Source of the DNA: Apostichopus japonicus
Lineage: Eukaryota > Echinodermata > Holothuroidea > Aspidochirotida > Stichopodidae
Reading direction: 5' to 3'
DNA length: 64,000 nt
Assembly: GCF_037975245.1 (NCBI RefSeq)
Contig: NC_092577.1
Coordinates: 17,756,398-17,820,397 of the forward strand
Shown here: piece by piece, positions 1 through 64,000 of the stretch
How the letters are laid out: each line of letters opens with the position of its first letter
Position numbering within the stretch: the stretch's first letter is position 1
Notes under the pieces: generated by a model
Told to the model about the DNA's origin: nothing
The model's database searches: none
What the model saw: the letters and a program-made list of their open reading frames with translations, nothing else
Program-made: the position numbers and the translations under genes

Positions 1-1351
1 CTTGACAGTGATCAGGGGCGAAATTGTGAAGAAAAAAAAAATTTAAACATGCTATCTCATGAAGGGGAGATGGTCACATCACATGTTTGGTATGTTGGTG
101 AAACACATTGATTGAGTACAGGAGCTTACTTTAATGTAAGTCAAAGGTCATTTGAACTGGGTCAATTAAACAAGAGGAAGCGTTTAGAGATGTCATATAT
201 ACATTTTTATCAATTGGGCACAAGAAGTGGAGCACCCTACAGTGTCATTTTGAATATATTGTTGAATATAAATATGTCAGATTCATACCAAAAAAAGTTA
301 CGTATGTGTTACTTTCTTTGAAACCCTCCGACTTTATGATGATTTTATATTTTCTCAGAGAGTCAAATGCAAAATACAGTACCAATATTGCTCAACATAC
401 ATGAACTACATTTATGGTCTGCAGTTATGACATTGCACAGATGACAGAAATATATACATGTGCATGTCACAAGTAGTAGCACATTAACATACCTGGAGGG
501 GCATATGTACAAAACTAGTTAATGTTTGCCAAAGCTGCCCATCCAGCTTCTTTGAAACTACGTACTATTATTTTTGGTTCTAAACCTTCTTTACAGTTCT
601 CAACAATGTAATATTTAATTGATAAAATACTCAATAGCTCTGTTTACATGGCGGGGATCACATAAACCATACCTGACACCCTGGGATTTCCTTTCATAGT
701 AGTTATACCAACTCCTCTATCTGTGGAATGTACATGAGTGATCATGAGGACCATACATGTGTTAATACAAAATGAAGCGATATTTGGAAAGACGGTAGTG
801 GGTAAAAAATCTTCATTATCATGATGTGATGTGCTCACATGATCTCGATCACACCTAGCTTCTGAAGTTACTGACCTGATGACAGGTGATAATTAAATTT
901 TCGAATATGAATACAAAGTAGACTTTGTGAGACCAAATGTACACTGCTTGCAAGGTAATTATTTACTTTATCCATAGTAGTAGTACAGTTGCAATATTTA
1001 ATTCTTTTTATACTATTCTTGTAACACCCAGACAAAATCTTAGCTTCTATTTCTCACATGATTGCCCACTCCATTATAATTATAAATGAATGCTTCCTTT
1101 CCCATGATAAGTGTAAAGAATCATTGCATGGTTATTAGTATATTGTTGAACAATTATGGATACATCAGTTCGTTTAGGTTCTTTTTCTTGTAGTATCATC
1201 GTTGACAGGTTTTACCTGTACATCTTGCAGATTGCATAACAACTCCTATCCTGCAAATAAGGCATTATGCTGCAGCTTTTGCACCTTTGATGATCATTTT
1301 GCTTTTATATCTGCATTGCATTAACAGTAAGTGTATATCCATTACATTCAG
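1..1351. other. Non-coding; fragment of dispersed repeat family R
   Basis: No convincing gene. Positions about 1-170 resemble other segments in this window (1690-2010, 6470-6660, 55.6-57.2 kb): a 'gctatctcatgaaggggaga' type block, then 'ttgagtaca' and 'tcaaaggtcatttg'. I call this repeat family R. The rest is AT-rich sequence with short chance open frames only. Confidence 0.5.
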
Positions 1352-1537
1352 GTGCTTGATGGTGGAAACAGAAAACTCAATGATGTGTACATCATGGAAC
1401 AGGTCATGGAAAGGTGGTTGTTGTGATTACACAGCCCTACCACTATATCCTTCTCAATACACTGATTGCAGTGTTAGTGACTGCTTGCGAGAGTTCTTCG
1501 ACTGGGAACCAGTTGATGGTGGCTTGTGTAAAACATG
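1352..1537 (+). CDS. Candidate exon, USP-like zinc-ribbon region
   Basis: An open segment follows a splice-acceptor-like 'attacattcag' and ends before 'gtacac', a weak donor. Its translation contains ALPLYPS, then SVSDCLREFFDWEPVDGGLC. This resembles the insertion in ubiquitin-specific protease (USP) catalytic domains where CxxC pairs flank an 'L-LP...SV--CL--FF--E-VDG--C' pattern. The first pair is degraded: CTSW where CxxC is expected. The last Cys pair would have to be completed across the splice junction. The next candidate exon (2395-2576) fits the following part of a USP domain. Family assignment is from remembered pattern only, and the segment could be a pseudogene. Confidence 0.4.
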
Positions 1538-1689
1538 GTACACTTATAATTTTCTACTTTGTTGTGATTAAAATGTAAAGCAGATCATTACATACATAAA
1601 CGAGCCTCATGTAAAGGATTAACATAGACCAAATTAGTGTTTTGTCCTTTAAGATCAGATAAACTTTAACGGGAAATATTGGTTCCATG

Positions 1690-2020
1690 AGAACAAAAAC
1701 CTATGTGGTCCTGAAAGTGTGTGTGTATGTTTGTTATGCTCTGCTTTAAACACAATATCTCAAGAAGGGAATATTGGACAGTTCTCATATTTGGTAAGTA
1801 GGTTTACCACATTGAGTACAAAACAGTGTTGGGGTCAAAGGTCATGTTATTGAAGTAAACAGGGGTAAAATTGAGAAACCTAGTAAACACGATATCTCAG
1901 GAAGTGCAGCTTCATCAAAAGTCATGTTTAGTATACATGTATACATGTATACATGTTTAGTATATCTCAAGAGGGGAAGCTTGGGCAGATTTCGTGTTCA
2001 GTTGCACATTGCGTACAAGA
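1690..2020. repeat. Dispersed repeat family R, two or three partial copies
   Basis: Blocks 'aacacaatatctcaagaagg', 'aacacgatatctcaggaag' and 'tatatctcaagaggggaagc' follow one another, together with 'accacattgagtacaaaa' and 'ggggtcaaaggtcatg'. They match the fragments at 1-170, 6470-6660 and 55.6-57.2 kb. A short tandem of 'gtatacat' sits at about 1930-1955. It is non-coding and lies between the two USP-like exons. Confidence 0.6.
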
Positions 2021-2394
2021 AGCCTGCCAGTGTAGGACAGCAAGTGAATAATTTGCTAGTCAAATGTTGATGCTTTGTAGAGCTGTTAATAACAGCAAGT
2101 TTATTACACTCTCTAAACAGTATGTCAGATTCATAAAACTTACTAATGTTTATTCATTGAAATCATTTTACAGTCTGTTTCCTAATATTACAAGACTTGT
2201 TTTATATCCATGTTCTTCATGTTTAGAGGAATGTGTAGCAAATGAAGTTACTAGTAAACCTCAATGAGTTTAAAGTTGACTTAAAAAATAAAATGTTTGA
2301 ACAGACACCAAAAAATGGTGTCACAAATAACTTACAAGTGCCAGTTCTGATTGAACTTGAAATGGAAAACATAATTCCCTTTTTATACACACAG

Positions 2395-2576
2395 TGGATC
2401 CACCAACACCATTGTAATATCACCTGTATCCATGAATACACCTGATATTCTAATGGTGCAGATCGTTCGCCTCAGTCAGTCATCAAGGCAGAAAAATCAG
2501 AGAAGTGTTACGGTCAATAAATCTGTAACACTGGGCAGTGTGGAATACGAAGCCGTGGGTGTGTTGGTATGTTTGG
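2395..2576 (+). CDS. Candidate exon, USP-like catalytic core segment
   Basis: The segment is bounded by 'tatacacacag' (acceptor) and 'ttg|gtatgt' (donor). The translation includes TPDILMVQIVRLSQ and then VTLGSVEYEAVGVLV. In USP proteases a hydrophobic 'P-VL-VQL-RF' strand is followed by a 'V--TL---EYEL-GVL-H-G' strand leading to the catalytic His. That His would be in the next exon, and I did not find it. Together with 1352-1537 it suggests a plus-strand USP-like gene or gene remnant. Confidence 0.42.
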
Positions 2577-3098
2577 ATAGTGATTTCATGAAAAAATGCA
2601 TATTTGCCTGTTTGTGTAAGAATTGTCAGCTGAAAAGCAGTATCAATAATATGCAAATTAGGTAGGAGTGATCTTGCTATAAGTGAAGCATGACTTAATA
2701 AGACTAAATAGATGTGATGAATTATGCAGTTTTACATGCACATGTCTACCAGCTGTCCAGTTTTACCTGGGTTGTCTGGGTGTGCCTAAACAGGTAATAC
2801 AACAAGTTTTTATTCTAGGAAATATAAACTGACAACAATACATGTGAAAATTTTCAATGTAATGAAAAAATTATGTCCTAAGACCTTGGATGGTAAACAA
2901 ATTAGATCGTAGACAAAGTATGCAAAATTACATTGACATAGAGAATCGTAAGGTGTTTTGAAGACAATGGAAGTCACTGGGTTTCATGATTTTAGAAATT
3001 GATCTACAACATAACAATATTGTTTTATAATGATCCTGTTCGTAGTGGCAGATTATGTTTGTATGTGCTTATATGATTTGAAAACGTTATAAAATAAC
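2577..3098. other. Intron-like, no gene seen
   Basis: AT-rich sequence between candidate exons. It shows stop codons in all frames beyond about 80 nt and no recognisable repeat. Confidence 0.5.
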
Positions 3099-3117
3099 CT
3101 CTGTAAGCTGTTCTGAT
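3099..3117. repeat. Left copy of 19-bp target-site duplication
   Basis: 'ctctgtaagctgttctgat' occurs here and again, identically, at 3800-3818. It directly abuts the SINE head that starts at 3118. Confidence 0.75.
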
Positions 3118-3799
3118 GAGGGCGTTGTGGTCAAGTGGTTAAGGCAGTGGACTTGTGATCCAAGGATTACAGGTTCGAGTCCTGGCCAGATCATTGCGTT
3201 GTGTCCTTGGGCAAGGCGCTTTATCTCCATTGCCTCTCTTCACCCAGGTGTATAAATGGGGATTTGTGAGGTAACTTGTAAATATAGTGGCGTGCGCCGG
3301 TTTGTGGCTGCACCCTATGGGAAGTCCCCCGGGGGACACATGGTTATGGTGCACTGTGGTGTCCCAGGTGAGATTGATTGAATTGTGCACACTTTGGTGT
3401 GTAGGTGTGACAAGTTACCAATTACCAGGGTTAAGTTGTAAAGTCGTGTGAGAGGGCCTTGGCCCTGAACAAGACTATAAACCTAAATATAAATAAAATA
3501 TGTGAAATTTCACATCCCACCAGCTGCTTGGCAAAATATTTCACAGCAGGGTAAATTTCAATTTTTTTGCCTTTGGCAATGATGAAATATTTAAGTGAAT
3601 GCCATTGGTACTAAATTAACTAAAGAGTTGCCACTGTAATGGTGGAAAATGATGGTAACTTTATTTGCTAAAATATGAGTGTGTGATGGGTTCACGAATT
3701 GGCCATGACATTGAAAACCATGCAACATGATTTCAAAGTGAATACACTTCATATTTTTCTCCTACATAGTGCATAGATTTTATGTAATAATTTATAATT
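3118..3799 (+). mobile_element. tRNA-derived SINE-like insertion, 682 bp
   Basis: The 5' end is tRNA-like with RNA polymerase III boxes. The A box TGGTCAAGTGG is at 3128-3138 and a perfect B box GGTTCGAGTCC at 3172-3182. A body follows ('ttgtgtccttgggcaaggcg', 'cacccaggtgtataaatggg') of the type seen in many invertebrate tRNA-SINEs, to about 3500. About 300 bp of AT-rich sequence then runs to the right TSD. Identical 19-bp repeats at 3099-3117 and 3800-3818 define the insertion. At 682 bp it is long for a SINE, so the 3' part may be a distinct 3' module or a second insertion. Non-coding; the A/B boxes are an internal promoter. Confidence 0.8.
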
Positions 3800-3818
3800 C
3801 TCTGTAAGCTGTTCTGAT
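3800..3818. repeat. Right copy of 19-bp target-site duplication
   Basis: Identical to 3099-3117. It marks the 3' edge of the SINE-like insertion. Confidence 0.75.
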
Positions 3819-3962
3819 CTGGTAAATTAGATTTTCACATTGGGAGGGGTGATTATTACTTAATTGATTATTGATTTGTCAAAGTTACTTCACAATGAGG
3901 TAGTAATGTACCCCGAATGTGTTTTGTTTATGTCAGTTGTGTTTAATTTTATATTTTGACAG

Positions 3963-4483
3963 TACATTCCATTGAATTCCATTCCCAAACCATGTTGGAG
4001 GAAAGTGACCTTCAGCAGCGTGTGAGCACAAAGACTGTTGACTTGCGCAAGAATAGGTAATAAGCCTAATATTCACTGTTATCAATATGAGTATTTACTG
4101 CATTTTGTAATTATTCTACATAAATTAGTACTAGTGCAGCGACAAATAGTAATTGAAATTACCATGAGTGAACTAAGGGAGATCTCTTTGGTCAATTCAT
4201 TGTTACAAGTATAATATGTAGTGGTATCCTTGTTTCGTATGCTGACATAATCATACATTCACTAATGATGAAAAAGTGACGTAGAATTTGACAAGCTTAT
4301 CATCTTTACTATTTGTACTGAATCATACATGATTACCCAATCTACATATAGCACAATGTTGCTTTATGTAGATTGAGTATAACTGACATTGACTGCATAT
4401 GATATAAAAACATTTTATGTGTTCACTTTTCACTTTCCAGCTGTACTCAAGTACCTTGAAGAGATTATGAATGAAACTATATT
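3963..4483 (+). CDS. Two small candidate exons (3963-4056, 4441-4483)
   Basis: The first is bounded by 'attttgacag' and 'aatag|gtaata' and reads HSIEFHSQTMLEESDLQQRV followed by a short Lys/Arg-containing tail. The second is bounded by 'cactttccag' and 'gtaagt' and reads VLKYLEEIMNETI. I recognise no domain. Splice-like edges plus an open frame are the only support. They may belong to the same plus-strand gene as the USP-like exons. A third splice-bounded segment at 5010-5090 has stops in all frames and is not called. Confidence 0.25.
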
Positions 4484-5452
4484 GTAAGTCTGTTGCTCTA
4501 TCTGTTTCTTTCTAATAGAAGCTTCAAGTAGCATTTACAACAATCACTTGGCATTATTGATTACAATTATATACATCAGTTCTTTGCCTTAATTTCACAG
4601 AAGAGTTTTCAACTCTTGAAAGGTTTATTAAATTTGAAAAAGATATATTTCCATTAAAGTATCTACAAACCAGTAGCCAAACTTTCATATTAGCATGTAG
4701 ATAATTGAGGAATATGTTTTGTTTTCTAGTAGACTTTTCTTAAGTGTACATGTTTGGCGCTACCATTATGCAATGCAAAGAAAATACTTTGACTTTTAAC
4801 AAGCTATAACGATCCATGAATATGTTTATTATATGAAAACTAGCCACATAGGATGTGCTATCTAATCTTCATATTATCAAAGATGTAACTAAGTTGTGTT
4901 AAAAAGAATAAGCTGAGTACATGCACTTGGACTGATGTGCAATTGAAAAAAAAAAATGTTACTTGTACTTGAATTTTTTTTGTATGTCATTATTTTGTCT
5001 TTTTAACAGCTGAAAAAACACCCTGCATAACATGTTGGATGCACACTTTAAAACTAAGAAAACCCTGACTCAATGACCAGTAGATCACAGGTAACTTCTC
5101 AACCTAGCTATTAAATGAAACTAATACTTGTTAGAATGTATACATCCAAAGAGCAATTATTTATGTCTATTAAGGATTTCAATAGAAAGTGAAGCATATT
5201 AAACATTTGTTATACTTTAAACCGCAGATGCCTGTGCTCTTTTGATCTACTGTTATTTGCAAAGCTATTGCTATAATGTTACTAATGGTTATTGCAAATG
5301 ATATTTAATGAACACGTAAATATAAGCATACATTAAGATTCAGACTCCATTATGTCTATGGAGTGACATTGACAATTATTGGAATCAATGAAGCAGATTT
5401 TTTGGTTTGTGAATTTTTTTTTAATGTAAAATATTTTCCCTTATTTCAACAG

Positions 5453-5546
5453 AGACATGTTTCAGTACCAACAGCAACATTTCTTCAACTTTCCACCAAG
5501 AATCAAAGATGGATTGAAAAGACTAGGGTATTTTGAAGTCGAGTAT
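5453..5546 (+). CDS. Candidate exon, no known domain
   Basis: Bounded by 'atttcaacag' and 'gtaacc'. It reads RDMFQYQQQHFFNFPPRI then DGLKRLGYFEVEY, an amino-acid composition more protein-like than its surroundings. No domain recognised. It possibly continues the plus-strand gene. Confidence 0.3.
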
Positions 5547-6277
5547 GTAACCACACTAATTTGTATTTTATTTGTAAATGATTGTGTGAGGGCATTCATT
5601 GGTAAGATTGAATTGAAATGTTGAATGAATGAAATATGGATTATAAAAGAGAGAAGCCAAATACTGCTCTCATCCTGGTATTGGTGGTGAATTATAATGA
5701 ATGTTTTTTAAATAAAAATGATCTTGTTAACACATAACATATTGTAGAGAAAATCTTGATAATGCCGGAGAATTAAGGTCCTTAAATTAAAGGTAAATAA
5801 GGAATTCTCCTAGAAAACATTTAAGTTACCGGTCCAAATTCTTTTTAATGGTTCAGATGCATTATTATAATTAAAAAGTTACTGATATTTATGCAATTTA
5901 TTTGGATATGTGACAACATTCGTACTCTTAATTTGTCCTTTGTTAAAACTTGGGTCCCTTGACCATTGTAGTCATGATATAATGTTGATTGAGGTATTTC
6001 TACATATGAGACTGGCAAACGGTGATGTTATGGAAACCAGTCCAAGGTACGTTATGAAGTTTACTTAAGATTACAGTAGATTATGGTAATGGTACAAGTA
6101 AGTTGTAAGCTAGTATTGACATTTATTTAATCCACAATATATTTTGGTTTAAAGTGATAAGTCATGAAAATGAGGATTCTTTTACCCTTGATATGATCTA
6201 AATACTGTATCTACCAGGTAAATTTTGAATTTGGTATTCGTTAACAACACCATGCTTCACATGTTTTTACCTTGCAG

Positions 6278-6382
6278 ATTGCCATATCTCAGAAAAGTGC
6301 TTGTCAAAGAAGGTCTTGTGTTCCTGACTGGAAAAAGTGTTGGCTGCTCAGAAGAGCAAGCAAGGAAACTTTTCAAAGTGCA
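6278..6382 (+). CDS. Candidate exon, no known domain
   Basis: Preceded by 'accttgcag'. It reads LPYLRKVLVKEGLVFLTGKS then VGCSEEQARKLFKV, ending near 'gtgaaa'. No family recognised. A family R repeat begins shortly after it. Confidence 0.3.
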
Positions 6383-6660
6383 GTGAAAATCATGGGTGTG
6401 ATACATACATTAGTCTCTTGCAGACAGCTTTTCTGGTTTTCAATGGAACCGTAACCTCTGTAATCGTGCGGGGATTGCTTGTTAACATCGTATCTCAAGA
6501 CGGGAAGCTTGGACAAATGTCACATTTGATGTGTAGGAATGGAGTAGAAGGAGCCTATTATTTTTGGTGGGGGTCAAAAAAAATTGAAATCACCAGGTGT
6601 TGAATTGTGGAAACCTTTGTAAGCATGATATCTTAAGAGGGGAAGTTTCAGCTTATTGCC
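6383..6660. repeat. Dispersed repeat family R fragments
   Basis: 'aacatcgtatctcaagacgg', 'gaagcttggacaaatgtcac' and 'gggggtcaaaaaaaattga' are followed by a second 'catgatatcttaagagggga'. These are the same blocks as at 1690-2010, about 120 bp apart. Confidence 0.55.
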
Positions 6661-8556
6661 ACTGAAATTGTGTTGAGCCAATCATAAACCTCTGTTGTAA
6701 TGTATGCACAATCTTGTAGCTCTTGAGTAAGTCATACATTGTTTTAATTTTCATATGATATTGTGGTACTCTTTTTATCATTATTAAGATATGATTTTTT
6801 TTCATTAATGAGATATGATTTGGGTCCTGTTCACCATCTGTGTCAATATTAACATTGTAGTTTGGGTTTTTACAAAGATTCATATTAAAATCAACAGATA
6901 GCCTTGCCAGTGGGCCACCAAGCAATTTGCCCTTGCTCACCAGATTTGGAAATCATAAAATCTGCTTGGGGTAGTAATCGAACATGATAAAATGGGCAGA
7001 TACTGGGCGTGGGTTTCAGCCACCCCCCCCCCCACTTGACACGGATCATGTTTTATGCAGTTTCCAATGTCTGGAAAGTGTCGGTTTCCGGTATCTGAGA
7101 GGCACATTTCAAACATTTTTCTTCCTGTATTATTTTAATCCCCCACTCCGATCGCGTCATAGTTGTCCCTTGAAAATGCTGTGAAAAAGCAACCCTCCCT
7201 CACCCCTCCCCCTTCCTACACACTTTCTTTTGTGTAATCCTTCCATATTAGTCTGTGCATGCAGTTCTCAGTTTTATGATAATTTTGCAAAGTGGGTACT
7301 TTATGCAGGATAAAATATGTCACCTTATGACTGGCTTCAAGTTTGATGCATGTCTAAAATCCGTAAGTCATCAAACGATGAGATGTTAGCACGAGTAGTG
7401 GCTTTTGTGTCGTTTTGCCTACAAAGCTTTGTCCGAACATGGTGAGTGAAAGTCATTAGGCATTAAAATCATAGTTTAGTAAATTTAGAAATAACCTATA
7501 ATGGTACTGTCCAGAACATACCTGGCTACGCTGAGTAGGCTTTGGTCTTCCTGAAACCTCAGATTACTGGCTAGTCCCTAGTGTTAGAATATTTGTACAA
7601 TTCTAGATATGTTTGTTAATAGACTGAAATAGTGTAGGTTCATGTTATGACGTAGGCTAACCTGGATTAGACCAAGGCCAGGGCTAAATACATAGGCTAA
7701 GCCATTTTTCCTAGTATTGAAATGTTAGTGATAAGCCCAGGACATGTGTATTTATCTTTAGAGATACAGTTAAAAGTAAAATGCAGTGGTGGTAATGTTT
7801 GTTATTAGGCTTTTATCATATCGCATCCGAAAGGACAACCGTAGCCGGTCCAGGGACGTCGCTAGAGGTGATATTGGGGGGTCTCACCCCCCCCCCCCAA
7901 TCTTGGTAAAACTGACGATAGTTGGAAAATTTGAGTGCGACAGCCGGAATTTCAGACTTGTCGCACTCTTATTTTTCCGACTGTCGCACTCTAATTTTCA
8001 CATATTATTGTACTTACTACGTGAATGACCTAAAATTTTCGCTCAAAATTTACCTTTAATCGGTCATATTTACCACGTTTTCCTTGTCACATTGAGAAAT
8101 TGTATCTCGGGATCCTTATACTCCCACCTTACAAAGCTTCGTATGATTTTGAATACTCTAAAAAAAAAGCCTTATAAAACTACTGTACAACGTTCGCCAG
8201 CTTCAATTCGGTTAATTTAGGTATTAATTTTGCTATTGGGTGGGTTGACCCTGTTCGCTAGCTTCAAGCATGGAGCTACAAACAAGGAGAAAACCCACTC
8301 TTTAATGTCCGTAAAACAATCAATCATCGCCTTAACCACCCCGCTGAGTTTCGCGATTAATATCAGTAGCGATCATGTTACGTCCGGCAATCCGCAAATG
8401 GAGTAAAGGACTGGTTGTTTTAAAATAAAGCTTATGAATATGCATGTTCTAAAGTTCAAAGTGCGTCAAGTGCATGTTTACTTGTTTTCTAGCTCCATGG
8501 TGACAGCTTTGAGATTAAAATCTGATGAAGCCCCACGCTAACAGCTATATCTTTGG
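6661..8556. other. Non-coding with C-tract repeat fragments
   Basis: No gene seen. C-runs occur at about 7022-7034 and 7888-7901. The second lies in a fragment ('ggacgtcgctagaggtgat', then poly-C, then an inverted pair 'gagtgcgaca ... tgtcgcactc') resembling the C-tract segment near 26.2 kb. It is probably old MITE debris. From about 8100 the sequence is richer in CpG. Confidence 0.45.
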
Positions 8557-8564
8557 TATAAAAG
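8557..8564 (+). promoter_or_regulatory. Possible TATA box upstream of the P transposase
   Basis: TATAAAAG lies in a CpG-containing stretch about 1.2 kb upstream of the transposase start at 9805. About 30 nt downstream the sequence 'cattcactgag' could serve as an initiator. The link to the transposase is inference. Confidence 0.25.
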
Positions 8565-9804
8565 AAACCCGATAGCGTTGCACGAAACATTCACTGAGTC
8601 AGCCGTGTTTTTCAAGATTCAGATTTTAGCGACTTATACCGAAAAACTGCCCTGTTTTTCGCGGATTTTATCGCTCTCCGGACATCTCCGGATAGAACTC
8701 CATCGTGTTACGTGCTCAGGACGACCTATTCTTGACAGTATACAACGGCTGGATAGTGTACGGGTATGTTCGAAAATGCTATTGGACTTAGAATTTGCAA
8801 TGTATTTTCACTCAGACTGCCGAAATTACAGTGTTGTACAAAATGGCGTCTGCGTTAGCTTGCACAATTACACGGATGCAGTCCAAGAGTAATTGGTTTT
8901 TAAAGTGATTTTAATGATGATGCTTAAAATCTATGAACATTAGCCCATTTCATTAGGGTTAAAATTGTAGTCCCCTGGCCCTAGGCTAGGCCTTATTATA
9001 ATAAGTGTTAGGGTCGAGAGCCTTGGCCTATAATATAAATAATGCTAGTCCCTTGCTTGGCCAATCTCAAGGGTGAATGAAAATACATATTTTTAGACAT
9101 GTTGTGAACACTTAACTGAAATGAAAGGGCTACATTAAGCCTTTACATTGTCAGTATCCAACAAAAGAAGAATCTCTGTCCGATTGCTTGATTAATTTAT
9201 TCGATTGGCCTAATATTTTCATGGTTCATGCCCTGAGCTAGATTGGGCCTAGTGGATCAAGTTACTTTACATAGGCCATGTGTAGGCGGGTGTAGTGGCA
9301 ATGTGACCCACACACCAGTAAATAAAAAATACAAACCATAGGCCTATATGCAATGCTGTTGTGGGGTTGTTATGATAGGTCTCCAAATCCATGCAGGCTC
9401 TAAGCCCAAGGAATTGAAAATATGGATAATTTTTTAAATAGTTATGTGCAGACCCCTCTCCTGACTATGTTGGCTCCTTGAAAATGTTCATAAAATAAGA
9501 GTTTTGGTAGGTTCCAATGCAAACCAGATGCATTGGATTGAACTGCAATTGTGCGATAAAATATCAACTGACTGTATTTACGTCCCTTACGGTACTACAA
9601 AAAACTGACTGCACTGGGCCACAGTGGCCCCAGTGTTACATCACTGCATTGATGCCCAAAAGTTAGATTTCCTTCTGTTTTATTCAATAAGTTTATTGAC
9701 CCATTTGGAAAAAACATTGATTTTATGTGGGAAGTCAAAGTACATGTAAATTAAAACATAATGTCAATTTGCTTACACTTTGTGCCATTTCTTTTCCTCA
9801 AGGT
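8565..9804. other. Upstream region of the P transposase, no gene seen
   Basis: An open frame at 8578-8892 has no recognisable domain and sits in CpG-rich sequence; I treat it as chance or as a 5' leader. The remainder is AT-rich. I could not identify a terminal inverted repeat for the P element here. Confidence 0.4.
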
Positions 9805-10800
9805 ATGGCGAGTGCCCATCTGGAGGACTTAAGAACATTGTGCCGACTATGTGGCAGCGCAAAGATCATCCCAAGTGACAGTGCGCCAAAATCTAAACAG
9901 GGCTACCATGTATGGATATTGAAGGCATTGTCCGTAGATGTTAGTTTGGATGTTGGTGAAGTACACCCAGAATTTGTATGCCAGTGTTGTACGCTCAAAT
10001 TGCAAAGGTGGAAAAAAAAAATAAAGGCCAAAATTCTTCTGTCAATATTACATTGCAGCCATATGAGCCACATTCGGAAAATTGCACTTTATGCGAAGTG
10101 GCTGGAAGCACAAAAGAACACACTGATCTCCAAGGGTATTTTTTTTTTAAGAAGACTAGTGAGTTTGGAATGGTTTCTTGGATGAATGAGGGGCACTGCA
10201 TTGTTGTGGAACTAAAGAAATCCGGGGACTTGCATAATGAAGAGGATATGTGTCAATGAAAATGGTTCATGGGAGATGTATGTTTTAGGTGCACAGCTAA
10301 GCAAAGAAGATTGTGCACATTGCATGAGCCCTCTAGAAGAACTTCAGTCGGAAGGCAATGTTGAGAGTTTATTAACCAAAGTTAAAAACATTGGGATCTG
10401 CGAGGGAAATGGTGATGTGTTTGATGAAGCTGAAGTAAACACTCTGAAATTTAGGAACTTTAATGTTGAACAATATATAGCCAAGGATGGGAAAACATCA
10501 GTGACAGTCACACACAGTCAGTGTAAACTTTTCTGCAATCCATCAACCCAGAGATGTGATCTATGTAATCATTACAGAACTGCCTTGTATGTGAAGCGAA
10601 ATCGTTTACGTGGTACAGTCGGGAACCCAACGAACTTCACCTCACATGTACGGAATGACTTGCTTTCTTCCCCTCAGAAGAAAGTCAAACTCTTGAAAAG
10701 GAAGAAAGACAGTTTATGTAGTACAATTTCAAAGTTGGAAGACCAAATATTTCTAAAGGGAATTTTCATGAATGAAGAGGACTCCATGAAATTCAAATAA
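9805..10800 (+). pseudogene. P transposase N-terminal exon region: two Cys-rich zinc motifs
   Basis: Starts at an ATG (MASAHLEDLRTLCRLCG) after 'cctcaag'. A CxxC pair (CRLC), about 50 residues, then a second CxxC (CQCC) followed by a basic stretch recalls ZAD-type zinc domains rather than the THAP domain of classical P transposases. A run of ten A at 10011-10021 shifts the frame. Further on, CDLCNHYRTAL forms another zinc-like motif, followed by a Lys/Leu-rich coiled segment before the stop at 10798. The role inferred is DNA binding. The ZAD resemblance is loose. Confidence 0.6.
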
Positions 10801-11550
10801 AAGCTGGGTCCCCACAATTTCTTCTTTGGGAACAGCAGAAAAATAATCTAATCAGACCATCAAAATCGCTGGAGGTGGCACCCAGAAATAATCAAATGGT
10901 GTGTGGCAGTCCATGGTAAATCTCCAGCTGCTTACAACTTAATCAGGCAAAGTGGCTTCCTTACTCTTCCAAGCTTTAAGACTTTAAATAAATATATTAT
11001 TTTTTGTAAGTCAGGGGTTGGTTTTATTCCGGAAGTTTTTCAGAAGGTGTCCAGTGAAATTGGGCCTACCACAGGTAACATTAGTGAAAATGCAACCCTC
11101 ATATTGGATGAGATGAAAATCAAGTCTGGCTTGGTCTTTTTTGAGAGGAGATTTAAGGGAGAAACAAATTCAAAGAAATAACCATTAGCATCACATGTGC
11201 TTGTTCTAATGGTACGATCTATTTTTGGAACTATTGAAGCACCAATTGCTTATTTTGCAACCTGTGAACTGAAAGGTGATGATCTTTTTCCTATTGTCTG
11301 GCAGTGCATACGTCATCTGGAACTTTTCAGCATCCGCGTAAGAGCAATTATTGCCGATGGAGCTTCTCCAAATAAGAAGTTCTTTAAACTCCATGAAACA
11401 GTAACAGATGATGGCCTTACATTCTACACTCAGAATCCGTTCAGGGAACGCGAAAGAATTTATTTCTTCCGTGATGTCCCTCATCTCTTAAAGACAACAC
11501 GGAATAAGTGGGAAAATTCTGGTTGCAATTCAAAGTCAAGAATGCTTAGG
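10801..11550 (+). pseudogene. P transposase catalytic RNase-H-like region
   Basis: Contains GKSPAAYNLIRQSGFLTLPS, the first catalytic acidic cluster LILDEMKIKSGL, then after a stop LASHVLVLMVRSIFG, ADGASPNKKFFKLH and FRDVPHLLKTTRN. These match the order in P-element-like transposases. About 50-60 residues usually found after DEMKI are missing or replaced, and TAA at 11179 lies in the same frame as both halves. The exon ends at 'cttagg|gtgagt', a good donor. Confidence 0.8.
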
Positions 11551-12614
11551 GTGAGTGCATGCATGCTTATTAAATGTGCTGGTAGACACGTGTAGCAAAT
11601 TAAGCATGTACTATTCCGCAGATAATCCTTTAGGAGTTTAAAGGCCATTTGTTGACTCTAACATTAACAACAATATCGATTAATGTAATTTGATTCTTTG
11701 AAAGACCCGTAAACCAGTCATTCTGTCATTGTGCAATGAAATGTATGATGCCACATCTTACTCTCGGCACATGGTGTTTAAACTTCTATGTAAACAATTG
11801 AGAATGGAATTGTTAACAAACAAGTATTTTGAGGAAACGAAAAGATAGCAATAAGATGGGCTTATACTACTGAAATACATAAATGTTACTGAATGGAAAA
11901 TCTAACTTGTTAAAGAAGTGTATAGTATTCACCGTAATGTACTGTAACTCGATGAAATTGAGCTTTTGACTGGTTAATTGTCGCATTAATCTTTAGCGGG
12001 AGTACTGGCCAGCTTCCTGCATTTTTAATGAAATTCAATGAAATAATGTTTACAGCTATATAGCTTCAAAAGACAAATTTTACTCAACATTTACACTGGT
12101 TGTAATAATAAATGACAGCTGTTACATAAAATACTGTAAAGGTGAAACAAATCTTTACCCCTCCAATGTGAAGCCATTATGATATCTCTATTGTAGTGTT
12201 CAGTGTAATGATTTATAGCTGGGCAGCTTTTCCCACGTAATCGGCATACCTGTACTTGTGTATTTAATTATTGTACTGACAAGGAGTTGGGTTTGGGATT
12301 TAGAAAGGCAAATTAATTTAATGTCCCAAATATTGGTCGCAGGCTCGCAGCCTGAAGACAGCAGACAAACCAGCCTCGCAGCCTGAAGATTGAGTCTTAA
12401 GATGAATACTAAACACTAAGTGTACAGTACCTGTCGTCAGAATGTAACTTTCAACTGTTCAACTTCAAGCACATAATGTGTGCCCACCGTCAAGCTACTG
12501 TAACTAAAATTGCAGTGATCACAATGATGTATATTAATCCAAATTATATTGTTACATGTATTATTCTAATGACGGATATGTTAACAATTTGTGTTTGTTT
12601 TTTTTTAATGGCAG
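11551..12614. other. Intron of the P transposase
   Basis: Runs from a clear GTGAGT donor to 'tttttaatggcag'. It is AT-rich, with a short near-duplicate 'cagcctgaagac'/'cagcctgaagat' at about 12350-12390 and nothing else recognisable. Confidence 0.55.
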
Positions 12615-15163
12615 TTTCGTGGGAAAGAAATCCGATGGTCCCATCTGCTTTCTTTGCAAGAGTGGGATCAGCAGCTGAATGCCCAAGCACCAGGGTTGAG
12701 GTTCATAAACTTACTTTTCAAGACATCAACCTTACACCCTCATTAAAGGAATTGTCTGGTGGAAGATTTTGATACATTGTCCTTGTAATTATTATTTTTC
12801 TCTTTCTAACCATGTAAAAATTGTCCCCATTCGACATTTTCTTCTTGTAGAAATCTGGTTTTCAAATTCACCAGTTTCTCACCAAAAGTACCGTTTGTTC
12901 GAACGCTTCAATATGGTGATTGACGTAATGCTTGCAGATAGGCAAAACAGGCGACTTGAAGTTAGCACTCCCAATTCCGCAGCAAATTAACTCACGTGTA
13001 AGCACATTGGATTGCCTCATATATATAACGTACATACTCGCGAACGTATATACTACGATGCTCAGTTGGTGTACTTGTATAGCGTTACACATAGTACACT
13101 CACACTCAAACCACAGTTCATTAACTGTTCTTCGAAATCGCTGAAATAAAATTCACGGATCAAATTAACAGTAGAAGGAAACTTTTAAAGTATTCGTTAA
13201 AGCGAAAGATGAAACTTGGCGGGATCGATGTCATCGCAGACCTGTCCGATTGTAAACGTTAGTGTAGCCTATACACGCGGACATTCTTCGCGCTGGAGCT
13301 GGATACCGCGATGTATAAACAACGAAGAGCCTGCTGTTAAAACTTATCTTGTGTTACACAAAGACCACGAAACCACCGATCTACTACATATATTGCGGCT
13401 TAAGGAGTTTTTTAAATCATATCTAATTTATAAGAAATTTCACCGGAAATTATTGAAGAAATTGATCGAATCGTTGTCAGAGCAGAATATAGCACTGAGA
13501 AGCTTAGGCTTCGCAGAACTGTCCGATTGTCAACGTTTGAGTACAGCCTACATGAGAACATTTTTCGCGTTGGCGCTGGATAGCGCGATGTATAGCCTGA
13601 ACAACTCAGAGTCTGCTGTTAAAATTTACCTTCTGTTACTCAAGGACCACGGAACCACCGCTCAAGTACATAGCGGCTTAAGGAGTTTTTGAAAACATAT
13701 CTAATTTTTAAGAAATTTCACCGGAAATTATGTATACAAACGCTGTTTTTGTTGTGATTACCGTATAGGTACTGTGCGGAGGGTGGGTTATAACGCAATC
13801 TGCTATGGCAGAGCTGACGTCACGTATTGTACTGTTCAAATCATATTTGAATTGTCTATCCATAACGATTAAAAAATCGTTTCTCCGTCAAACGCAACAT
13901 TAGCGTTCTCATACTTTGACAACATGTTTGGAAAATTATTTACTATTTTTTAAGGTAACTTCTTTGGGCCACCAGACAATCCTTTTAAGGATGCGCGTCT
14001 ACTTGGCAGCTCAGGTAATGCATTGCATGTCATATTATTACATACAGTATTTTGCTCAGTATTGTATCTGCATTCAAGTTATTTACTTGTCACTTTGTAT
14101 CAACTATACTGCACAATTTGTCCATTATTTACTTGTTCATATCAATTGGTGCAATTGGTGAAGTATGAAACAGTGAAAATTTTTATCAGTATGTGTATTT
14201 TTTGGAATATATTTTACAGGTTCTCAGTAAGACAGTCGCAAATGCAATAGAGTCGATGGGAAGAGATGAGATGGCATCAACTGTGCACTTCATCAATAAA
14301 TTGAATGACTGGTTCGATTGCTTGAATGTTGCCAATGTAACCCAACACAAGTAAGACTTTGGATATAGAAATAGAAGTATGTGATTTGGTATAATTTTAC
14401 TGAAATTTCTTTTAGTGGCTGGAGGATGATTTCCTAGGCTTTCTAAACGAGTGGAATACAGAAGCACAAGAAGCTACAGATGTCCCCAAGAAGGAGAGAC
14501 AAAAGCTGTTCTTGTGCAGAGAAACCTATGCAGGACATCAGATTACAGGTATTTGCTTTTGGGTATTTCGAAAATGACAGTAGACAGAACCAAGTGGTCA
14601 AGAATATGGTCAAAATAACATATCATTTCTATAAAGCTGTCTTGAAAACAAAAGTGTTTCTCAAATGGGGCCAGAAAAAAAGGGTAAGGTTTAAAGTTTC
14701 ATAATCTGGTAATGCATTCATCTGTATGCAGTTGGAGTTTCATTCTCTTGATAATTTGTTGTGGTGTTATACTGTACTCTTATAACAGTAACATTAGACA
14801 TCTTGATATATTAATCAACTGAGTCTTCCATGATTCACCATGGGATACTAATATTGTTAGAAATCAAATGAGCATGTTTTTTTCATGCTTCCCTCAGTGG
14901 GTTTTTAATTAATATTGTCCTTTTCTTTTCCCATAGTGAAATCTTTTGTACAACTTACCAAAGAACTTCTTCAAACCCCTGGTGTGAAGTATATTTTAAG
15001 CGAAAAAATTTCACAAGACCCACTGGAGGAGTACTGCGGAGGCAGGAACGAGAATCCAACTGTTGAGCTTGTACAGTTTGGGCACAATGTTTTGTCCTTG
15101 ATGGTTGCAAGTTCAAAGGCAATCAGTTCAGTACGCAGTAACTGCCGCAAAAGGCCAAGATAG
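12615..15163 (+). pseudogene. P transposase 3' exons
   Basis: Segments are: 12615-12748 (WSHLLSLQEWDQQL, a frameshift, then TFQDINLTPSLK); about 13989-14014 (RMRVYLAAQ, then gtaatg); 14220-14351 (VLSKTVANAIESMGRD, then gtaaga); 14416-14548 (WLEDDFLGFLNEWNTE and RETYAGHQIT, then gtattt); 14937-15163 (VKSFVQLTKELL, KYILSEK, GGRNENPTVELVQFGHNVL, stop). The last three joins preserve the motif order of the family. The 14351 junction lacks one G needed for a canonical in-frame splice. No ordinary donor follows 12748, suggesting the 12749-13988 interval is an insertion. Confidence 0.8.
13235..13731 (+). repeat. Imperfect direct duplication, ~220-bp units 277 bp apart
   Basis: Copy 1 is 13235-13453 and copy 2 is 13512-13731. 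Both run from 'cgcaga-ctgtccgattgt' through 'ctgctgttaaaa' and 'cggcttaaggagttttt' to 'aatttcaccggaaattat'. An open frame at 13216-13692 spans both copies. No domain is recognised and I do not call it a gene. It lies inside the 12749-13988 interval that separates two P transposase exons. Confidence 0.75.
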
Positions 15164-15992
15164 GAGGAAGCAGATTGCAGTTAAATAACATTTACCAACT
15201 TTTTTCACTTTACGTATGGAACAATTTTGAAGTACATTTCCATATGAAGTAACAGAATTTATGTAATTTTTTCGTGGAACTGGTCAATTGTAATAATGAG
15301 TTAATGTTCAATAGCATTTCTAATATCTTTTACATAAATGTTTTCTTTGATTAATACAGTACCAGGGGCATAGCCAGGTTTTTGATATGGGGTGGGGGGA
15401 AGTCAAATTTCTGCCTCCACTTTCAGGCACTGAGCAGTGGATCAATGTCCTGGGGGGGGGGGGGGTAAAAGGGGCATTCTCTTGCCCAGAAATTTTTTTT
15501 TAAAAAGGGGTTAAGATGCAAAAGGGTGTTATCATTTCCATTCTTTCAACTGAATATGTGTACAAAGAGGAGTACATTTAGATAATATTCGCTACCTATG
15601 ATTCTTCACCATATCCACTCGCGTCGCCAACAAATTATGGGGGGGGGGGCACTCTGCCCCCACTGTCTACAACACTGTACAGTACTGTAAATGAACTCGA
15701 AATGATTCGATTGTTCTGTCTAATTTTAGCTAGCACTACAGTAGTTTTATTTCACAGTATTTTAATTTCTTATTTGAACCTTTATTGTACTAGTACTTAA
15801 TGTGGGGATTTTTGTTAGAAGAACATTGTCATTTGTCCATATGCTCTAGATTATTTTTGGTGGAACTAGTATATTGAAATAAAATTGTGACTTGATCTTG
15901 TATAGTTTTCATGTTACCTTGTGAAGTTGTTTTATTTTCCTTTTGTTTAGTACAATATATACAGTAAAGGAACTCCAGCTCTCATTATTTCA
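15164..15992. other. Non-coding, with G-tract MITE-like debris
   Basis: 'accaggggcatagccaggtt' at 15361 begins a segment with G-runs at about 15452-15465 and 15640-15649. It ends near 'actctgccccc'. It resembles 'CAGGGGC(G/A)TAGCCAGG' repeats common in invertebrates. No gene. Confidence 0.4.
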
Positions 15993-16004
15993 CAGTCCAA
16001 TAGT
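15993..16004. repeat. TSD of LINE A1, left copy
   Basis: 'cagtccaatagt' recurs at 20941-20952, on the far side of the element. Confidence 0.85.
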
Positions 16005-16250
16005 GTGCTTTTTACGTGACCCGTCATACGGGATACAAAACGTCACGGCCAAACGGCACTACCAAACCATCCCATTCTTACAAACGAACCTCAGGTCAAG
16101 CGAGCCAAAAAAAAGTACATACGCTCACCGACCTGCAGAGACAAAACGCCCAACCCCCCACTGAAATATTAAAAAACTACAAAAGGACGACCAGCACGCA
16201 GCGAAACAAAACACCCTTCCCCAGCACACCACCGTCCAAAAAAGGCAGCC

Positions 16251-19200
16251 CTAGATAGACGGGCGAAAATCGCCTTCAACCTGAAGGCGAATGTCAGACT
16301 TCACCGCCTCCAGGACTGTCTGCCAACTGGCAAATTTCCCCCTAAAAACAACATCACATCTATTCCTCCAAATAAGTTTTTTTTTACAACAGAACAAACA
16401 TAAATAATACGCTGCAACACAGCAACGGAACAAACTGGAGGATCTAATCCATACAAAACAAAACCCTGTCCTACCGACCAGGAACGGTCTCCCGTTAAAC
16501 GGTCGGTCCAGGACTGAAACCACTCCCACAAGTTCAAAACAAAGGGGCAATGCCAAAAAACATGGGCAGTACTCTCTAAGCTGTCACAGCCGGTCCTCGG
16601 GCACAGTCCATCACCCAATCGCCAGTGATACCTTTTCAGATTGGTCACCAAGGCACCGTGTGCAATTCTCCATGCAAGGTCACGGAGCCTGCAACCATTC
16701 AGCCTTGAATGCACCGAACGCCATACTTCGACAGGATGACGTCCCTGTACAAAAATTGCATTCAAGGCCCTATCCCGCAACGAACTGTGAACGAGGGCCG
16801 GCTGTGACAGGTCAACAGGGGGCAACTCAATCAGAGCGGAGCAAATGACACGCACCGCCCTGTTTGGAGTACTACTATGCGGTTCTCTGTTGCTAAACAG
16901 CGCCGGGACCCATCGACGCAGGTGCAAACCGCCCCAAAAACGTACAAAATATGAACAAGGCAACCCTGGGTCAGTTACCGCTACAAACAACTGCTTAAAT
17001 AACAAGCAAGTTAACTTACTTCCCAGATGAACCACCCCTAACCCACCCTTCTCCAGTTTTTGGTACATTACCGCCCTTTTGACAAGCTCTGTACCACCCG
17101 ACCAAATAAATGAAAATATCGCTCTCTCCAACCGCACCAGGACGCGACGCGGAATTGGATACACCGCGCCCGGGTACCACAAGATGGGCGAAACAAAACG
17201 ATTAACTACGGTGACTTTCCCTAGGATCGAAAGCCAGCGGGTGCCAAAGGTTTCGAGCCTGCTCTCAAATACCTCAGCCCTCTCGCTCCAGGTGACATCA
17301 CCAGGTGCATCGTAGCCGAACCATATACCATTAATTTTGATATTGTGATCCGACCACGACGCACCGAATGGTAAGTCTCTGTATCTCCAGCTACCAAGAC
17401 GAGGGCCCTTTGTCTTTTCTGGATTCAACTTCGCCCCGGTAGCTCTCTCAAAAATAGATAAATCCTGCGAGAGTGCGCGAAAGGAGCCCAGACTCGAAAC
17501 AACACATGTCACGTCATCTGCATATTGAGCGCATTTCACTTTGGCACCCCCTGGCACAACGAATGGAACAAGTCTGGAGTCCCTTTCCAAAAGACGAGAG
17601 AGGGACTCGCTAAACAAAACATAAAGTAATGGAGACAGAGGGCACCTCTGGCGCACCCCCCTCTCTACGTTAAAAACCTCCGAACAAAACCCATTTACGA
17701 TGACAGAACTGAAACTTTCTTCATACAAAACAGAAATCCATTTACGAAAAACCGGGTGCAACTGAAACGTCTCCAATACGTTCATTAAAAAACCGCGATC
17801 CACCATGTCAAAGGCCTTCTGCTGGTCCAGAGACACCAATGCACATGGCAGATCACGCTCAATAACAAAGTCGGTCAAGTCGCGCATCAACCACAAGTTC
17901 TGCTGGATGCAATGACCCTTGACTGCACAAGTCTGGAGATCACCCACAAGATGCGGCATAGCCAGTGCAAGGCGGTTGCACAAAGCCTTAGCCAGCAACT
18001 TGTAGTCCACATTTAACAAGGTGATCGGACGCTTGTTACGGGGATCCAAGGAGTCCCCAGACTTGGGCAGCAAAGTAATCATGCCCATACGTTGACTTTG
18101 GTTTAACAGTCCGTTTTGGAAGGCGTCCTCGAAGACGGCTCTGATGTCGGGTCCTATTATTGCCCAGAAGGTTCGGTAGAACTCCCTCGGAAGCCCGTCC
18201 GAACCCGGGGACTTGCCATTCTTCATCTTCGAAAGCGCCTTCCAAAGCTCAACAGTGAATATTCCGCCCCCAAAATATCATTGACATCGTGGGGAACGGT
18301 TTCTGAGATTCCCCTCAATAAATTAGCCTGTGCCGACAAGTCGACATTGCCACGCGTAAACAAACTCGAATAATACTCTTTATATACGGACAATGCCGTG
18401 AGGGTCACTAACCACGGTCCCATCAGTAGCGCGCACAGACGGGACGCGTCTGTCACCTGCCGATGAGCTAACGGACTGGTAAAACCTCAGTGAAGGGCGC
18501 TCCTCGGCTTCCACCGCTTCGACACGGGCCCTGACGCGGGCACCGTGGTACTTTTCATCGAGATAAGTCTGCAAAGCGATGACAGCCGAAGGGTCGCCAA
18601 ACTTCACCTCCGCGCACAGCTTCGAAAAATGTTCTCTTCGACGCCGTGCGCGGATCACACAATACTGAATTGCGTAGCGTTTGATGCGCAACTTGACATC
18701 ATCCCACCATTGGGATGTAGAAGCAAAGGCCGGCTTCAATGTTTGCCATCCTTTGTACCTGGTCTCGAAACCCTGGCGGAACTCTGCCTCGCCAAGAATC
18801 CGACAGTTAAGCTTCCATAGGCCCCGCCCGATGGGGAAAATGGAAGGCAAAACAAAACGTGCTACCACAGTGTCATGGTCAGAGAGCGGACAGCTGAGCG
18901 TCTCGCAACCCGAAAATGTCAAACTTACGGGCGCATACACTCGATCTATCCTGGAGGCATCTTCTCCGTTAGGCCTCACCCACGTATACACCGTACTACA
19001 CGGGTGCATATGCCTCCAGACATCGGCTAAAAGGTGTGCCGAAGTGAATCTTTCCAATTCTGTGATCCCAGCGTCAGGACTAGCAGACACAGAAGCCCCG
19101 AGTCTGTCAAGACCCGAGTCTGGGACACAGTTAAAGTCTCCGACCATGACACATGGTGCACTACCAGGAACAAAGGAAGGCAGCGTGTTAAAAAATTCTC

Positions 19201-19558
19201 GTCTAGCAGAAGGCCGATTGGGAGCATACACATTGCAGAGGGAGATGTTACCCTGTGGATACTTGAAAAGAATGCAAACCAATCGGCCCTCGTGATCCGT
19301 CTCCACCCTAGTGGCACAACCCGCCTGACGAGGTGACAGAAGGATGACAGTGCCACAGGATGAAGACGAACCAAACGAAGCATGCAGCCCACCACCCCAC
19401 TCATAAGCCCATAGAGGGACATCTTCCAAAATATGTGTTTCTTGCAGGCAAACGCAGTCGACCTCCATTGAAATACAATATTGGAAAATGCGACTGCGCT
19501 TGCGATGATCCCTCATGCCATTCACGTTCAAAGTGGCAACTGAAAATGTATGGGCCAT
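16251..19558 (-). pseudogene. LINE A1 ORF2: endonuclease + reverse transcriptase, frameshifted
   Basis: Starts at an ATG 20 nt after the ORF1 stop (MAHTFSVATLNVNGMRDH). The EEP endonuclease has QETHI, VGDFNCVPDSG and SDHDTV, including the catalytic Glu, Asp and His. The RT follows in another frame from 18226 with motif A SLDQQKAFD, VRQRCPLSP (the usual RQG is RQR) and the YADD box. The C-terminal zinc-like motif is CPRTGCDSLESTAHVFWHC. Frame breaks lie near 18390 and 18270, between endonuclease and RT, and at the T run 16376-16384. An intact protein would nick target DNA and copy the element RNA there. Confidence 0.9.
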
Positions 19559-19578
19559 GAGAGGGCAATGGGGCAAAA

Positions 19579-20721
19579 CTACGCCGACGACGATTCTGTA
19601 AGCTTCAAGCGCGCTCTAGACGACATATCGTCGTCCGAGTCGTCACTTGAGGCCGACCTTTTTAGAGAGGGTTCCCCCATCTCGTCGTACCAGCTCGTCC
19701 CAGTGGCACGTTTTGGCTCGACGATCACCGAGCCCCCGGAGTCGCTGTCAGACAGAGCCTCCGGAGACCCGATGACCACCGAGTCCCCGGAGTCGCCGTC
19801 GGACAGAACCTCCGGAGAATCGATGACCACCGATTCTCCGTCAGACAAAGACTCCGGATCTGGCGATACCGGCGGCGGACTGGGGACGGAACTGGACGAG
19901 TTGATGGGGGAAGCTGGTGGAGACTTTCTCGGTGCGGGCACGGGGTTGGGGTCTGCAACGACGGGGGAGGGTGAACCAGGTGCAGGGGAGGGTAAAATCC
20001 CACCAGATTCCCCCTCCTCTCGTGAAGTACTAGGTGCGTCGGAACTTGACTTACCCCCACTCTTAGTCCTAGAGACATAAGAGGAGGGACAAGCTCGAAA
20101 GACATGTCCCTCCTTCCCACATAGTGAACACACAACCTCGTTTGGGCAAGCGGTGCTATCATGCCCAAGACGAAGGCAGCGCCCACATTTCTTGTTTGGG
20201 CAGCCCTTGGCTTCGTGCCCGGTCTCCCCACACCTGAAGCAGGTACGGGGCTGACCGGGATACCGCACGTGGGCTTTATGCCCTGCTATAAACAGGAAGG
20301 AGGGAATGTCCTGTTTCAGGTCGATCCGAACCTGTCGGTGCCCGTTCAACACCCTAGGGGCTTGTGCATAGGAGCACATTTTGGCAGCCTTGACAGCCCC
20401 GAACCGACCCAAAACCGTTGCGACAAGTTCCTGCCGCACCTCTAGTCCTACGTGGATGATAGTTACCCATACGGATCGCTCGTATGGAGTTACTGTCATC
20501 CCCTCGACGTTACTCAGCAACGTGACCCCTTTCTGACGGGCCACGTCACTGGTAAAACGTAAATCGTACGTATTACGACCCTGGAGAGCTTGCAAAGCAT
20601 CAACCTCTCCAGGCACAACAACACCCTTGCTCTTCAAAATACTAAAAACTTGCACCGGTGGAACAGCTTGTTCACCGGTGAACGACAACTTAACTATCCG
20701 AGAATCACGTCGCGATGCCAT
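19579..20721 (-). CDS. LINE A1 ORF1: nucleic-acid-binding protein with three CCHC knuckles
   Basis: About 380 residues, intact, from ATG (MASRRDSRIVKL) to TAG. An N-terminal RRM-like region of about 150 residues (VWVTIIHVGLEVRQELVATV) is followed by three zinc knuckles: CFRCGETGHEAKGC, CGRCLRLGHDSTAC and CSLCGKEGHVFRAC. A Pro/Ser-rich then Ser/Asp-rich tail has short repeats around 'DGDSGDSVVI'. It is the RNA-binding component of the retrotransposition particle. The stop lies 20 nt before the ORF2 ATG, a layout that favours reinitiation. I chose the internal ATG because the conserved MASRRDS/MAARRDS start is shared with the other LINE copies. Confidence 0.9.
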   Translation of the reverse strand: MASRRDSRIVKLSFTGEQAVPPVQVFSILKSKGVVVPGEVDALQALQGRNTYDLRFTSDVARQKGVTLLSNVEGMTVTPYERSVWVTIIHVGLEVRQELVATVLGRFGAVKAAKMCSYAQAPRVLNGHRQVRIDLKQDIPSFLFIAGHKAHVRYPGQPRTCFRCGETGHEAKGCPNKKCGRCLRLGHDSTACPNEVVCSLCGKEGHVFRACPSSYVSRTKSGGKSSSDAPSTSREEGESGGILPSPAPGSPSPVVADPNPVPAPRKSPPASPINSSSSVPSPPPVSPDPESLSDGESVVIDSPEVLSDGDSGDSVVIGSPEALSDSDSGGSVIVEPKRATGTSWYDEMGEPSLKRSASSDDSDDDMSSRARLKLTESSSA

Positions 20722-20940
20722 GATACCGAAGGTGGCTAGGCCACAGGGGAGTAACACAAAACAAACAAAAGACCGGATAGTGAAACAACAAACGATATAC
20801 GAACTGAGGAAAACACACGAACACAAGCTATCACACCCGCCTGGCGGGAAGTATAGCACAGCACAGTACAAAAACAGCTGTAACAGATGAAGAGCGAGAG
20901 CGAAAACACGTCCGCACTCCACGAAAGCCAACTGCCAACT

Positions 20941-20952
20941 CAGTCCAATAGT
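20941..20952. repeat. TSD of LINE A1, right copy
   Basis: Identical to 15993-16004. It marks the 5' end of the minus-strand element. Confidence 0.85.
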
Positions 20953-21812
20953 TTACACTGCGTAGCAATATGATGATAGAAATAGCAAAGGTAGTGTACG
21001 GACAGGTGCCCTTATAATCATATGCATAACATTGAAAAGCCAAGTTGGGGATTAAAATCACCTTTTGTGCTCGAATTATGTCCATATAAACTCGTGGAGC
21101 TAAATACATTTTAATTTTGCTGACACAAGGCCTAGGAAGGTAGCAGGGTCAGGGGGGGGGGTTAGTGGGTGTCTTAAGGAGTGAAGGTGGGTCAAGAGAA
21201 GGAGCCAGTGTGGTGGTATTGATGTTGAGTTGATGGAGCTCCAAATGCCAAAGGTGGTATGAGAGTTTTACTTTAGAGAGATAGGCATCTGCGAAAGTTT
21301 TGGGAATGATTCTAAATGCTGGTGAGATTATTTGGGGTGTAGAGAAGACTAAGCTTTGCCAACAGAGAAAGAAAGGGAGGAAGTGGAAAGTTTAAAATGC
21401 TCCATGCTGAGCTAAAGTGCTTCTTTCAAGAGGGTGTAAATATTGCGAAGGTGAGAGTTGTGGGTGTCACTGTGGCGATGCTGCCATAGTCCAATTTAGA
21501 GCGGATGGTGTACCTGTAAATTCTGAGGGTGTGCCAGACCTAAAGTAGGTGGTGTTGAAGAGAAAGCATGTGTCACATTTGACCTTAATCCATAAAAGGA
21601 AACAAATAATCACAACAAAGTTGAAATTTGGGTTAAAAATTGAACAAAACTGACAATATTGTAGTTCCACTATATTTCTCTTAACTAACGTAAAATGTTT
21701 ATAAGCTTGAAAGATGATGTTTGCCATGGAAAGAAAAAACGAACTATGTAAGTATACAAAATCGTTAATATAAAATCAAAATATATGGACACCAATGAAG
21801 TTACTCTCAGGT
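20953..21812. other. Non-coding, no gene seen
   Basis: Contains a G-run near 21155 and G/A-rich sequence to about 21450. No domain-bearing frame. Confidence 0.5.
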
Positions 21813-24627
21813 TTACTCCTTGCTTTCACTTGCCAATTCTTTTCTTAATGGTTTCTCTCCTTTCTTGCTACAAGTTTTCTTTTGTTTTGTTCTTATCTCC
21901 ATGTACATTCTAACAAAAGCATTTACTCTTAATTTTACCAAATAAACAACAAAGCTATGAAGCAACTGCCCACTTAAGTCCTCGTTTAGCAATTCTTTAA
22001 CAAGATCGGCCCACCGATTCTGAACTTGCTTGTGTTGCAGAAATTTTGGCAGAAGATGGTTTTTCACATATTTATTTCTCAAAATAAGCAAGGTCTTCAT
22101 GTTCAAAATTTGCTTTGTCTGAAATTCCAAAGTCTTAAGAAACATGAAAACAGTATCATTAACTAAGAATAATCCGTCTCTCTTTTGTTTTTCCACCCAG
22201 GCTTTACTGTAACCCAAAAAACTGTCACCTTCACCTGACATTCCTTTCAAACATTGTAAAAATATTAAAGCATTCTCAGTACTCTTAACTTTCATGTAAC
22301 GTTTTTTAAGGGCAAATGGCACATAACCTGCTACATATCTTAGAATTTGTTCCTCATGTTTGTCAACAATTAATGTATCTTCCAAATTTATGTCGTCTGG
22401 AACATCCAGCCTCTCAAACTTCAATCATCAGCTTCACCATAAATTGAACTATATGTTGTAGCATGAACATTTGTAATTGAACAGAAAATGCACAAAAAAA
22501 GGTTTAAAGACTTCAAAAGTTCTTGCCAAGTGTCCTTCAAATTTTTGGAACAACGGTAGATATGAAAATTGTTCCACATCTTTCCACGCAGCACATTTGA
22601 CACTGGTCCTTGAGACGGTTTTCCCCAAAAATCACTGTCCAAAGCTCCTCCACCAGTTTGTGGGAAAACGCCATCATATGGCTGCCAGAACTTTCCATCA
22701 GTTTTCTTGGAAATGCTTCGCAAGTTCTTTGCTTTAGGAATGTTCAAGCAATAAAAAGGGTCTGTAAAAAAAAATTCAAACATTGAACAAAAAAGACCAT
22801 AGCAATTCCCTTTGCCTTTTCTGCGGTAAAAGCTGGCGAGTTTGATTTCGCACCTGAAAAAAAGTACAGGACATGAAGCAATAATATTTTGTTTGACAAA
22901 GCAAGGATAAAATTAACAGGCCTGCTTCAAGAACTTTGAATGAAAAATGATGCCTTAGACACAATACAGCAGACATTTAACATCACCATACATGAATTGT
23001 TCCATAATGTAATAAAATATTATGTACACTAAAATTGCAGAACCTATATATCTGTCCGGGAGATTCTCTGTTGCATTGTACACTGGCAGTATACTGCAGA
23101 CTGACAAACAACCATTTAAGGAACATTCAGTACGTGTGTTTACGTGTATGTACAGTGTTAGTTAGGTATGTGCTTATTACACAGGTCCTTTCCAGTACAT
23201 TTGGTGATACCGTAACTAAATAGTGGCAACAACATGAAATCAAGCGAAAGAGAGATTGAAAGGCGAAAGAGTATGAATTAAATTGTACAAATTCTCTATA
23301 AGCTATACACAACTTTTCGAGTCTTGGGTGGATGAATTGTTTCTTAATGTTAATTGTTTCTCCACATGGCATCTTCACATGCAATTCCAAATAATCCTAG
23401 CATCACTTACGCTTTGCATCCTTGGTATTTGTCCCTTTCTTTACTTTTCCTTTACTTGCCTTCGCTGAAACGCTTGATGATGGGACATTGTGTGCATCAT
23501 CTGTAGATTCATCTGAAATTAAGAAATATTGAAAAATAAATCATAGGCCCTTTAACATATGATATAAATCCTTTCCTACCTATCCCAAATATAAAGCATG
23601 GTTTAGGAAATGGAATATTGTGACAATTTTTGCATACATGTTGCAATGCCCTTGTCTGTGCAACTTTCTGAGAGAAAAGGAATACTGTTGATGAAACTCC
23701 ATAAACTGTGGATGTCATTGTCAATAAAAAAAATTTTATTCTATACAATTATGTTATAAAGATCATGCAATAAAAGAAATGACTTAAAAGTATGCTGTAT
23801 TGATGCCAGATATGACTACCTAAATTTGGTCAAAACTCTGTAACTGATAAATTACCACTGGTCATGGAAGTTGGAGGAAGTTTACCCCATTGGAATATTC
23901 AGTCATCCTGTGCGTTCATTTAGAATGTCTGAGAAGAACTTGAAGAGTAAAGACCTCCAGGAAAGTACTTTTGGAAACTAGTAACAATTATAGCGTGCTA
24001 TCAATACAGATACTAATACAGACTACCTAATAATACAGACTACCTTTAAGATAAAAATTTATTTCAATTTGAAAATGGTCAACAGATGAATACGAGTTAG
24101 TCAAATATATACAGACTATGAACAAAACAAAATGGTAGGATTGTGAAAGTTGCAAACGTTGTTATTATTACTGTAAATTAAGAAATTAAAAATAATAATA
24201 GCTTAGATTACTATTACTACCAGTACTAGGTAGGTAACCACAGCCTAGTGTAGGGGGAGCCTAGTCCACCTCCCATAAATTTCAAGCAATTACAGTTATT
24301 AGGCCTAATGAATAATAAGAAATTAAGTTTAAAAATAGGTCAATCAAAACGAAATATCAAAAGTATATCAAATATAAATCATGACATAGGCTTACCAAAT
24401 GTTTCTGACACATCCTCATCGCTGCAGTTTGAACAAAACCAGTCGAGATGATCATTAAACTCTACACAGCCCACATGAAATCATTTGACTTGACAATTTT
24501 TTCCTTCGCAATAAACTAAATTATCAGTGACTTTTATGTCATTACAAAAACAGATCGTAAGTCGCAGGTCATATACCTCCTCATTATGTCCTCGGCTGAT
24601 GCAAAGATTTTGGCAGCCATGTTTCAT
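21813..24627 (-). pseudogene. Three-exon PHD-finger gene, broken
   Basis: Exon 1 (24627-24396) starts MKHGCQNLCISRGH and holds a PHD finger: CFC, CEGKNC, FHVGC, then WFCSNC. A TGA at 24483-24481 stands where PHD fingers have a conserved Trp before Phe-His. It ends at a GTAAG donor. Exon 2 (23512-23411) is Ser/Lys-rich (DESTDDAHNVPSS, KGKVKKGTNTKDAK). Exon 3 (22853-21813) continues in phase with FTAEKAKGIAMVFFVQC. After a frame change at a T run near 22770 it reads DPFYCLNIPKAKN and GGGALDSDFWGKPSQG. A second shift near 22424 precedes ILRYVAGYVPFALKKRY and a helical C-terminus. Both splice joins keep frame. The last region resembles unnamed transposon-associated invertebrate proteins. The role of an intact version would be histone-tail reading, by PHD analogy only. 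Confidence 0.75.
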
Positions 24628-25319
24628 CTTATATTAATTTTGTTAATTTATAGCACTAGGTTCCCAATGCAATAACAAACAGCGCTAACGTTATTTGCCT
24701 AACGAACGAAGAAAAGTTTTATCGGAAAAGCATTGACTAAAAGTACCCATTTCGCCATTAATTGTTGAAATATTGCGATGAAATATATGCTGAGATAAAC
24801 GATTAATTATTAAGTACGAATCTTTGCATGATTCGGTAAGAAATGAAAGATATATTCCTATCGAAATTCTCACAGGTAGAGGTAACGTAACATATATGAG
24901 TACTGTGTATACTATTTCAATTACATATACGGTAGAATCGGAGCGTCTGTTGTTTATGTTGTGAGCGACCCTATACGAAATGACCTTTGTACCAGGGTTA
25001 CGTAATAGCTGATGATGGCTTTACTCGTGTATGTGCCCTGAGGCATGTTTTACTTATGGCGATCAAATTTTGTCGGTTACAATGATACTTCAAAGTGGGT
25101 TTTCTCCTTCTGTTTATAGCTCCATGCTTCAAGTAAGATCAGGATATACTTTGTCTCTATGGTATACAATTAAAAAACTCAATGCTAATCTACGGAAGCT
25201 TAAAAGTGCCATCAACATAAGAAAAACTTTGCCCCATAAGTTGACATTTTTCAGTACATTGGTTAGATAACAATATAAAATCTTATCAAAAATCAGCAAA
25301 TGTTGGATTGCTCAGTTGC
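24628..25319. other. Upstream region of the PHD gene, no gene seen
   Basis: Would contain the promoter of the minus-strand PHD gene. No TATA box is obvious. A plus-strand open frame at 25031-25270 has no recognisable feature. Confidence 0.4.
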
Positions 25320-25845
25320 TTCTCAGTTGGTTTAACTGAGCAATTGAACAATTTGTTGAAAAATTTTAATTGACAACATATCATAATCTCGTGAATTGTA
25401 CATTTTTCTGCAAATTGTTTAATTGACGACTTATCTTATCTCGTCAATTGGAAATTGTCCTGCAAATTTTCATTATTCATTTCATACCATCTGAGCAATT
25501 GAAACATTTTCTGCAAAATGTTTAAATGACAACTTATCTCATCTCGTCAATTGGAAATTTTTGGCAAAATGTTCAATTGTTTACTTCATTCCAACTGAGT
25601 AATTGAAACATTTTCTGCAAAATGTTTAAATGACAACTGATCTCATCTCGTCAATTGGAAATTTTTTGGCAAAATGTTCAATTGTTCACTTCATTCCAAC
25701 TGAGCAATTGAAAAATTTTCTGCAAAATGTTTAATTGGCAACTTATCGTATCTCGTCAACTCAACATTTTTCTGCAAAATGTTTAATTGTTCACTTCATT
25801 CCGAATGCTCAGTTGGAATGACGTGAACAATTTAATTATTTCATG
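25320..25845. repeat. Tandem repeat, ~105-bp unit
   Basis: 'gagcaattgaaacattttct' type sequence recurs at 25493, 25597 and 25702, giving a 104-105 bp period. An additional shorter-spaced unit lies from 25338. Each unit contains two related halves with 'ctcgtcaattggaaattt' and 'gcaaaatgttcaattgttca'. The palindrome CAATTG recurs several times. The ends carry the inverted words 'gctcagttg' and 'caactgagc'. It is non-coding, satellite-like or the core of a transposon. Confidence 0.85.
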
Positions 25846-26956
25846 TGAGTGATAAATATACCCCCCCCAAAAAAAAAATTATAATAATATTAAGCGTGCT
25901 AGTAAAATGCACTGTATTTTTGGGTAATTCACTATGTCGTCGAATATAATTTGTTGAAAATAAAAAGGTTTTTCTCTTTGTTACAATAACATAGCTTTTG
26001 TAGTCTATGTAGCCTTCAAGCAGATAACTATACTCAGTTGCTTAATTGCTTAACCAGAGTGATTAATAAGTTTGTGAAGTGAGGGCCAGTGGTACAAATG
26101 TATCGAAAAAGATTTTTTCGCGCGCGCGTTCAACATGTTAATGTTGGCGAGTAGTACAAAGGGGGGAAAGGGGGGGAGGGTTACAAGTTTTACAAGGCAG
26201 CAGTCGGAATTTTCTGTCTCCAAAACCATCCAGTTGGAATTTCAGCCACTAACCCCCCCCCCCCCCAATCATCAGCATCAATTATCTTAAGTTGCCTCAG
26301 AGCTACAAAGGGGGGGGGACTTTTTTGAGGGACAAATTCTTGACTCGACGTTTGAGTGCGAAAAATACGGAAGTGTAAAAAGTAAACAAGAAAGTTGTCA
26401 TGAAAGTCAAGAAATAGGTGTCAGGTCCGTACGGAGAAGGCTGGGGCAGTGATGGAATTTTCAAGGTGAGGGAAATGTTTTCCAGCTACCTCGAGGTTCT
26501 TATTAGCAAACCAAATATTTTGGATCTCATCACAAATAGGTCACGGACTAAACAGGACCCCTCCCCAGGACACAAATCATATTATGTGTGTGTATTTGTC
26601 CTTTCTGTTACTGTAACTTGTCATTCAGTCTCTCAAGAAGATTCTGCTAGGATCGAAAATTTAGACCCTCTTACTTTTACACACAACAAGAACATGATTA
26701 ACATCTTTTACAGATGAAAGTGTTATTAATTTTTCCTGTAACATCAAACTATCATGTATCCATCTGCTTTAATGATTGATATAATTAATAGTTGCCTTTT
26801 GAATGTCGAATTGACAAAATTTTATGCGGGACAAAATATACTATGAAGTATTTGCGGACATTTTGTACCAGGACATTTCGTCCGGTGGGACTATATTTGC
26901 TGTGAGGGTGGGACACAATTTTCAGCAGATAATGTCCGACCGGACTTAATATGCTG
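25846..26956. other. Non-coding with C- and G-tract debris
   Basis: Contains poly-C at about 25860, 'cgcgcgcg' near 26120, G-runs near 26160 and 26310 and poly-C near 26254-26267. The sequence around 26.2 kb ('gcagtcggaattttctgtct', 'gttggaatttcagccact') resembles the fragment near 7.9 kb. No gene. Confidence 0.45.
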
Positions 26957-26986
26957 GTACAAAGTGTCTGTGGAGACACTTTGTAC
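26957..26986. repeat. Perfect 13-bp hairpin
   Basis: GTACAAAGTGTCT and AGACACTTTGTAC are separated by GTGG. It lies 16 bp before the truncated LINE A3 in a region repeating 'ttgtac' and 'gacatttcgtcc' words, so it may be the end of a MITE. Confidence 0.7.
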
Positions 26987-27002
26987 AGGGGGACACTCTG
27001 TA

Positions 27003-29644
27003 CTGTCACACCGGCCCTCGTTCACAGTTCCTTGCGGGAAAGGGCCTTGAGTGCAATTTTTGTTCAGGGACGTCATCCTGTCGAAGTATGGCTTTCGGTG
27101 CATTGAAGGCTGAATGGTTGCAGGCTCCGTGATCTTGCATGTAGAATTGCACACGGTGCTTTGGTGACCAATCTGAAAAGTTATCATTGGCGATTGGGTG
27201 ATGGATTGTGCCCGAGGACCGGCTGTGACAGCTTAGAGAGTATTGCCCATGTTTTTTGCCATTGTTCCTTTGTTTTAAGCTTGTGGCAGTGGTTTCCGAC
27301 CTGGATCGACCGTTTAACGGGAGACCGTTCCTGGTCGGCCAGCGAAAAATGTACCCTAATTTTACCGCGGTAAACTATGGTAAATAGGGTAAATGTGTGG
27401 TAAAACGGTGGTAAAATCAACCGCGGTACATTTACCGCAGTTTTACGATGGTATCACCGCGGTTTAAGTAGGGTAAAAGTCCAGTACATTTACTGCGGTA
27501 AATTTACCGCAGTTTTATCATGGTATTACCGCGGCATGAGTATGATAAAAGTGCGGTACATTTACTACGGTAAATTTACGACAATTTTTCCATGGTATTT
27601 TAGCGCGGTAAAAGTAGGCTAAAAGTGTGGTACATTTACCTACGGTAAATTTACCGTAGTTTCACCATGATGTTACTGGAGTAAAAGTAGGGTAAATTTA
27701 TATGCTACATAAACTACATAGGTGAAATTCCTACAATTGTGCCATGATTAACCACAGTCAAAATAGGGTAACACTTAACGGTGCAATTATACTATGGTAA
27801 ATTTACCATAATTGTACCATGATTTTACCACAGTAGAACATATATGGGTGACACTATGAAACATGATGGTACATTTATAGCAATTTTTCCAGGAGTTTGT
27901 CCCATATTTTTCCAATACTGATATGACAAACCTTTGGCCAGCTTATGTGGTACTCATATCTTAATGTTGGCAATATAAATTACCTGTGGATATGAGTTGA
28001 ATAAAGAAGAGAGACATACTGATATTCTTATATGTTACAGTATGCATCTCTTTTCCTCAAAAACAAGCAGTGGATAGAAACAGAGAATTCCTTCATGGAG
28101 TCCCTGATAAATTTGAGAGGAGACAACAATGAATTCTTTTTTCATGATGAGGGAAAACCTTTTAAAATGAACACATAAGGCTAGCTTCTGTGCCTCAACA
28201 CTGTAGCACACGAACTTAAAAATGACCAATCAGTGTCCTCAGATTTGGGTATTCTCTGTCAGGTCCATTAAATGACATGACAAGTCTATGTATCTATCAT
28301 CAGAGTACTCTCTTCATTTAAAGCAAGTCTCTTAGGACAATAGGAGATCAAAAGTCCAATCTGGACTACCAAATTAGTCAAAAGAAGAGTCAGGAATCAT
28401 ACCAGCTATGGTAATTGAAGTTCAAGAAAGCTTTCTTATGTGTGAAACCTCCATGAATTTGATGAATTAAAAACTGTTGCATGCTACAACTGTGGACTTA
28501 CAGATATACCACCATTACAATAAGGGCAAAGGCATATAGCCAAATAATAATACAGTACACTGATGGGTGAAATTCAGAGAAATTTATGGTGTACATGCTG
28601 ATTGAAATTAGGACAAAATCATGCTCAATGACGGTGAGGTAAAACTGTCCTACAATTAGTGTAAAATCATGGTTAACTGAGGTAAAACTGTGGTAAAAGT
28701 ATGGTAAAAGTATGGTAAATTGGGGTAAAACTAACGAAAAAGCGTGGTAAATATACGGTAAACTTGGGGTAAAAGAACGGTAAAACTGTGGTAAATTAGG
28801 GTAAAAGTGTAGTAAAAGCGTGGTAAAACCATGGTAAAATTGGGGTAAAAGAATGGTAAAAGTATGGTCAATTGAGGTAAAACTAAGGAAAAAGCGTGGT
28901 AAATATACGGTAAAATTGGGGTTAAACTGTGGTAAATTAGGGTAAAAGTTCAGTAAAAGCGCGGTAAAAGTACGGTAATACCGTGGTAAATTACGGTAAA
29001 ATTGGGGTAAAAGCGAGGTAAAACCATGGTAATTTACTGCGGTAGACCGCGTCCATAGGGCCAAAACACCGCGGTAATGTACAACAGATTTACCGCCATT
29101 TTACCCTGGTTTTACCGTGGTAAAAGTGTGGTATGTTACCGCGGTAAATTTGAGGTAAGTTTTTTCCTGGGCGGTATGACAGGGTTTTGTTTTTTATGGG
29201 GTAGATGCTCCAGTTTGTTCTGTTGCTGTGTTGCAGCGTATTGTTTGGGTTTGTTCTGTTGTGGGAAAACTTGTTTGGAGGAAAAGATGTGATGTTATTT
29301 TTATGGGGAAATTTGCCAGTTGGCAGGCAGTCCTGGAGGCGGTGAAGTCTGACATTCACCTTCAAATTGAAGGCGATTTTCGCCGTTTATCTGGGACTGC
29401 CTTTTTTGGACGGTGGTGTGCAGGGGAGGGGTGTTTCGTTTCGCTGCGTTGTGTTCGTCCTTTTGTGGTTTTTTGAATGTTTGAGCGGGTGGTTAGGCGT
29501 TTTGTCTCTGCAGGTCGGTGGGCTTATGTAATTTTTTTTTTTGGCTCGCTTGACCTGAGTTTCGTTTGTGAGAATGGGATGGTTCGGTAGTGCTGTTTGG
29601 CCGTGACGTTTTGTATCCCGCATGGCGGGTCACGTTAAAAGCAC
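27003..29644 (+). mobile_element. LINE A3, 5'-truncated copy, split by a DNA element
   Basis: 27003-27338 matches the end of LINE A ORF2 (YHWRLGDGLCPRTGCDSLES). 29171-29644 continues it through the C-terminal coding part, the 3' hairpin CCCGC-ATG-GCGGG (29617-29629) and the terminus CACGTTAAAAGCAC (one T for A against the other copies). The 5' truncation is typical of incomplete reverse transcription. No TSD was found. Confidence 0.88.
27339..29170. mobile_element. 1832-bp non-autonomous DNA element with GGTAAA-rich arms
   Basis: It interrupts LINE A3 exactly within 'cctggtcgg|taggacagg' as judged from LINE A1. The ends are inverted: CCAGCGAAAAATGTACC at the left, and CCAGGAAAAAACTTACC read inward from the right. 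The similarity extends about 38 bp to a shared TTTACCGCGGTAA. Flanks TCGG and GCGG suggest a 3-bp (CGG) or mutated 4-bp TSD. Left (27350-27930) and right (28590-29165) arms are arrays of degenerate GGTAAAA/TTTTACC words in mirror orientation. The centre is unique and non-coding. Superfamily undetermined; a CACTA-like origin is possible from the TSD length. Confidence 0.8.
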
Positions 29645-31547
29645 AGTGGATTTGTCATATTTTGGCGATACTATTGTATGTGTAGGTGGCATACTCCTAT
29701 TAGAGTCTATATCAATCCGCTCGATTGTTCTCCTTCAGGAAAAGTGCCGAAAAGCAGCGGGAGAACATCTTTTGTGACCTGTTATCAATCATAATCTAGT
29801 TTTTTGTGGCTTGCATGTTGAAGAGCATGAATGGAAGTACATGTGGTGAGAAAATTGGGTCAATTGAGGCAATTTTAGACCCCTTTAGGCCTCCCGGGAG
29901 CAGCGTAGGAAATTTGTTTACCACTGAGTGAAGAGGTTTGTTTACAAGTGACGAAAACTTCCGGCTCGGATAGCAAAAAATCTTCATGGTCATGGTACGG
30001 AAAATTGATGGTGCCATGAAAGGCCAACTTGTCAGCTATCCGGTGATGGGTAGCGTTTAGCTAGTGAAAACTTCTATCTAGACTTAGAGACCACATTACT
30101 TTTGTGATTTAGTGTGTTAGTCAATGGGGCTTTTAATGGGCGTATGCTACCTGTACAGTACATCGGACCACATAACAAGTTTGGCTAAGATCATGTGTAG
30201 TGTGTGTTCCCTTTCGCGGGGAATGGTGATGCACACCCGACGATGATCGCACAGTCCCGATGCAAGGGGACTGTGTCGTTTGGTAGTTTGGTTTTCGTGC
30301 CCAGGTTCCTGGGCGACTTTTCCTATAAAAAAAAAGAGTTTAGGACAGTGCTGTTTCCTTGTAAATATTCCTTACAAGCAATTCCCATGGGCTCTTGTTC
30401 TGTTAGTATAGAGCCAAGACATTTTCTGAATTGGGCTGGAAAACACTTGAGAAATATATATATTTTGTTGGGGGAGCCTCCTAATCCACAAACTTTTATT
30501 AACACCCTCCATATCATTTATACTGCATCAGAACCAGTATTTGCACATTTTTATTCTGGTTTATGTCATTTTTAAATTGGTTAATTGAATTTTTAAGTCA
30601 AACATGGAATTAAGTTAGTGGCATGTTTATTTATATTTGAATTACATTCTTGCGTTCAAAAGACACATTGTTTACTGAGGGGTTAAGAAATATTGACATG
30701 GGTCAGAATCTATTAATAATTTAATATATTTGAATTTGTATACATTGTAAGAAGTTTTATATCAAATATAAGACATACAATATGAAATTGTTGGTTTACA
30801 TATAAATATAGCTGATCTCTCTTTCTAATTTAGTTTTGATGCTACCAAAACACAGGTTGGGCAGATGATCAATGGTTCATGACCAAATCCGAAAATGCTG
30901 GTGGCCTCTTTGCAAAAAACAAGATATTGAGGAAAATGAAGAAATCCGTAAGGTTTGAGTAATATGGCATTGCAGATCTTCCATAAAGGCAAATGGTTAG
31001 TGTCTCTATTTTTAAAATTATGCAGGTAACTACTCAACATGCAACACTCAGTCAAGATTGATATAAATGGAAAACCCTAAAACAAGGGAGCGATGTCTGA
31101 CCGTATGCGCGGAGTACTCAACCTGTAGAACATTTGGGTGGGAAGATGTAACAGCTTCTATTGCCGTACCAGTGCCAGAACATTGACTAGGGACCAACGG
31201 GAGGGAGCCTGAAAAAGCGGACCGGTGGGTTTGGATAGCCATTCTTTTGACACGAGTGTGCCTCGTGTGACCTTTTCTCCGTCACTGTCGACCTGTTTTG
31301 GCTTGGGGCTGTGGATTTTCATGTTTGACAATTTGAACTATCTTACTTGTTAACTTTTATTTCTGAACTTTCCTTAATTCTACTTGTAAATTGATTTCTT
31401 TACATGTTCTATTCTTACTCTTTGAAGTATGTAATATTATACGAGCATGCAATTTCATCAAATTATACTTATTTACTTTACAAGGGATTTCCCAAATCGC
31501 AAACTTGATATACTACAGGGCTTTGACTTCATACTGAATTACTTTCA
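29645..31547. other. Non-coding, no gene seen
   Basis: 'gggctcttgttct' at 30389-30401 matches the right edge of the fold-back element at 57.25 kb and may be a solo end of that family. A 9-bp hairpin CACAGTCCC/GGGACTGTG lies near 30250-30276. Small frames show no domains. Confidence 0.4.
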
Positions 31548-31900
31548 TTACCATAAACGGGCCTTCCCACTTAATTCCCCGACTTCCTTAAATGCTCGCC
31601 TCAGATTTTGGTGTAATGACACAACATAATCTGAAAGATGAACCGATGCGAGACCCTTGTCACCAACGTTGACATCTCTAGCCATATGGAGGCAGGGTTG
31701 GAGGTTCTCACCGCGAACAAGAGAAAAACCTGTACCATTATGTCTCGATGAATTATTCCCAAGTTGTTCTTTAAGGGTAAGAACATCCCATTCTTTACCA
31801 TCCACCGCTATGTATCTGCTAAGTATTTTCCTTTAAGGGTACGGTTAAACCTTTCTACTAGTACCATCCGCTTCTTAGTGCTGGACAAGAATACATCCCT
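31548..31900 (-). pseudogene. Ty3/gypsy integrase fragment
   Basis: Reading the minus strand: LVERFNRTLKGKYLADT, then (after a frame change) GKEWDVLTLKEQLGNNSSRH, VNVGDKGLASVHLSDYVVSL and HQNLRRAFK. VERFNRT contains the catalytic Glu of the integrase core, and the following Trp-Asp-Val and NSS(R)H blocks are the usual C-terminal part. It is a short remnant without the two catalytic Asp residues and lies in the opposite orientation to the gypsy remnant at 33.8 kb. Confidence 0.7.
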
Positions 31901-33514
31901 GCGGTGATTGTGGGATTTGATGTAATTAAGCAATTTTAAACAATGATGTTCATGTTAGTACTGTACCTAGAACCTGCTGGCTGAGTGCAGAACAGTTCGG
32001 TGTTCTAATAATTTAATGCACAAAAGCAGAGCAGCTGTCGCCATTAGCACATCGGTTCAAATTTCACGCATTTTCTTGACTTGACTAATGGCAATTGTTG
32101 TTATACTGTGGAGTGCGAGGTCACTGGGTCAAACAATCAGTCCAGTAAAGTGCCAATAATTGGAACTGGTTGAACTCTGTGCTGGGGTATGTTCAACACG
32201 AACACCAAGGATAATGTGTTACGTTGGAATGCGAGAGTTCCCGATAATTAATTTTTAACGGGACACAAGCCTGGGTTCGTTTCTGGAAGGAACACAGACA
32301 AATTGACGAGTCTAGAGAATTTCAATGGGAACGTAAACTATATTGAGCAATGGAGTTTCAACAAAACAACAACAAGTGGTAATAAAAAATCTAGAAAATT
32401 ACTCACAAACTCAACAATATAGGATACACTTTAAAACACGCTGGTCTCTTCCAACGGCGATATCCCTGAGCGGCCACGATCTTGATGACGACGATTCTCG
32501 GTTCGTTGTACCGTGAAATTCACTGGTCCTCGACGAAGTTTCTCGCGATCCCAGAAACAGCAGTCACGTTCTTTCCGGCGATGCTCCAAAACAGAAGACG
32601 GACTTCCAGCCACAATCAAGTGAAGCAGAAGTCGAACTTCTCGCCGACTAAATAATACCAGAGTCAGTCCAAAATCAGCTTTATAGCCACCAACTCCTGG
32701 CGTATCGAACTTCCTCAACGGAGGGAGAAATTCTTCACCTCCTCCGAAATAAAGACTGCAAAACTGTAGTTTCAAAGCAAAGTCCTCTTCAAACTTCTGA
32801 ATGGAAGTGTAGAATCAATATTGGTATCGATATCGCAATCCCTCAGACACTACTCGTAGTTGAGCACTGTCGATATACAGTAGAATGGTATGATATGTGT
32901 CGTCGATTGTAATCGATCAGAAACTCCGAAACTTTCCGATCTGGGGCGGGTTTTTATACGATTCGCCATGTCAAGAATCATGTAGATCTTTCTCGCGAAC
33001 TTTCCAGTGATACCACGAAGATGCGAGCACAGCGAACAACGGGATTCCACGTACACCGACGAGAAACCGATACCAGCGTGCCATCATAAGCAATATACCA
33101 GAACAATCATGTATTGCTCATTACATGACTAACATTCTGACACGGTAACCCGACCTAATTTCTCCAATATTGATTCGTCACGTAGGCCATTTCAAATACT
33201 TCCTATATTATAACATTAGCCTTCTCACTAACAGTGACTAGCGTTACGTTAAAATGGGCCCTCGTACCAAATGCATCAAGTGCAACTATACTCGTACCAG
33301 GTAGCTGGTCTTGCGCCTGCTGGACACATGTTCAGCAACTGTAGGCCGTTTCAGGGCCGTGCCCTCAAAAGTATTGACTTCATGGTCAGTGATTTTTGCA
33401 CAATGATTTTAACTGGCTGTTTGCTTAATGTAATTCCTGAAGACATAACTACCTTCATATAAAGAATGAACAGAATATGTGTAACATCTTTCTCCTTTAT
33501 TTCGGTCTCTTAGC
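31901..33514. other. Mostly non-coding; possible LTR-like sequence
   Basis: From about 32420 to 33060 the sequence is less AT-rich and contains several palindromic words (tcgcga, ggtatcgatatc). It might be a solo LTR, but I see no paired copy. An ATG at 33251 (MGPRTKCIKCNYTRT) before 'gtagct' could be a short first exon; support is weak. Confidence 0.35.
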
Positions 33515-33614
33515 AAAAGACAAAGGCTTTCACCAAAAAATGTTGCTTTGGAGCACTGTATTGTGGTGACAACCCCTGGTGAGCTTGAAAGGAGATACGT
33601 TGATGACTACATTG
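33515..33614 (+). CDS. Candidate exon, unknown
   Basis: Bounded by 'ggtctcttag' and 'cattg|gtaagt'. The open frame reads KRQRLSPKNVALEHCIVVTT, then PGELERRYVDDYI. No family recognised and no neighbouring exon identified with certainty. Confidence 0.3.
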
Positions 33615-33832
33615 GTAAGTTTTGATTGTTTACCTACTATTTGGACATTGAGCTACAAGAATTTTAATTTTGAAAATACCAGCGGCCCTGCATGTAGTAA
33701 GCATGTTGATCATGCACCAAGAAGTTGTGTCATTCATTAAGTACTACAGGAAAAGACCAACACCTCCCTGTAGATGTGGATGATATTTTTAAATGGCAGT
33801 GGGCTTGTTAACGCTGGCCAGACGATCTTTCT

Positions 33833-35513
33833 GTGGAAAATCAAATGAAAATCAAAAATAATGGACACATTGTGCCAGAGATAGTTGCTCCCGGGCTAGA
33901 GGATGGTGCTTGGGTGGACCAATGGTCTGTAGAGGACATTAAGAAGGCGCAGCAGGGTGTTAACGACATCAGTCGAATGATAGGCGGGGTGGTTATTTCC
34001 AAGGAAGAGCCGCAGTGGTCACTCATTTCAGCTGAGAACAAGACTTTTAAAACTTACTGGGGTATGTGGAAGGTCCTTTGTCTCAGAAACGGTATTCTTT
34101 ATCGAAAATGGGAATCTGACTCGGGGAATGAGATCTCCTGGAAATTAGTGGTGGCTAGAAGCATGCGTAATGAGATGTCTTTGTTATATAGTAATGCCAC
34201 AGCTGGTCACCCCTAGGTGTTAAGAAAACTATGATGAGAGTACAATCTGGATTTTACTGGGCCGGATATCATAAGGATATAGAGAGATGGTGTCGGCAAT
34301 GGGAAATATGCTCTTCAAGGAAGGGTCCAATTAAATCTCATAGACACGTATGCAAATGTATGTGGTAGGAGCCCCTATGGAAAGAGTGGCCATGGATATA
34401 TTGGGACCCTTACCAGTAACCGACACGGGAAATGGGACTAAGTGGGCCGAGGCTTACGCGATTCCAAACCGGGAGGCAGTTATTGTGGCCAGAGTCTTTG
34501 TAGAACAGTTTGTGTTGAGGGTCGGCGTTCCCCTGCAGTTGCATACTGACCAGGGCCGAAATTTCGAGTCAAATTTGTTTAAAGAATTAGCACAGCTCCT
34601 TGGTATTGATAAGACTCGTATCACAGCTTTTCACCCCCAATCTGATGGCATGGTGGAGCGTTTTAACAGAACCTTAGAGGCAATGTTATCGGTCGTTATT
34701 TCGGTAAACCAACGTGATTGGGATGAATGCTTGCCCCATGTTACCATGGCGTACCCCTCCTCTATTCACGAGACCACAGGAGAGACACCCAGTGTAATGA
34801 TGTTACGAAGAGAGATGAATCTCCCAGTGGATCTTCTGGTACCCCCTTCCCATGTTGAAATTAGTTCAAGTATTAGCTATGTTACAAATTGGAAGAAAAA
34901 CTTACAAGAAAAACTTGGAAGAAAAACTGAAATGGGTTAAATCGAAACACATGCGTCATTTGAAAGGTTGCGTCCTGCTGTGACACCGAATAACGATGAG
35001 TGGCTAAATGAGGTTTCTTTGGCTTTTGGTACCAAGGATTTACCCCCTTCACCATTCGATCCGTTAGCTGCCCTCATGGAAGCGAGCGACAAAGTCGTGT
35101 GAGAACGCCCGCGCCTCAACGGTGGACTGCAGACCTATCGACCTTTCGTGTGGACCCAGTGATAGACGAGCGGCAAGCCCCTTCACATCACCCATTCAGG
35201 ATAGCTCTACACCTTCCCCAACCACTTCAACATCATCCCCTTCCACAGCATCGTCGGATTCAACTCTGGATGAGAAAGAACTAACCCGTCTGCGGAACCT
35301 GATGGTTACTTCACAGATTCTACTCACCATAAACGCGGAAGTCAAACACGTTGGTCTTGGAGTTATTTACAGGAAGGAAAGACATACCGTCCAGTAACCA
35401 AATGGTACAGTCATTACTACGGAGAAGGAGGGATTCGAGTTGCCGCAGCAGACCAAGAAACTTTTGATATACAAGTAATCCATAGAGATGCCCTCGATCA
35501 GGACTTGTGTTAA
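33833..35513 (+). pseudogene. Ty3/gypsy pol 3' remnant: linker, zinc finger, integrase
   Basis: 33833-34216 encodes the RNase H-integrase linker (KTYWGMWKVLCLRNGILYRK). 34217-34349, in another frame, holds the HHCC finger end (CRQWEIC). 34350-34940 is the integrase core with Asp16 (MDILGPLP), Asp67 (HTDQGRNFES) and Glu103 (VERFNRT), counted from the ATG at 34350. The Asp67-Glu103 spacing of 35 residues is canonical. Asp16-Asp67 is about ten residues short, and the junction DTGN/GTKWAEAY marks an internal deletion. Downstream frames to 35513 (FDPLAALMEASDKV; GGIRVAAADQETFDIQVIHR) look like a broken C-terminus. Reverse transcriptase is absent. Confidence 0.85.
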
Positions 35514-37084
35514 ATAACGTGTTTCATTATTATATATTTTTACTTTGGAAATATTATGGACATTTCGCCTTTTCATGCGGACTTGTGGTTTCGTTGTAAT
35601 ATCTTTTTACTTTGGAAATGCGGACTTCCAATCAATTAATTTTGTGCTTTTCATCTCTGTGTTACATCGAGAGTGTTATGTTTTGATTCACTTGGATTAT
35701 TTTCATGTATTTATATCTATGTACGGCACCGTAAGTTGTCCACATTGCACTTTCGCGCGAGCCGCGTTTTTCCTTTGTGATGGTATGGACACGTGCATGT
35801 AAGGTCATATTACTCTTATATTACTCTCGTATTGCGTAACTTTCTTCTTGCGCGGTCGAGCTAGGACATATTTGTTTAGTCGGTACAGATCGACGTGTGA
35901 TGCGTTTTTATCTGAAAAGTTAGTTCTGAACTCATATTAAGAGATAATATCAAAAGTTATTGTGTGTATAGGCTCTCGTGCATGGCAGGCATTAATAGCT
36001 ATACTTTGATTTCATACTTAGTTTGTATTCATGTATTTGGATTGCTTTTTGTATCAGTATGTTTATGACTTTAGATTTGTGTTTAGCGATCCTTACTATA
36101 TTGTTCTCATAAGTTGCGAACAATTAGGGACCGAGTAGAGGATAGTGGCATGCCGTTGGTCATATCTGTCGCCCTCTATTTGCCGTTGCCTACTTGGCGT
36201 AACTATTACAGGTCACGTGATCTCTGCTAACCAGCTGAGCTGAAGCAGACCTCGAGACTTGTGACCAGTCCCTGCTCCCGTTCTGAATAGTTTGGTTCGG
36301 TAGTAGCCCTGGCTCTTATCGTGGCTAATTATAGTAATTGATTACGAAATCTACGCAGCGCTTGTTCTTTTACTCGTTTATCTATGTGCTATATTTTTGG
36401 CATGTAATAGCGAGATTTAAGGCTCGTCGTTACTAACACACAACCATCCAAGACGCATTTGTTTCTATACCACCACCAGTCCTCCACCACCACCAGAATC
36501 TTAGACTGAGTCAGCGTTAATAATATTTATATTTTGCCTTGTTGCAACACTATGGACTACAAATATTCTTAAGCATGTCATGGTAGCGTTGCAACTGAAT
36601 GTTTCCAATATATACACATTAACTCTTTGAGACTCATCCTGAAATCCGTCTCAATATAGTACTGCAGAGTCAATCCTGCAGAATATAATCTCATGCTTAA
36701 AATGCCTGCGCATAAATATACCAATTTATGATAATTTATGAGCAGAAGGATGCATTTGAGTGCATTTCGAGTGGAAGAATGTGGTTCTAGTGAGAAGTTG
36801 TACCCCTCATAAGTTATTGACAAATTGACCCCTGAGTGACCTTATGGTCCAAGTCACTAAATACCCAAAATGAACAAAACCACAATAGGTACGCCTATTG
36901 TCAAATTGGCATTCTATACGAACATCAGTTGTAAACAAGACATTTTCGGAATTACCTAAAGAAGTAACCTTGTAATGACCCCTCAAGGAACTCTCGAGTT
37001 GAATTAAAATTCTAAATATGCGCCTTAACAAGTATAAAGAAGCATGTTCACATAAGAGCAGATTTTGTATACAATGTAGGTTAA
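35514..37084. other. Non-coding; possible 3' LTR at its left edge
   Basis: 'tgttaaataacg' at about 35508 to 'ttgttgcaaca' near 36549 would give TG...CA ends typical of an LTR directly after the gypsy pol remnant. No second copy lies in the window to prove it. The rest shows nothing. Confidence 0.3.
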
Positions 37085-37580
37085 TGTGTCCCCATCGAAA
37101 ACTAGGCGGCATCTGCTGTTCCAGATGTGTCTCCTGATGACAGCGGCAAACAACAACAGCATATCCTTAACCCAGGTTGGGCACACAGGGGGCAACAAAC
37201 CATACAAAACAAAATCACTACTAATGGCCCACTGTGTGCAACCAATAACATCAATAACGAAGGCGTGAAACCATTCCCACACCAAACGTACAAAGGGACA
37301 CTCCAGCAAAAGGTGTTGCATAGTCTCGATGGCTTTACAGCCCACACGGGGACAAATTCCATCACCTAATCGCCACCTGACTAGGCGAAAATGGTTAGTG
37401 ATGAGGACCCCATGTGCAATCCTCCAAGCCAAGTCTCGGAGACGGCTATCTAGTGTCTTGCAACACACAGACCGCCACACATCTGGAGAGATGGCGGTCC
37501 GGCAAGCCGAAGGGCACACAGGCGCGAGCATTGAACGAAATGGTGGGTATAACACAGAGGGCCACGTTCAGCAGAACATG
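37085..37580 (-). pseudogene. LINE C: ORF2 C-terminal fragment of another Tx1-like element
   Basis: Minus-strand translation gives LRDLAWRIAHGVLITN, WRLGDGICPRVGCKAIETMQ and SSDFVLYGLLPPVCP, aligning with the LINE A ORF2 end (LRDLAWRIAHGALVTN, WRLGDGLCPRTGC) but clearly diverged. The zinc-like Cys/His motif is present. Both ends are truncated: no 3' hairpin or CACGTAAAAAGCAC tail and no RT. Because it is a distinct family, it is a candidate relative of the missing ORF2 partner of the B elements (inference). Confidence 0.8.
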
Positions 37581-38284
37581 TGGCCCACCCTCTTCTTTCA
37601 TTCTGTGAGTATGAGAATACTGTACATAATGAACCGCTTTTGCTTGATGGCCGTTGGCTCCCTCGTTTGAGCTCGTCCGCCCTTGTAAAAATGGATCTTG
37701 TTTTTAATTCCATCAGGATGTCCAGCCACCCTCTAACTAGATTCCTCCAGGAAAAAAGTGGGGTTGACAGTTTAGTCGCTGACAGTTCGACCCTGATACA
37801 GGTGGTACTGGTTTGACACGTTACCAGTAGCAGGTAAGACCTGACCTGTTAGTTGTAATAACACGTATAACCGCAATTAAATACGGATGAATTTTTGGTG
37901 GAATTTCCTGTGAATTTCATAAATAGTTCAGCCGTTCAAATGTGTCATGAACATTACGAATATTATGGTTGTACGTGTTACAAAAGATCAGTTGGAGCCG
38001 CAGAGTCTTCTTTGTGTTTGTTGGAGTCATTTATGGAAATCAGACTTCTATGACCTTCCTAATGAGTAATGAAATATGAGCAGAAACTTAACTGGGAAGG
38101 CCAGAGCTGCATAGCTCATTTGGTATAGCACAGGATATGTATCACTGAGTTTGGAACATTTGAATCCCGTTCTAGCTTTCAATTTCTTGAAAGAATAAAA
38201 GTAATTGATGTTGTTCGGTAAAAAAGTGAATTTATTTCAAAAGAAACATAATTATTGCATTCCTTTATATAGATGCATGCTGTG
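37581..38284. other. Non-coding, no gene seen
   Basis: AT-rich with short frames only. Confidence 0.45.
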
Positions 38285-38346
38285 ACAATTGTTGTATGTG
38301 GAAAGTTGCAGAGGATTGCCTTGTTCAAGGATTCCATATTCCTGAT

Positions 38347-38364
38347 ACATATGTTCTATGCATT
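38347..38364. repeat. TSD of element B1, left copy (18 bp)
   Basis: 'acatatgttctatgcatt' recurs at 40188-40205. The paralogous sequence near 59.09 kb has the uninterrupted site. Confidence 0.9.
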
Positions 38365-38670
38365 GTGCTTTTTACGTGCAAAGAAACGGACACGGACCAA
38401 AGGTCAACAAAACCAAAAACAATCCCAGTCTGTTTAACAACCACCAAAAACCCAACTGAAAACCCACAAACAGAAATCTCTCACTAACCCACAAATGTAT
38501 AAAATATAGCGCTTAACGTGACGTGAAAAGGACACGGACCCAAAGGCTAACAGAACCAAAACAATAAAGCTCCACAAACCAGCCCCCAAAAGCCAACACC
38601 AAACCACAAACAGAAAACCCCCAACCCATATTATGTAAGGACCACACAAACCCCCCACCCCACACATAAC
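38365..38670 (-). repeat. Tandem dimer forming the 3' tail of element B1
   Basis: Two diverged units of about 150 bp. Unit 1 (38365-38507) begins 'gtgctttttacgtg', then 'ggacacggaccaaaggtcaa'. Unit 2 (about 38508-38670) begins 'tagcgcttaacgtgacgtg', then 'ggacacggacccaaaggcta'. Both continue with 'acaaaccacaaacagaaa'-type sequence. The same arrangement is in B2. Confidence 0.8.
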
Positions 38671-38715
38671 AACTAACTAAATTTCCAAAATTCATCCGGG
38701 GGACAGGCTTGCGCA

Positions 38716-39993
38716 TTACCTGCGAAATTTTCCCAATACGGGTCTTTTCAAGCCCCTAACAGTATTTCCCCTTTTCTTACGAGGGAGCAGAGTTCTTAAC
38801 TCCTCGTCAACCTTGATCGAGTGGACCTCCCTGTCAGGAACAGGAGGTCCACTAGCGACCATCGTGTCCGGTATAGCGGCTGCGGGTAAGGTGGAAGGGC
38901 CACTCGAGTCAATGAGATCAGTGGCCTGTTTTGTCTCATCAAAGCAATCGGAGGACTCCTTAGCCACAACTAATAAGGCTGTAGTGCAGTCCTCCATTGG
39001 CGAGTCAGAATCTGGGCCACTTAATGTCTCTTGGGCCGGTTGACTCGGGGCCCGACTAGTATCACCGATAGCGGGCGTAGCTACCGGTGAACCAGTACAA
39101 GCGGCATCCTGCGCCGCGTGCCACTCCGCTAGTACCATCTCCGCCGTTTTGTCCTGCTCTGCCTCAGTGGGCAGGCTGGCAGTCTCGGCAAGTTCGATCA
39201 GGGGAGAGGTCGGACACGAAAGGGGGAACAGAGCCTCCATCGGGGCGCTAGTGTCGGACACTGGGGCGATGACAGGAGCATCATGTGGTACGGTGTCAGA
39301 GGCCGGGACAGGGACCGCTTCAACCACGCCCGTAGCCACTCTGGCGGCGTATGAGCGGTCTGGGCATAAACGGGCGAGATGGCCCGTTTTCCCACACGAG
39401 TTGCAAACGATATCCCCTTTACACTCGGCCAGGGTATGCCCAACCTGTAAACAGCGGCTACACCGCTTGTTCGGGCACAACCTGGCCTCATGCCCTTCCA
39501 GCCCACACCTCCAACAAGTGCGAGGCTGGCCCGGGTATGCAATGTGGGCCCTGTGCCCATTAGCCCACAAGGTAGAGGGGATATCGGACTTGAGTTCGAT
39601 TCTAACTCGTCTAGTCCCGGTCTTGACACCTTTACATTCAAGGAATTCCGGCTCCTCGTAGCCGGTCACTTTCCCAAAACGCCCCAGTGTCCGCACAACA
39701 ACCTGTTCAGACATGTCCAGAGGGAGATGGAGGACTGTCACCCACACCGAACTGTCATACGGTGTGACCTTCAGTCCCTCGACTCCCTCCAACACATGGA
39801 CGCCTCGGACGCGGGCAGCCTCCGAGGTAAACCGTACATCAAAACAATTCATACCCCGGAGAGGTTAACGCTGAAGCGCGTCAACCTCTCCAGGGACCTT
39901 TAAACCAACAGAACGCAAAACTTGTACGGGGACGACCTTAGCTTCCCCCGAAAAACTCAACAATACGATTTTGCTGTCACGGCGAGCCGCCAT
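38716..39993 (-). pseudogene. Element B1 ORF1, CCHC protein with one nonsense codon
   Basis: About 425 codons from MAARRDSKIVLLSFSGEAKV. The N-terminal RRM-like region (VWVTVLHLPLDMSEQVVVRT) is followed by three CCHC knuckles (CWRCGLEGHEARLC, CSRCLQVGHTLAEC, CNSCGKTGHLARLC), an acidic Ser/Pro-rich middle and a basic end (LLPRKKRGNTVRGLKRP). TAA at 39867-39865 replaces the AAA found in B2. A 9-nt in-frame deletion removes three residues after VPVQV. From the next Met (39852) the frame is open to the stop. It is homologous to LINE A ORF1 with the same knuckle spacing. Predicted role: RNA binding in a retrotransposition particle. Confidence 0.88.
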
Positions 39994-40187
39994 GACAGCT
40001 AGGGGTGTGGCAAAGCCACGCACCTATACACAAACCAAAACGAAACAAACCCAAAACACACAAACTACACTAAAACAAACTGTACACTAATGAAGGGCCA
40101 ACGTAAAAACACAATAAAGGTGTGGTCAACGAAAGGTGGAGAGCAGCCGGAAACACGTCCGCACTCCACGAGAACTGAACTGAACTG

Positions 40188-40205
40188 ACATATGTTCTAT
40201 GCATT
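40188..40205. repeat. TSD of element B1, right copy (18 bp)
   Basis: Identical to 38347-38364. Confidence 0.9.
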
Positions 40206-40448
40206 TGCAAACTTTTATGCACTTGTGTTAATGCCGAGTGAATAATGTGGAGTACCCTTCAAAACATGGCTATATATTCCAAAACTTGGGAAAATTTTCC
40301 ATTTGATGTGAAGTTTTCAAAACAGTAATTGCATATCTTGTATGTACTGAAGAATAAAAGACTGTCAATATCCAGTGCAGAAAACTGCTCATGCTACAAT
40401 TCCACATAATATATATTAGAATGTTTGATTTTTTTCTTTTGGCGATAG

Positions 40449-41220
40449 GCAAAGACAGCAGTTGTAGATGATAAGTCCTCTGATTCCTGCAGTAACCAAG
40501 TGGCAAATGAGGATTACTGGATCAACACTAAAGAGAAATCTGCAATTATGGCAGATGACGTCACTACAGACGAGAGTTCGGATGAAGCTGAATGCGATGA
40601 TGTTGATACCCAATCTGACAAGTGCAAAAAACAGACGTGTCGTGTCGTCGTCGTGTCGTCATCTAGCCGCAGACAAGCCAATAAAAGAGTTCGGAACAAA
40701 TGCAGTTACTGCCTATACTTGCTCTGAAAAACAAACCAAACTCCTTCGTCACTTTCGGAGGAAACAGCTCTGAAAATTCGGTTGCTGAAGTTATGGCACT
40801 AGAAGAAAGTGACAGCACTGCTTCACAATGGCTTTGGTCTGAGCTTCGTAATAAGGGCAACCATGCGCACAACAAGGAAGTTCTTTAAGCGAGAGCAGCT
40901 GACTTCATTGTTAGAAAAACGCCAGTATATGGCACATGAAAGGCCATTGAAGACTACGCTCTGTGCAGTGACTGTCTTGGGTACTTCAACACTCTCTCCT
41001 TGTAGATACACAAGAAAACCTGCTTGGAGAGAGACAGTCCTTGAAAGGCAGCCAGCATATGAAGGAAGGAAGAAGTTTGCTCCCTTTGAAGTATACAATT
41101 CATGACCAATTGCGAAAAGTTGTGGATCGGATGATTCATGATGATGTGACTGTTATTGCAAAAAATGATCAGTATATATTAACTGTAGGTCAAAATGAAC
41201 CCAAGGATGTTATATAGTGT
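40449..41220 (+). pseudogene. Family Z zinc-finger gene copy, decayed
   Basis: After 'ggcgatag' an open frame reads AKTAVVDDKSSDSCSNQVAN, an acidic linker (DESSDEAECDDVD), a basic stretch and NKCSYC. After a frame change, LLRHFRRK completes a C2H2-like finger. Then follow SSENSVAEVMALEESD, ELRNKGNHAHNKEVL and (another frame) ALCSDCLGYFNTLSL with a His/Cys pair. The order finger, 'LR-KGN--HN--VL', second finger 'C--CLG-F' recalls an unnamed protein family widespread in invertebrate genomes. Frames break near 40725, 40885 and 40930. Related pieces lie at 49261-49490 and 59021-59440. Element B1 is inserted in its upstream part. Confidence 0.6.
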
Positions 41221-41293
41221 AAGTATACTATTCCAAAGTTCTGTAGATCACATTGAGTGTAAGACACCCAACTCAGAATGTGACATCACATAG

Positions 41294-41466
41294 GTTGCCA
41301 AGGATATTTGGGCCTCAGCAATGGTTACTAGAAAAGTTTGCACTGTACCAATTCAAACCCAAGTTCAGTTCACATTGCGAGAGAGACGCCTACCCCCAAA
41401 CTGCTATGTTGGGAATGCCAGTCTGAGCAATGGTCTGCAAATGATATTTGGAAAAACTAAAATATG
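41294..41466 (+). CDS. Candidate exon, possibly of the family Z gene
   Basis: Bounded by 'catcacatag' and 'aatat|gtaagc'. Open reading VAKDIWASAMVTRKVC, RRLPPNCYVGNASLSNGLQM. No domain recognised. Its position after the family Z remnant suggests the same gene. Confidence 0.35.
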
Positions 41467-42560
41467 TAAGCATATCTTCGGTACCTGTATCACACACAAA
41501 AGTTTGATAACAATTGGTTTAGCGACTTGTATTTTGGCTAAAAAATCTAAAACAAATTTCAGTTTTCCTGAACTTTATATCTCTGAAGTTTCATTGCCAA
41601 ATAAGGTTCCTTGGAAGTTTTGACAGTAAAGATTTATTAATTGGAAATAGCCGCAATCTAAAGGGTCTATTTTGTTGTTCGTAGTTTTCGCTAGTTTATA
41701 GGCTAAATTAGCATATATCTAGTCCAACTTGGTAGGGTATCGTTTATACACCTGTGTTTCGAAGTATATAAGTATATTGTGTAATAGCATTCAGGCTTGA
41801 GATCCAGAACTGGTATCAATATTCTACGCACAAAGTTATAAGGTTCAGGCCGTGTATACCGCCTAGGGCGAAGTATTATCATATCAGTTTGACTACGCTA
41901 TAGACAAGAGCACATGGCGTCTGTCATAGGGGAAGCAGTGGGAACTTTTAAAATTACACCGCAACCTTGCCAAATAACATAATAAACGTATTTAAGACTT
42001 GGAGCATCCTTCTTGGAAACCAGCCCAACGCATATGTCCTGGACACCGTTAGCCATCTTGCATGGTAAGATTTAATTCTTTAATTTTAAACGTATATGTT
42101 ACTGTTATATTATGCCGATTTTGAATTCTACTAGAAGTATAGTTACATGACCGTCCTACAGACGTGAATGAAACATATTACACAGAGTAGTGGAATGCAT
42201 TAATTAAAGACTTTAACATATTAATATATTACAACTGAAGCAATTACAATCGAAGTGATGCCTTGCTGTTAATTGGAAGTTACCGTATGAAGTTGCTAAA
42301 TATTAACTTAATAAATTAGGAAACGTATATGATTCTGTTAGTTGAATGCAACAAGTACCTGGTTTATTACATTGAAACTTATAGGCAGCTATTCCGTGAT
42401 TCATGTCTGGCCCGACGCGCTACCAGGAACAGACCTGAACGTGGCCCCATATATATGCTGGTGGACCCTGGAGTATACACGCGACGTTTTTACCCACTTT
42501 GAACTACGGATAGTATGAACATTATGGTTTAACGTTGCAAGGGGATAGAAGGCTGAAACT
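41467..42560. other. Non-coding, no gene seen
   Basis: AT-rich. The right edge abuts the 5' end of LINE A2; no TSD for that element was recognised here. Confidence 0.45.
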
Positions 42561-42752
42561 AGTTGGATTTCGTGGAGTGCAGACGTGTTTTCGCTCTCGC
42601 TCTCCATCTGATACAGCTACTATCTCACCTTACTGTACTGTGCTATACTTCCCGCCAGGCGGGTGTGTGCGTTTGTCGTATATCGTTTTCAGTTTAAACC
42701 TGTGTTTAGTTTGTTTTTGTTACTCCTCTGTGGCCTAGCCACCTTCGGTATC

Positions 42753-43897
42753 ATGGCATCGCGTCGGGATTCGAAAATTGTAAGTTGACCTTCACCGGTG
42801 ACCAAGCGGTTCCACCGGTGCAAGTTTTTAATATTTTAAAGAGTAAGGGTGTTGTTGTGCCTGGAGAGGTTGATGCTTTACAAGCTCTCCAGGGTCGTAA
42901 TACGTATGATCTACGTTTTACCAGTGACGTGACCCGGCAGAAGGGTGTCACGTTGCTGAGTGGGGTTCAAGGTTTGACAGTTACTCCATACGAACCTTCC
43001 GTAGGATTAGAGGTGCGTCAAGAACTTGTCGCAACTGTTTTAGGTCGGTTTGGGGCTGTCAAAACGTGCTCCTACGCACAGGCCCCTGGGGTGTTGAACG
43101 GGCACCGACAGGTTCGGATCGACCTCAAGCAGGACATTCCCTCCGTCCTTTTTATTGCCGGGCATAAAGCTCACGTGCGATACCCCGGTCAGCCCCGTAC
43201 CTGCTTCAGGTATGGGGAGACCGGGCACGAAGCCAAGGGCTGCCCAAATAAAAAGTGTGGGCGCTGCCTTCGTCTTGGGCATGATACCTCTGCTTGCCCA
43301 AGCGAAGTTGTGTGCTCACTCTGTGGGAAGGAGGGACATGTCTTTCGCGCTTGTCCCTCCTCTTATGTCTTTATGACAAAGAGTGGGGGTAAAGCAAAGG
43401 CGCCAAGTTCTGGCGCACCTACTGCCCCGGAGGAAGCTCCACGCAAGGAGGGGGAACCGGGTGAGGATTCACTCTCCGCACCTCCTTCACCCTCCCCCGT
43501 AGTTGCAGACCCCAACCCCGTGCCCGCACCGAGAAAGTCTCCACTAGCTTCCCCCATCAACCCCGTGCCCGCACCGTCTCCACCACACAGCGAAGCGGAC
43601 ACGGGGTCTCCAGCAGCTTCCCCCATCAACCCGTCCAGTTCCGTCCCCAGTCCGCCGCCGGTATCGCCAGATCCGGAGACTCTGTCTGACGACGACTCGG
43701 TTGTCGGGTCTCCGGAGGCTATGTCTGACAGCGACTCCGGAGGCTCGGTGATCGTCGAGCCGAAACGTGCCACTGGGACGAGCTGGTACGACGAGATGGG
43801 GGAACCCTCACTGAAAAGGTCGGCCTCAAGTGACGACTCCGACGACGATATGTCGTCTAGAGCGCGCTTGAAGCTTACAGAATCGTCGTCGGCGTAG
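42753..43897 (+). pseudogene. LINE A2 ORF1
   Basis: Starts MASRRDSKIV, then a 1-nt loss near 42780 shifts the frame; the frame is open from 42785 to TAG. In the first zinc knuckle the second Cys is Tyr (CFRYGETGHEAKGC), which should abolish metal binding there. Knuckles two and three are intact. Relative to A1 there is a deletion after TVTPYE (VWVTIIHV missing) and an expanded Pro/Ser-rich tail with 'NPVPAP' repeats. Otherwise as LINE A1 ORF1. Confidence 0.88.
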
Positions 43898-44830
43898 TTT
43901 TGGCCCATTGCCCTCTCATAGCCCATACATTTTCAGTTGCCACCTTCAACGTCAATGGCATGAGGGATCATCGCAAGTGCAGTCGCATTTTCCAATATTG
44001 TATTTCAATGGAAGTCGACTGCGTTTGCCTGCAAGAAACACATATTTTGGAAGAAGATGTCCCTCTATTGGCTTATGAGTGGGGTGGTGGGGTGGTGGGC
44101 TGCATGCTTCGTTTGGTTCGTCTTCATCCTGTGGCACTGTCATCCTCCTGTCACCTCGTCAGGCGGGTTGTGCCACTAGGGTGGAGACGGATCACGAGGG
44201 CCGATTGGTTTGCATTCTTTTTAAGTATCCACAGGGTAACATCTCCATTTGCAATGTGTATGCTCCCAATCGGCCTTCTGCTAGACGAGATTTTTTTAAC
44301 ACACTGCCTTCCTTTGTTCCTGGTAGTGCTCCATGTGTCATGGTCGGAGACTTTAACTTTGTCCCAGACTCGGGTCTTGACAGACTCGGAACTTCTGTGT
44401 CTGCTAGTCCCGACGCTGGTATCACAGAATTGGACAGATTCACTTCGGCACACCTTTAAGCCGATGTCTGGAGGCATATGCACCCGTGTAGTACGGTGTA
44501 TACGTGGGTGAGGCCTAACGGAGAAGATGCCTCCAGAATAGATCGAGTGTATGCGCACGTAAGTTTTAAATTTTCGGGTTGCGAGACGCTCAGCTGTCCG
44601 CTCTCTGACCATGACACTGTGGTAGCACGTTTTGTTTTGCCTTCCATTTTCCCGATCGGGCGGGGCCTATGGAAGCTTAACTGTCGGATCCTTGGCGAGG
44701 CAGAATTCCGCCAAGGTTTCGAGACCAGGTACAAAGGATGGCAAACATTGAAGCCGGCCTTTGCTTCTACATTCCAGTGGTGGGATGATATCAAGTTGCG
44801 CATCAAAAGCTACGCAATTCAGTATTGCGT

Positions 44831-45613
44831 GACCCGCGCGCGTATTTTTTTTTCCTAGGAGGGTTAGGGGCAATTATCATATATAGGCGTATCCAGACTC
44901 TCGCGCATGCGTGTTACTCGTGGCTAGTATTAGTACATACAGTGTGTGCGACGCGATTCAAGTTTTGCATATGCGTTCATGTAGCGATGGAGACCTGTTC
45001 GACTGACACCCAGATTTTAGACACAATGTACGGATTTCATATGTTGTCATCAATGTGCGCGACGGATATTAGTTTAATGGTTTGGTTAATGTTAATCTGC
45101 TAGCCTACATTACCTGCATTTCTAGCTTCATGGTAAACTTTAAGGTTACGGTAAACTTTAAAATTCTATACATGATACTAATATAGTAGGCCTACATACA
45201 AAATTAAGCCTGCTTTTATGAACTATCACTATCAGTTCTATCAGATATTACTATCAGATATTGCATCACCAGCCGATACGCAGACTATTAGTCACCTACA
45301 TTAGCCACAACACCTCCATAAAATTAACAATTGAAGTGACGATTTCATCGCGCTTTAATTTGTATTTCTTTAGCCTGCGTCCCATCACTTATATTATTCA
45401 ATTCTCACTTGGTAATCCTTGGCCAAAAAGCAAACTGCATTACGTGTAAAACTGTACAGCGGAGATCTACTGCTTTGTACAGCGTACATAGTGCCCACAC
45501 GTGTATTACAGCGATCAATGAGTAACGCGTGTGTATGAGTAACGGGTTTGGATACGCCTATATATGATAATTGCCCCTAACCCTCCTAGGAAAAAAAAAT
45601 ACGCGACCCGCGC
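44831..45613. repeat. 9-bp TSD pair of the MITE (44831-44839 and 45605-45613)
   Basis: 'gacccgcgc' occurs on both sides. LINE A1 has the corresponding site once ('gatccgcgc'), proving duplication on insertion. Confidence 0.92.
44840..45604. mobile_element. 765-bp MULE-type MITE with 56-bp perfect inverted repeats
   Basis: The left end (44840-44895) starts GCGTATTTTTTTTTCCTAGG and the right end is its exact reverse complement for 56 bp. The 9-bp TSD is the hallmark of the Mutator/MULE superfamily. The interior is AT-rich without a transposase, so it depends on an autonomous MULE elsewhere. Perfect terminal repeats suggest a young insertion. Confidence 0.9.
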
Positions 45614-48300
45614 ACGGCGTCGAAGAGAAAAATTCTCGAAGCTGTGCGCGGAGGTGAAGTTTGGCGACCCTTCGGCAGTCATCGCTTTGCAGACTTATCT
45701 CGATGAAAAGTACCACGGTGCCCGCGTCAGGGCCCGTGTCGAAGCGGTGGAAGCCGAGGAGCGCCCTTCACTGAGGTTTTACCAGTCCGTTAGCTCATCG
45801 GTGGGTGACAGACGCGTCCCGTCTGTGCGCGCTACCGATGGGTTCGTGGTCAGTGACCCTCACGGCATTGTCCGCGTATATAAAGAGTATTATTCGAGTT
45901 TGTTTACGCGTGGCAATGTCGACTTGTCGGCACAGTCTGATTTATTTAGGGGAATATCAAAAACCGTTCCCCACGATGTCAATGATATTTTGGGGGGCGG
46001 AATAACCACTGTTGAGCTTTGGAAGGCGCTTTCGAAGATGAAGAATGGCAAGTCCCCGGGTTCGGACGGGCTTCCGAGGGAGTTCTACCGAACCTTCTGG
46101 GCAATAATAGGACCCGACATCAGAGCCGTCTTCGAAGACGCCTTCCAAAACGGACTGTTAAACCAAAGTCAACGTCTGGGCATGATTACTTTGCTGCCAA
46201 AGTCTGGGGACCCCTTGGATCCCCATACCAAGCGTCCGATCACCTTGTTAAATGTGGACTACAAGTTGCTGGCTAAGGCTTTGTGCAACCGCCTTGCACT
46301 GGCTATGCCGCATCTTGTTGGTGATCTCCAGACTTCTGCAGTGAAGGGTCATTGCATCCAGCAGAACTTGTGGTTGATGCGCGACTTGATCGACTTTGTT
46401 ATTGAGCGTGATCTGCCATGTGCATTGGTGTCTCTGGACCAGCAGAAGGCTTTTGACATGGTGGATCGCGGTTTATAATGAATGTATTGGAGACGTTTCA
46501 GTTGCACCCGGTTTTTCGTAAATGGATTTCTGTTTTGTATCAAGAAAGTTTCAGTTCTGTTATCGTAAATGGGTTTCGTTCGGAGGTTTTTAACGTAGAG
46601 AGGGAGGTACGCCAGGGGTGCCCTCTGTCCATATTACTTTATGTTTTGTTTAGCGAGTCCCTCTCTCGTCTTTTGGAAAGGGACTCCAAACTTTTTCCAT
46701 TCGTTGTGCCAGGGGGTGCCAAAGTGAAGTGCGTTCAATATGCAGATGACGTGACATGTGTTGTTTCGAGTCTGGGCTCCTTTCGTGCCCTCTCGCAGGA
46801 TTTATCTATCTTTGAGAGAGCTACCGGGGCGAAGTTGAATCCGGAAAAAAGACAAAGGGCCTTCGCCTTGGTAGCTGGAGATACAGAGACTTACCATTCG
46901 GTGCGTCGTGGTCGGATCAGAATATCAACATTAATGGTATATGGTTCGGCTACGATGCACCTTGTGACGTCACCTGGAACGAGAGGGCTGAGGTATTTGA
47001 GCGCAGGCTCGAAGCCTTTGGCACCCGCTGGCTTTCGATCCTAGGGAAAGTCACCGTAATTAATCGTTTTGTTTCGCCCATCTTGTGGTACCCGGGCGCG
47101 GTGTATCCAATTCCGCGTCGCGTCCTGGTGCGGTTGGAGAGAGCGATATTTTCATTTATTTGGTCGGGTGGTACAGAGCTTGTCAAAAGGGCGGTAATGT
47201 ACCAAAAACTGGAGAAGGGTGGGTTAGAGGTGGTTCATCTGGGAAGTAAATTGACCTTTTTGTTATTTAAGCAGTTGTTTGTAGCGGTAACTGACCCAGG
47301 GTTGCCTTGTTCATATTTTGTACGTTTTTGGGGCGGTTTGCACCTGCGTCGATGGGTCCCGGCGCTGTTTAGCAACAGAGAACCGCATAGTAGTACTCCA
47401 AACAGGGTGGTGCGTGTCATCTGCTCCGCTTTTATTGAGTTGCCCCCTGTTGACCTGTCACAGCCGGCCCTCGTTCACAGTTCGTTGCGGGATAAGGCCT
47501 TGAATGCAACTTTTGTCCAGGGACGTCATTCTGCCGAAGTATGGCGTTCGGTGCATTCAAGGCTGAATGGCTGCAGGCTCCGTGATCTCGCATGGAGAGT
47601 TGCACACGGTGCCTTGGTGACCAACCCAAAAAGATATCATTGGCGATTGGGTGATGGACTGTGCCCTAGGACCGGCTGTGACAGCTCAGAGAGTACTGCT
47701 CATGTTTTTTGGCATTGTTGCTTTGTAGTAAACCTATGGGAGTGGTTCCAGACCTGGACCGACCGTGTTACGGGAGACCGTTCATGGTCGGTAGGGCAGG
47801 GCTTTATTTTATATGGGGTAGACCCTCCAGTTTGTTCGGTAGCTGTGTTGCACCGCATCATTTTTGTTTGCTCTATTGTAAAAAACATGTTTGGCGGAAT
47901 AGATGTAATTTGGTTTTTAGGGGGAAATTTGCCAGTTGGCAGGCAGTCCTGGAGGCGGTGAAATGTGACATTCGCCTTCAAATTGAAGGCGATTTTCGCC
48001 GTTTATCTGAGGCTGCCTTTTTTGGACGCTGGTGTGCTGGGAGGGGTTTTTCGTTTCGCTGCGTGCGGGTCGTCCTTTTGTAGGTTTTTGAATGTTTGAG
48101 TGGGGGGGTTGGGCGTTTTGTCTCTGCAGGTCGGCGGGCGTATGTTTTTTTGGCTCGCTAGACCTGAGTTTCGTTTGTCAGAATGGGATGGTTCGGTAGT
48201 GCCGTTTGGCCGTCACGTTTTGTATCCCGCATGGCGGGTCACGTAAAAAGCACTGAGTTCAAGTAGAAAATAACATTTGGAAACGGCACATTAACCAGCT

Positions 48301-49191
48301 TAAAGGAAAGTGTCAGTAAGGCTGCTCAAGACTTTTGCAGTGAAAGTTCAGCAGAACAACTTGCCAGATTTCAGTCAGATGAACATAGGGACCTGACTGC
48401 ATTGATTCCCCTGTCTCATCCCCTACCATCGGTCTCCCCAAACTTGACGACTCCCACTGACATTTCAGTTCATCAAAGAAGGGGGCCCAATCTCCTATTC
48501 TACGCAGATCCCAGAGACAACCCAAGCCCAAGAAAGTGTTTCATTTATAGCATGTATCTATTCATTTCAGTTTTGTGATTTTTGGGGATGTTAAATCTTG
48601 TCTATCAGAGGGGGAAGTTGTGGTATTGTTACGACACCGTTTACCAATTAGTAAATGAACTTTTTAATGTTAGCCCATTACTAATGACACTCAAAGCACT
48701 CAAAGTTGAAAGTGTATCTTTTCTGTCAAAATTGTTCTGCAGATTTATCTCATACTATAAGTATGTGCTTTACAGCTTTTTTTTTAGGAAACTTTTCTTG
48801 ATTAGCAGTGGAAGCATGATTGTTGTTTGGTTGTTCAAAAATCCAAAATGTGTAGTTTTTTTACAAAAAAACCTTGTGATGTAGAGCAAACAGAATTGGT
48901 CACTTTTTTGGTTCATATTAAGTACAGGTATCATTCTGATCATTCCATCCAAATTTTGCATACATTCTTGGCATGGTAAAAGAGATATTGGAAGAAACTA
49001 TCATGATTAATAATTTTCAACTTAATCTGATCAATTTGTTGATCAATTTGCTGTTCAATTTCATTCCTGTAGAAAAGTATGAAATCTTTCCAACCCATTG
49101 TTTTGCTGGAAAAGGTACCAGCAGTTACTCAAAAGGTTTATAAACCTGTCGCTTCCAGTAGTGATCCTTCAATGGAAATTGGAGCCAGCCG
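48301..49191 (+). CDS. Two candidate exons (48301-48549, 49075-49191)
   Basis: The first is an open frame of about 80 codons reading KESVSKAAQDFCSESSAEQL and LIPLSHPLPSVSPNLTTP. The second lies between 'ttcctgtag' and 'gcc|gtaagt' and reads KSMKSFQPIVLLEKVPAVTQ, then VYKPVASSSDPSMEIGAS. No domain recognised. They lie just upstream of a family Z copy (49261) and may be other exons of it. Confidence 0.3.
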
Positions 49192-49260
49192 TAAGTCAAA
49201 CTTCAATTAAAGTAATGAGATATCTTAATATGATATTTAATTTGTATTATGTAATTTTTA

Positions 49261-49490
49261 AATAAGGGCAACCATGCGCACAACAAGGACGTTCCTTAAG
49301 GGAGAGCAGCTGACTTAATTATTAGAAAATGTATATGGCAAATCAAAGGCCATTGAAGACTGTCTTGTGACTGTCTTGGGTAGTTCAACACTTTCTCCTT
49401 GGAGAGAGACCAGTCCTTGAAAGGCAGCCAGCATGTGAAGGAAGGAACAAGTTTGCTCCCTTTGAAGTATACAGTTCATGACCAACTGTT
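49261..49490 (+). repeat. Family Z copy (fragment)
   Basis: 'aataagggcaaccatgcgca' and 'ggagagcagctgactt' match 40851-41105 closely, through 'tttgctccctttgaagtata'. Frames are broken. Confidence 0.8.
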
Positions 49491-50394
49491 ATTGCTAAAA
49501 AAAATAGTAAGTACATATTAACTGTAGGCCAAAACGAAATGGATAACAGTAATTCCTTCAAAAGGGAAGGAGTTTGCTGGTTAAAGGATGAGGAAAGTTT
49601 GAAAATTCCTCAAAGTAGCAAGGACACTTGACGACAAACTAATTTCTGCTTCAGACCAGGCGAGACCTGCCTGATTTGATGTAGCTGTTGAAGTTGCACG
49701 GACAATTCCGGCCTGTGATGCGAAAACGCCGGCAGGAACATCGAACCTACTCAACTGCCCTGAGGGTTGGATTCGCCTTGTTGCAGTAAGAAGGGACTAC
49801 ATCAGACTGGACTGAGACTTAAGGTGCGTTTCCACGAACCCGGACAAGTCTCGACATCTCCGAAAAAGCAAGGTCAACCCTCTAATTATTACGTCGGAAA
49901 TGGGATAGGGCTGGACTTCCTAGCCCTCCGAAGGAAGATGGATTGAGATTTGCTTGCTCGCAGCAACCCCTGCTGTGTGTAAATAAACTATGCCTTGAGG
50001 CGCTGTGGTGGTGAGCGATTGACGCTATTTCCAGTCTTATCTGTTTTATCTGATCTATAGTGTACATATGAACAACCTGCGTGTATATCCACGGAGAGAG
50101 TAGCAGCTCCCTGTTATGTACACACTTGTTACAGCGTTCCTGAAGTTAACTTCACAAAAAATGGCAACTGTGAACGCAGCGTTTGGTCTGATATGGAGAT
50201 TTGCGTATTACCCGATATTTGGGGAGACATATCCATTATGGTTAAATGGACGGAATTTATAAAACACGAGGATGGAGGAGTGTGGGTACCCCCATGCGGT
50301 AACACAGATAAAGTACAAAATGAAACAAAACATTGAAAAGAGACTATAGGAAGTTTGTTGATCACAACAAGAGATCAGGAAGGAAAGAAAATCA
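49491..50394. other. Non-coding, possible 5' region of the next gene
   Basis: No repeat recognised. It becomes CpG-containing toward 50.4 kb, upstream of a plausible first exon. Confidence 0.4.
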
Positions 50395-50545
50395 ATGAAC
50401 TTTTCAGACGAGCTGTCCCACATTCTGGGAGATTACACATTGGCGAATACAGTCAGTGTGGCCGAAGCAGGATGCGGGAGCAACTTCACCGACAACGCTG
50501 ACGCCGAAAACATCAGTTTCGACAGCGAAGAAACAGAATCAGACA
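50395..50545 (+). CDS. Candidate first exon, acidic N-terminus
   Basis: ATG with open frame MNFSDELSHILGDYTLANTV, then an acidic segment (DNADAENISFDSEETESD), ending at a good GTGAGT donor. It is not in phase with the SET exon at 50875, so at least one exon would be missing between them. No domain recognised. Confidence 0.4.
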
Positions 50546-50874
50546 GTGAGTAGCCTATAACACCTTTATATACTTTTTATCCTGAAAATCGCAAATCAAG
50601 TTAGCATAGATTAGGTTTTACATAGGATAAAATGTGAATGAAATTGCAAGTTATGAACACTTTCCAATAAATTATATCTTACTTTGATTCTTTGCTGTAA
50701 TTCTGATGACAGGCAAGAATAGATTTAAATGTTACAGTTTTTTTTTGTGTATCATTGTATAGAAAGTTACAAATTGACAGTCTAATATGCTCTGAAGTCC
50801 TTTATGTTGGATAATCATGTACAGTGTGACTGATGGTCCATTGAGTATTTTGTACCTTCTTTCTATCTTTTCAG

Positions 50875-51095
50875 CGTTGATGGCACAGATGCTACCCGTC
50901 TTGCAAAGGAATACAATGCTCATGTGAAGCTGCAGGAAGTAGATGATCAAACTTCATACTTATGTATTTTTGCCTCTAGAGATATAGCTCCAGCTAAAGA
51001 AACCCGTTGCGATTATGGTGTAAAGTCTCTCCCTTTCAGATACCCCCAACATGAGTTGACTTTCTTTGCGGCAAAACTTTTGCATCTCACTCATC
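50875..51095 (+). CDS. SET-domain C-terminal fragment
   Basis: Follows 'tatcttttcag' and ends near 'cg|gtacat'. It reads VDGTDATRLAKEYNAHVKLQ, then SYLCIFASRDIAPAKETRCD and YGVKSLPFR. This matches the last part of SET lysine-methyltransferase domains: 'C-DAT---RL-NH' then 'L--FASRDI--GEEL-YDYG', closest in feel to KMT5A-like proteins. The key Asn-His is AKEYN and the 'GEEL-YDYG' block is degraded to KETRCDYG, so catalytic competence is doubtful. The upstream half of the domain is absent. Probably a gene fragment or pseudogene. Confidence 0.5.
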
Positions 51096-51385
51096 GGTAC
51101 ATTTTTATATTTTTAATTGTCTGAGACCTAGCTGCTACATGTTTTAATTTGTTCAACACTCAGTTTGGTGGGAAAACAGTTTAAGTGTCATACTGCACAA
51201 ATAGTGACTACTTTTCATACTGCACAAATAGTGACTACTTTTAGAGGCCTGAAATACCTTGAGAACTTGATTTCTCATGGTAGACAAGTATTCTTTGTGG
51301 AAAAACGTTTGCATTTCACTCGTTTTAATTTGTTCAACACTTAGTTTGCTGGGAAAACAGTTTAAGTGTCATACTGCACAGAAAC
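51060..51385. repeat. Local duplication, ~181-bp offset
   Basis: 'ttttaatttgttcaacact' with the following 'gggaaaacagtttaagtgtc' occurs at 51142 and 51323. 'tgcggcaaaacttttgcatc' near 51069 and 'tgtggaaaaacgtttgcatt' near 51297 extend it. A 27-bp word ('catactgcacaaatagtgac' core) is repeated back to back at about 51190-51242. The first copy overlaps the SET exon end. Confidence 0.7.
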
Positions 51386-51699
51386 ATAATTTTCCAATGT
51401 GCAATTACGTCGCACCATGTATCTGCCTATAAGTGCAGTGGGCGAGTGAAATTTGCCGAGTAGATTTTAAGAATACTTAAAATATTTTTCGAGGCCTTGA
51501 AAACTTTCAAACTATGATTTCTCATGGTAGAAATCGTGGATACTTTACATACATGGTATATAGATTTGCCATATTGAGAACAAGAATTATGTTGCTTGTG
51601 AGCTAAAACTCTGAAAATCCTTTCACATGATATCTAACGCTGGGAATCGTCGATGCTTTTCATAAATGGTAGATGGATTTTACTGTTGCTTTTGGATAC

Positions 51700-52315
51700 C
51701 GATTAGCGTAGAAATGGGTAAGATTGACATGACTGTTCGTACCAGAATTGTTGTTTACGCCCTCAACCATTCTTTATCGACGAATGCTATGCATAAACTT
51801 CTTGTAGATGAAGGAATTTTAATTTCTCTTCCATCTGTTAAGTATATTATAAAAAAAAAAGTTTAAAGGACAGTTAACTAAGAAGCTGCAAGCTGTAATG
51901 GAAAGCCATACCAAGATGGTTTTTTGGAAGCCAAAGCTGGCTGAAACAAATGACATCTATGCTGCCAGCATTCGCAGAAAACTTAAACCAAAAGCATCCA
52001 GTGAAAGTTCATGTTTGGGCGGGTATTTCGAAGCGAGGAACAACAGATGAAATCATTTTTGATGGCATTATGAAATCAGACTTTTTTTTTTATAACGATA
52101 TTATTGACAAACGGTTATTGCCATTTATTGCTCGAGCATTCCCAAATGGTGAACATTGTCGATTTCAGTAGGATAATGATCCTAAACACACTAGTAGTAC
52201 AGTGAAAGAACATCTAAAGTAAAAGAATGTTCATTGGTGGAGGACACCTGCAGAATCGCCTGACCTAAATCCAATTGAGCTGGTTTGGCATGAACTTAAG
52301 CATCACTTGCGCAAG
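51700..52315 (+). pseudogene. Tc1/mariner transposase remnant
   Basis: The N-terminal helix-turn-helix is RIVVYALNHSLSTNAMHKLL. After decay the catalytic part reads VKVHVWAGISKRG, then a stop, then DNDPKHTS (second catalytic Asp), a stop, and PAESPDLNPIELVWHELK (third acidic residue). The segment with the first catalytic Asp appears deleted and stops lie near 52170 and 52220. No terminal repeats identified. Inactive. Confidence 0.85.
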
Positions 52316-53379
52316 ATCTTTATGATATTTGTAATTTGATTCTTTCTTGCCATCATAGAATAATAATACGGGCCAGATTGGAAAGTTTATGTGTTTAATA
52401 AGCCAAATAAAGTTGGCATATCTTTGGAATAGAGCTTAATTAATAGCCAGTTTAACCAAATTTGGCATAGGCCTACCTTTCTTTCAAATTGATAGATTGC
52501 GATCTGAATAAAGCTGATGTAAGCAGTTGTTTAAAATAAGTGGAAAATGTTTACGTTTCAAATAGAATTCTCAGTAGGCCTAAGTGGGGTGTGCGGACGT
52601 TGTGCAGTGGTCTTCGGTAGAGGTTTACCTGCGTCCGATCTGTCTGGGTAGCGTCCTAAAATTGTTACGCAGTTAGCTGAAAGTAAACTATCATGAAATA
52701 CGTTCATTGGTGCGGATATCTTCAACCACATGTGAGCCTAACAGTAACACCACACTAAGTCAATGGTAAAGTCTAGCTTAACCATCGGTTTGCAAAAGGA
52801 AAACTAATAGGCTAATAAAATAAAAAAAATCACAGCGCGTAGCTTTGTTAAAGTGAAATTTATTTTGTGAAATCCCGTCTTGGCAATTTTGACATGCGGG
52901 ATTTGAAGTAAAATTGCTGGAATCGCACAGCTTATGCGACCCCTTGTTTCTTGAATACATTTCTTCGCAGGAAAGTTGTGCACGTAGGCCTATCAACTTT
53001 CACTTTGTTCGTAGCAGAACTACATCCCTGTACTGTTAGTTCATTGCGTCCGCAATTTCGGACAGCTACACGGACGTTTTGGGAGCAAGCAGGTAATAGA
53101 CTTGCCTGTAAAATCGCTTTTTAATAGGAATAAAACAAACTTTAGCTTCGATCAACATGCGAATTATTTTTCTCAAGTGAAAGCTTTATTTGCCATAATC
53201 CTTACTGAATCTTGCCCTTGTGTCTGTACACTATGACTGCCAAAGACAGGAATGGTTTCAAGCAAGCATTAATTCACCCCTCTACAAGTCTTATCATCCT
53301 GCCCCGTTTTGCAAGGAATCTGGTGACTTTAATGTCCAATTCTAATTTCATTTCTTTTTCATTAATTTTTTTATTATAG
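52316..53379. other. Non-coding, no gene seen
   Basis: AT-rich, no recognisable repeat. Confidence 0.45.
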
Positions 53380-53907
53380 AATTGCAATTCTCCTTCGAAT
53401 CTTCCCAATGCTCTGTAAGAGGTTGGAAGAAGAGAAGAGGAACTAAAAGAAAGGTGAGAAAAAAGTTACTGAGAGGCACTATACTTGCTTCAGTCCACTC
53501 CACTGTAAAATGCGGGGGAGTAAACCTACTACGAAAAAGAAGTATAGCTCCGATTGATTTAGCTCAGAACATTTAATAAATTAATACCTTGCAATCTTGC
53601 TGATATTGTGTTTCTGTTTTCTTTTGAAGGGCCCTGTTGAGGCAAATGGACAACAGCCAAAGAAAAAGAAAGGTGGCGTGGAAAAATCAACCCAGCAGAA
53701 GACAGTTTTGGTTAAAAAAAGGTATGTGAATTTTATTCACATTTTCGACCTCCTGGGACTTCCTAAGGGTTAATGTTTTTTATTAAATGTATTTCTCTTT
53801 TGATCAGGAAGCTTCCATTCTCGCGGTTGGCGGTGGTACCATCTGGAGGGTTCCGAGTCCTTTGCAGCGGGAGTTCGTGTATGATGTGGATTAAGTAGGC
53901 GTCGGCA
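53380..53907 (+). CDS. Three phase-compatible exons, Lys-rich gene end
   Basis: Exons 53380-53453, 53630-53721 and 53818-53907 each have AG/GT edges and join in one frame. They read LQFSFESSQCSVRGWKKRRG; then GPVEANGQQPKKKKGGVEKS; then KLPFSRLAVVPSGGFRVLCS and a stop. The basic Lys/Arg clusters could be nuclear localisation signals. No domain identified. Upstream exons are not seen, and the Tc1 remnant lies between here and the SET fragment. Confidence 0.42.
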
Positions 53908-54030
53908 ATGCATTCAAGAGGATTGTGGAGGAACTCAAAAAGAATGGAAAGAAATCCACCATTGCCTCAGATTTCTGGGAAACCACTGCGCTTGACAATA
54001 GTGGTCTTCTGTAGATGGTACAGTTGGGAC

Positions 54031-54150
54031 AGGGGTGAGCCTGTGTTAGTAGGCGAAGGGGTCTGGTGTGGAGGGGGGTGAGCCTGTTTTAGAAGTAGGC
54101 GAGGGGTCTGATGTGGTGGTCGAGGGGGCGGGTGAGCCTGTGTTAGGTGA
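54031..54150. repeat. G-rich minisatellite, about three units
   Basis: 'ggtgagcctgt(g/t)ttag' followed by 'gtaggcga-ggggtctg-tgtgg' recurs with a 44-50 bp period. Confidence 0.7.
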
Positions 54151-54207
54151 GGGTTCGTCATCAGATTTTGACTGCGCAGTTGATTTCAATTAAATGTTTA
54201 ATGCCTT

Positions 54208-54483
54208 ATGTTCTCCAATATGCAATTGCACAAGTGCATACTTCAAGAAAGTTTGGTTGTAGTGAAGAGTTTAAGAAGGACCTCTGTAAAACCGGTAACG
54301 TATTTTTGTTCTTCAACACCTTCACGTGGTTTTGTTGTAGATAATGTGGAAGTTTTAAGAGTTGAAGGGGAGGGTGATGGAATGCATTTTGTGGTGAAAG
54401 AAGAGATTATTACCAATCTGCTTCCACTGAATGGTGCACCAAATTCCGTTGCCCGGAAATGGCCAGATTTTATTTTTGTGTGA
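54208..54483 (+). CDS. Hypothetical open frame, 91 codons
   Basis: Reads VVDNVEVLRVEGEGDGMHFV then VKEEIITNLLPLNGAPNSVA, ending at a stop. The composition looks protein-like, but no family is recognised and no start is convincing (first codon TTG). It could be an exon of a host gene or an old element. Confidence 0.25.
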   Translation: MFSNMQLHKCILQESLVVVKSLRRTSVKPVTYFCSSTPSRGFVVDNVEVLRVEGEGDGMHFVVKEEIITNLLPLNGAPNSVARKWPDFIFV

Positions 54484-55554
54484 CGAAGAACGGTTGTAAG
54501 GAAACGACATTGGACGAAGAGGGAGACCAACACTTCACCCATTCAAGGTCTCTGCTTTGGAAGAGGCATTATTTCGAATTTGTCCTGTCTACCGTCAAGA
54601 GAAAGCTGCAGTGTGGAAATTGTGTAGAAAAAGCATAGATTGTGAAAGTCGCCACTTGAAACGGGTTAGGAAAGTGGGATTGGAAAGTCCTTAACTGTAT
54701 TTAACAGGTCTTTAATTTTGACATCTTATGCACATATATCACAATTTGCTTGCATTCTCATGTTTTATACTTTTTTATATTTCCATCAAAGTTTTTATCT
54801 TCATCAGTTTTGCAGCTTTTGCTAGGAAAGTTACTATCTTCATAAATTGTTTTACTTATTATCTTCATAAATTTTGCGTACTACTTGCCAAGGGAGTTTT
54901 GACATGTGATTCTTCAAACCGTGTATGTACAACCCGGGATGCCGCTACCCTAGACCTACTCTACTCAAACGTTAAAGATGCATACCTCTCTATTCAGTTA
55001 CCAACACTTGGAAAAGCCGATCTCAACCTAGTTAACATTGTGCCGAATTACAGACCTATTGTACAGAGACAAAAGCCCTCTATACTTACCATTCAACAGT
55101 GGAATGATGATGCTTTGGATCATCTCCGAGCTAAACTAGATTGTACAGATTGGGATATGTTCGTGGATGCCAGCAGAGACATAGATGAACTACCATATAT
55201 AAGAAGCGACTATATTAACTTTTGTGTTGACATTCCTACAAAGAAGAATAAAATCGTTCCTAACAATTAACCATGGATCACAAGTAAAAGATGTCATCGA
55301 TAAGAAAGGAATTTTTGGGAATGGAGATCGGGAAGGATTAAAGCAATTTCAACTTAAACGGGTAATCAAGGCCGCTTATCGTGACAAAATCGAAGGATAT
55401 TTCGCTTACAACAACATGAAGCGTGTCTGGGAAGGGATGCGCCTGATGAGCGGATACAGAAATAAAACTAACTCTCGCCAACTATCTGCTGCTACAGTCG
55501 ATTATGCAAATGAACTGAATTATTTTTCTAACCGTTTTGACAATCATAATTTTT

Positions 55555-57261
55555 GGTTCCTTGCTTTAGCAAAAGGAACCTAAGTAGTCAGGTTGGCGTG
55601 TGTGTGTGTGTGTGTGTGTGTGTGCATCTGTGACACTTGCTTGGGTACGCTCTATCTCAATAAGGGAAAGTTGGATTGAGGCCAAACTTGGACTATAGAT
55701 CCGCCATATGGAGAAGGTGTGCCCTATTGTTTTTGGTGCCCACAAAGGTCACCGAAGGTCAGTTATGGTCCAAAAACCGAAAATATTAAAACTGCAAAAA
55801 CTCCCAGTGCCAATGTGTGACAAGATTGATATTTTGGGATAAGTTGTGAACTGGTCAGGGGAGCATTTTCAAACTTAACGGTCATGTGATCCGAGGTCAC
55901 CAAAGGTCAATTAATGATAAAAAACTAGTATTTTTGCGATAACTTGAGAACGAAATGTCCGTTAGGGTTGGGAGTTGCTTCAATGTTATCCAATTGTCGA
56001 CTCGCATCTGGGTGACCCTTGACCTCAATTTGACCTCTGGTGACCTTTACGTGTTTTTGGGGATTTTTACAGTTTTGATGCTATTTTCAGATGTCAAAGG
56101 TACCTTCTGATCATAAATGTCAATAGGTTGACCCCGTGTGACCTTTATGTGCGAAGTTATATGGGGTCAAAGTTTTTTGGTCGGAGTTAGGAAATGTTTG
56201 GTTTTGATGCTAGATTTGGATATCAAAGGTACCTTCCGATCAAAAATGTCAATTGGTTGACACCCGTGTGACCTTCGTGTGCGAAGTTGTACGAGGTCAA
56301 AGTTAATTTTCAGACATATAATGCAACAACTCCCAGTTCCAAGGTGTGACATGGTTGATATTTTTGGACAAGCTGCAAATGGTATAGGGGAATATTTTCA
56401 GACTTAACGGTCATGTGATCCGAGGTCACCAAAGGTCAATTAATGTTAAAAAACTAGTATTTTGGGGGCAGAAAATGGGCAAAGAAAAAATATTTGAATT
56501 TGTATACTTTGATGCTCTAATTTAGGTCTCATCAATCAAAAATGTCAATTAATGAGGTCAAAGTTAATCTTCAGACATTTAATGCAATAACTCCCAGTTC
56601 CAAGGTGTGACAATGTTTATTTTTTTGGACAAGTTGCAAATGGTATAGGGGAATATTTTCAGACTTAACGGTCATGTGATACAACGTCACCAAAGGTCAG
56701 CTAATGTTAAAAAAGTAGTATTTTGGGGGGAGAAAATGGGCACACATAAAAAATGTTTGAATTTTTACAGTCATGCTCTATTTAGGTCTCACCGATCAAA
56801 AATGTCAATTGGTTGACCTTCGGGTGACCTTTGTGTGTGACGTTATAATGTATACAAGTTCAAAGTTAATTTTTTTAAATTTAATGCAATTAAATCTCAA
56901 TGGCAAGGTGTGACATGGTTGATATTTTGGGACAAGTTGTCAACGGGGTGGTGGAACATTTTGAAACTTAAAGGTCATGTCATCTGAGGTCACCTATATT
57001 ATCATATCTGTTGACACGCTTGTAGGTCTCTTATATTTCTTACATTTTCGACACCATATTTACATCTCAGAAGTGCCTTTTGATCCAAAATCTGATCACA
57101 TTTTGTGATCACAAAAGTGTTGGCTATAGTGTTGGTTACTTTATGGGAACATGTAGGACCACAATTACTTGGACTATTTGAGCCCAATCTTGCTTGATAA
57201 TATTATGTGTATTGTCATATACCCCAAGCAAGGAACCACAGTGCCCTTGGGCTCTTGTTCT
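55555..57261. mobile_element. Fold-back/MITE-like insertion carrying family R repeats (~1.7 kb)
   Basis: It sits between two parts of the CR1-like LINE. The left end is a hairpin (GGTTCCTTGC-TTTA-GCAAAAGGAACC, 55555-55580). The right end has AAGCAAGGAACC (57226-57237), the inverse of the left GGTTCCTTGCTT, followed by 'gggctcttgttct', which recurs at 30389. The interior repeats a block 'aacggtcatgtgatccgagg' plus 'caccaaaggtca' at about 55875, 56406, 56668 and, diverged, 56968. No coding capacity. The exact right edge is uncertain. Confidence 0.7.
55598..55624. repeat. (GT)n microsatellite
   Basis: Uninterrupted GT run of 27 bp just inside the left end of the fold-back insertion. Confidence 0.95.
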
Positions 57262-58520
57262 ACCGAGCATATTAATCTGCAAGGACTGCTTACTGATTTT
57301 AACTGCAACCTAGAGGTGACTGAGAACGACGTACGTCGTCAGTTTTATAAGTTACATTCATCAAAGGCTGCCGGGCCTGAACATCTCACATCATGGGTAT
57401 TAAAACATCTTCAAAATGGACATGGTTTAATGAAATGGATTATGACGTATCTTACCAACCTTACATAAGTTTGTGAAACTTAGTCCCACCTGCCGTTCAG
57501 ATACTATTATGTCCAATACAGGGGCCCCTCAAGGGACTGTCCTGGCTCCTTTTCTTTTCTCATTATACACGTCTGATTGCAGATCTCTGTCGGAGAGGTG
57601 CCCTCTCATCAAGTTTGCCGATGATACCGCCATGGCTGGAGACTCATTCATGGAAATGATGATAGGGCATACCTCCGCGAAATGCAATCATTCGTGGACT
57701 ACTGTGACTCTGTGACTCTGTGACTTATCTGTGACTGTGACTTATTACAATTAAATGTCTCTAAAACAAAAGAAATGGTGATCAACTTTAAACATAATGT
57801 TATTCCACCACCGCCTGTAAATATTAAAGAGAACGAGATAGAACGTGTGTCTACCTATAAATATTTGGGAGTGGTTTTCAACAATAAATTGACTTGGACG
57901 GATGATGTTGACGTCCTAGTTAGAAAGTTAAATTCGAGATTATATTGTCTGAGAAAAATGTCACTTTTCAATGTGCGTACGGAAATTTTAGATATGTTCT
58001 ATAATGCTAACATCTGTGGTTTGGAGATACTGCCTTATTTGTTGGGGTGGTAACGTTAGTAAGACAGGGATCGTGTTGACAACATCATTAAAAAGCCGAA
58101 ATATTAGTAGGGGGGTCTCAGTCTGCTGTTAATTTTGTCTTCCAGTGTCTCCTACAGTTGAAGCTCAAACTCCGTTTGGGACGACTGTAGTCACCCATTT
58201 CATGATCAACTCCATGACAGATTAATAGATCGGGGCATTGGTAGACTAAGACTTCCTCAACTTAAAGACTAACCGGCACCGCAATTCATTTATCCCTTGT
58301 GCAATAAAACTTTACAACAGCAATTTCAGTCGTTAGGTGGTTGCCTAGTCCTTGAATGGGGTAGGCTTTTTGTCCTTTTCATTGTTTAACTTACCTTCTT
58401 TTACCTTCTTTAGTTATTAATTGTAATATGAATATAGTTTTATATATATTTTGTATTTCTTATATTGTGCGAGTATCGAAATTTCCGATTGTATGGAGCA
58501 ATAAAGTTTTACTTACTTTA

Positions 58521-59020
58521 CTGAATAGAGAATATTTTGCGATCGCTGTGTTTTTAAAGGAGGAGTTTGTATGAAGGAGTATGGACGAGTACAGTTTGTT
58601 CATTAGGCCTATCGCACTACTTTTGCGATTATGAAACTTGTATGTCGATTGACACTTAATTTTGGTGAAACACCAAACTTTTTGATCAGAATTTGCAATG
58701 AATCGCACATAGCGTCGGTATTGATGATTTCATTTACTTCGGAAAGAAGCCTTCCCCAATTCTTTGAAATCACGATGAAATGATCGATCGTTCCGCAACG
58801 TAATTCACGCTAAAACGATAACATTACGATAGTATAAAGTGCCAGTGAAATGATAAACACACTATCACGATATTACGACCACGATGCGACGCCCAATATT
58901 ACGTTAGGTATTTGGTATAGGCGTAATGGAAACGATATTACGATAGACTCCTCATATTTTGTCACGATACACGATGCCACGGCCGATTTAATATGGGCGG
59001 TACTGTAGATTCATGCTGTG
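58521..59020. other. Non-coding, no gene seen
   Basis: From 58780 to 58985 'acgatattacga'-type words recur irregularly. No coding signal. Confidence 0.45.
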
Positions 59021-59440
59021 ACAATTGTTGCATGATGAAAGTTGCACAAGAGGATATCCTTACGTTGAAGGATTCAATATTTCTGATACGTATGTTCTAT
59101 GTATTTGCATTTTTTATGCACTTGTGTTAATGCCCGAGTGAATAACGTGCAGTACACTTTCAAAACATGGCTTTATAGGCCAAAACTTGGGAAGAATGTC
59201 CGATTTCATGTAAAGTTTTCAAAACAGTAATTGCATATCTTGTATGTACTGCAGATTAAAAGACTGTCAATATCAAGTGCAGAAAACTGCTCATGCTACA
59301 ATTTCACAAACTGTTATATTACAATGCGTGCAGCACTTGTAGATGATGATTCCTCTGATTTCTGCAGTAACCAAGTGGAAGATGTGGACTGGATCAACAC
59401 TACAAAGAAAACTTCTAGTCCAGTCAATCTATGATTTAAC
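59021..59440 (+). repeat. Family Z copy containing the empty B1 site
   Basis: 'ttcatgctgtgacaattgtt' through 'ggattcaatatttctgatac', 'gtatgttctatgtatttgca' and 'ttatgcacttgtgttaatgc' matches 38275-38364 joined to 40206-40260 without the B1 element. The coding part (VDDDSSDFCSNQVEDVDWIN) aligns with the family Z frame at 40460-40540, then diverges. Confidence 0.85.
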
Positions 59441-60641
59441 CTTAAACAAATTGCAACAGAATTTATTTCAACGCAAATTGATAGAATAAATTCGTCTGAG
59501 TAAGATACTAAAAATCGACATAAATCGACATTTGCCAAATTCCGAAATTTTGGCTACAAAAAGAGACAGTTTTGTCGATTATACTAATGCTTCTTATCAG
59601 CTACGGTAAACAATTATATAGCCGTTGCCGTGGCTACAACCTACTGCTTACACTCGCGCACGCTCGGTCACGAAAACCTTTGACTTGAGCAAGGATGTAA
59701 CGTTTTTGATTCTTTGCTATCTGTGTGGAATGTTCAGGTAAGGAATAGATGTACATTTTTGTTATACGTAATAGCCATTGCGTTTCTGTAGTTTAAAATC
59801 AATTGAATGTAGCACAAAAAAAAAGAAAATAATCGAAAGAATAGCTTCGCTTAACTGGTGTTAGGCTGTTGTTACACACAAAATACATGTACTGATGTAG
59901 CCTATATCGCTGACATTGGAGGCCTAGTTACGTTTAGACTTGGACCTTATCTAAATTCGAACTCCATGCAAATAGAACATTTGCTGCTGTATATTTTAAT
60001 TTACCACAAGGTTACAAAGAAAACTAACCCCCAACTACCATTTACAAATGCAGTCTGGCTAGTTTCGCACGCAATACGAACGTATAGGCTAGCATAACGT
60101 TAGGCCTAATGTTATTTTAAGCGAATGAACGGTCGATAAAGAACGTAACTTATTCCAATAAGTCTAACTGCATTCGTTAAAACAGCTGTAAAACCATAAG
60201 GTATATAAAACTTGTAAATAAAAAAAGCGATTAAAACAGGCTTAATCTGGGTTGCACTCAAAAGCAAGCCGAGATCACGAAAATTTTGTAGGTACGGATG
60301 CCTTTACGTACCATTAGTAATTACGTACAAATTGTTGGAAAAATGAAGAAATCATGGATTTTCTTTATTGAACCACATTAAGTTTCATTTTTTCATACAT
60401 TAATATTAAGCAAACCATTATTCATTCGGATTCTTTGCGTAACAACCGCATTTTCATCGATGATTAAGATACAATCTGTGTCGTCGTATGCTTTTCACTA
60501 TTTACTCTTTACGGGGTGTGGGGTGTCATTAGGTTGTATCCCTACCTTCATGCTCTATCAGTAACCTAGTGAGTTAAGTAAAGTAAACCTGCACATATTA
60601 TCTTCATTGTACATTTTTGTATGTATTATTTTCTTTATTAG
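59441..60641. other. Non-coding, no gene seen
   Basis: No repeat or convincing frame. 'tttctttattag' before 60642 is acceptor-like for the next coding region. Confidence 0.45.
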
Positions 60642-62391
60642 ATGGACGTGTGCGTCATCTGTCACATTTCTTTTGAAACTGACTGCGACCCTGAAGTGAC
60701 ATTGCAAAAGAAGTTCAAGGTATTATTGAGGCAAGTCAAGAACGTGGTGATGAACTTACCATATTTGTTGGACAGAGGGTTGACCAAAAATGTCGTAAAC
60801 GATATTGCAATAAACGATCCATTGCTAGCGATTTGAAACCAAACGTAGAATGCGGTTTAAAGCGTAAATTACGTTCACAAACTGAACAGTTTTTGTTTGG
60901 TGAACACTGCTTTTTTGTGGACGAAATGCTGAAGTGAACGGTAAAAAAGGTCATCAGGCTTACCCCGTCAAAACCTTTCAATTTCAAAGGAAAATTGAGT
61001 CGGCATGTGTCGACCGCGGCCACGATGACGAATGGGCTAAACAGGTGAAAGCCAAATTTTCACTTGTGAGCGATTGACATGCTGCAGATGCAATCTATCA
61101 GCAGGCATGCAGCGTTAATTTCACAACACACAAGCAGCTTCCAGTCTTTTAAAGGTAATTCTAAGAATAAACGAAGCCCTGGACGTCCCGAAGATGAACA
61201 TCAAGCAGCCGCATTTATGAGAGTTGCGGAATATTTGAAAGAAAATGACGTACAAGCTACTCTAACCGATCTAGTCGAAAAAATTAGAGTTTTGTCCGAA
61301 TCCCTATAGCACTGTATACATGAGGAAAAGGCTACAAGATCACTTTTGGTGATACAATTTGGATAACTGAGGTTAACGGCAAACCAAACGTTGTAACATT
61401 CACAAAGACAGTATGGTCAAGTTTGCAAGAATTTTCAAAGAGACTACAGCATCAAGACGCATTTTCCGAGAAGTTGTTTATAGTAGAGGCTGCTGCAAAA
61501 CTTATCAAAAGCAAATGGAAGCATTGCATTTGAGATATCCATCCTCATTCAAGTGTGTCGTCAACTGAGCACAATCTTCACTTTATTCCTGACAGTTTGA
61601 AACTACTCTTAAACACTTATGGTTGAAAAAGAGAATGATGTGAAAGATTCTTCAATTGGACATGCCCTCATCCAAGCTGCACGACCCAGGGTTTTGATAG
61701 CTCCTCTACAAATTGCATTAGGAATACAAATGCATCACCACTTTGGATCTCGGTTTCTAATAGATACTTTGAATAAACTGGGATTCTGTTCTGAAGTTGA
61801 AAGGTATGAATCGAGCGCAGCGGCAAGCCAAGGAATCCATATGCCACCGATTGGTACAGACCATTTTGTGCAATACGTTGCGGACAATGTGGATCATAAT
61901 GTTATGACCCTTGATGGGCACTGTTCCTTTCATGGTATGGGTATCATTGCGGGAATCACTCCAGGCATCATAAACCAACGAGCTGTAGAAAGGTTATCGG
62001 TAACTACCAAAGAACTCACTACCATATCAACATATTTTATTATACGCGAAAACAGAGTATATTGCCGGAACTGAGTTTCAAAGAAATCAGAGATCTTCAC
62101 TGCGATGATCCAACGTGGAAGCTGGATTTGTTATGGAATGCGCCCCATCAAATCATCAGTTCCAGGGTGGTCAGGTATGATTCAGATGATGCAACAGGGG
62201 GAACACCCAGGGAAATCGTCTGTCTTCTTTTTTCCAATGATAGACATGAATCCGAGTGATAACTCATGCATATATTCTACTTTGAAGTTTGTATGCAATG
62301 AAGCAAGACGACACAACACAAAGGCTATTCTTACTTTCGACCAACCCCTGTACTGGAAAGCTTTAATGATTGTACTTAACTGTGCTTTTTA
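60642..62391 (+). pseudogene. Decayed member of a widespread unnamed invertebrate ORF family, cut by B2
   Basis: Starts MDVCVICHISFETDCD (CxxC). After a shift it reads IIEASQERGDELTIFVGQRV, CRKRYCNKRSIASD and a second Cys motif. Then follow AADAIYQQACSVNFTTHKQL, SPGRPEDEHQAAAFMRV and, after stops, RVLIAPLQIALGIQMHHHFG, GSRFLIDTLNKLGFC, VADNVDHNVMTLDGHCSFHG, PMIDMNPSDNSCIYSTLKFV and TFDQPLYWKALMIV. I recall this motif order from many unnamed, probably transposon-derived, invertebrate proteins; I cannot name the family. At least five frameshifts or stops are present. Coding similarity ends exactly where B2 begins (62392). Confidence 0.7.
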
Positions 62392-64000
62392 CGTGCAAAG
62401 AAACGGACACGGACCAAAGGTCAACAAAACCAAAAACAATCCCAGTCTGTTTAACAAGCACCAAAAACCCAACAGAAATCTCTCTTACCCACAAATGTAT
62501 AAAATATAGCGTTTAACATGACGTGAAAAGGACACGGACCCAAAGGCTAACAGAACCAAAACAATTAATCTCCACAAACCAGCCCCAAAAACCCAACACC
62601 AAACCACAAACAGAAAACCCCCAACCCATATTATGTAAGGACCACACAAATCCCCCACCCCACACAAACAACTAACTAACTCCAAAATTCATCCGGGGTA
62701 CGCCGTCCCGATAGCAGACGACAGGCTTGCGCATTACCTGCGAAATTTTCCCAATACGGGTCTTTTCAAGCCTCTAACAGTATTCCCCCTTTTCTTACGA
62801 GGGAGCAGAGTTCTTAACTCCTCGTCAACCTTGATCGAGTGGACCTCCCTGTCAGGAACAGGAGGTCCACTAGCGACCATCGTGTCCGGTATAGCGGAAG
62901 CGGCTGCGGGTAGGGTGGAAGGGCCACTCGAGTCAATGAGATCAGTGGCCTGTTTTGTCTCATCAAACCAATGGGAGGACTCCTTAGCCACAACTAATAA
63001 GGCTGTAGTGCAGTCCTCCATTGGCGAGTCAGAATCTGGGCCACTTAATGTCTCTTGGGCCGGTTGACTCGGGGCCCGACTAGTATCACCGATAGCGGGC
63101 GTAGCTACCGGTGAACCAGTACAAGCGACATCCTGCGCCGCGTGCCACTCCGCTAGTACCATCTCCGCCGTTTTGTCCTGCTCTGCCTCAGTGGGCAGGC
63201 TGGCAGTCTCGGTAAGTTCGATCAGGGGAGAGGTCGGACACGAAAGGGGGAACAAAGCCTCCATCGGGGCGCTAGTGTCGGACACTGGGGCGATGACAGG
63301 ATCATCATGTGGTACGGTGTCAGAGGCCGGGACAGGGACCGCTGCAACCACGCCCGTAGCCACTCTCGCGGCGTATGAGCGGTCTGGGCATAAACGGGCG
63401 AGATGGCCCGTTTTCCCACACGAGTTGCAAACGATATCCCCTTTACACTCGGCCAGGGTATGCCCAACCTGTAAACAGCGGCTACACCGCTTGTTCGGGC
63501 ACAACCTGGCCTCATGCCCTTCCAGCCCACACCTCCAACAAGTGCGAGGCTGGCCCGGGTATGCAATGTGGGCCCTGTGCCCATTAGCCCACAAGGTAGA
63601 GGGGATATCGGACTTGAGTTCGATTCTAACTCGTCTAGTCCCGGTCTTGACACCTTTACATTCAAGGAATTCCGGCTCCTCGTAGCCGGTCACTTTCCCA
63701 AAACGCCCTAGTGTCCGCACAACAACCTGTTCAGACATGTCCAGAGGGAGATGGAGGACTGTCACCCACACCGAACTGTCATACGGTGTGACCTTCAGTC
63801 CCTCAACTCCCTCCAACACATGGACGCCTCGGACGCGGGCAGCCTCCGAGGTAAACCGTACATCAAAACAATTCATACCCCGGAGAGGTTTACGCTGAAG
63901 CGCGTCAACCTCTCCAGGGACCTTTAAACCAACAGAACGCAAAACTGAAAAAACTTGTACGGGGACGACCTTAGCCTCCCCCGAAAAACTCAACAATACG
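62392..64000 (-). mobile_element. Element B2: ORF1-only LINE, 5' end beyond the window
   Basis: Same 3' terminus (GCACGTAAAAAGCAC), tail dimer and ORF1 as B1, almost identical over the shared length, but inserted at an unrelated site. It differs by small indels: about 20 nt extra after ORF1, and small deletions in the tail. The 5' end and right TSD lie outside the window. Confidence 0.9.
62734..63996 (-). CDS. Element B2 ORF1, CCHC protein, start outside the window
   Basis: Open for 420 codons to the window edge, with no nonsense codon where B1 has one. It begins in this window at LSFSGEAKVVPVQVFSVLRS; by comparison with B1 only about ten residues (from MAARRDS) are missing. Three CCHC knuckles and a basic C-terminus are as in B1. 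An intact ORF1 in an element with no ORF2 suggests selection for ORF1, or very recent insertion. Confidence 0.88.
   Translation of the reverse strand: MLSFSGEAKVVPVQVFSVLRSVGLKVPGEVDALQRKPLRGMNCFDVRFTSEAARVRGVHVLEGVEGLKVTPYDSSVWVTVLHLPLDMSEQVVVRTLGRFGKVTGYEEPEFLECKGVKTGTRRVRIELKSDIPSTLWANGHRAHIAYPGQPRTCWRCGLEGHEARLCPNKRCSRCLQVGHTLAECKGDIVCNSCGKTGHLARLCPDRSYAARVATGVVAAVPVPASDTVPHDDPVIAPVSDTSAPMEALFPLSCPTSPLIELTETASLPTEAEQDKTAEMVLAEWHAAQDVACTGSPVATPAIGDTSRAPSQPAQETLSGPDSDSPMEDCTTALLVVAKESSHWFDETKQATDLIDSSGPSTLPAAASAIPDTMVASGPPVPDREVHSIKVDEELRTLLPRKKRGNTVRGLKRPVLGKFRR

Follow-up and report, generated by a model that had tools for sequence, protein, structure and literature searches.

Mammalian HAL1 elements are LINE derivatives that carry ORF1 only, depend on a full-length relative, are flanked by target site duplications (TSDs) and have more than one origin, as described in two reports (PMC5322556, PMC5753468). 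SINEs that have their 3′ end in common with a partner LINE are also described in the first of these (PMC5322556). For HeT-A from Drosophila telomeres, the parts listed are a 5′ UTR, Gag and a 3′ UTR (PMC3357415), and a further report describes the element as codependent with TART and TAHRE and as retrotransposing onto chromosome ends (PMC2881922). Besides HAL1 and HeT-A, no ORF1-only LINE was named in the literature that we searched, coverage of which was partial. HeT-A is without a reverse transcriptase (RT) and belongs to the Jockey clade, SINEs are short and non-coding, and in SART1 the sequence UAAUG is reportedly used for translational coupling. An ORF1-only LINE with a working ORF1 raises the question of why ORF1 is kept if the partner supplies everything in trans.

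The window analyzed here is a stretch of 64,000 nucleotides from Apostichopus japonicus (positions 17756398-17820397 of contig C17), and the genome searched comprises 671.6 Mb in 35 contigs. In the following, E denotes an ORF1-only family, B1 and B2 its two copies in the window, A an ORF2-bearing relative and F a second deletion family, and the genomic loci that were read out are numbered L001-L086. The mitochondrial contig among those searched, C35 (16,099 bp), has a COX1 that reads well with AAA as Asn, followed by ORFs read as ND4L and COX2, which points to an echinoderm. COX1 pieces with TGA codons are found in addition on contig C29 (31219 bp), for example at L088, which makes this a second mitochondrial or numt contig. 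The features of the window that relate to E are located as follows.

38365..40187, minus strand: B1, one complete E copy, bounded by TSDs and with ends common to other copies
38347..38364, no strand assigned: TSD copy at the 3′ end of B1, an exact 18-bp match to 40188-40205
40188..40205, no strand assigned: TSD copy at the 5′ end of B1, an exact 18-bp match
39994..40187, minus strand: 5′ leader of B1, with CAGTT repeats first and then CGTGGAGTGCGGACGTGTTT
38716..39993, minus strand: ORF1 frame of B1, for an RNA-binding-type protein with CCHC knuckles, with a stop at codon 43
39865..39867, minus strand: in-frame TAA (codon 43) in ORF1 of B1, absent from B2
38714..38718, minus strand: TAATG, where the stop of ORF1 overlaps the start codon of ORF2, kept although ORF2 itself is lost, from the alignment with A
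38365..38713, minus strand: 3′ tail of B1, a scrap of the ORF2 end followed by a 3′ UTR in which one segment is partly duplicated and which closes with GCAC
38366..38433, minus strand: terminal 68 nt of B1, 97% identical to the 3′ end of A
37088..37604, minus strand: fragment of A ORF2, 96% identical
16006..20938, ends approximate, minus strand: element L, a related autonomous LINE with ORF1, endonuclease and RT, its ORF1 46% identical to that of E
59006..59307, plus strand: paralogous empty site of the B1 insertion, aligned with the joined flanks and one TSD
62381..64000, minus strand: B2, the second E copy, running past the window end; its full version is L021
62366..62380, no strand assigned: TSD of B2, 15 bp and unlike that of B1, from flank comparison

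The 18-bp TSD of B1, ACATATGTTCTATGCATT, is identical on both sides and fixes the ends of the element where the first-pass annotation had placed them. Read from the ATG at 39993, the ORF1 of B1 is broken by the TAA at codon 43, and this copy is itself dead; it is also shorter than B2, by 9 nt within ORF1 and by 21 nt within the tail. The CCHC match of ORF1 is to Pfam PF00098, three CCHC knuckles were counted by eye in the aligned ORF1 sequences, and no endonuclease (EN) or RT domain matches were found inside B1. The contents previously assigned to the element, a CCHC ORF1 with neither EN nor RT, are thus as annotated, but the ORF1 had wrongly been taken to be intact. The structure of ORF1, as predicted from three sequences of the window, is of poor quality (mean pLDDT 44.6), the first ~150 residues being predicted better and the C-terminal half falling below 50 pLDDT.

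The ORF2-bearing relative A was found by means of a CACT-ending variant of the E 5′ pattern, and seven places were read at 5.5 kb. A is ~5.2 kb long, and in one copy (L043) EN and RT lie within one open frame, in an open stretch of 1153 codons with an EN domain match of 2.4e-19 and an RT domain match of 2.7e-33. The first-pass annotation had suggested the Tx1 group for this lineage; among solved structures, the best match of A ORF2 is human L1 ORF2p (residues 19-862, 1.3e-75), ahead of R2 (7.4e-21). L041, L042, L043, and L046 are 92-93% identical to E up to E position 1352, a stretch that includes the leader and most of ORF1, and 82-83% identical over the end of ORF1, after which ORF2 follows. 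The last 68 nt of E are matched at 97% in L041, L043, and L046, and the 3′ UTR preceding them at 81-84% in L041 and L043; no match to E was found in this preceding part of the L046 3′ UTR, and no tail match to E in the fetched stretch of L042. E corresponds to A minus ORF2, with a gap that in the alignment starts immediately 3′ of TAATG, just after the ORF2 start codon, and extends to ~16 codons before the ORF2 end. The TAATG overlap is present in both E and F, and most of the listed A junctions have TTATG at this place. Apart from these 68 nt, the E tail resembles that of A at only ~81-84%, so that the A copies sampled are related to the element from which E arose but are not that element.

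The leader sequence CGTGGAGTGCGGACGTGTTT of B1 is present also in A and in the autonomous LINE of the window, element L, which has its 3′ end CACGTAAAAAGCAC in common with E. Element L was considered as the closest relative of E and rejected, since at the DNA level the two have in common just a 5′ motif of 21 nt and 14 nt at the 3′ end, and A is far closer. The LINE family of 16006-20938 is found also at 42560-48250 and as pieces between 27011 and 29645; the first two are near full length and in opposite orientations, and the first of them ends like E. Elsewhere in the window, an ORF at 9727-10185 is a possible RAG1-like gene or relic, with weak matches in Pfam to zf-AD and, at 5.7e-6, to the RAG1 importin-binding region, and the long frame at 28498-29064 is a degenerate 11-bp tandem repeat.

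A 26-mer spanning the point where ORF1 meets the tail in E was found at 156 genomic sites at ≤3 mismatches, and the corresponding A junction at 47 sites at ≤3 mismatches, 4 of which belong to family F; the reversed-pattern control gave 0 in both cases. The E junction is thus ~3 times as frequent as the A junction among copies long enough, the A count excluding 5′-truncated A copies. The first-pass annotation had named a majority of copies with ORF2 between ORF1 and tail as an outcome that would speak against an ORF1-only element, and among copies long enough this is not what was found; ORF2 is absent at this place from the E copies read, but an ORF2-bearing form does exist in A. A 611-nt window query with a piece of A ORF2 gave 202 first-look candidates, and A copies of all lengths may be as many as those of E.

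We consider it likely that E is a non-autonomous LINE, formed when an L1-superclade element of the A lineage lost its ORF2 by deletion, and that it has spread by means of the ORF2 protein of A. An E RNA with 5′ leader, ORF1 and 3′ end still in place would be transcribed and then translated into its own ORF1 protein, and this protein would coat the same RNA, acting in cis. The ORF2 protein made by A, which is the likely present helper of E, would recognise the 3′ end common to A and E through its RT, the terminal 68 nt of E being the presumed recognition site. Target-primed reverse transcription of the E RNA would then give a full-length insertion with a TSD. Of this account, the data show the deletion, the ends common to A and E, numerous independent insertions and a lowered share of amino-acid changes among the ORF1 variants that were inherited.

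A DNA search with B1 gave 610 first-look candidates, and 40 of them were scored. Among these best 40 of 610, B1 included, 38 span 1750 or more of the 1822 nt and are 91-100% identical, and for 35 the start lies ≤7 nt and the end ≤3 nt from that of B1. The exact junction 26-mer is present in 78 among the 100 matches listed of the 156 E-junction sites. A search with the E tail gave 524 first-look candidates, and of the best 40, 33 adjoin a listed E junction and 7 do not, the E-junction list behind this comparison being incomplete (100 of 156). The 5′ end pattern gave 167 matches; among the 100 listed, 59 have one of the listed E junctions downstream, 12 are followed by a junction of the A or F type, and 29 by neither.

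Sixty E copies were analyzed together, consisting of L001-L039 from the search list (where L021 is B2), B1, and 20 copies with an intact 5′ end (L067-L086). This sample is not random; among the 100 listed 5′ ends it includes 54, and among the 78 exact junction sites 50. An open frame of 415 codons or more is present in 32 of the 60 copies, in 30 of the first 40, which are mostly the best-scoring ones, and in 2 of the 20 further copies, and the small number of open frames among the latter implies that many E copies are dead. Among the 32 open copies, three (L027, L031, and L032) are broken near codon 40, and a fourth, L039, is truncated. In addition, 16 loci with older E-type copies were read (L040, L045, and L053-L066), most of them fragments, and L044 is a 5′ piece. 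Eight of the older loci were used in the dN/dS comparison between E and A, and six in the tree and, uncounted, in the 60-copy alignment; L061 and L064 were left out as badly aligned.

TSDs were assessed in 54 of the 60 E copies, six being left out for a missing end. A TSD of at least 10 bp is present in 33 of the 54 and one of at least 8 bp in 37; among 1063 shuffled flank pairs from different copies, none reached 10 bp and 1.2% reached 8 bp. The long TSDs differ from one E copy to another, and in copies with clear TSDs the element mostly ends in GCAC or GCAC(AC)n directly before the TSD. At the 5′ ends the number of TTCAG units is variable, for example in L009, L012, L070, L078, and L085, and the same ends contain filler that repeats target sequence, as if slippage or template jumps had finished the start.

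The second window copy, B2, is present as annotated and 95% identical to B1 over 1640 aligned positions, but the match begins at 62381 and not at 62392. Its full version, L021, has an open ORF1 of 430 codons and a 15-bp TSD, GTTAAGTACAATCAT. Since this TSD differs from the 18-bp TSD of B1, the two copies are independent insertions, as had been proposed, and their origin in one segmental duplication, named as the alternative, is rejected. The joined flanks of 37 copies were also compared with the window and eight loci, and four of them match across the site (L005, 83%; L015, 87%; L026, 81%; B1, 87-88%), the match of B1 alone being inspected base by base. The stretch 59006-59307 is an uninterrupted paralogue of the repeat into which B1 was inserted; the B1 flanks, joined with one TSD, match it at 266 of 303 positions (88%) with no break at the site. 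This unbroken alignment is direct evidence that the whole ORF2-less B1 unit arrived by a single insertion. With 156 E-junction sites, common ends in 35 of the best 40 copies, TSDs of at least 10 bp in 33 of 54 and an empty site, the ORF1-plus-tail form is indeed the mobile unit, as inferred in the first-pass annotation from two copies.

A second deletion of ORF2 was found in family F, represented by L047-L050 on contig C17, which has leader and ORF1 pieces in common with A. These loci were considered as the ORF2-bearing parent of E and rejected, being without ORF2 and having another junction. The F deletion starts ~64 nt further into ORF2 than that of E and ends ~6 nt beyond it. A pattern for the start of the F ORF2 relic gave five matches at ≤2 mismatches, four of which are L047-L050, and ORF1 is decayed in all four F copies read. 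Because the breakpoints of E and F differ, ORF2 has been lost at least twice, with nearly the same 3′ stretch spared both times. The last ORF2 codons and the 3′ UTR may be needed by the RT, and the two deletions may in this way mark the part of the RNA needed for copying.

Two ORF2 deletions with breakpoints within ~64 nt and ~6 nt of each other are also what might be seen if E copies were made repeatedly from A transcripts, by splicing or template jumping, with no E lineage as such, and the F junction would fit either GC-AG or a microhomology of 3 nt. However, at least 78 of the 156 E-junction sites match the junction 26-mer exactly, E copies have differences in common from the four A copies read, and a GT-AG pair flanking the E junction was not found in A when looked for by eye, for which reason splicing was rejected as the origin of E. 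We therefore regard repeated formation from A transcripts as highly improbable, and an E lineage of its own, derived by deletion, as the better account.

The ORF1 tree contains 37 rows, corresponding to 21 of the 60 E copies, 6 older E-type copies, 4 A, 2 A3, and 4 F. A, A3, and F each form one side of a branch, the F rows being a group of their own (100/99) in which L047 is less than half filled. The E rows mostly stand together, with the E-junction copies L054 and L055 beside F and the E-type copy L040 alone, at modest support, and a single E clade was not rejected by an AU test on this 37-row tree (p=0.254). E may have originated before the sampled A groups separated, RNA recombination or template switching may have taken place, or the tree may be weak at this point.

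Selection on ORF1 was examined in two ways. Between the commonest codons of E and A (40 E and 4 A copies), dN/dS is 0.54 over ORF1, 0.136 over codons 1-220 and 0.915 over the rest, so that the low dN/dS anticipated from the first copies holds for the N-terminal half but not for the C-terminal half. Near-fixed differences between E and the four A copies amount to 1 nonsynonymous and 5 synonymous in the N-terminal part, and to 31 and 12, respectively, in the C-terminal part, and the C-terminal half of E ORF1 looks unconstrained. Private changes in the 60 E copies comprise 200 nonsynonymous, 15 nonsense, and 91 synonymous (215:91), close to the neutral expectation of 0.697, 0.031, and 0.271. Changes common to at least three E copies are 26 nonsynonymous to 28 synonymous against 215:91 for private ones (Fisher p=0.0026), in a test that, like those that follow, counts non-independent changes from related copies; duplicated copies would add neutral shared changes and hence weaken the signal rather than create it. 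In the N-terminal 220 codons, the RNA-binding half, the shared changes are 10:16 against 123:51 private (p=0.0030), and in the C-terminal part the shared changes are 16:12, which is not significant (p=0.27). Changes in exactly two E copies (50:28) fall between the private and the shared classes, those in at least six copies (n=12, 7:5) are too few to tell, and the shared-versus-private test on 40 copies gives p=0.03. For 52 shared changes the base could be compared with A, and in 39 the A base is the commoner allele; these changes therefore probably arose within E. They are 18:21 overall (p=0.0035), 8:11 in the N-terminal part (p=0.018) and 10:10 in the C-terminal part (p=0.12). As the inherited changes are poorer in amino-acid change than the private ones, these counts suggest that the ORF1 of E was probably needed while E spread.

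E could also be a passive passenger, its ORF1 translated but dispensable and intact through youth, with the RNA moved via its 3′ end as in a SINE. The 28 of 60 E copies without a 415-codon frame and the lack of constraint in the C-terminal half of ORF1 would agree with this, but the N-terminal dN/dS against A of 0.136 would not, nor would the finding that shared changes are poorer in amino-acid changes than private ones, also when the allele of A is the commoner. We hold a dispensable ORF1 to be unlikely, and favor an ORF1 that served the spread of E.

Nearly all sampled places of E and A fall into six blocks, one on each chromosome concerned, at 16.3-17.7 Mb on C7, 13.1-14.7 Mb on C11, 21.0-21.2 Mb on C12, 4.1-4.4 Mb on C15, 26.3-30.9 Mb on C16, and 15.4-25.7 Mb on C17. 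Together they total 18.4 Mb, or 2.7% of the genome. The blocks contain 97 of the 100 E junctions listed (of 156), 46 of the 47 A or F junctions, 100 of the 100 5′ ends listed (of 167), 39 of the best 40 matches to the tail, and 39 of 40 to the A ORF2 fragment; because it was these very places that defined the blocks, and the lists are limited in length, only the contrast with control sequences is evidence. The integrase core at 34350-34940 (rve, E 1.6e-6, just under the Pfam cut-off) is probably Ty3-like, with dispersed relatives. Used as a control, it gave 31 matches, of which the 19 long ones were counted, 4 of them in the blocks with the query's own place included; the short matches gave 3 of 12. 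A second window repeat, likewise dispersed, had 3 of 40 matches in the blocks, again with the query's own place counted. A third control, 40850-41112, gave three sites, all in the C17 block, which are too few for a control and show no sign of dispersal. For a 15-mer matching the 3′ ends of LINEs related to these, 524 sites were found, and the 100 listed, which run from C1 to C11, likewise accumulate on C7 (22) and C11 (55).

With 97 of the 100 listed E junctions in six blocks, the copies might have been multiplied by segmental or tandem duplication within a few chromosome blocks and not by retrotransposition. Against this stand the TSDs of at least 10 bp in 33 of 54 copies, which differ among copies, and the matching empty sites of four insertions, and such a course of events is so improbable that we give it almost no weight in comparison with retrotransposition of E. 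A sequence-specific target was considered as the cause of the clustering and found unsupported, the TSDs being unlike one another by inspection. Since the TSDs are without an evident common sequence, chromatin, or survival in poorly recombining DNA, is the more likely cause of the clustering than sequence targeting. A more far-reaching reading, which we put forward as doubtful, is that E is a long-lived ORF1-only lineage in which ORF1 is selected for cis action on its own parasitic RNA, and that the shared ORF1/ORF2 machinery steers insertion, independently of sequence, into a few chromatin domains, with a single block on each chromosome concerned, a chromosomal niche that helper and parasite would then share. 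The confinement of the sampled A and E copies to six blocks is a second puzzle on LINE targeting, and a testable one.

One genome here contains a likely helper (A), a parasite (E), and an independent deletion (F), which are young enough for selection tests branch by branch. The same young set would also suit a trans-complementation assay in which an action of ORF1 protein in cis could be told apart from one in trans.

Compared with the known systems, E has a feature in common with SINEs in that the last 68 nt are shared with A at 97%, and differs from them in encoding ORF1. With SART1 it shares, as judged from the sequence alone, an ORF1 stop that overlaps the start of ORF2, reading TAATG in both E and F. 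E differs from HeT-A in that its insertions are interior and have TSDs, and are not attachments to chromosome ends. The closest likeness is to HAL1, since E has kept ORF1 and lost ORF2 relative to an identifiable full-length LINE, A, and since the short form itself has multiplied, with TSDs. In contrast to HAL1, E is not derived from mammalian L1 but from a relative of A, its ORF1 has CCHC knuckles, its 3′ end is GCAC(AC)n and not poly(A), the overlapping TAATG is retained together with a remnant of the ORF2 end, and the sampled copies are confined to a few chromosome blocks. The analogy with HAL1 that was drawn at the outset is thus one of mode of life: E works like mammalian HAL1 and is not HAL1.
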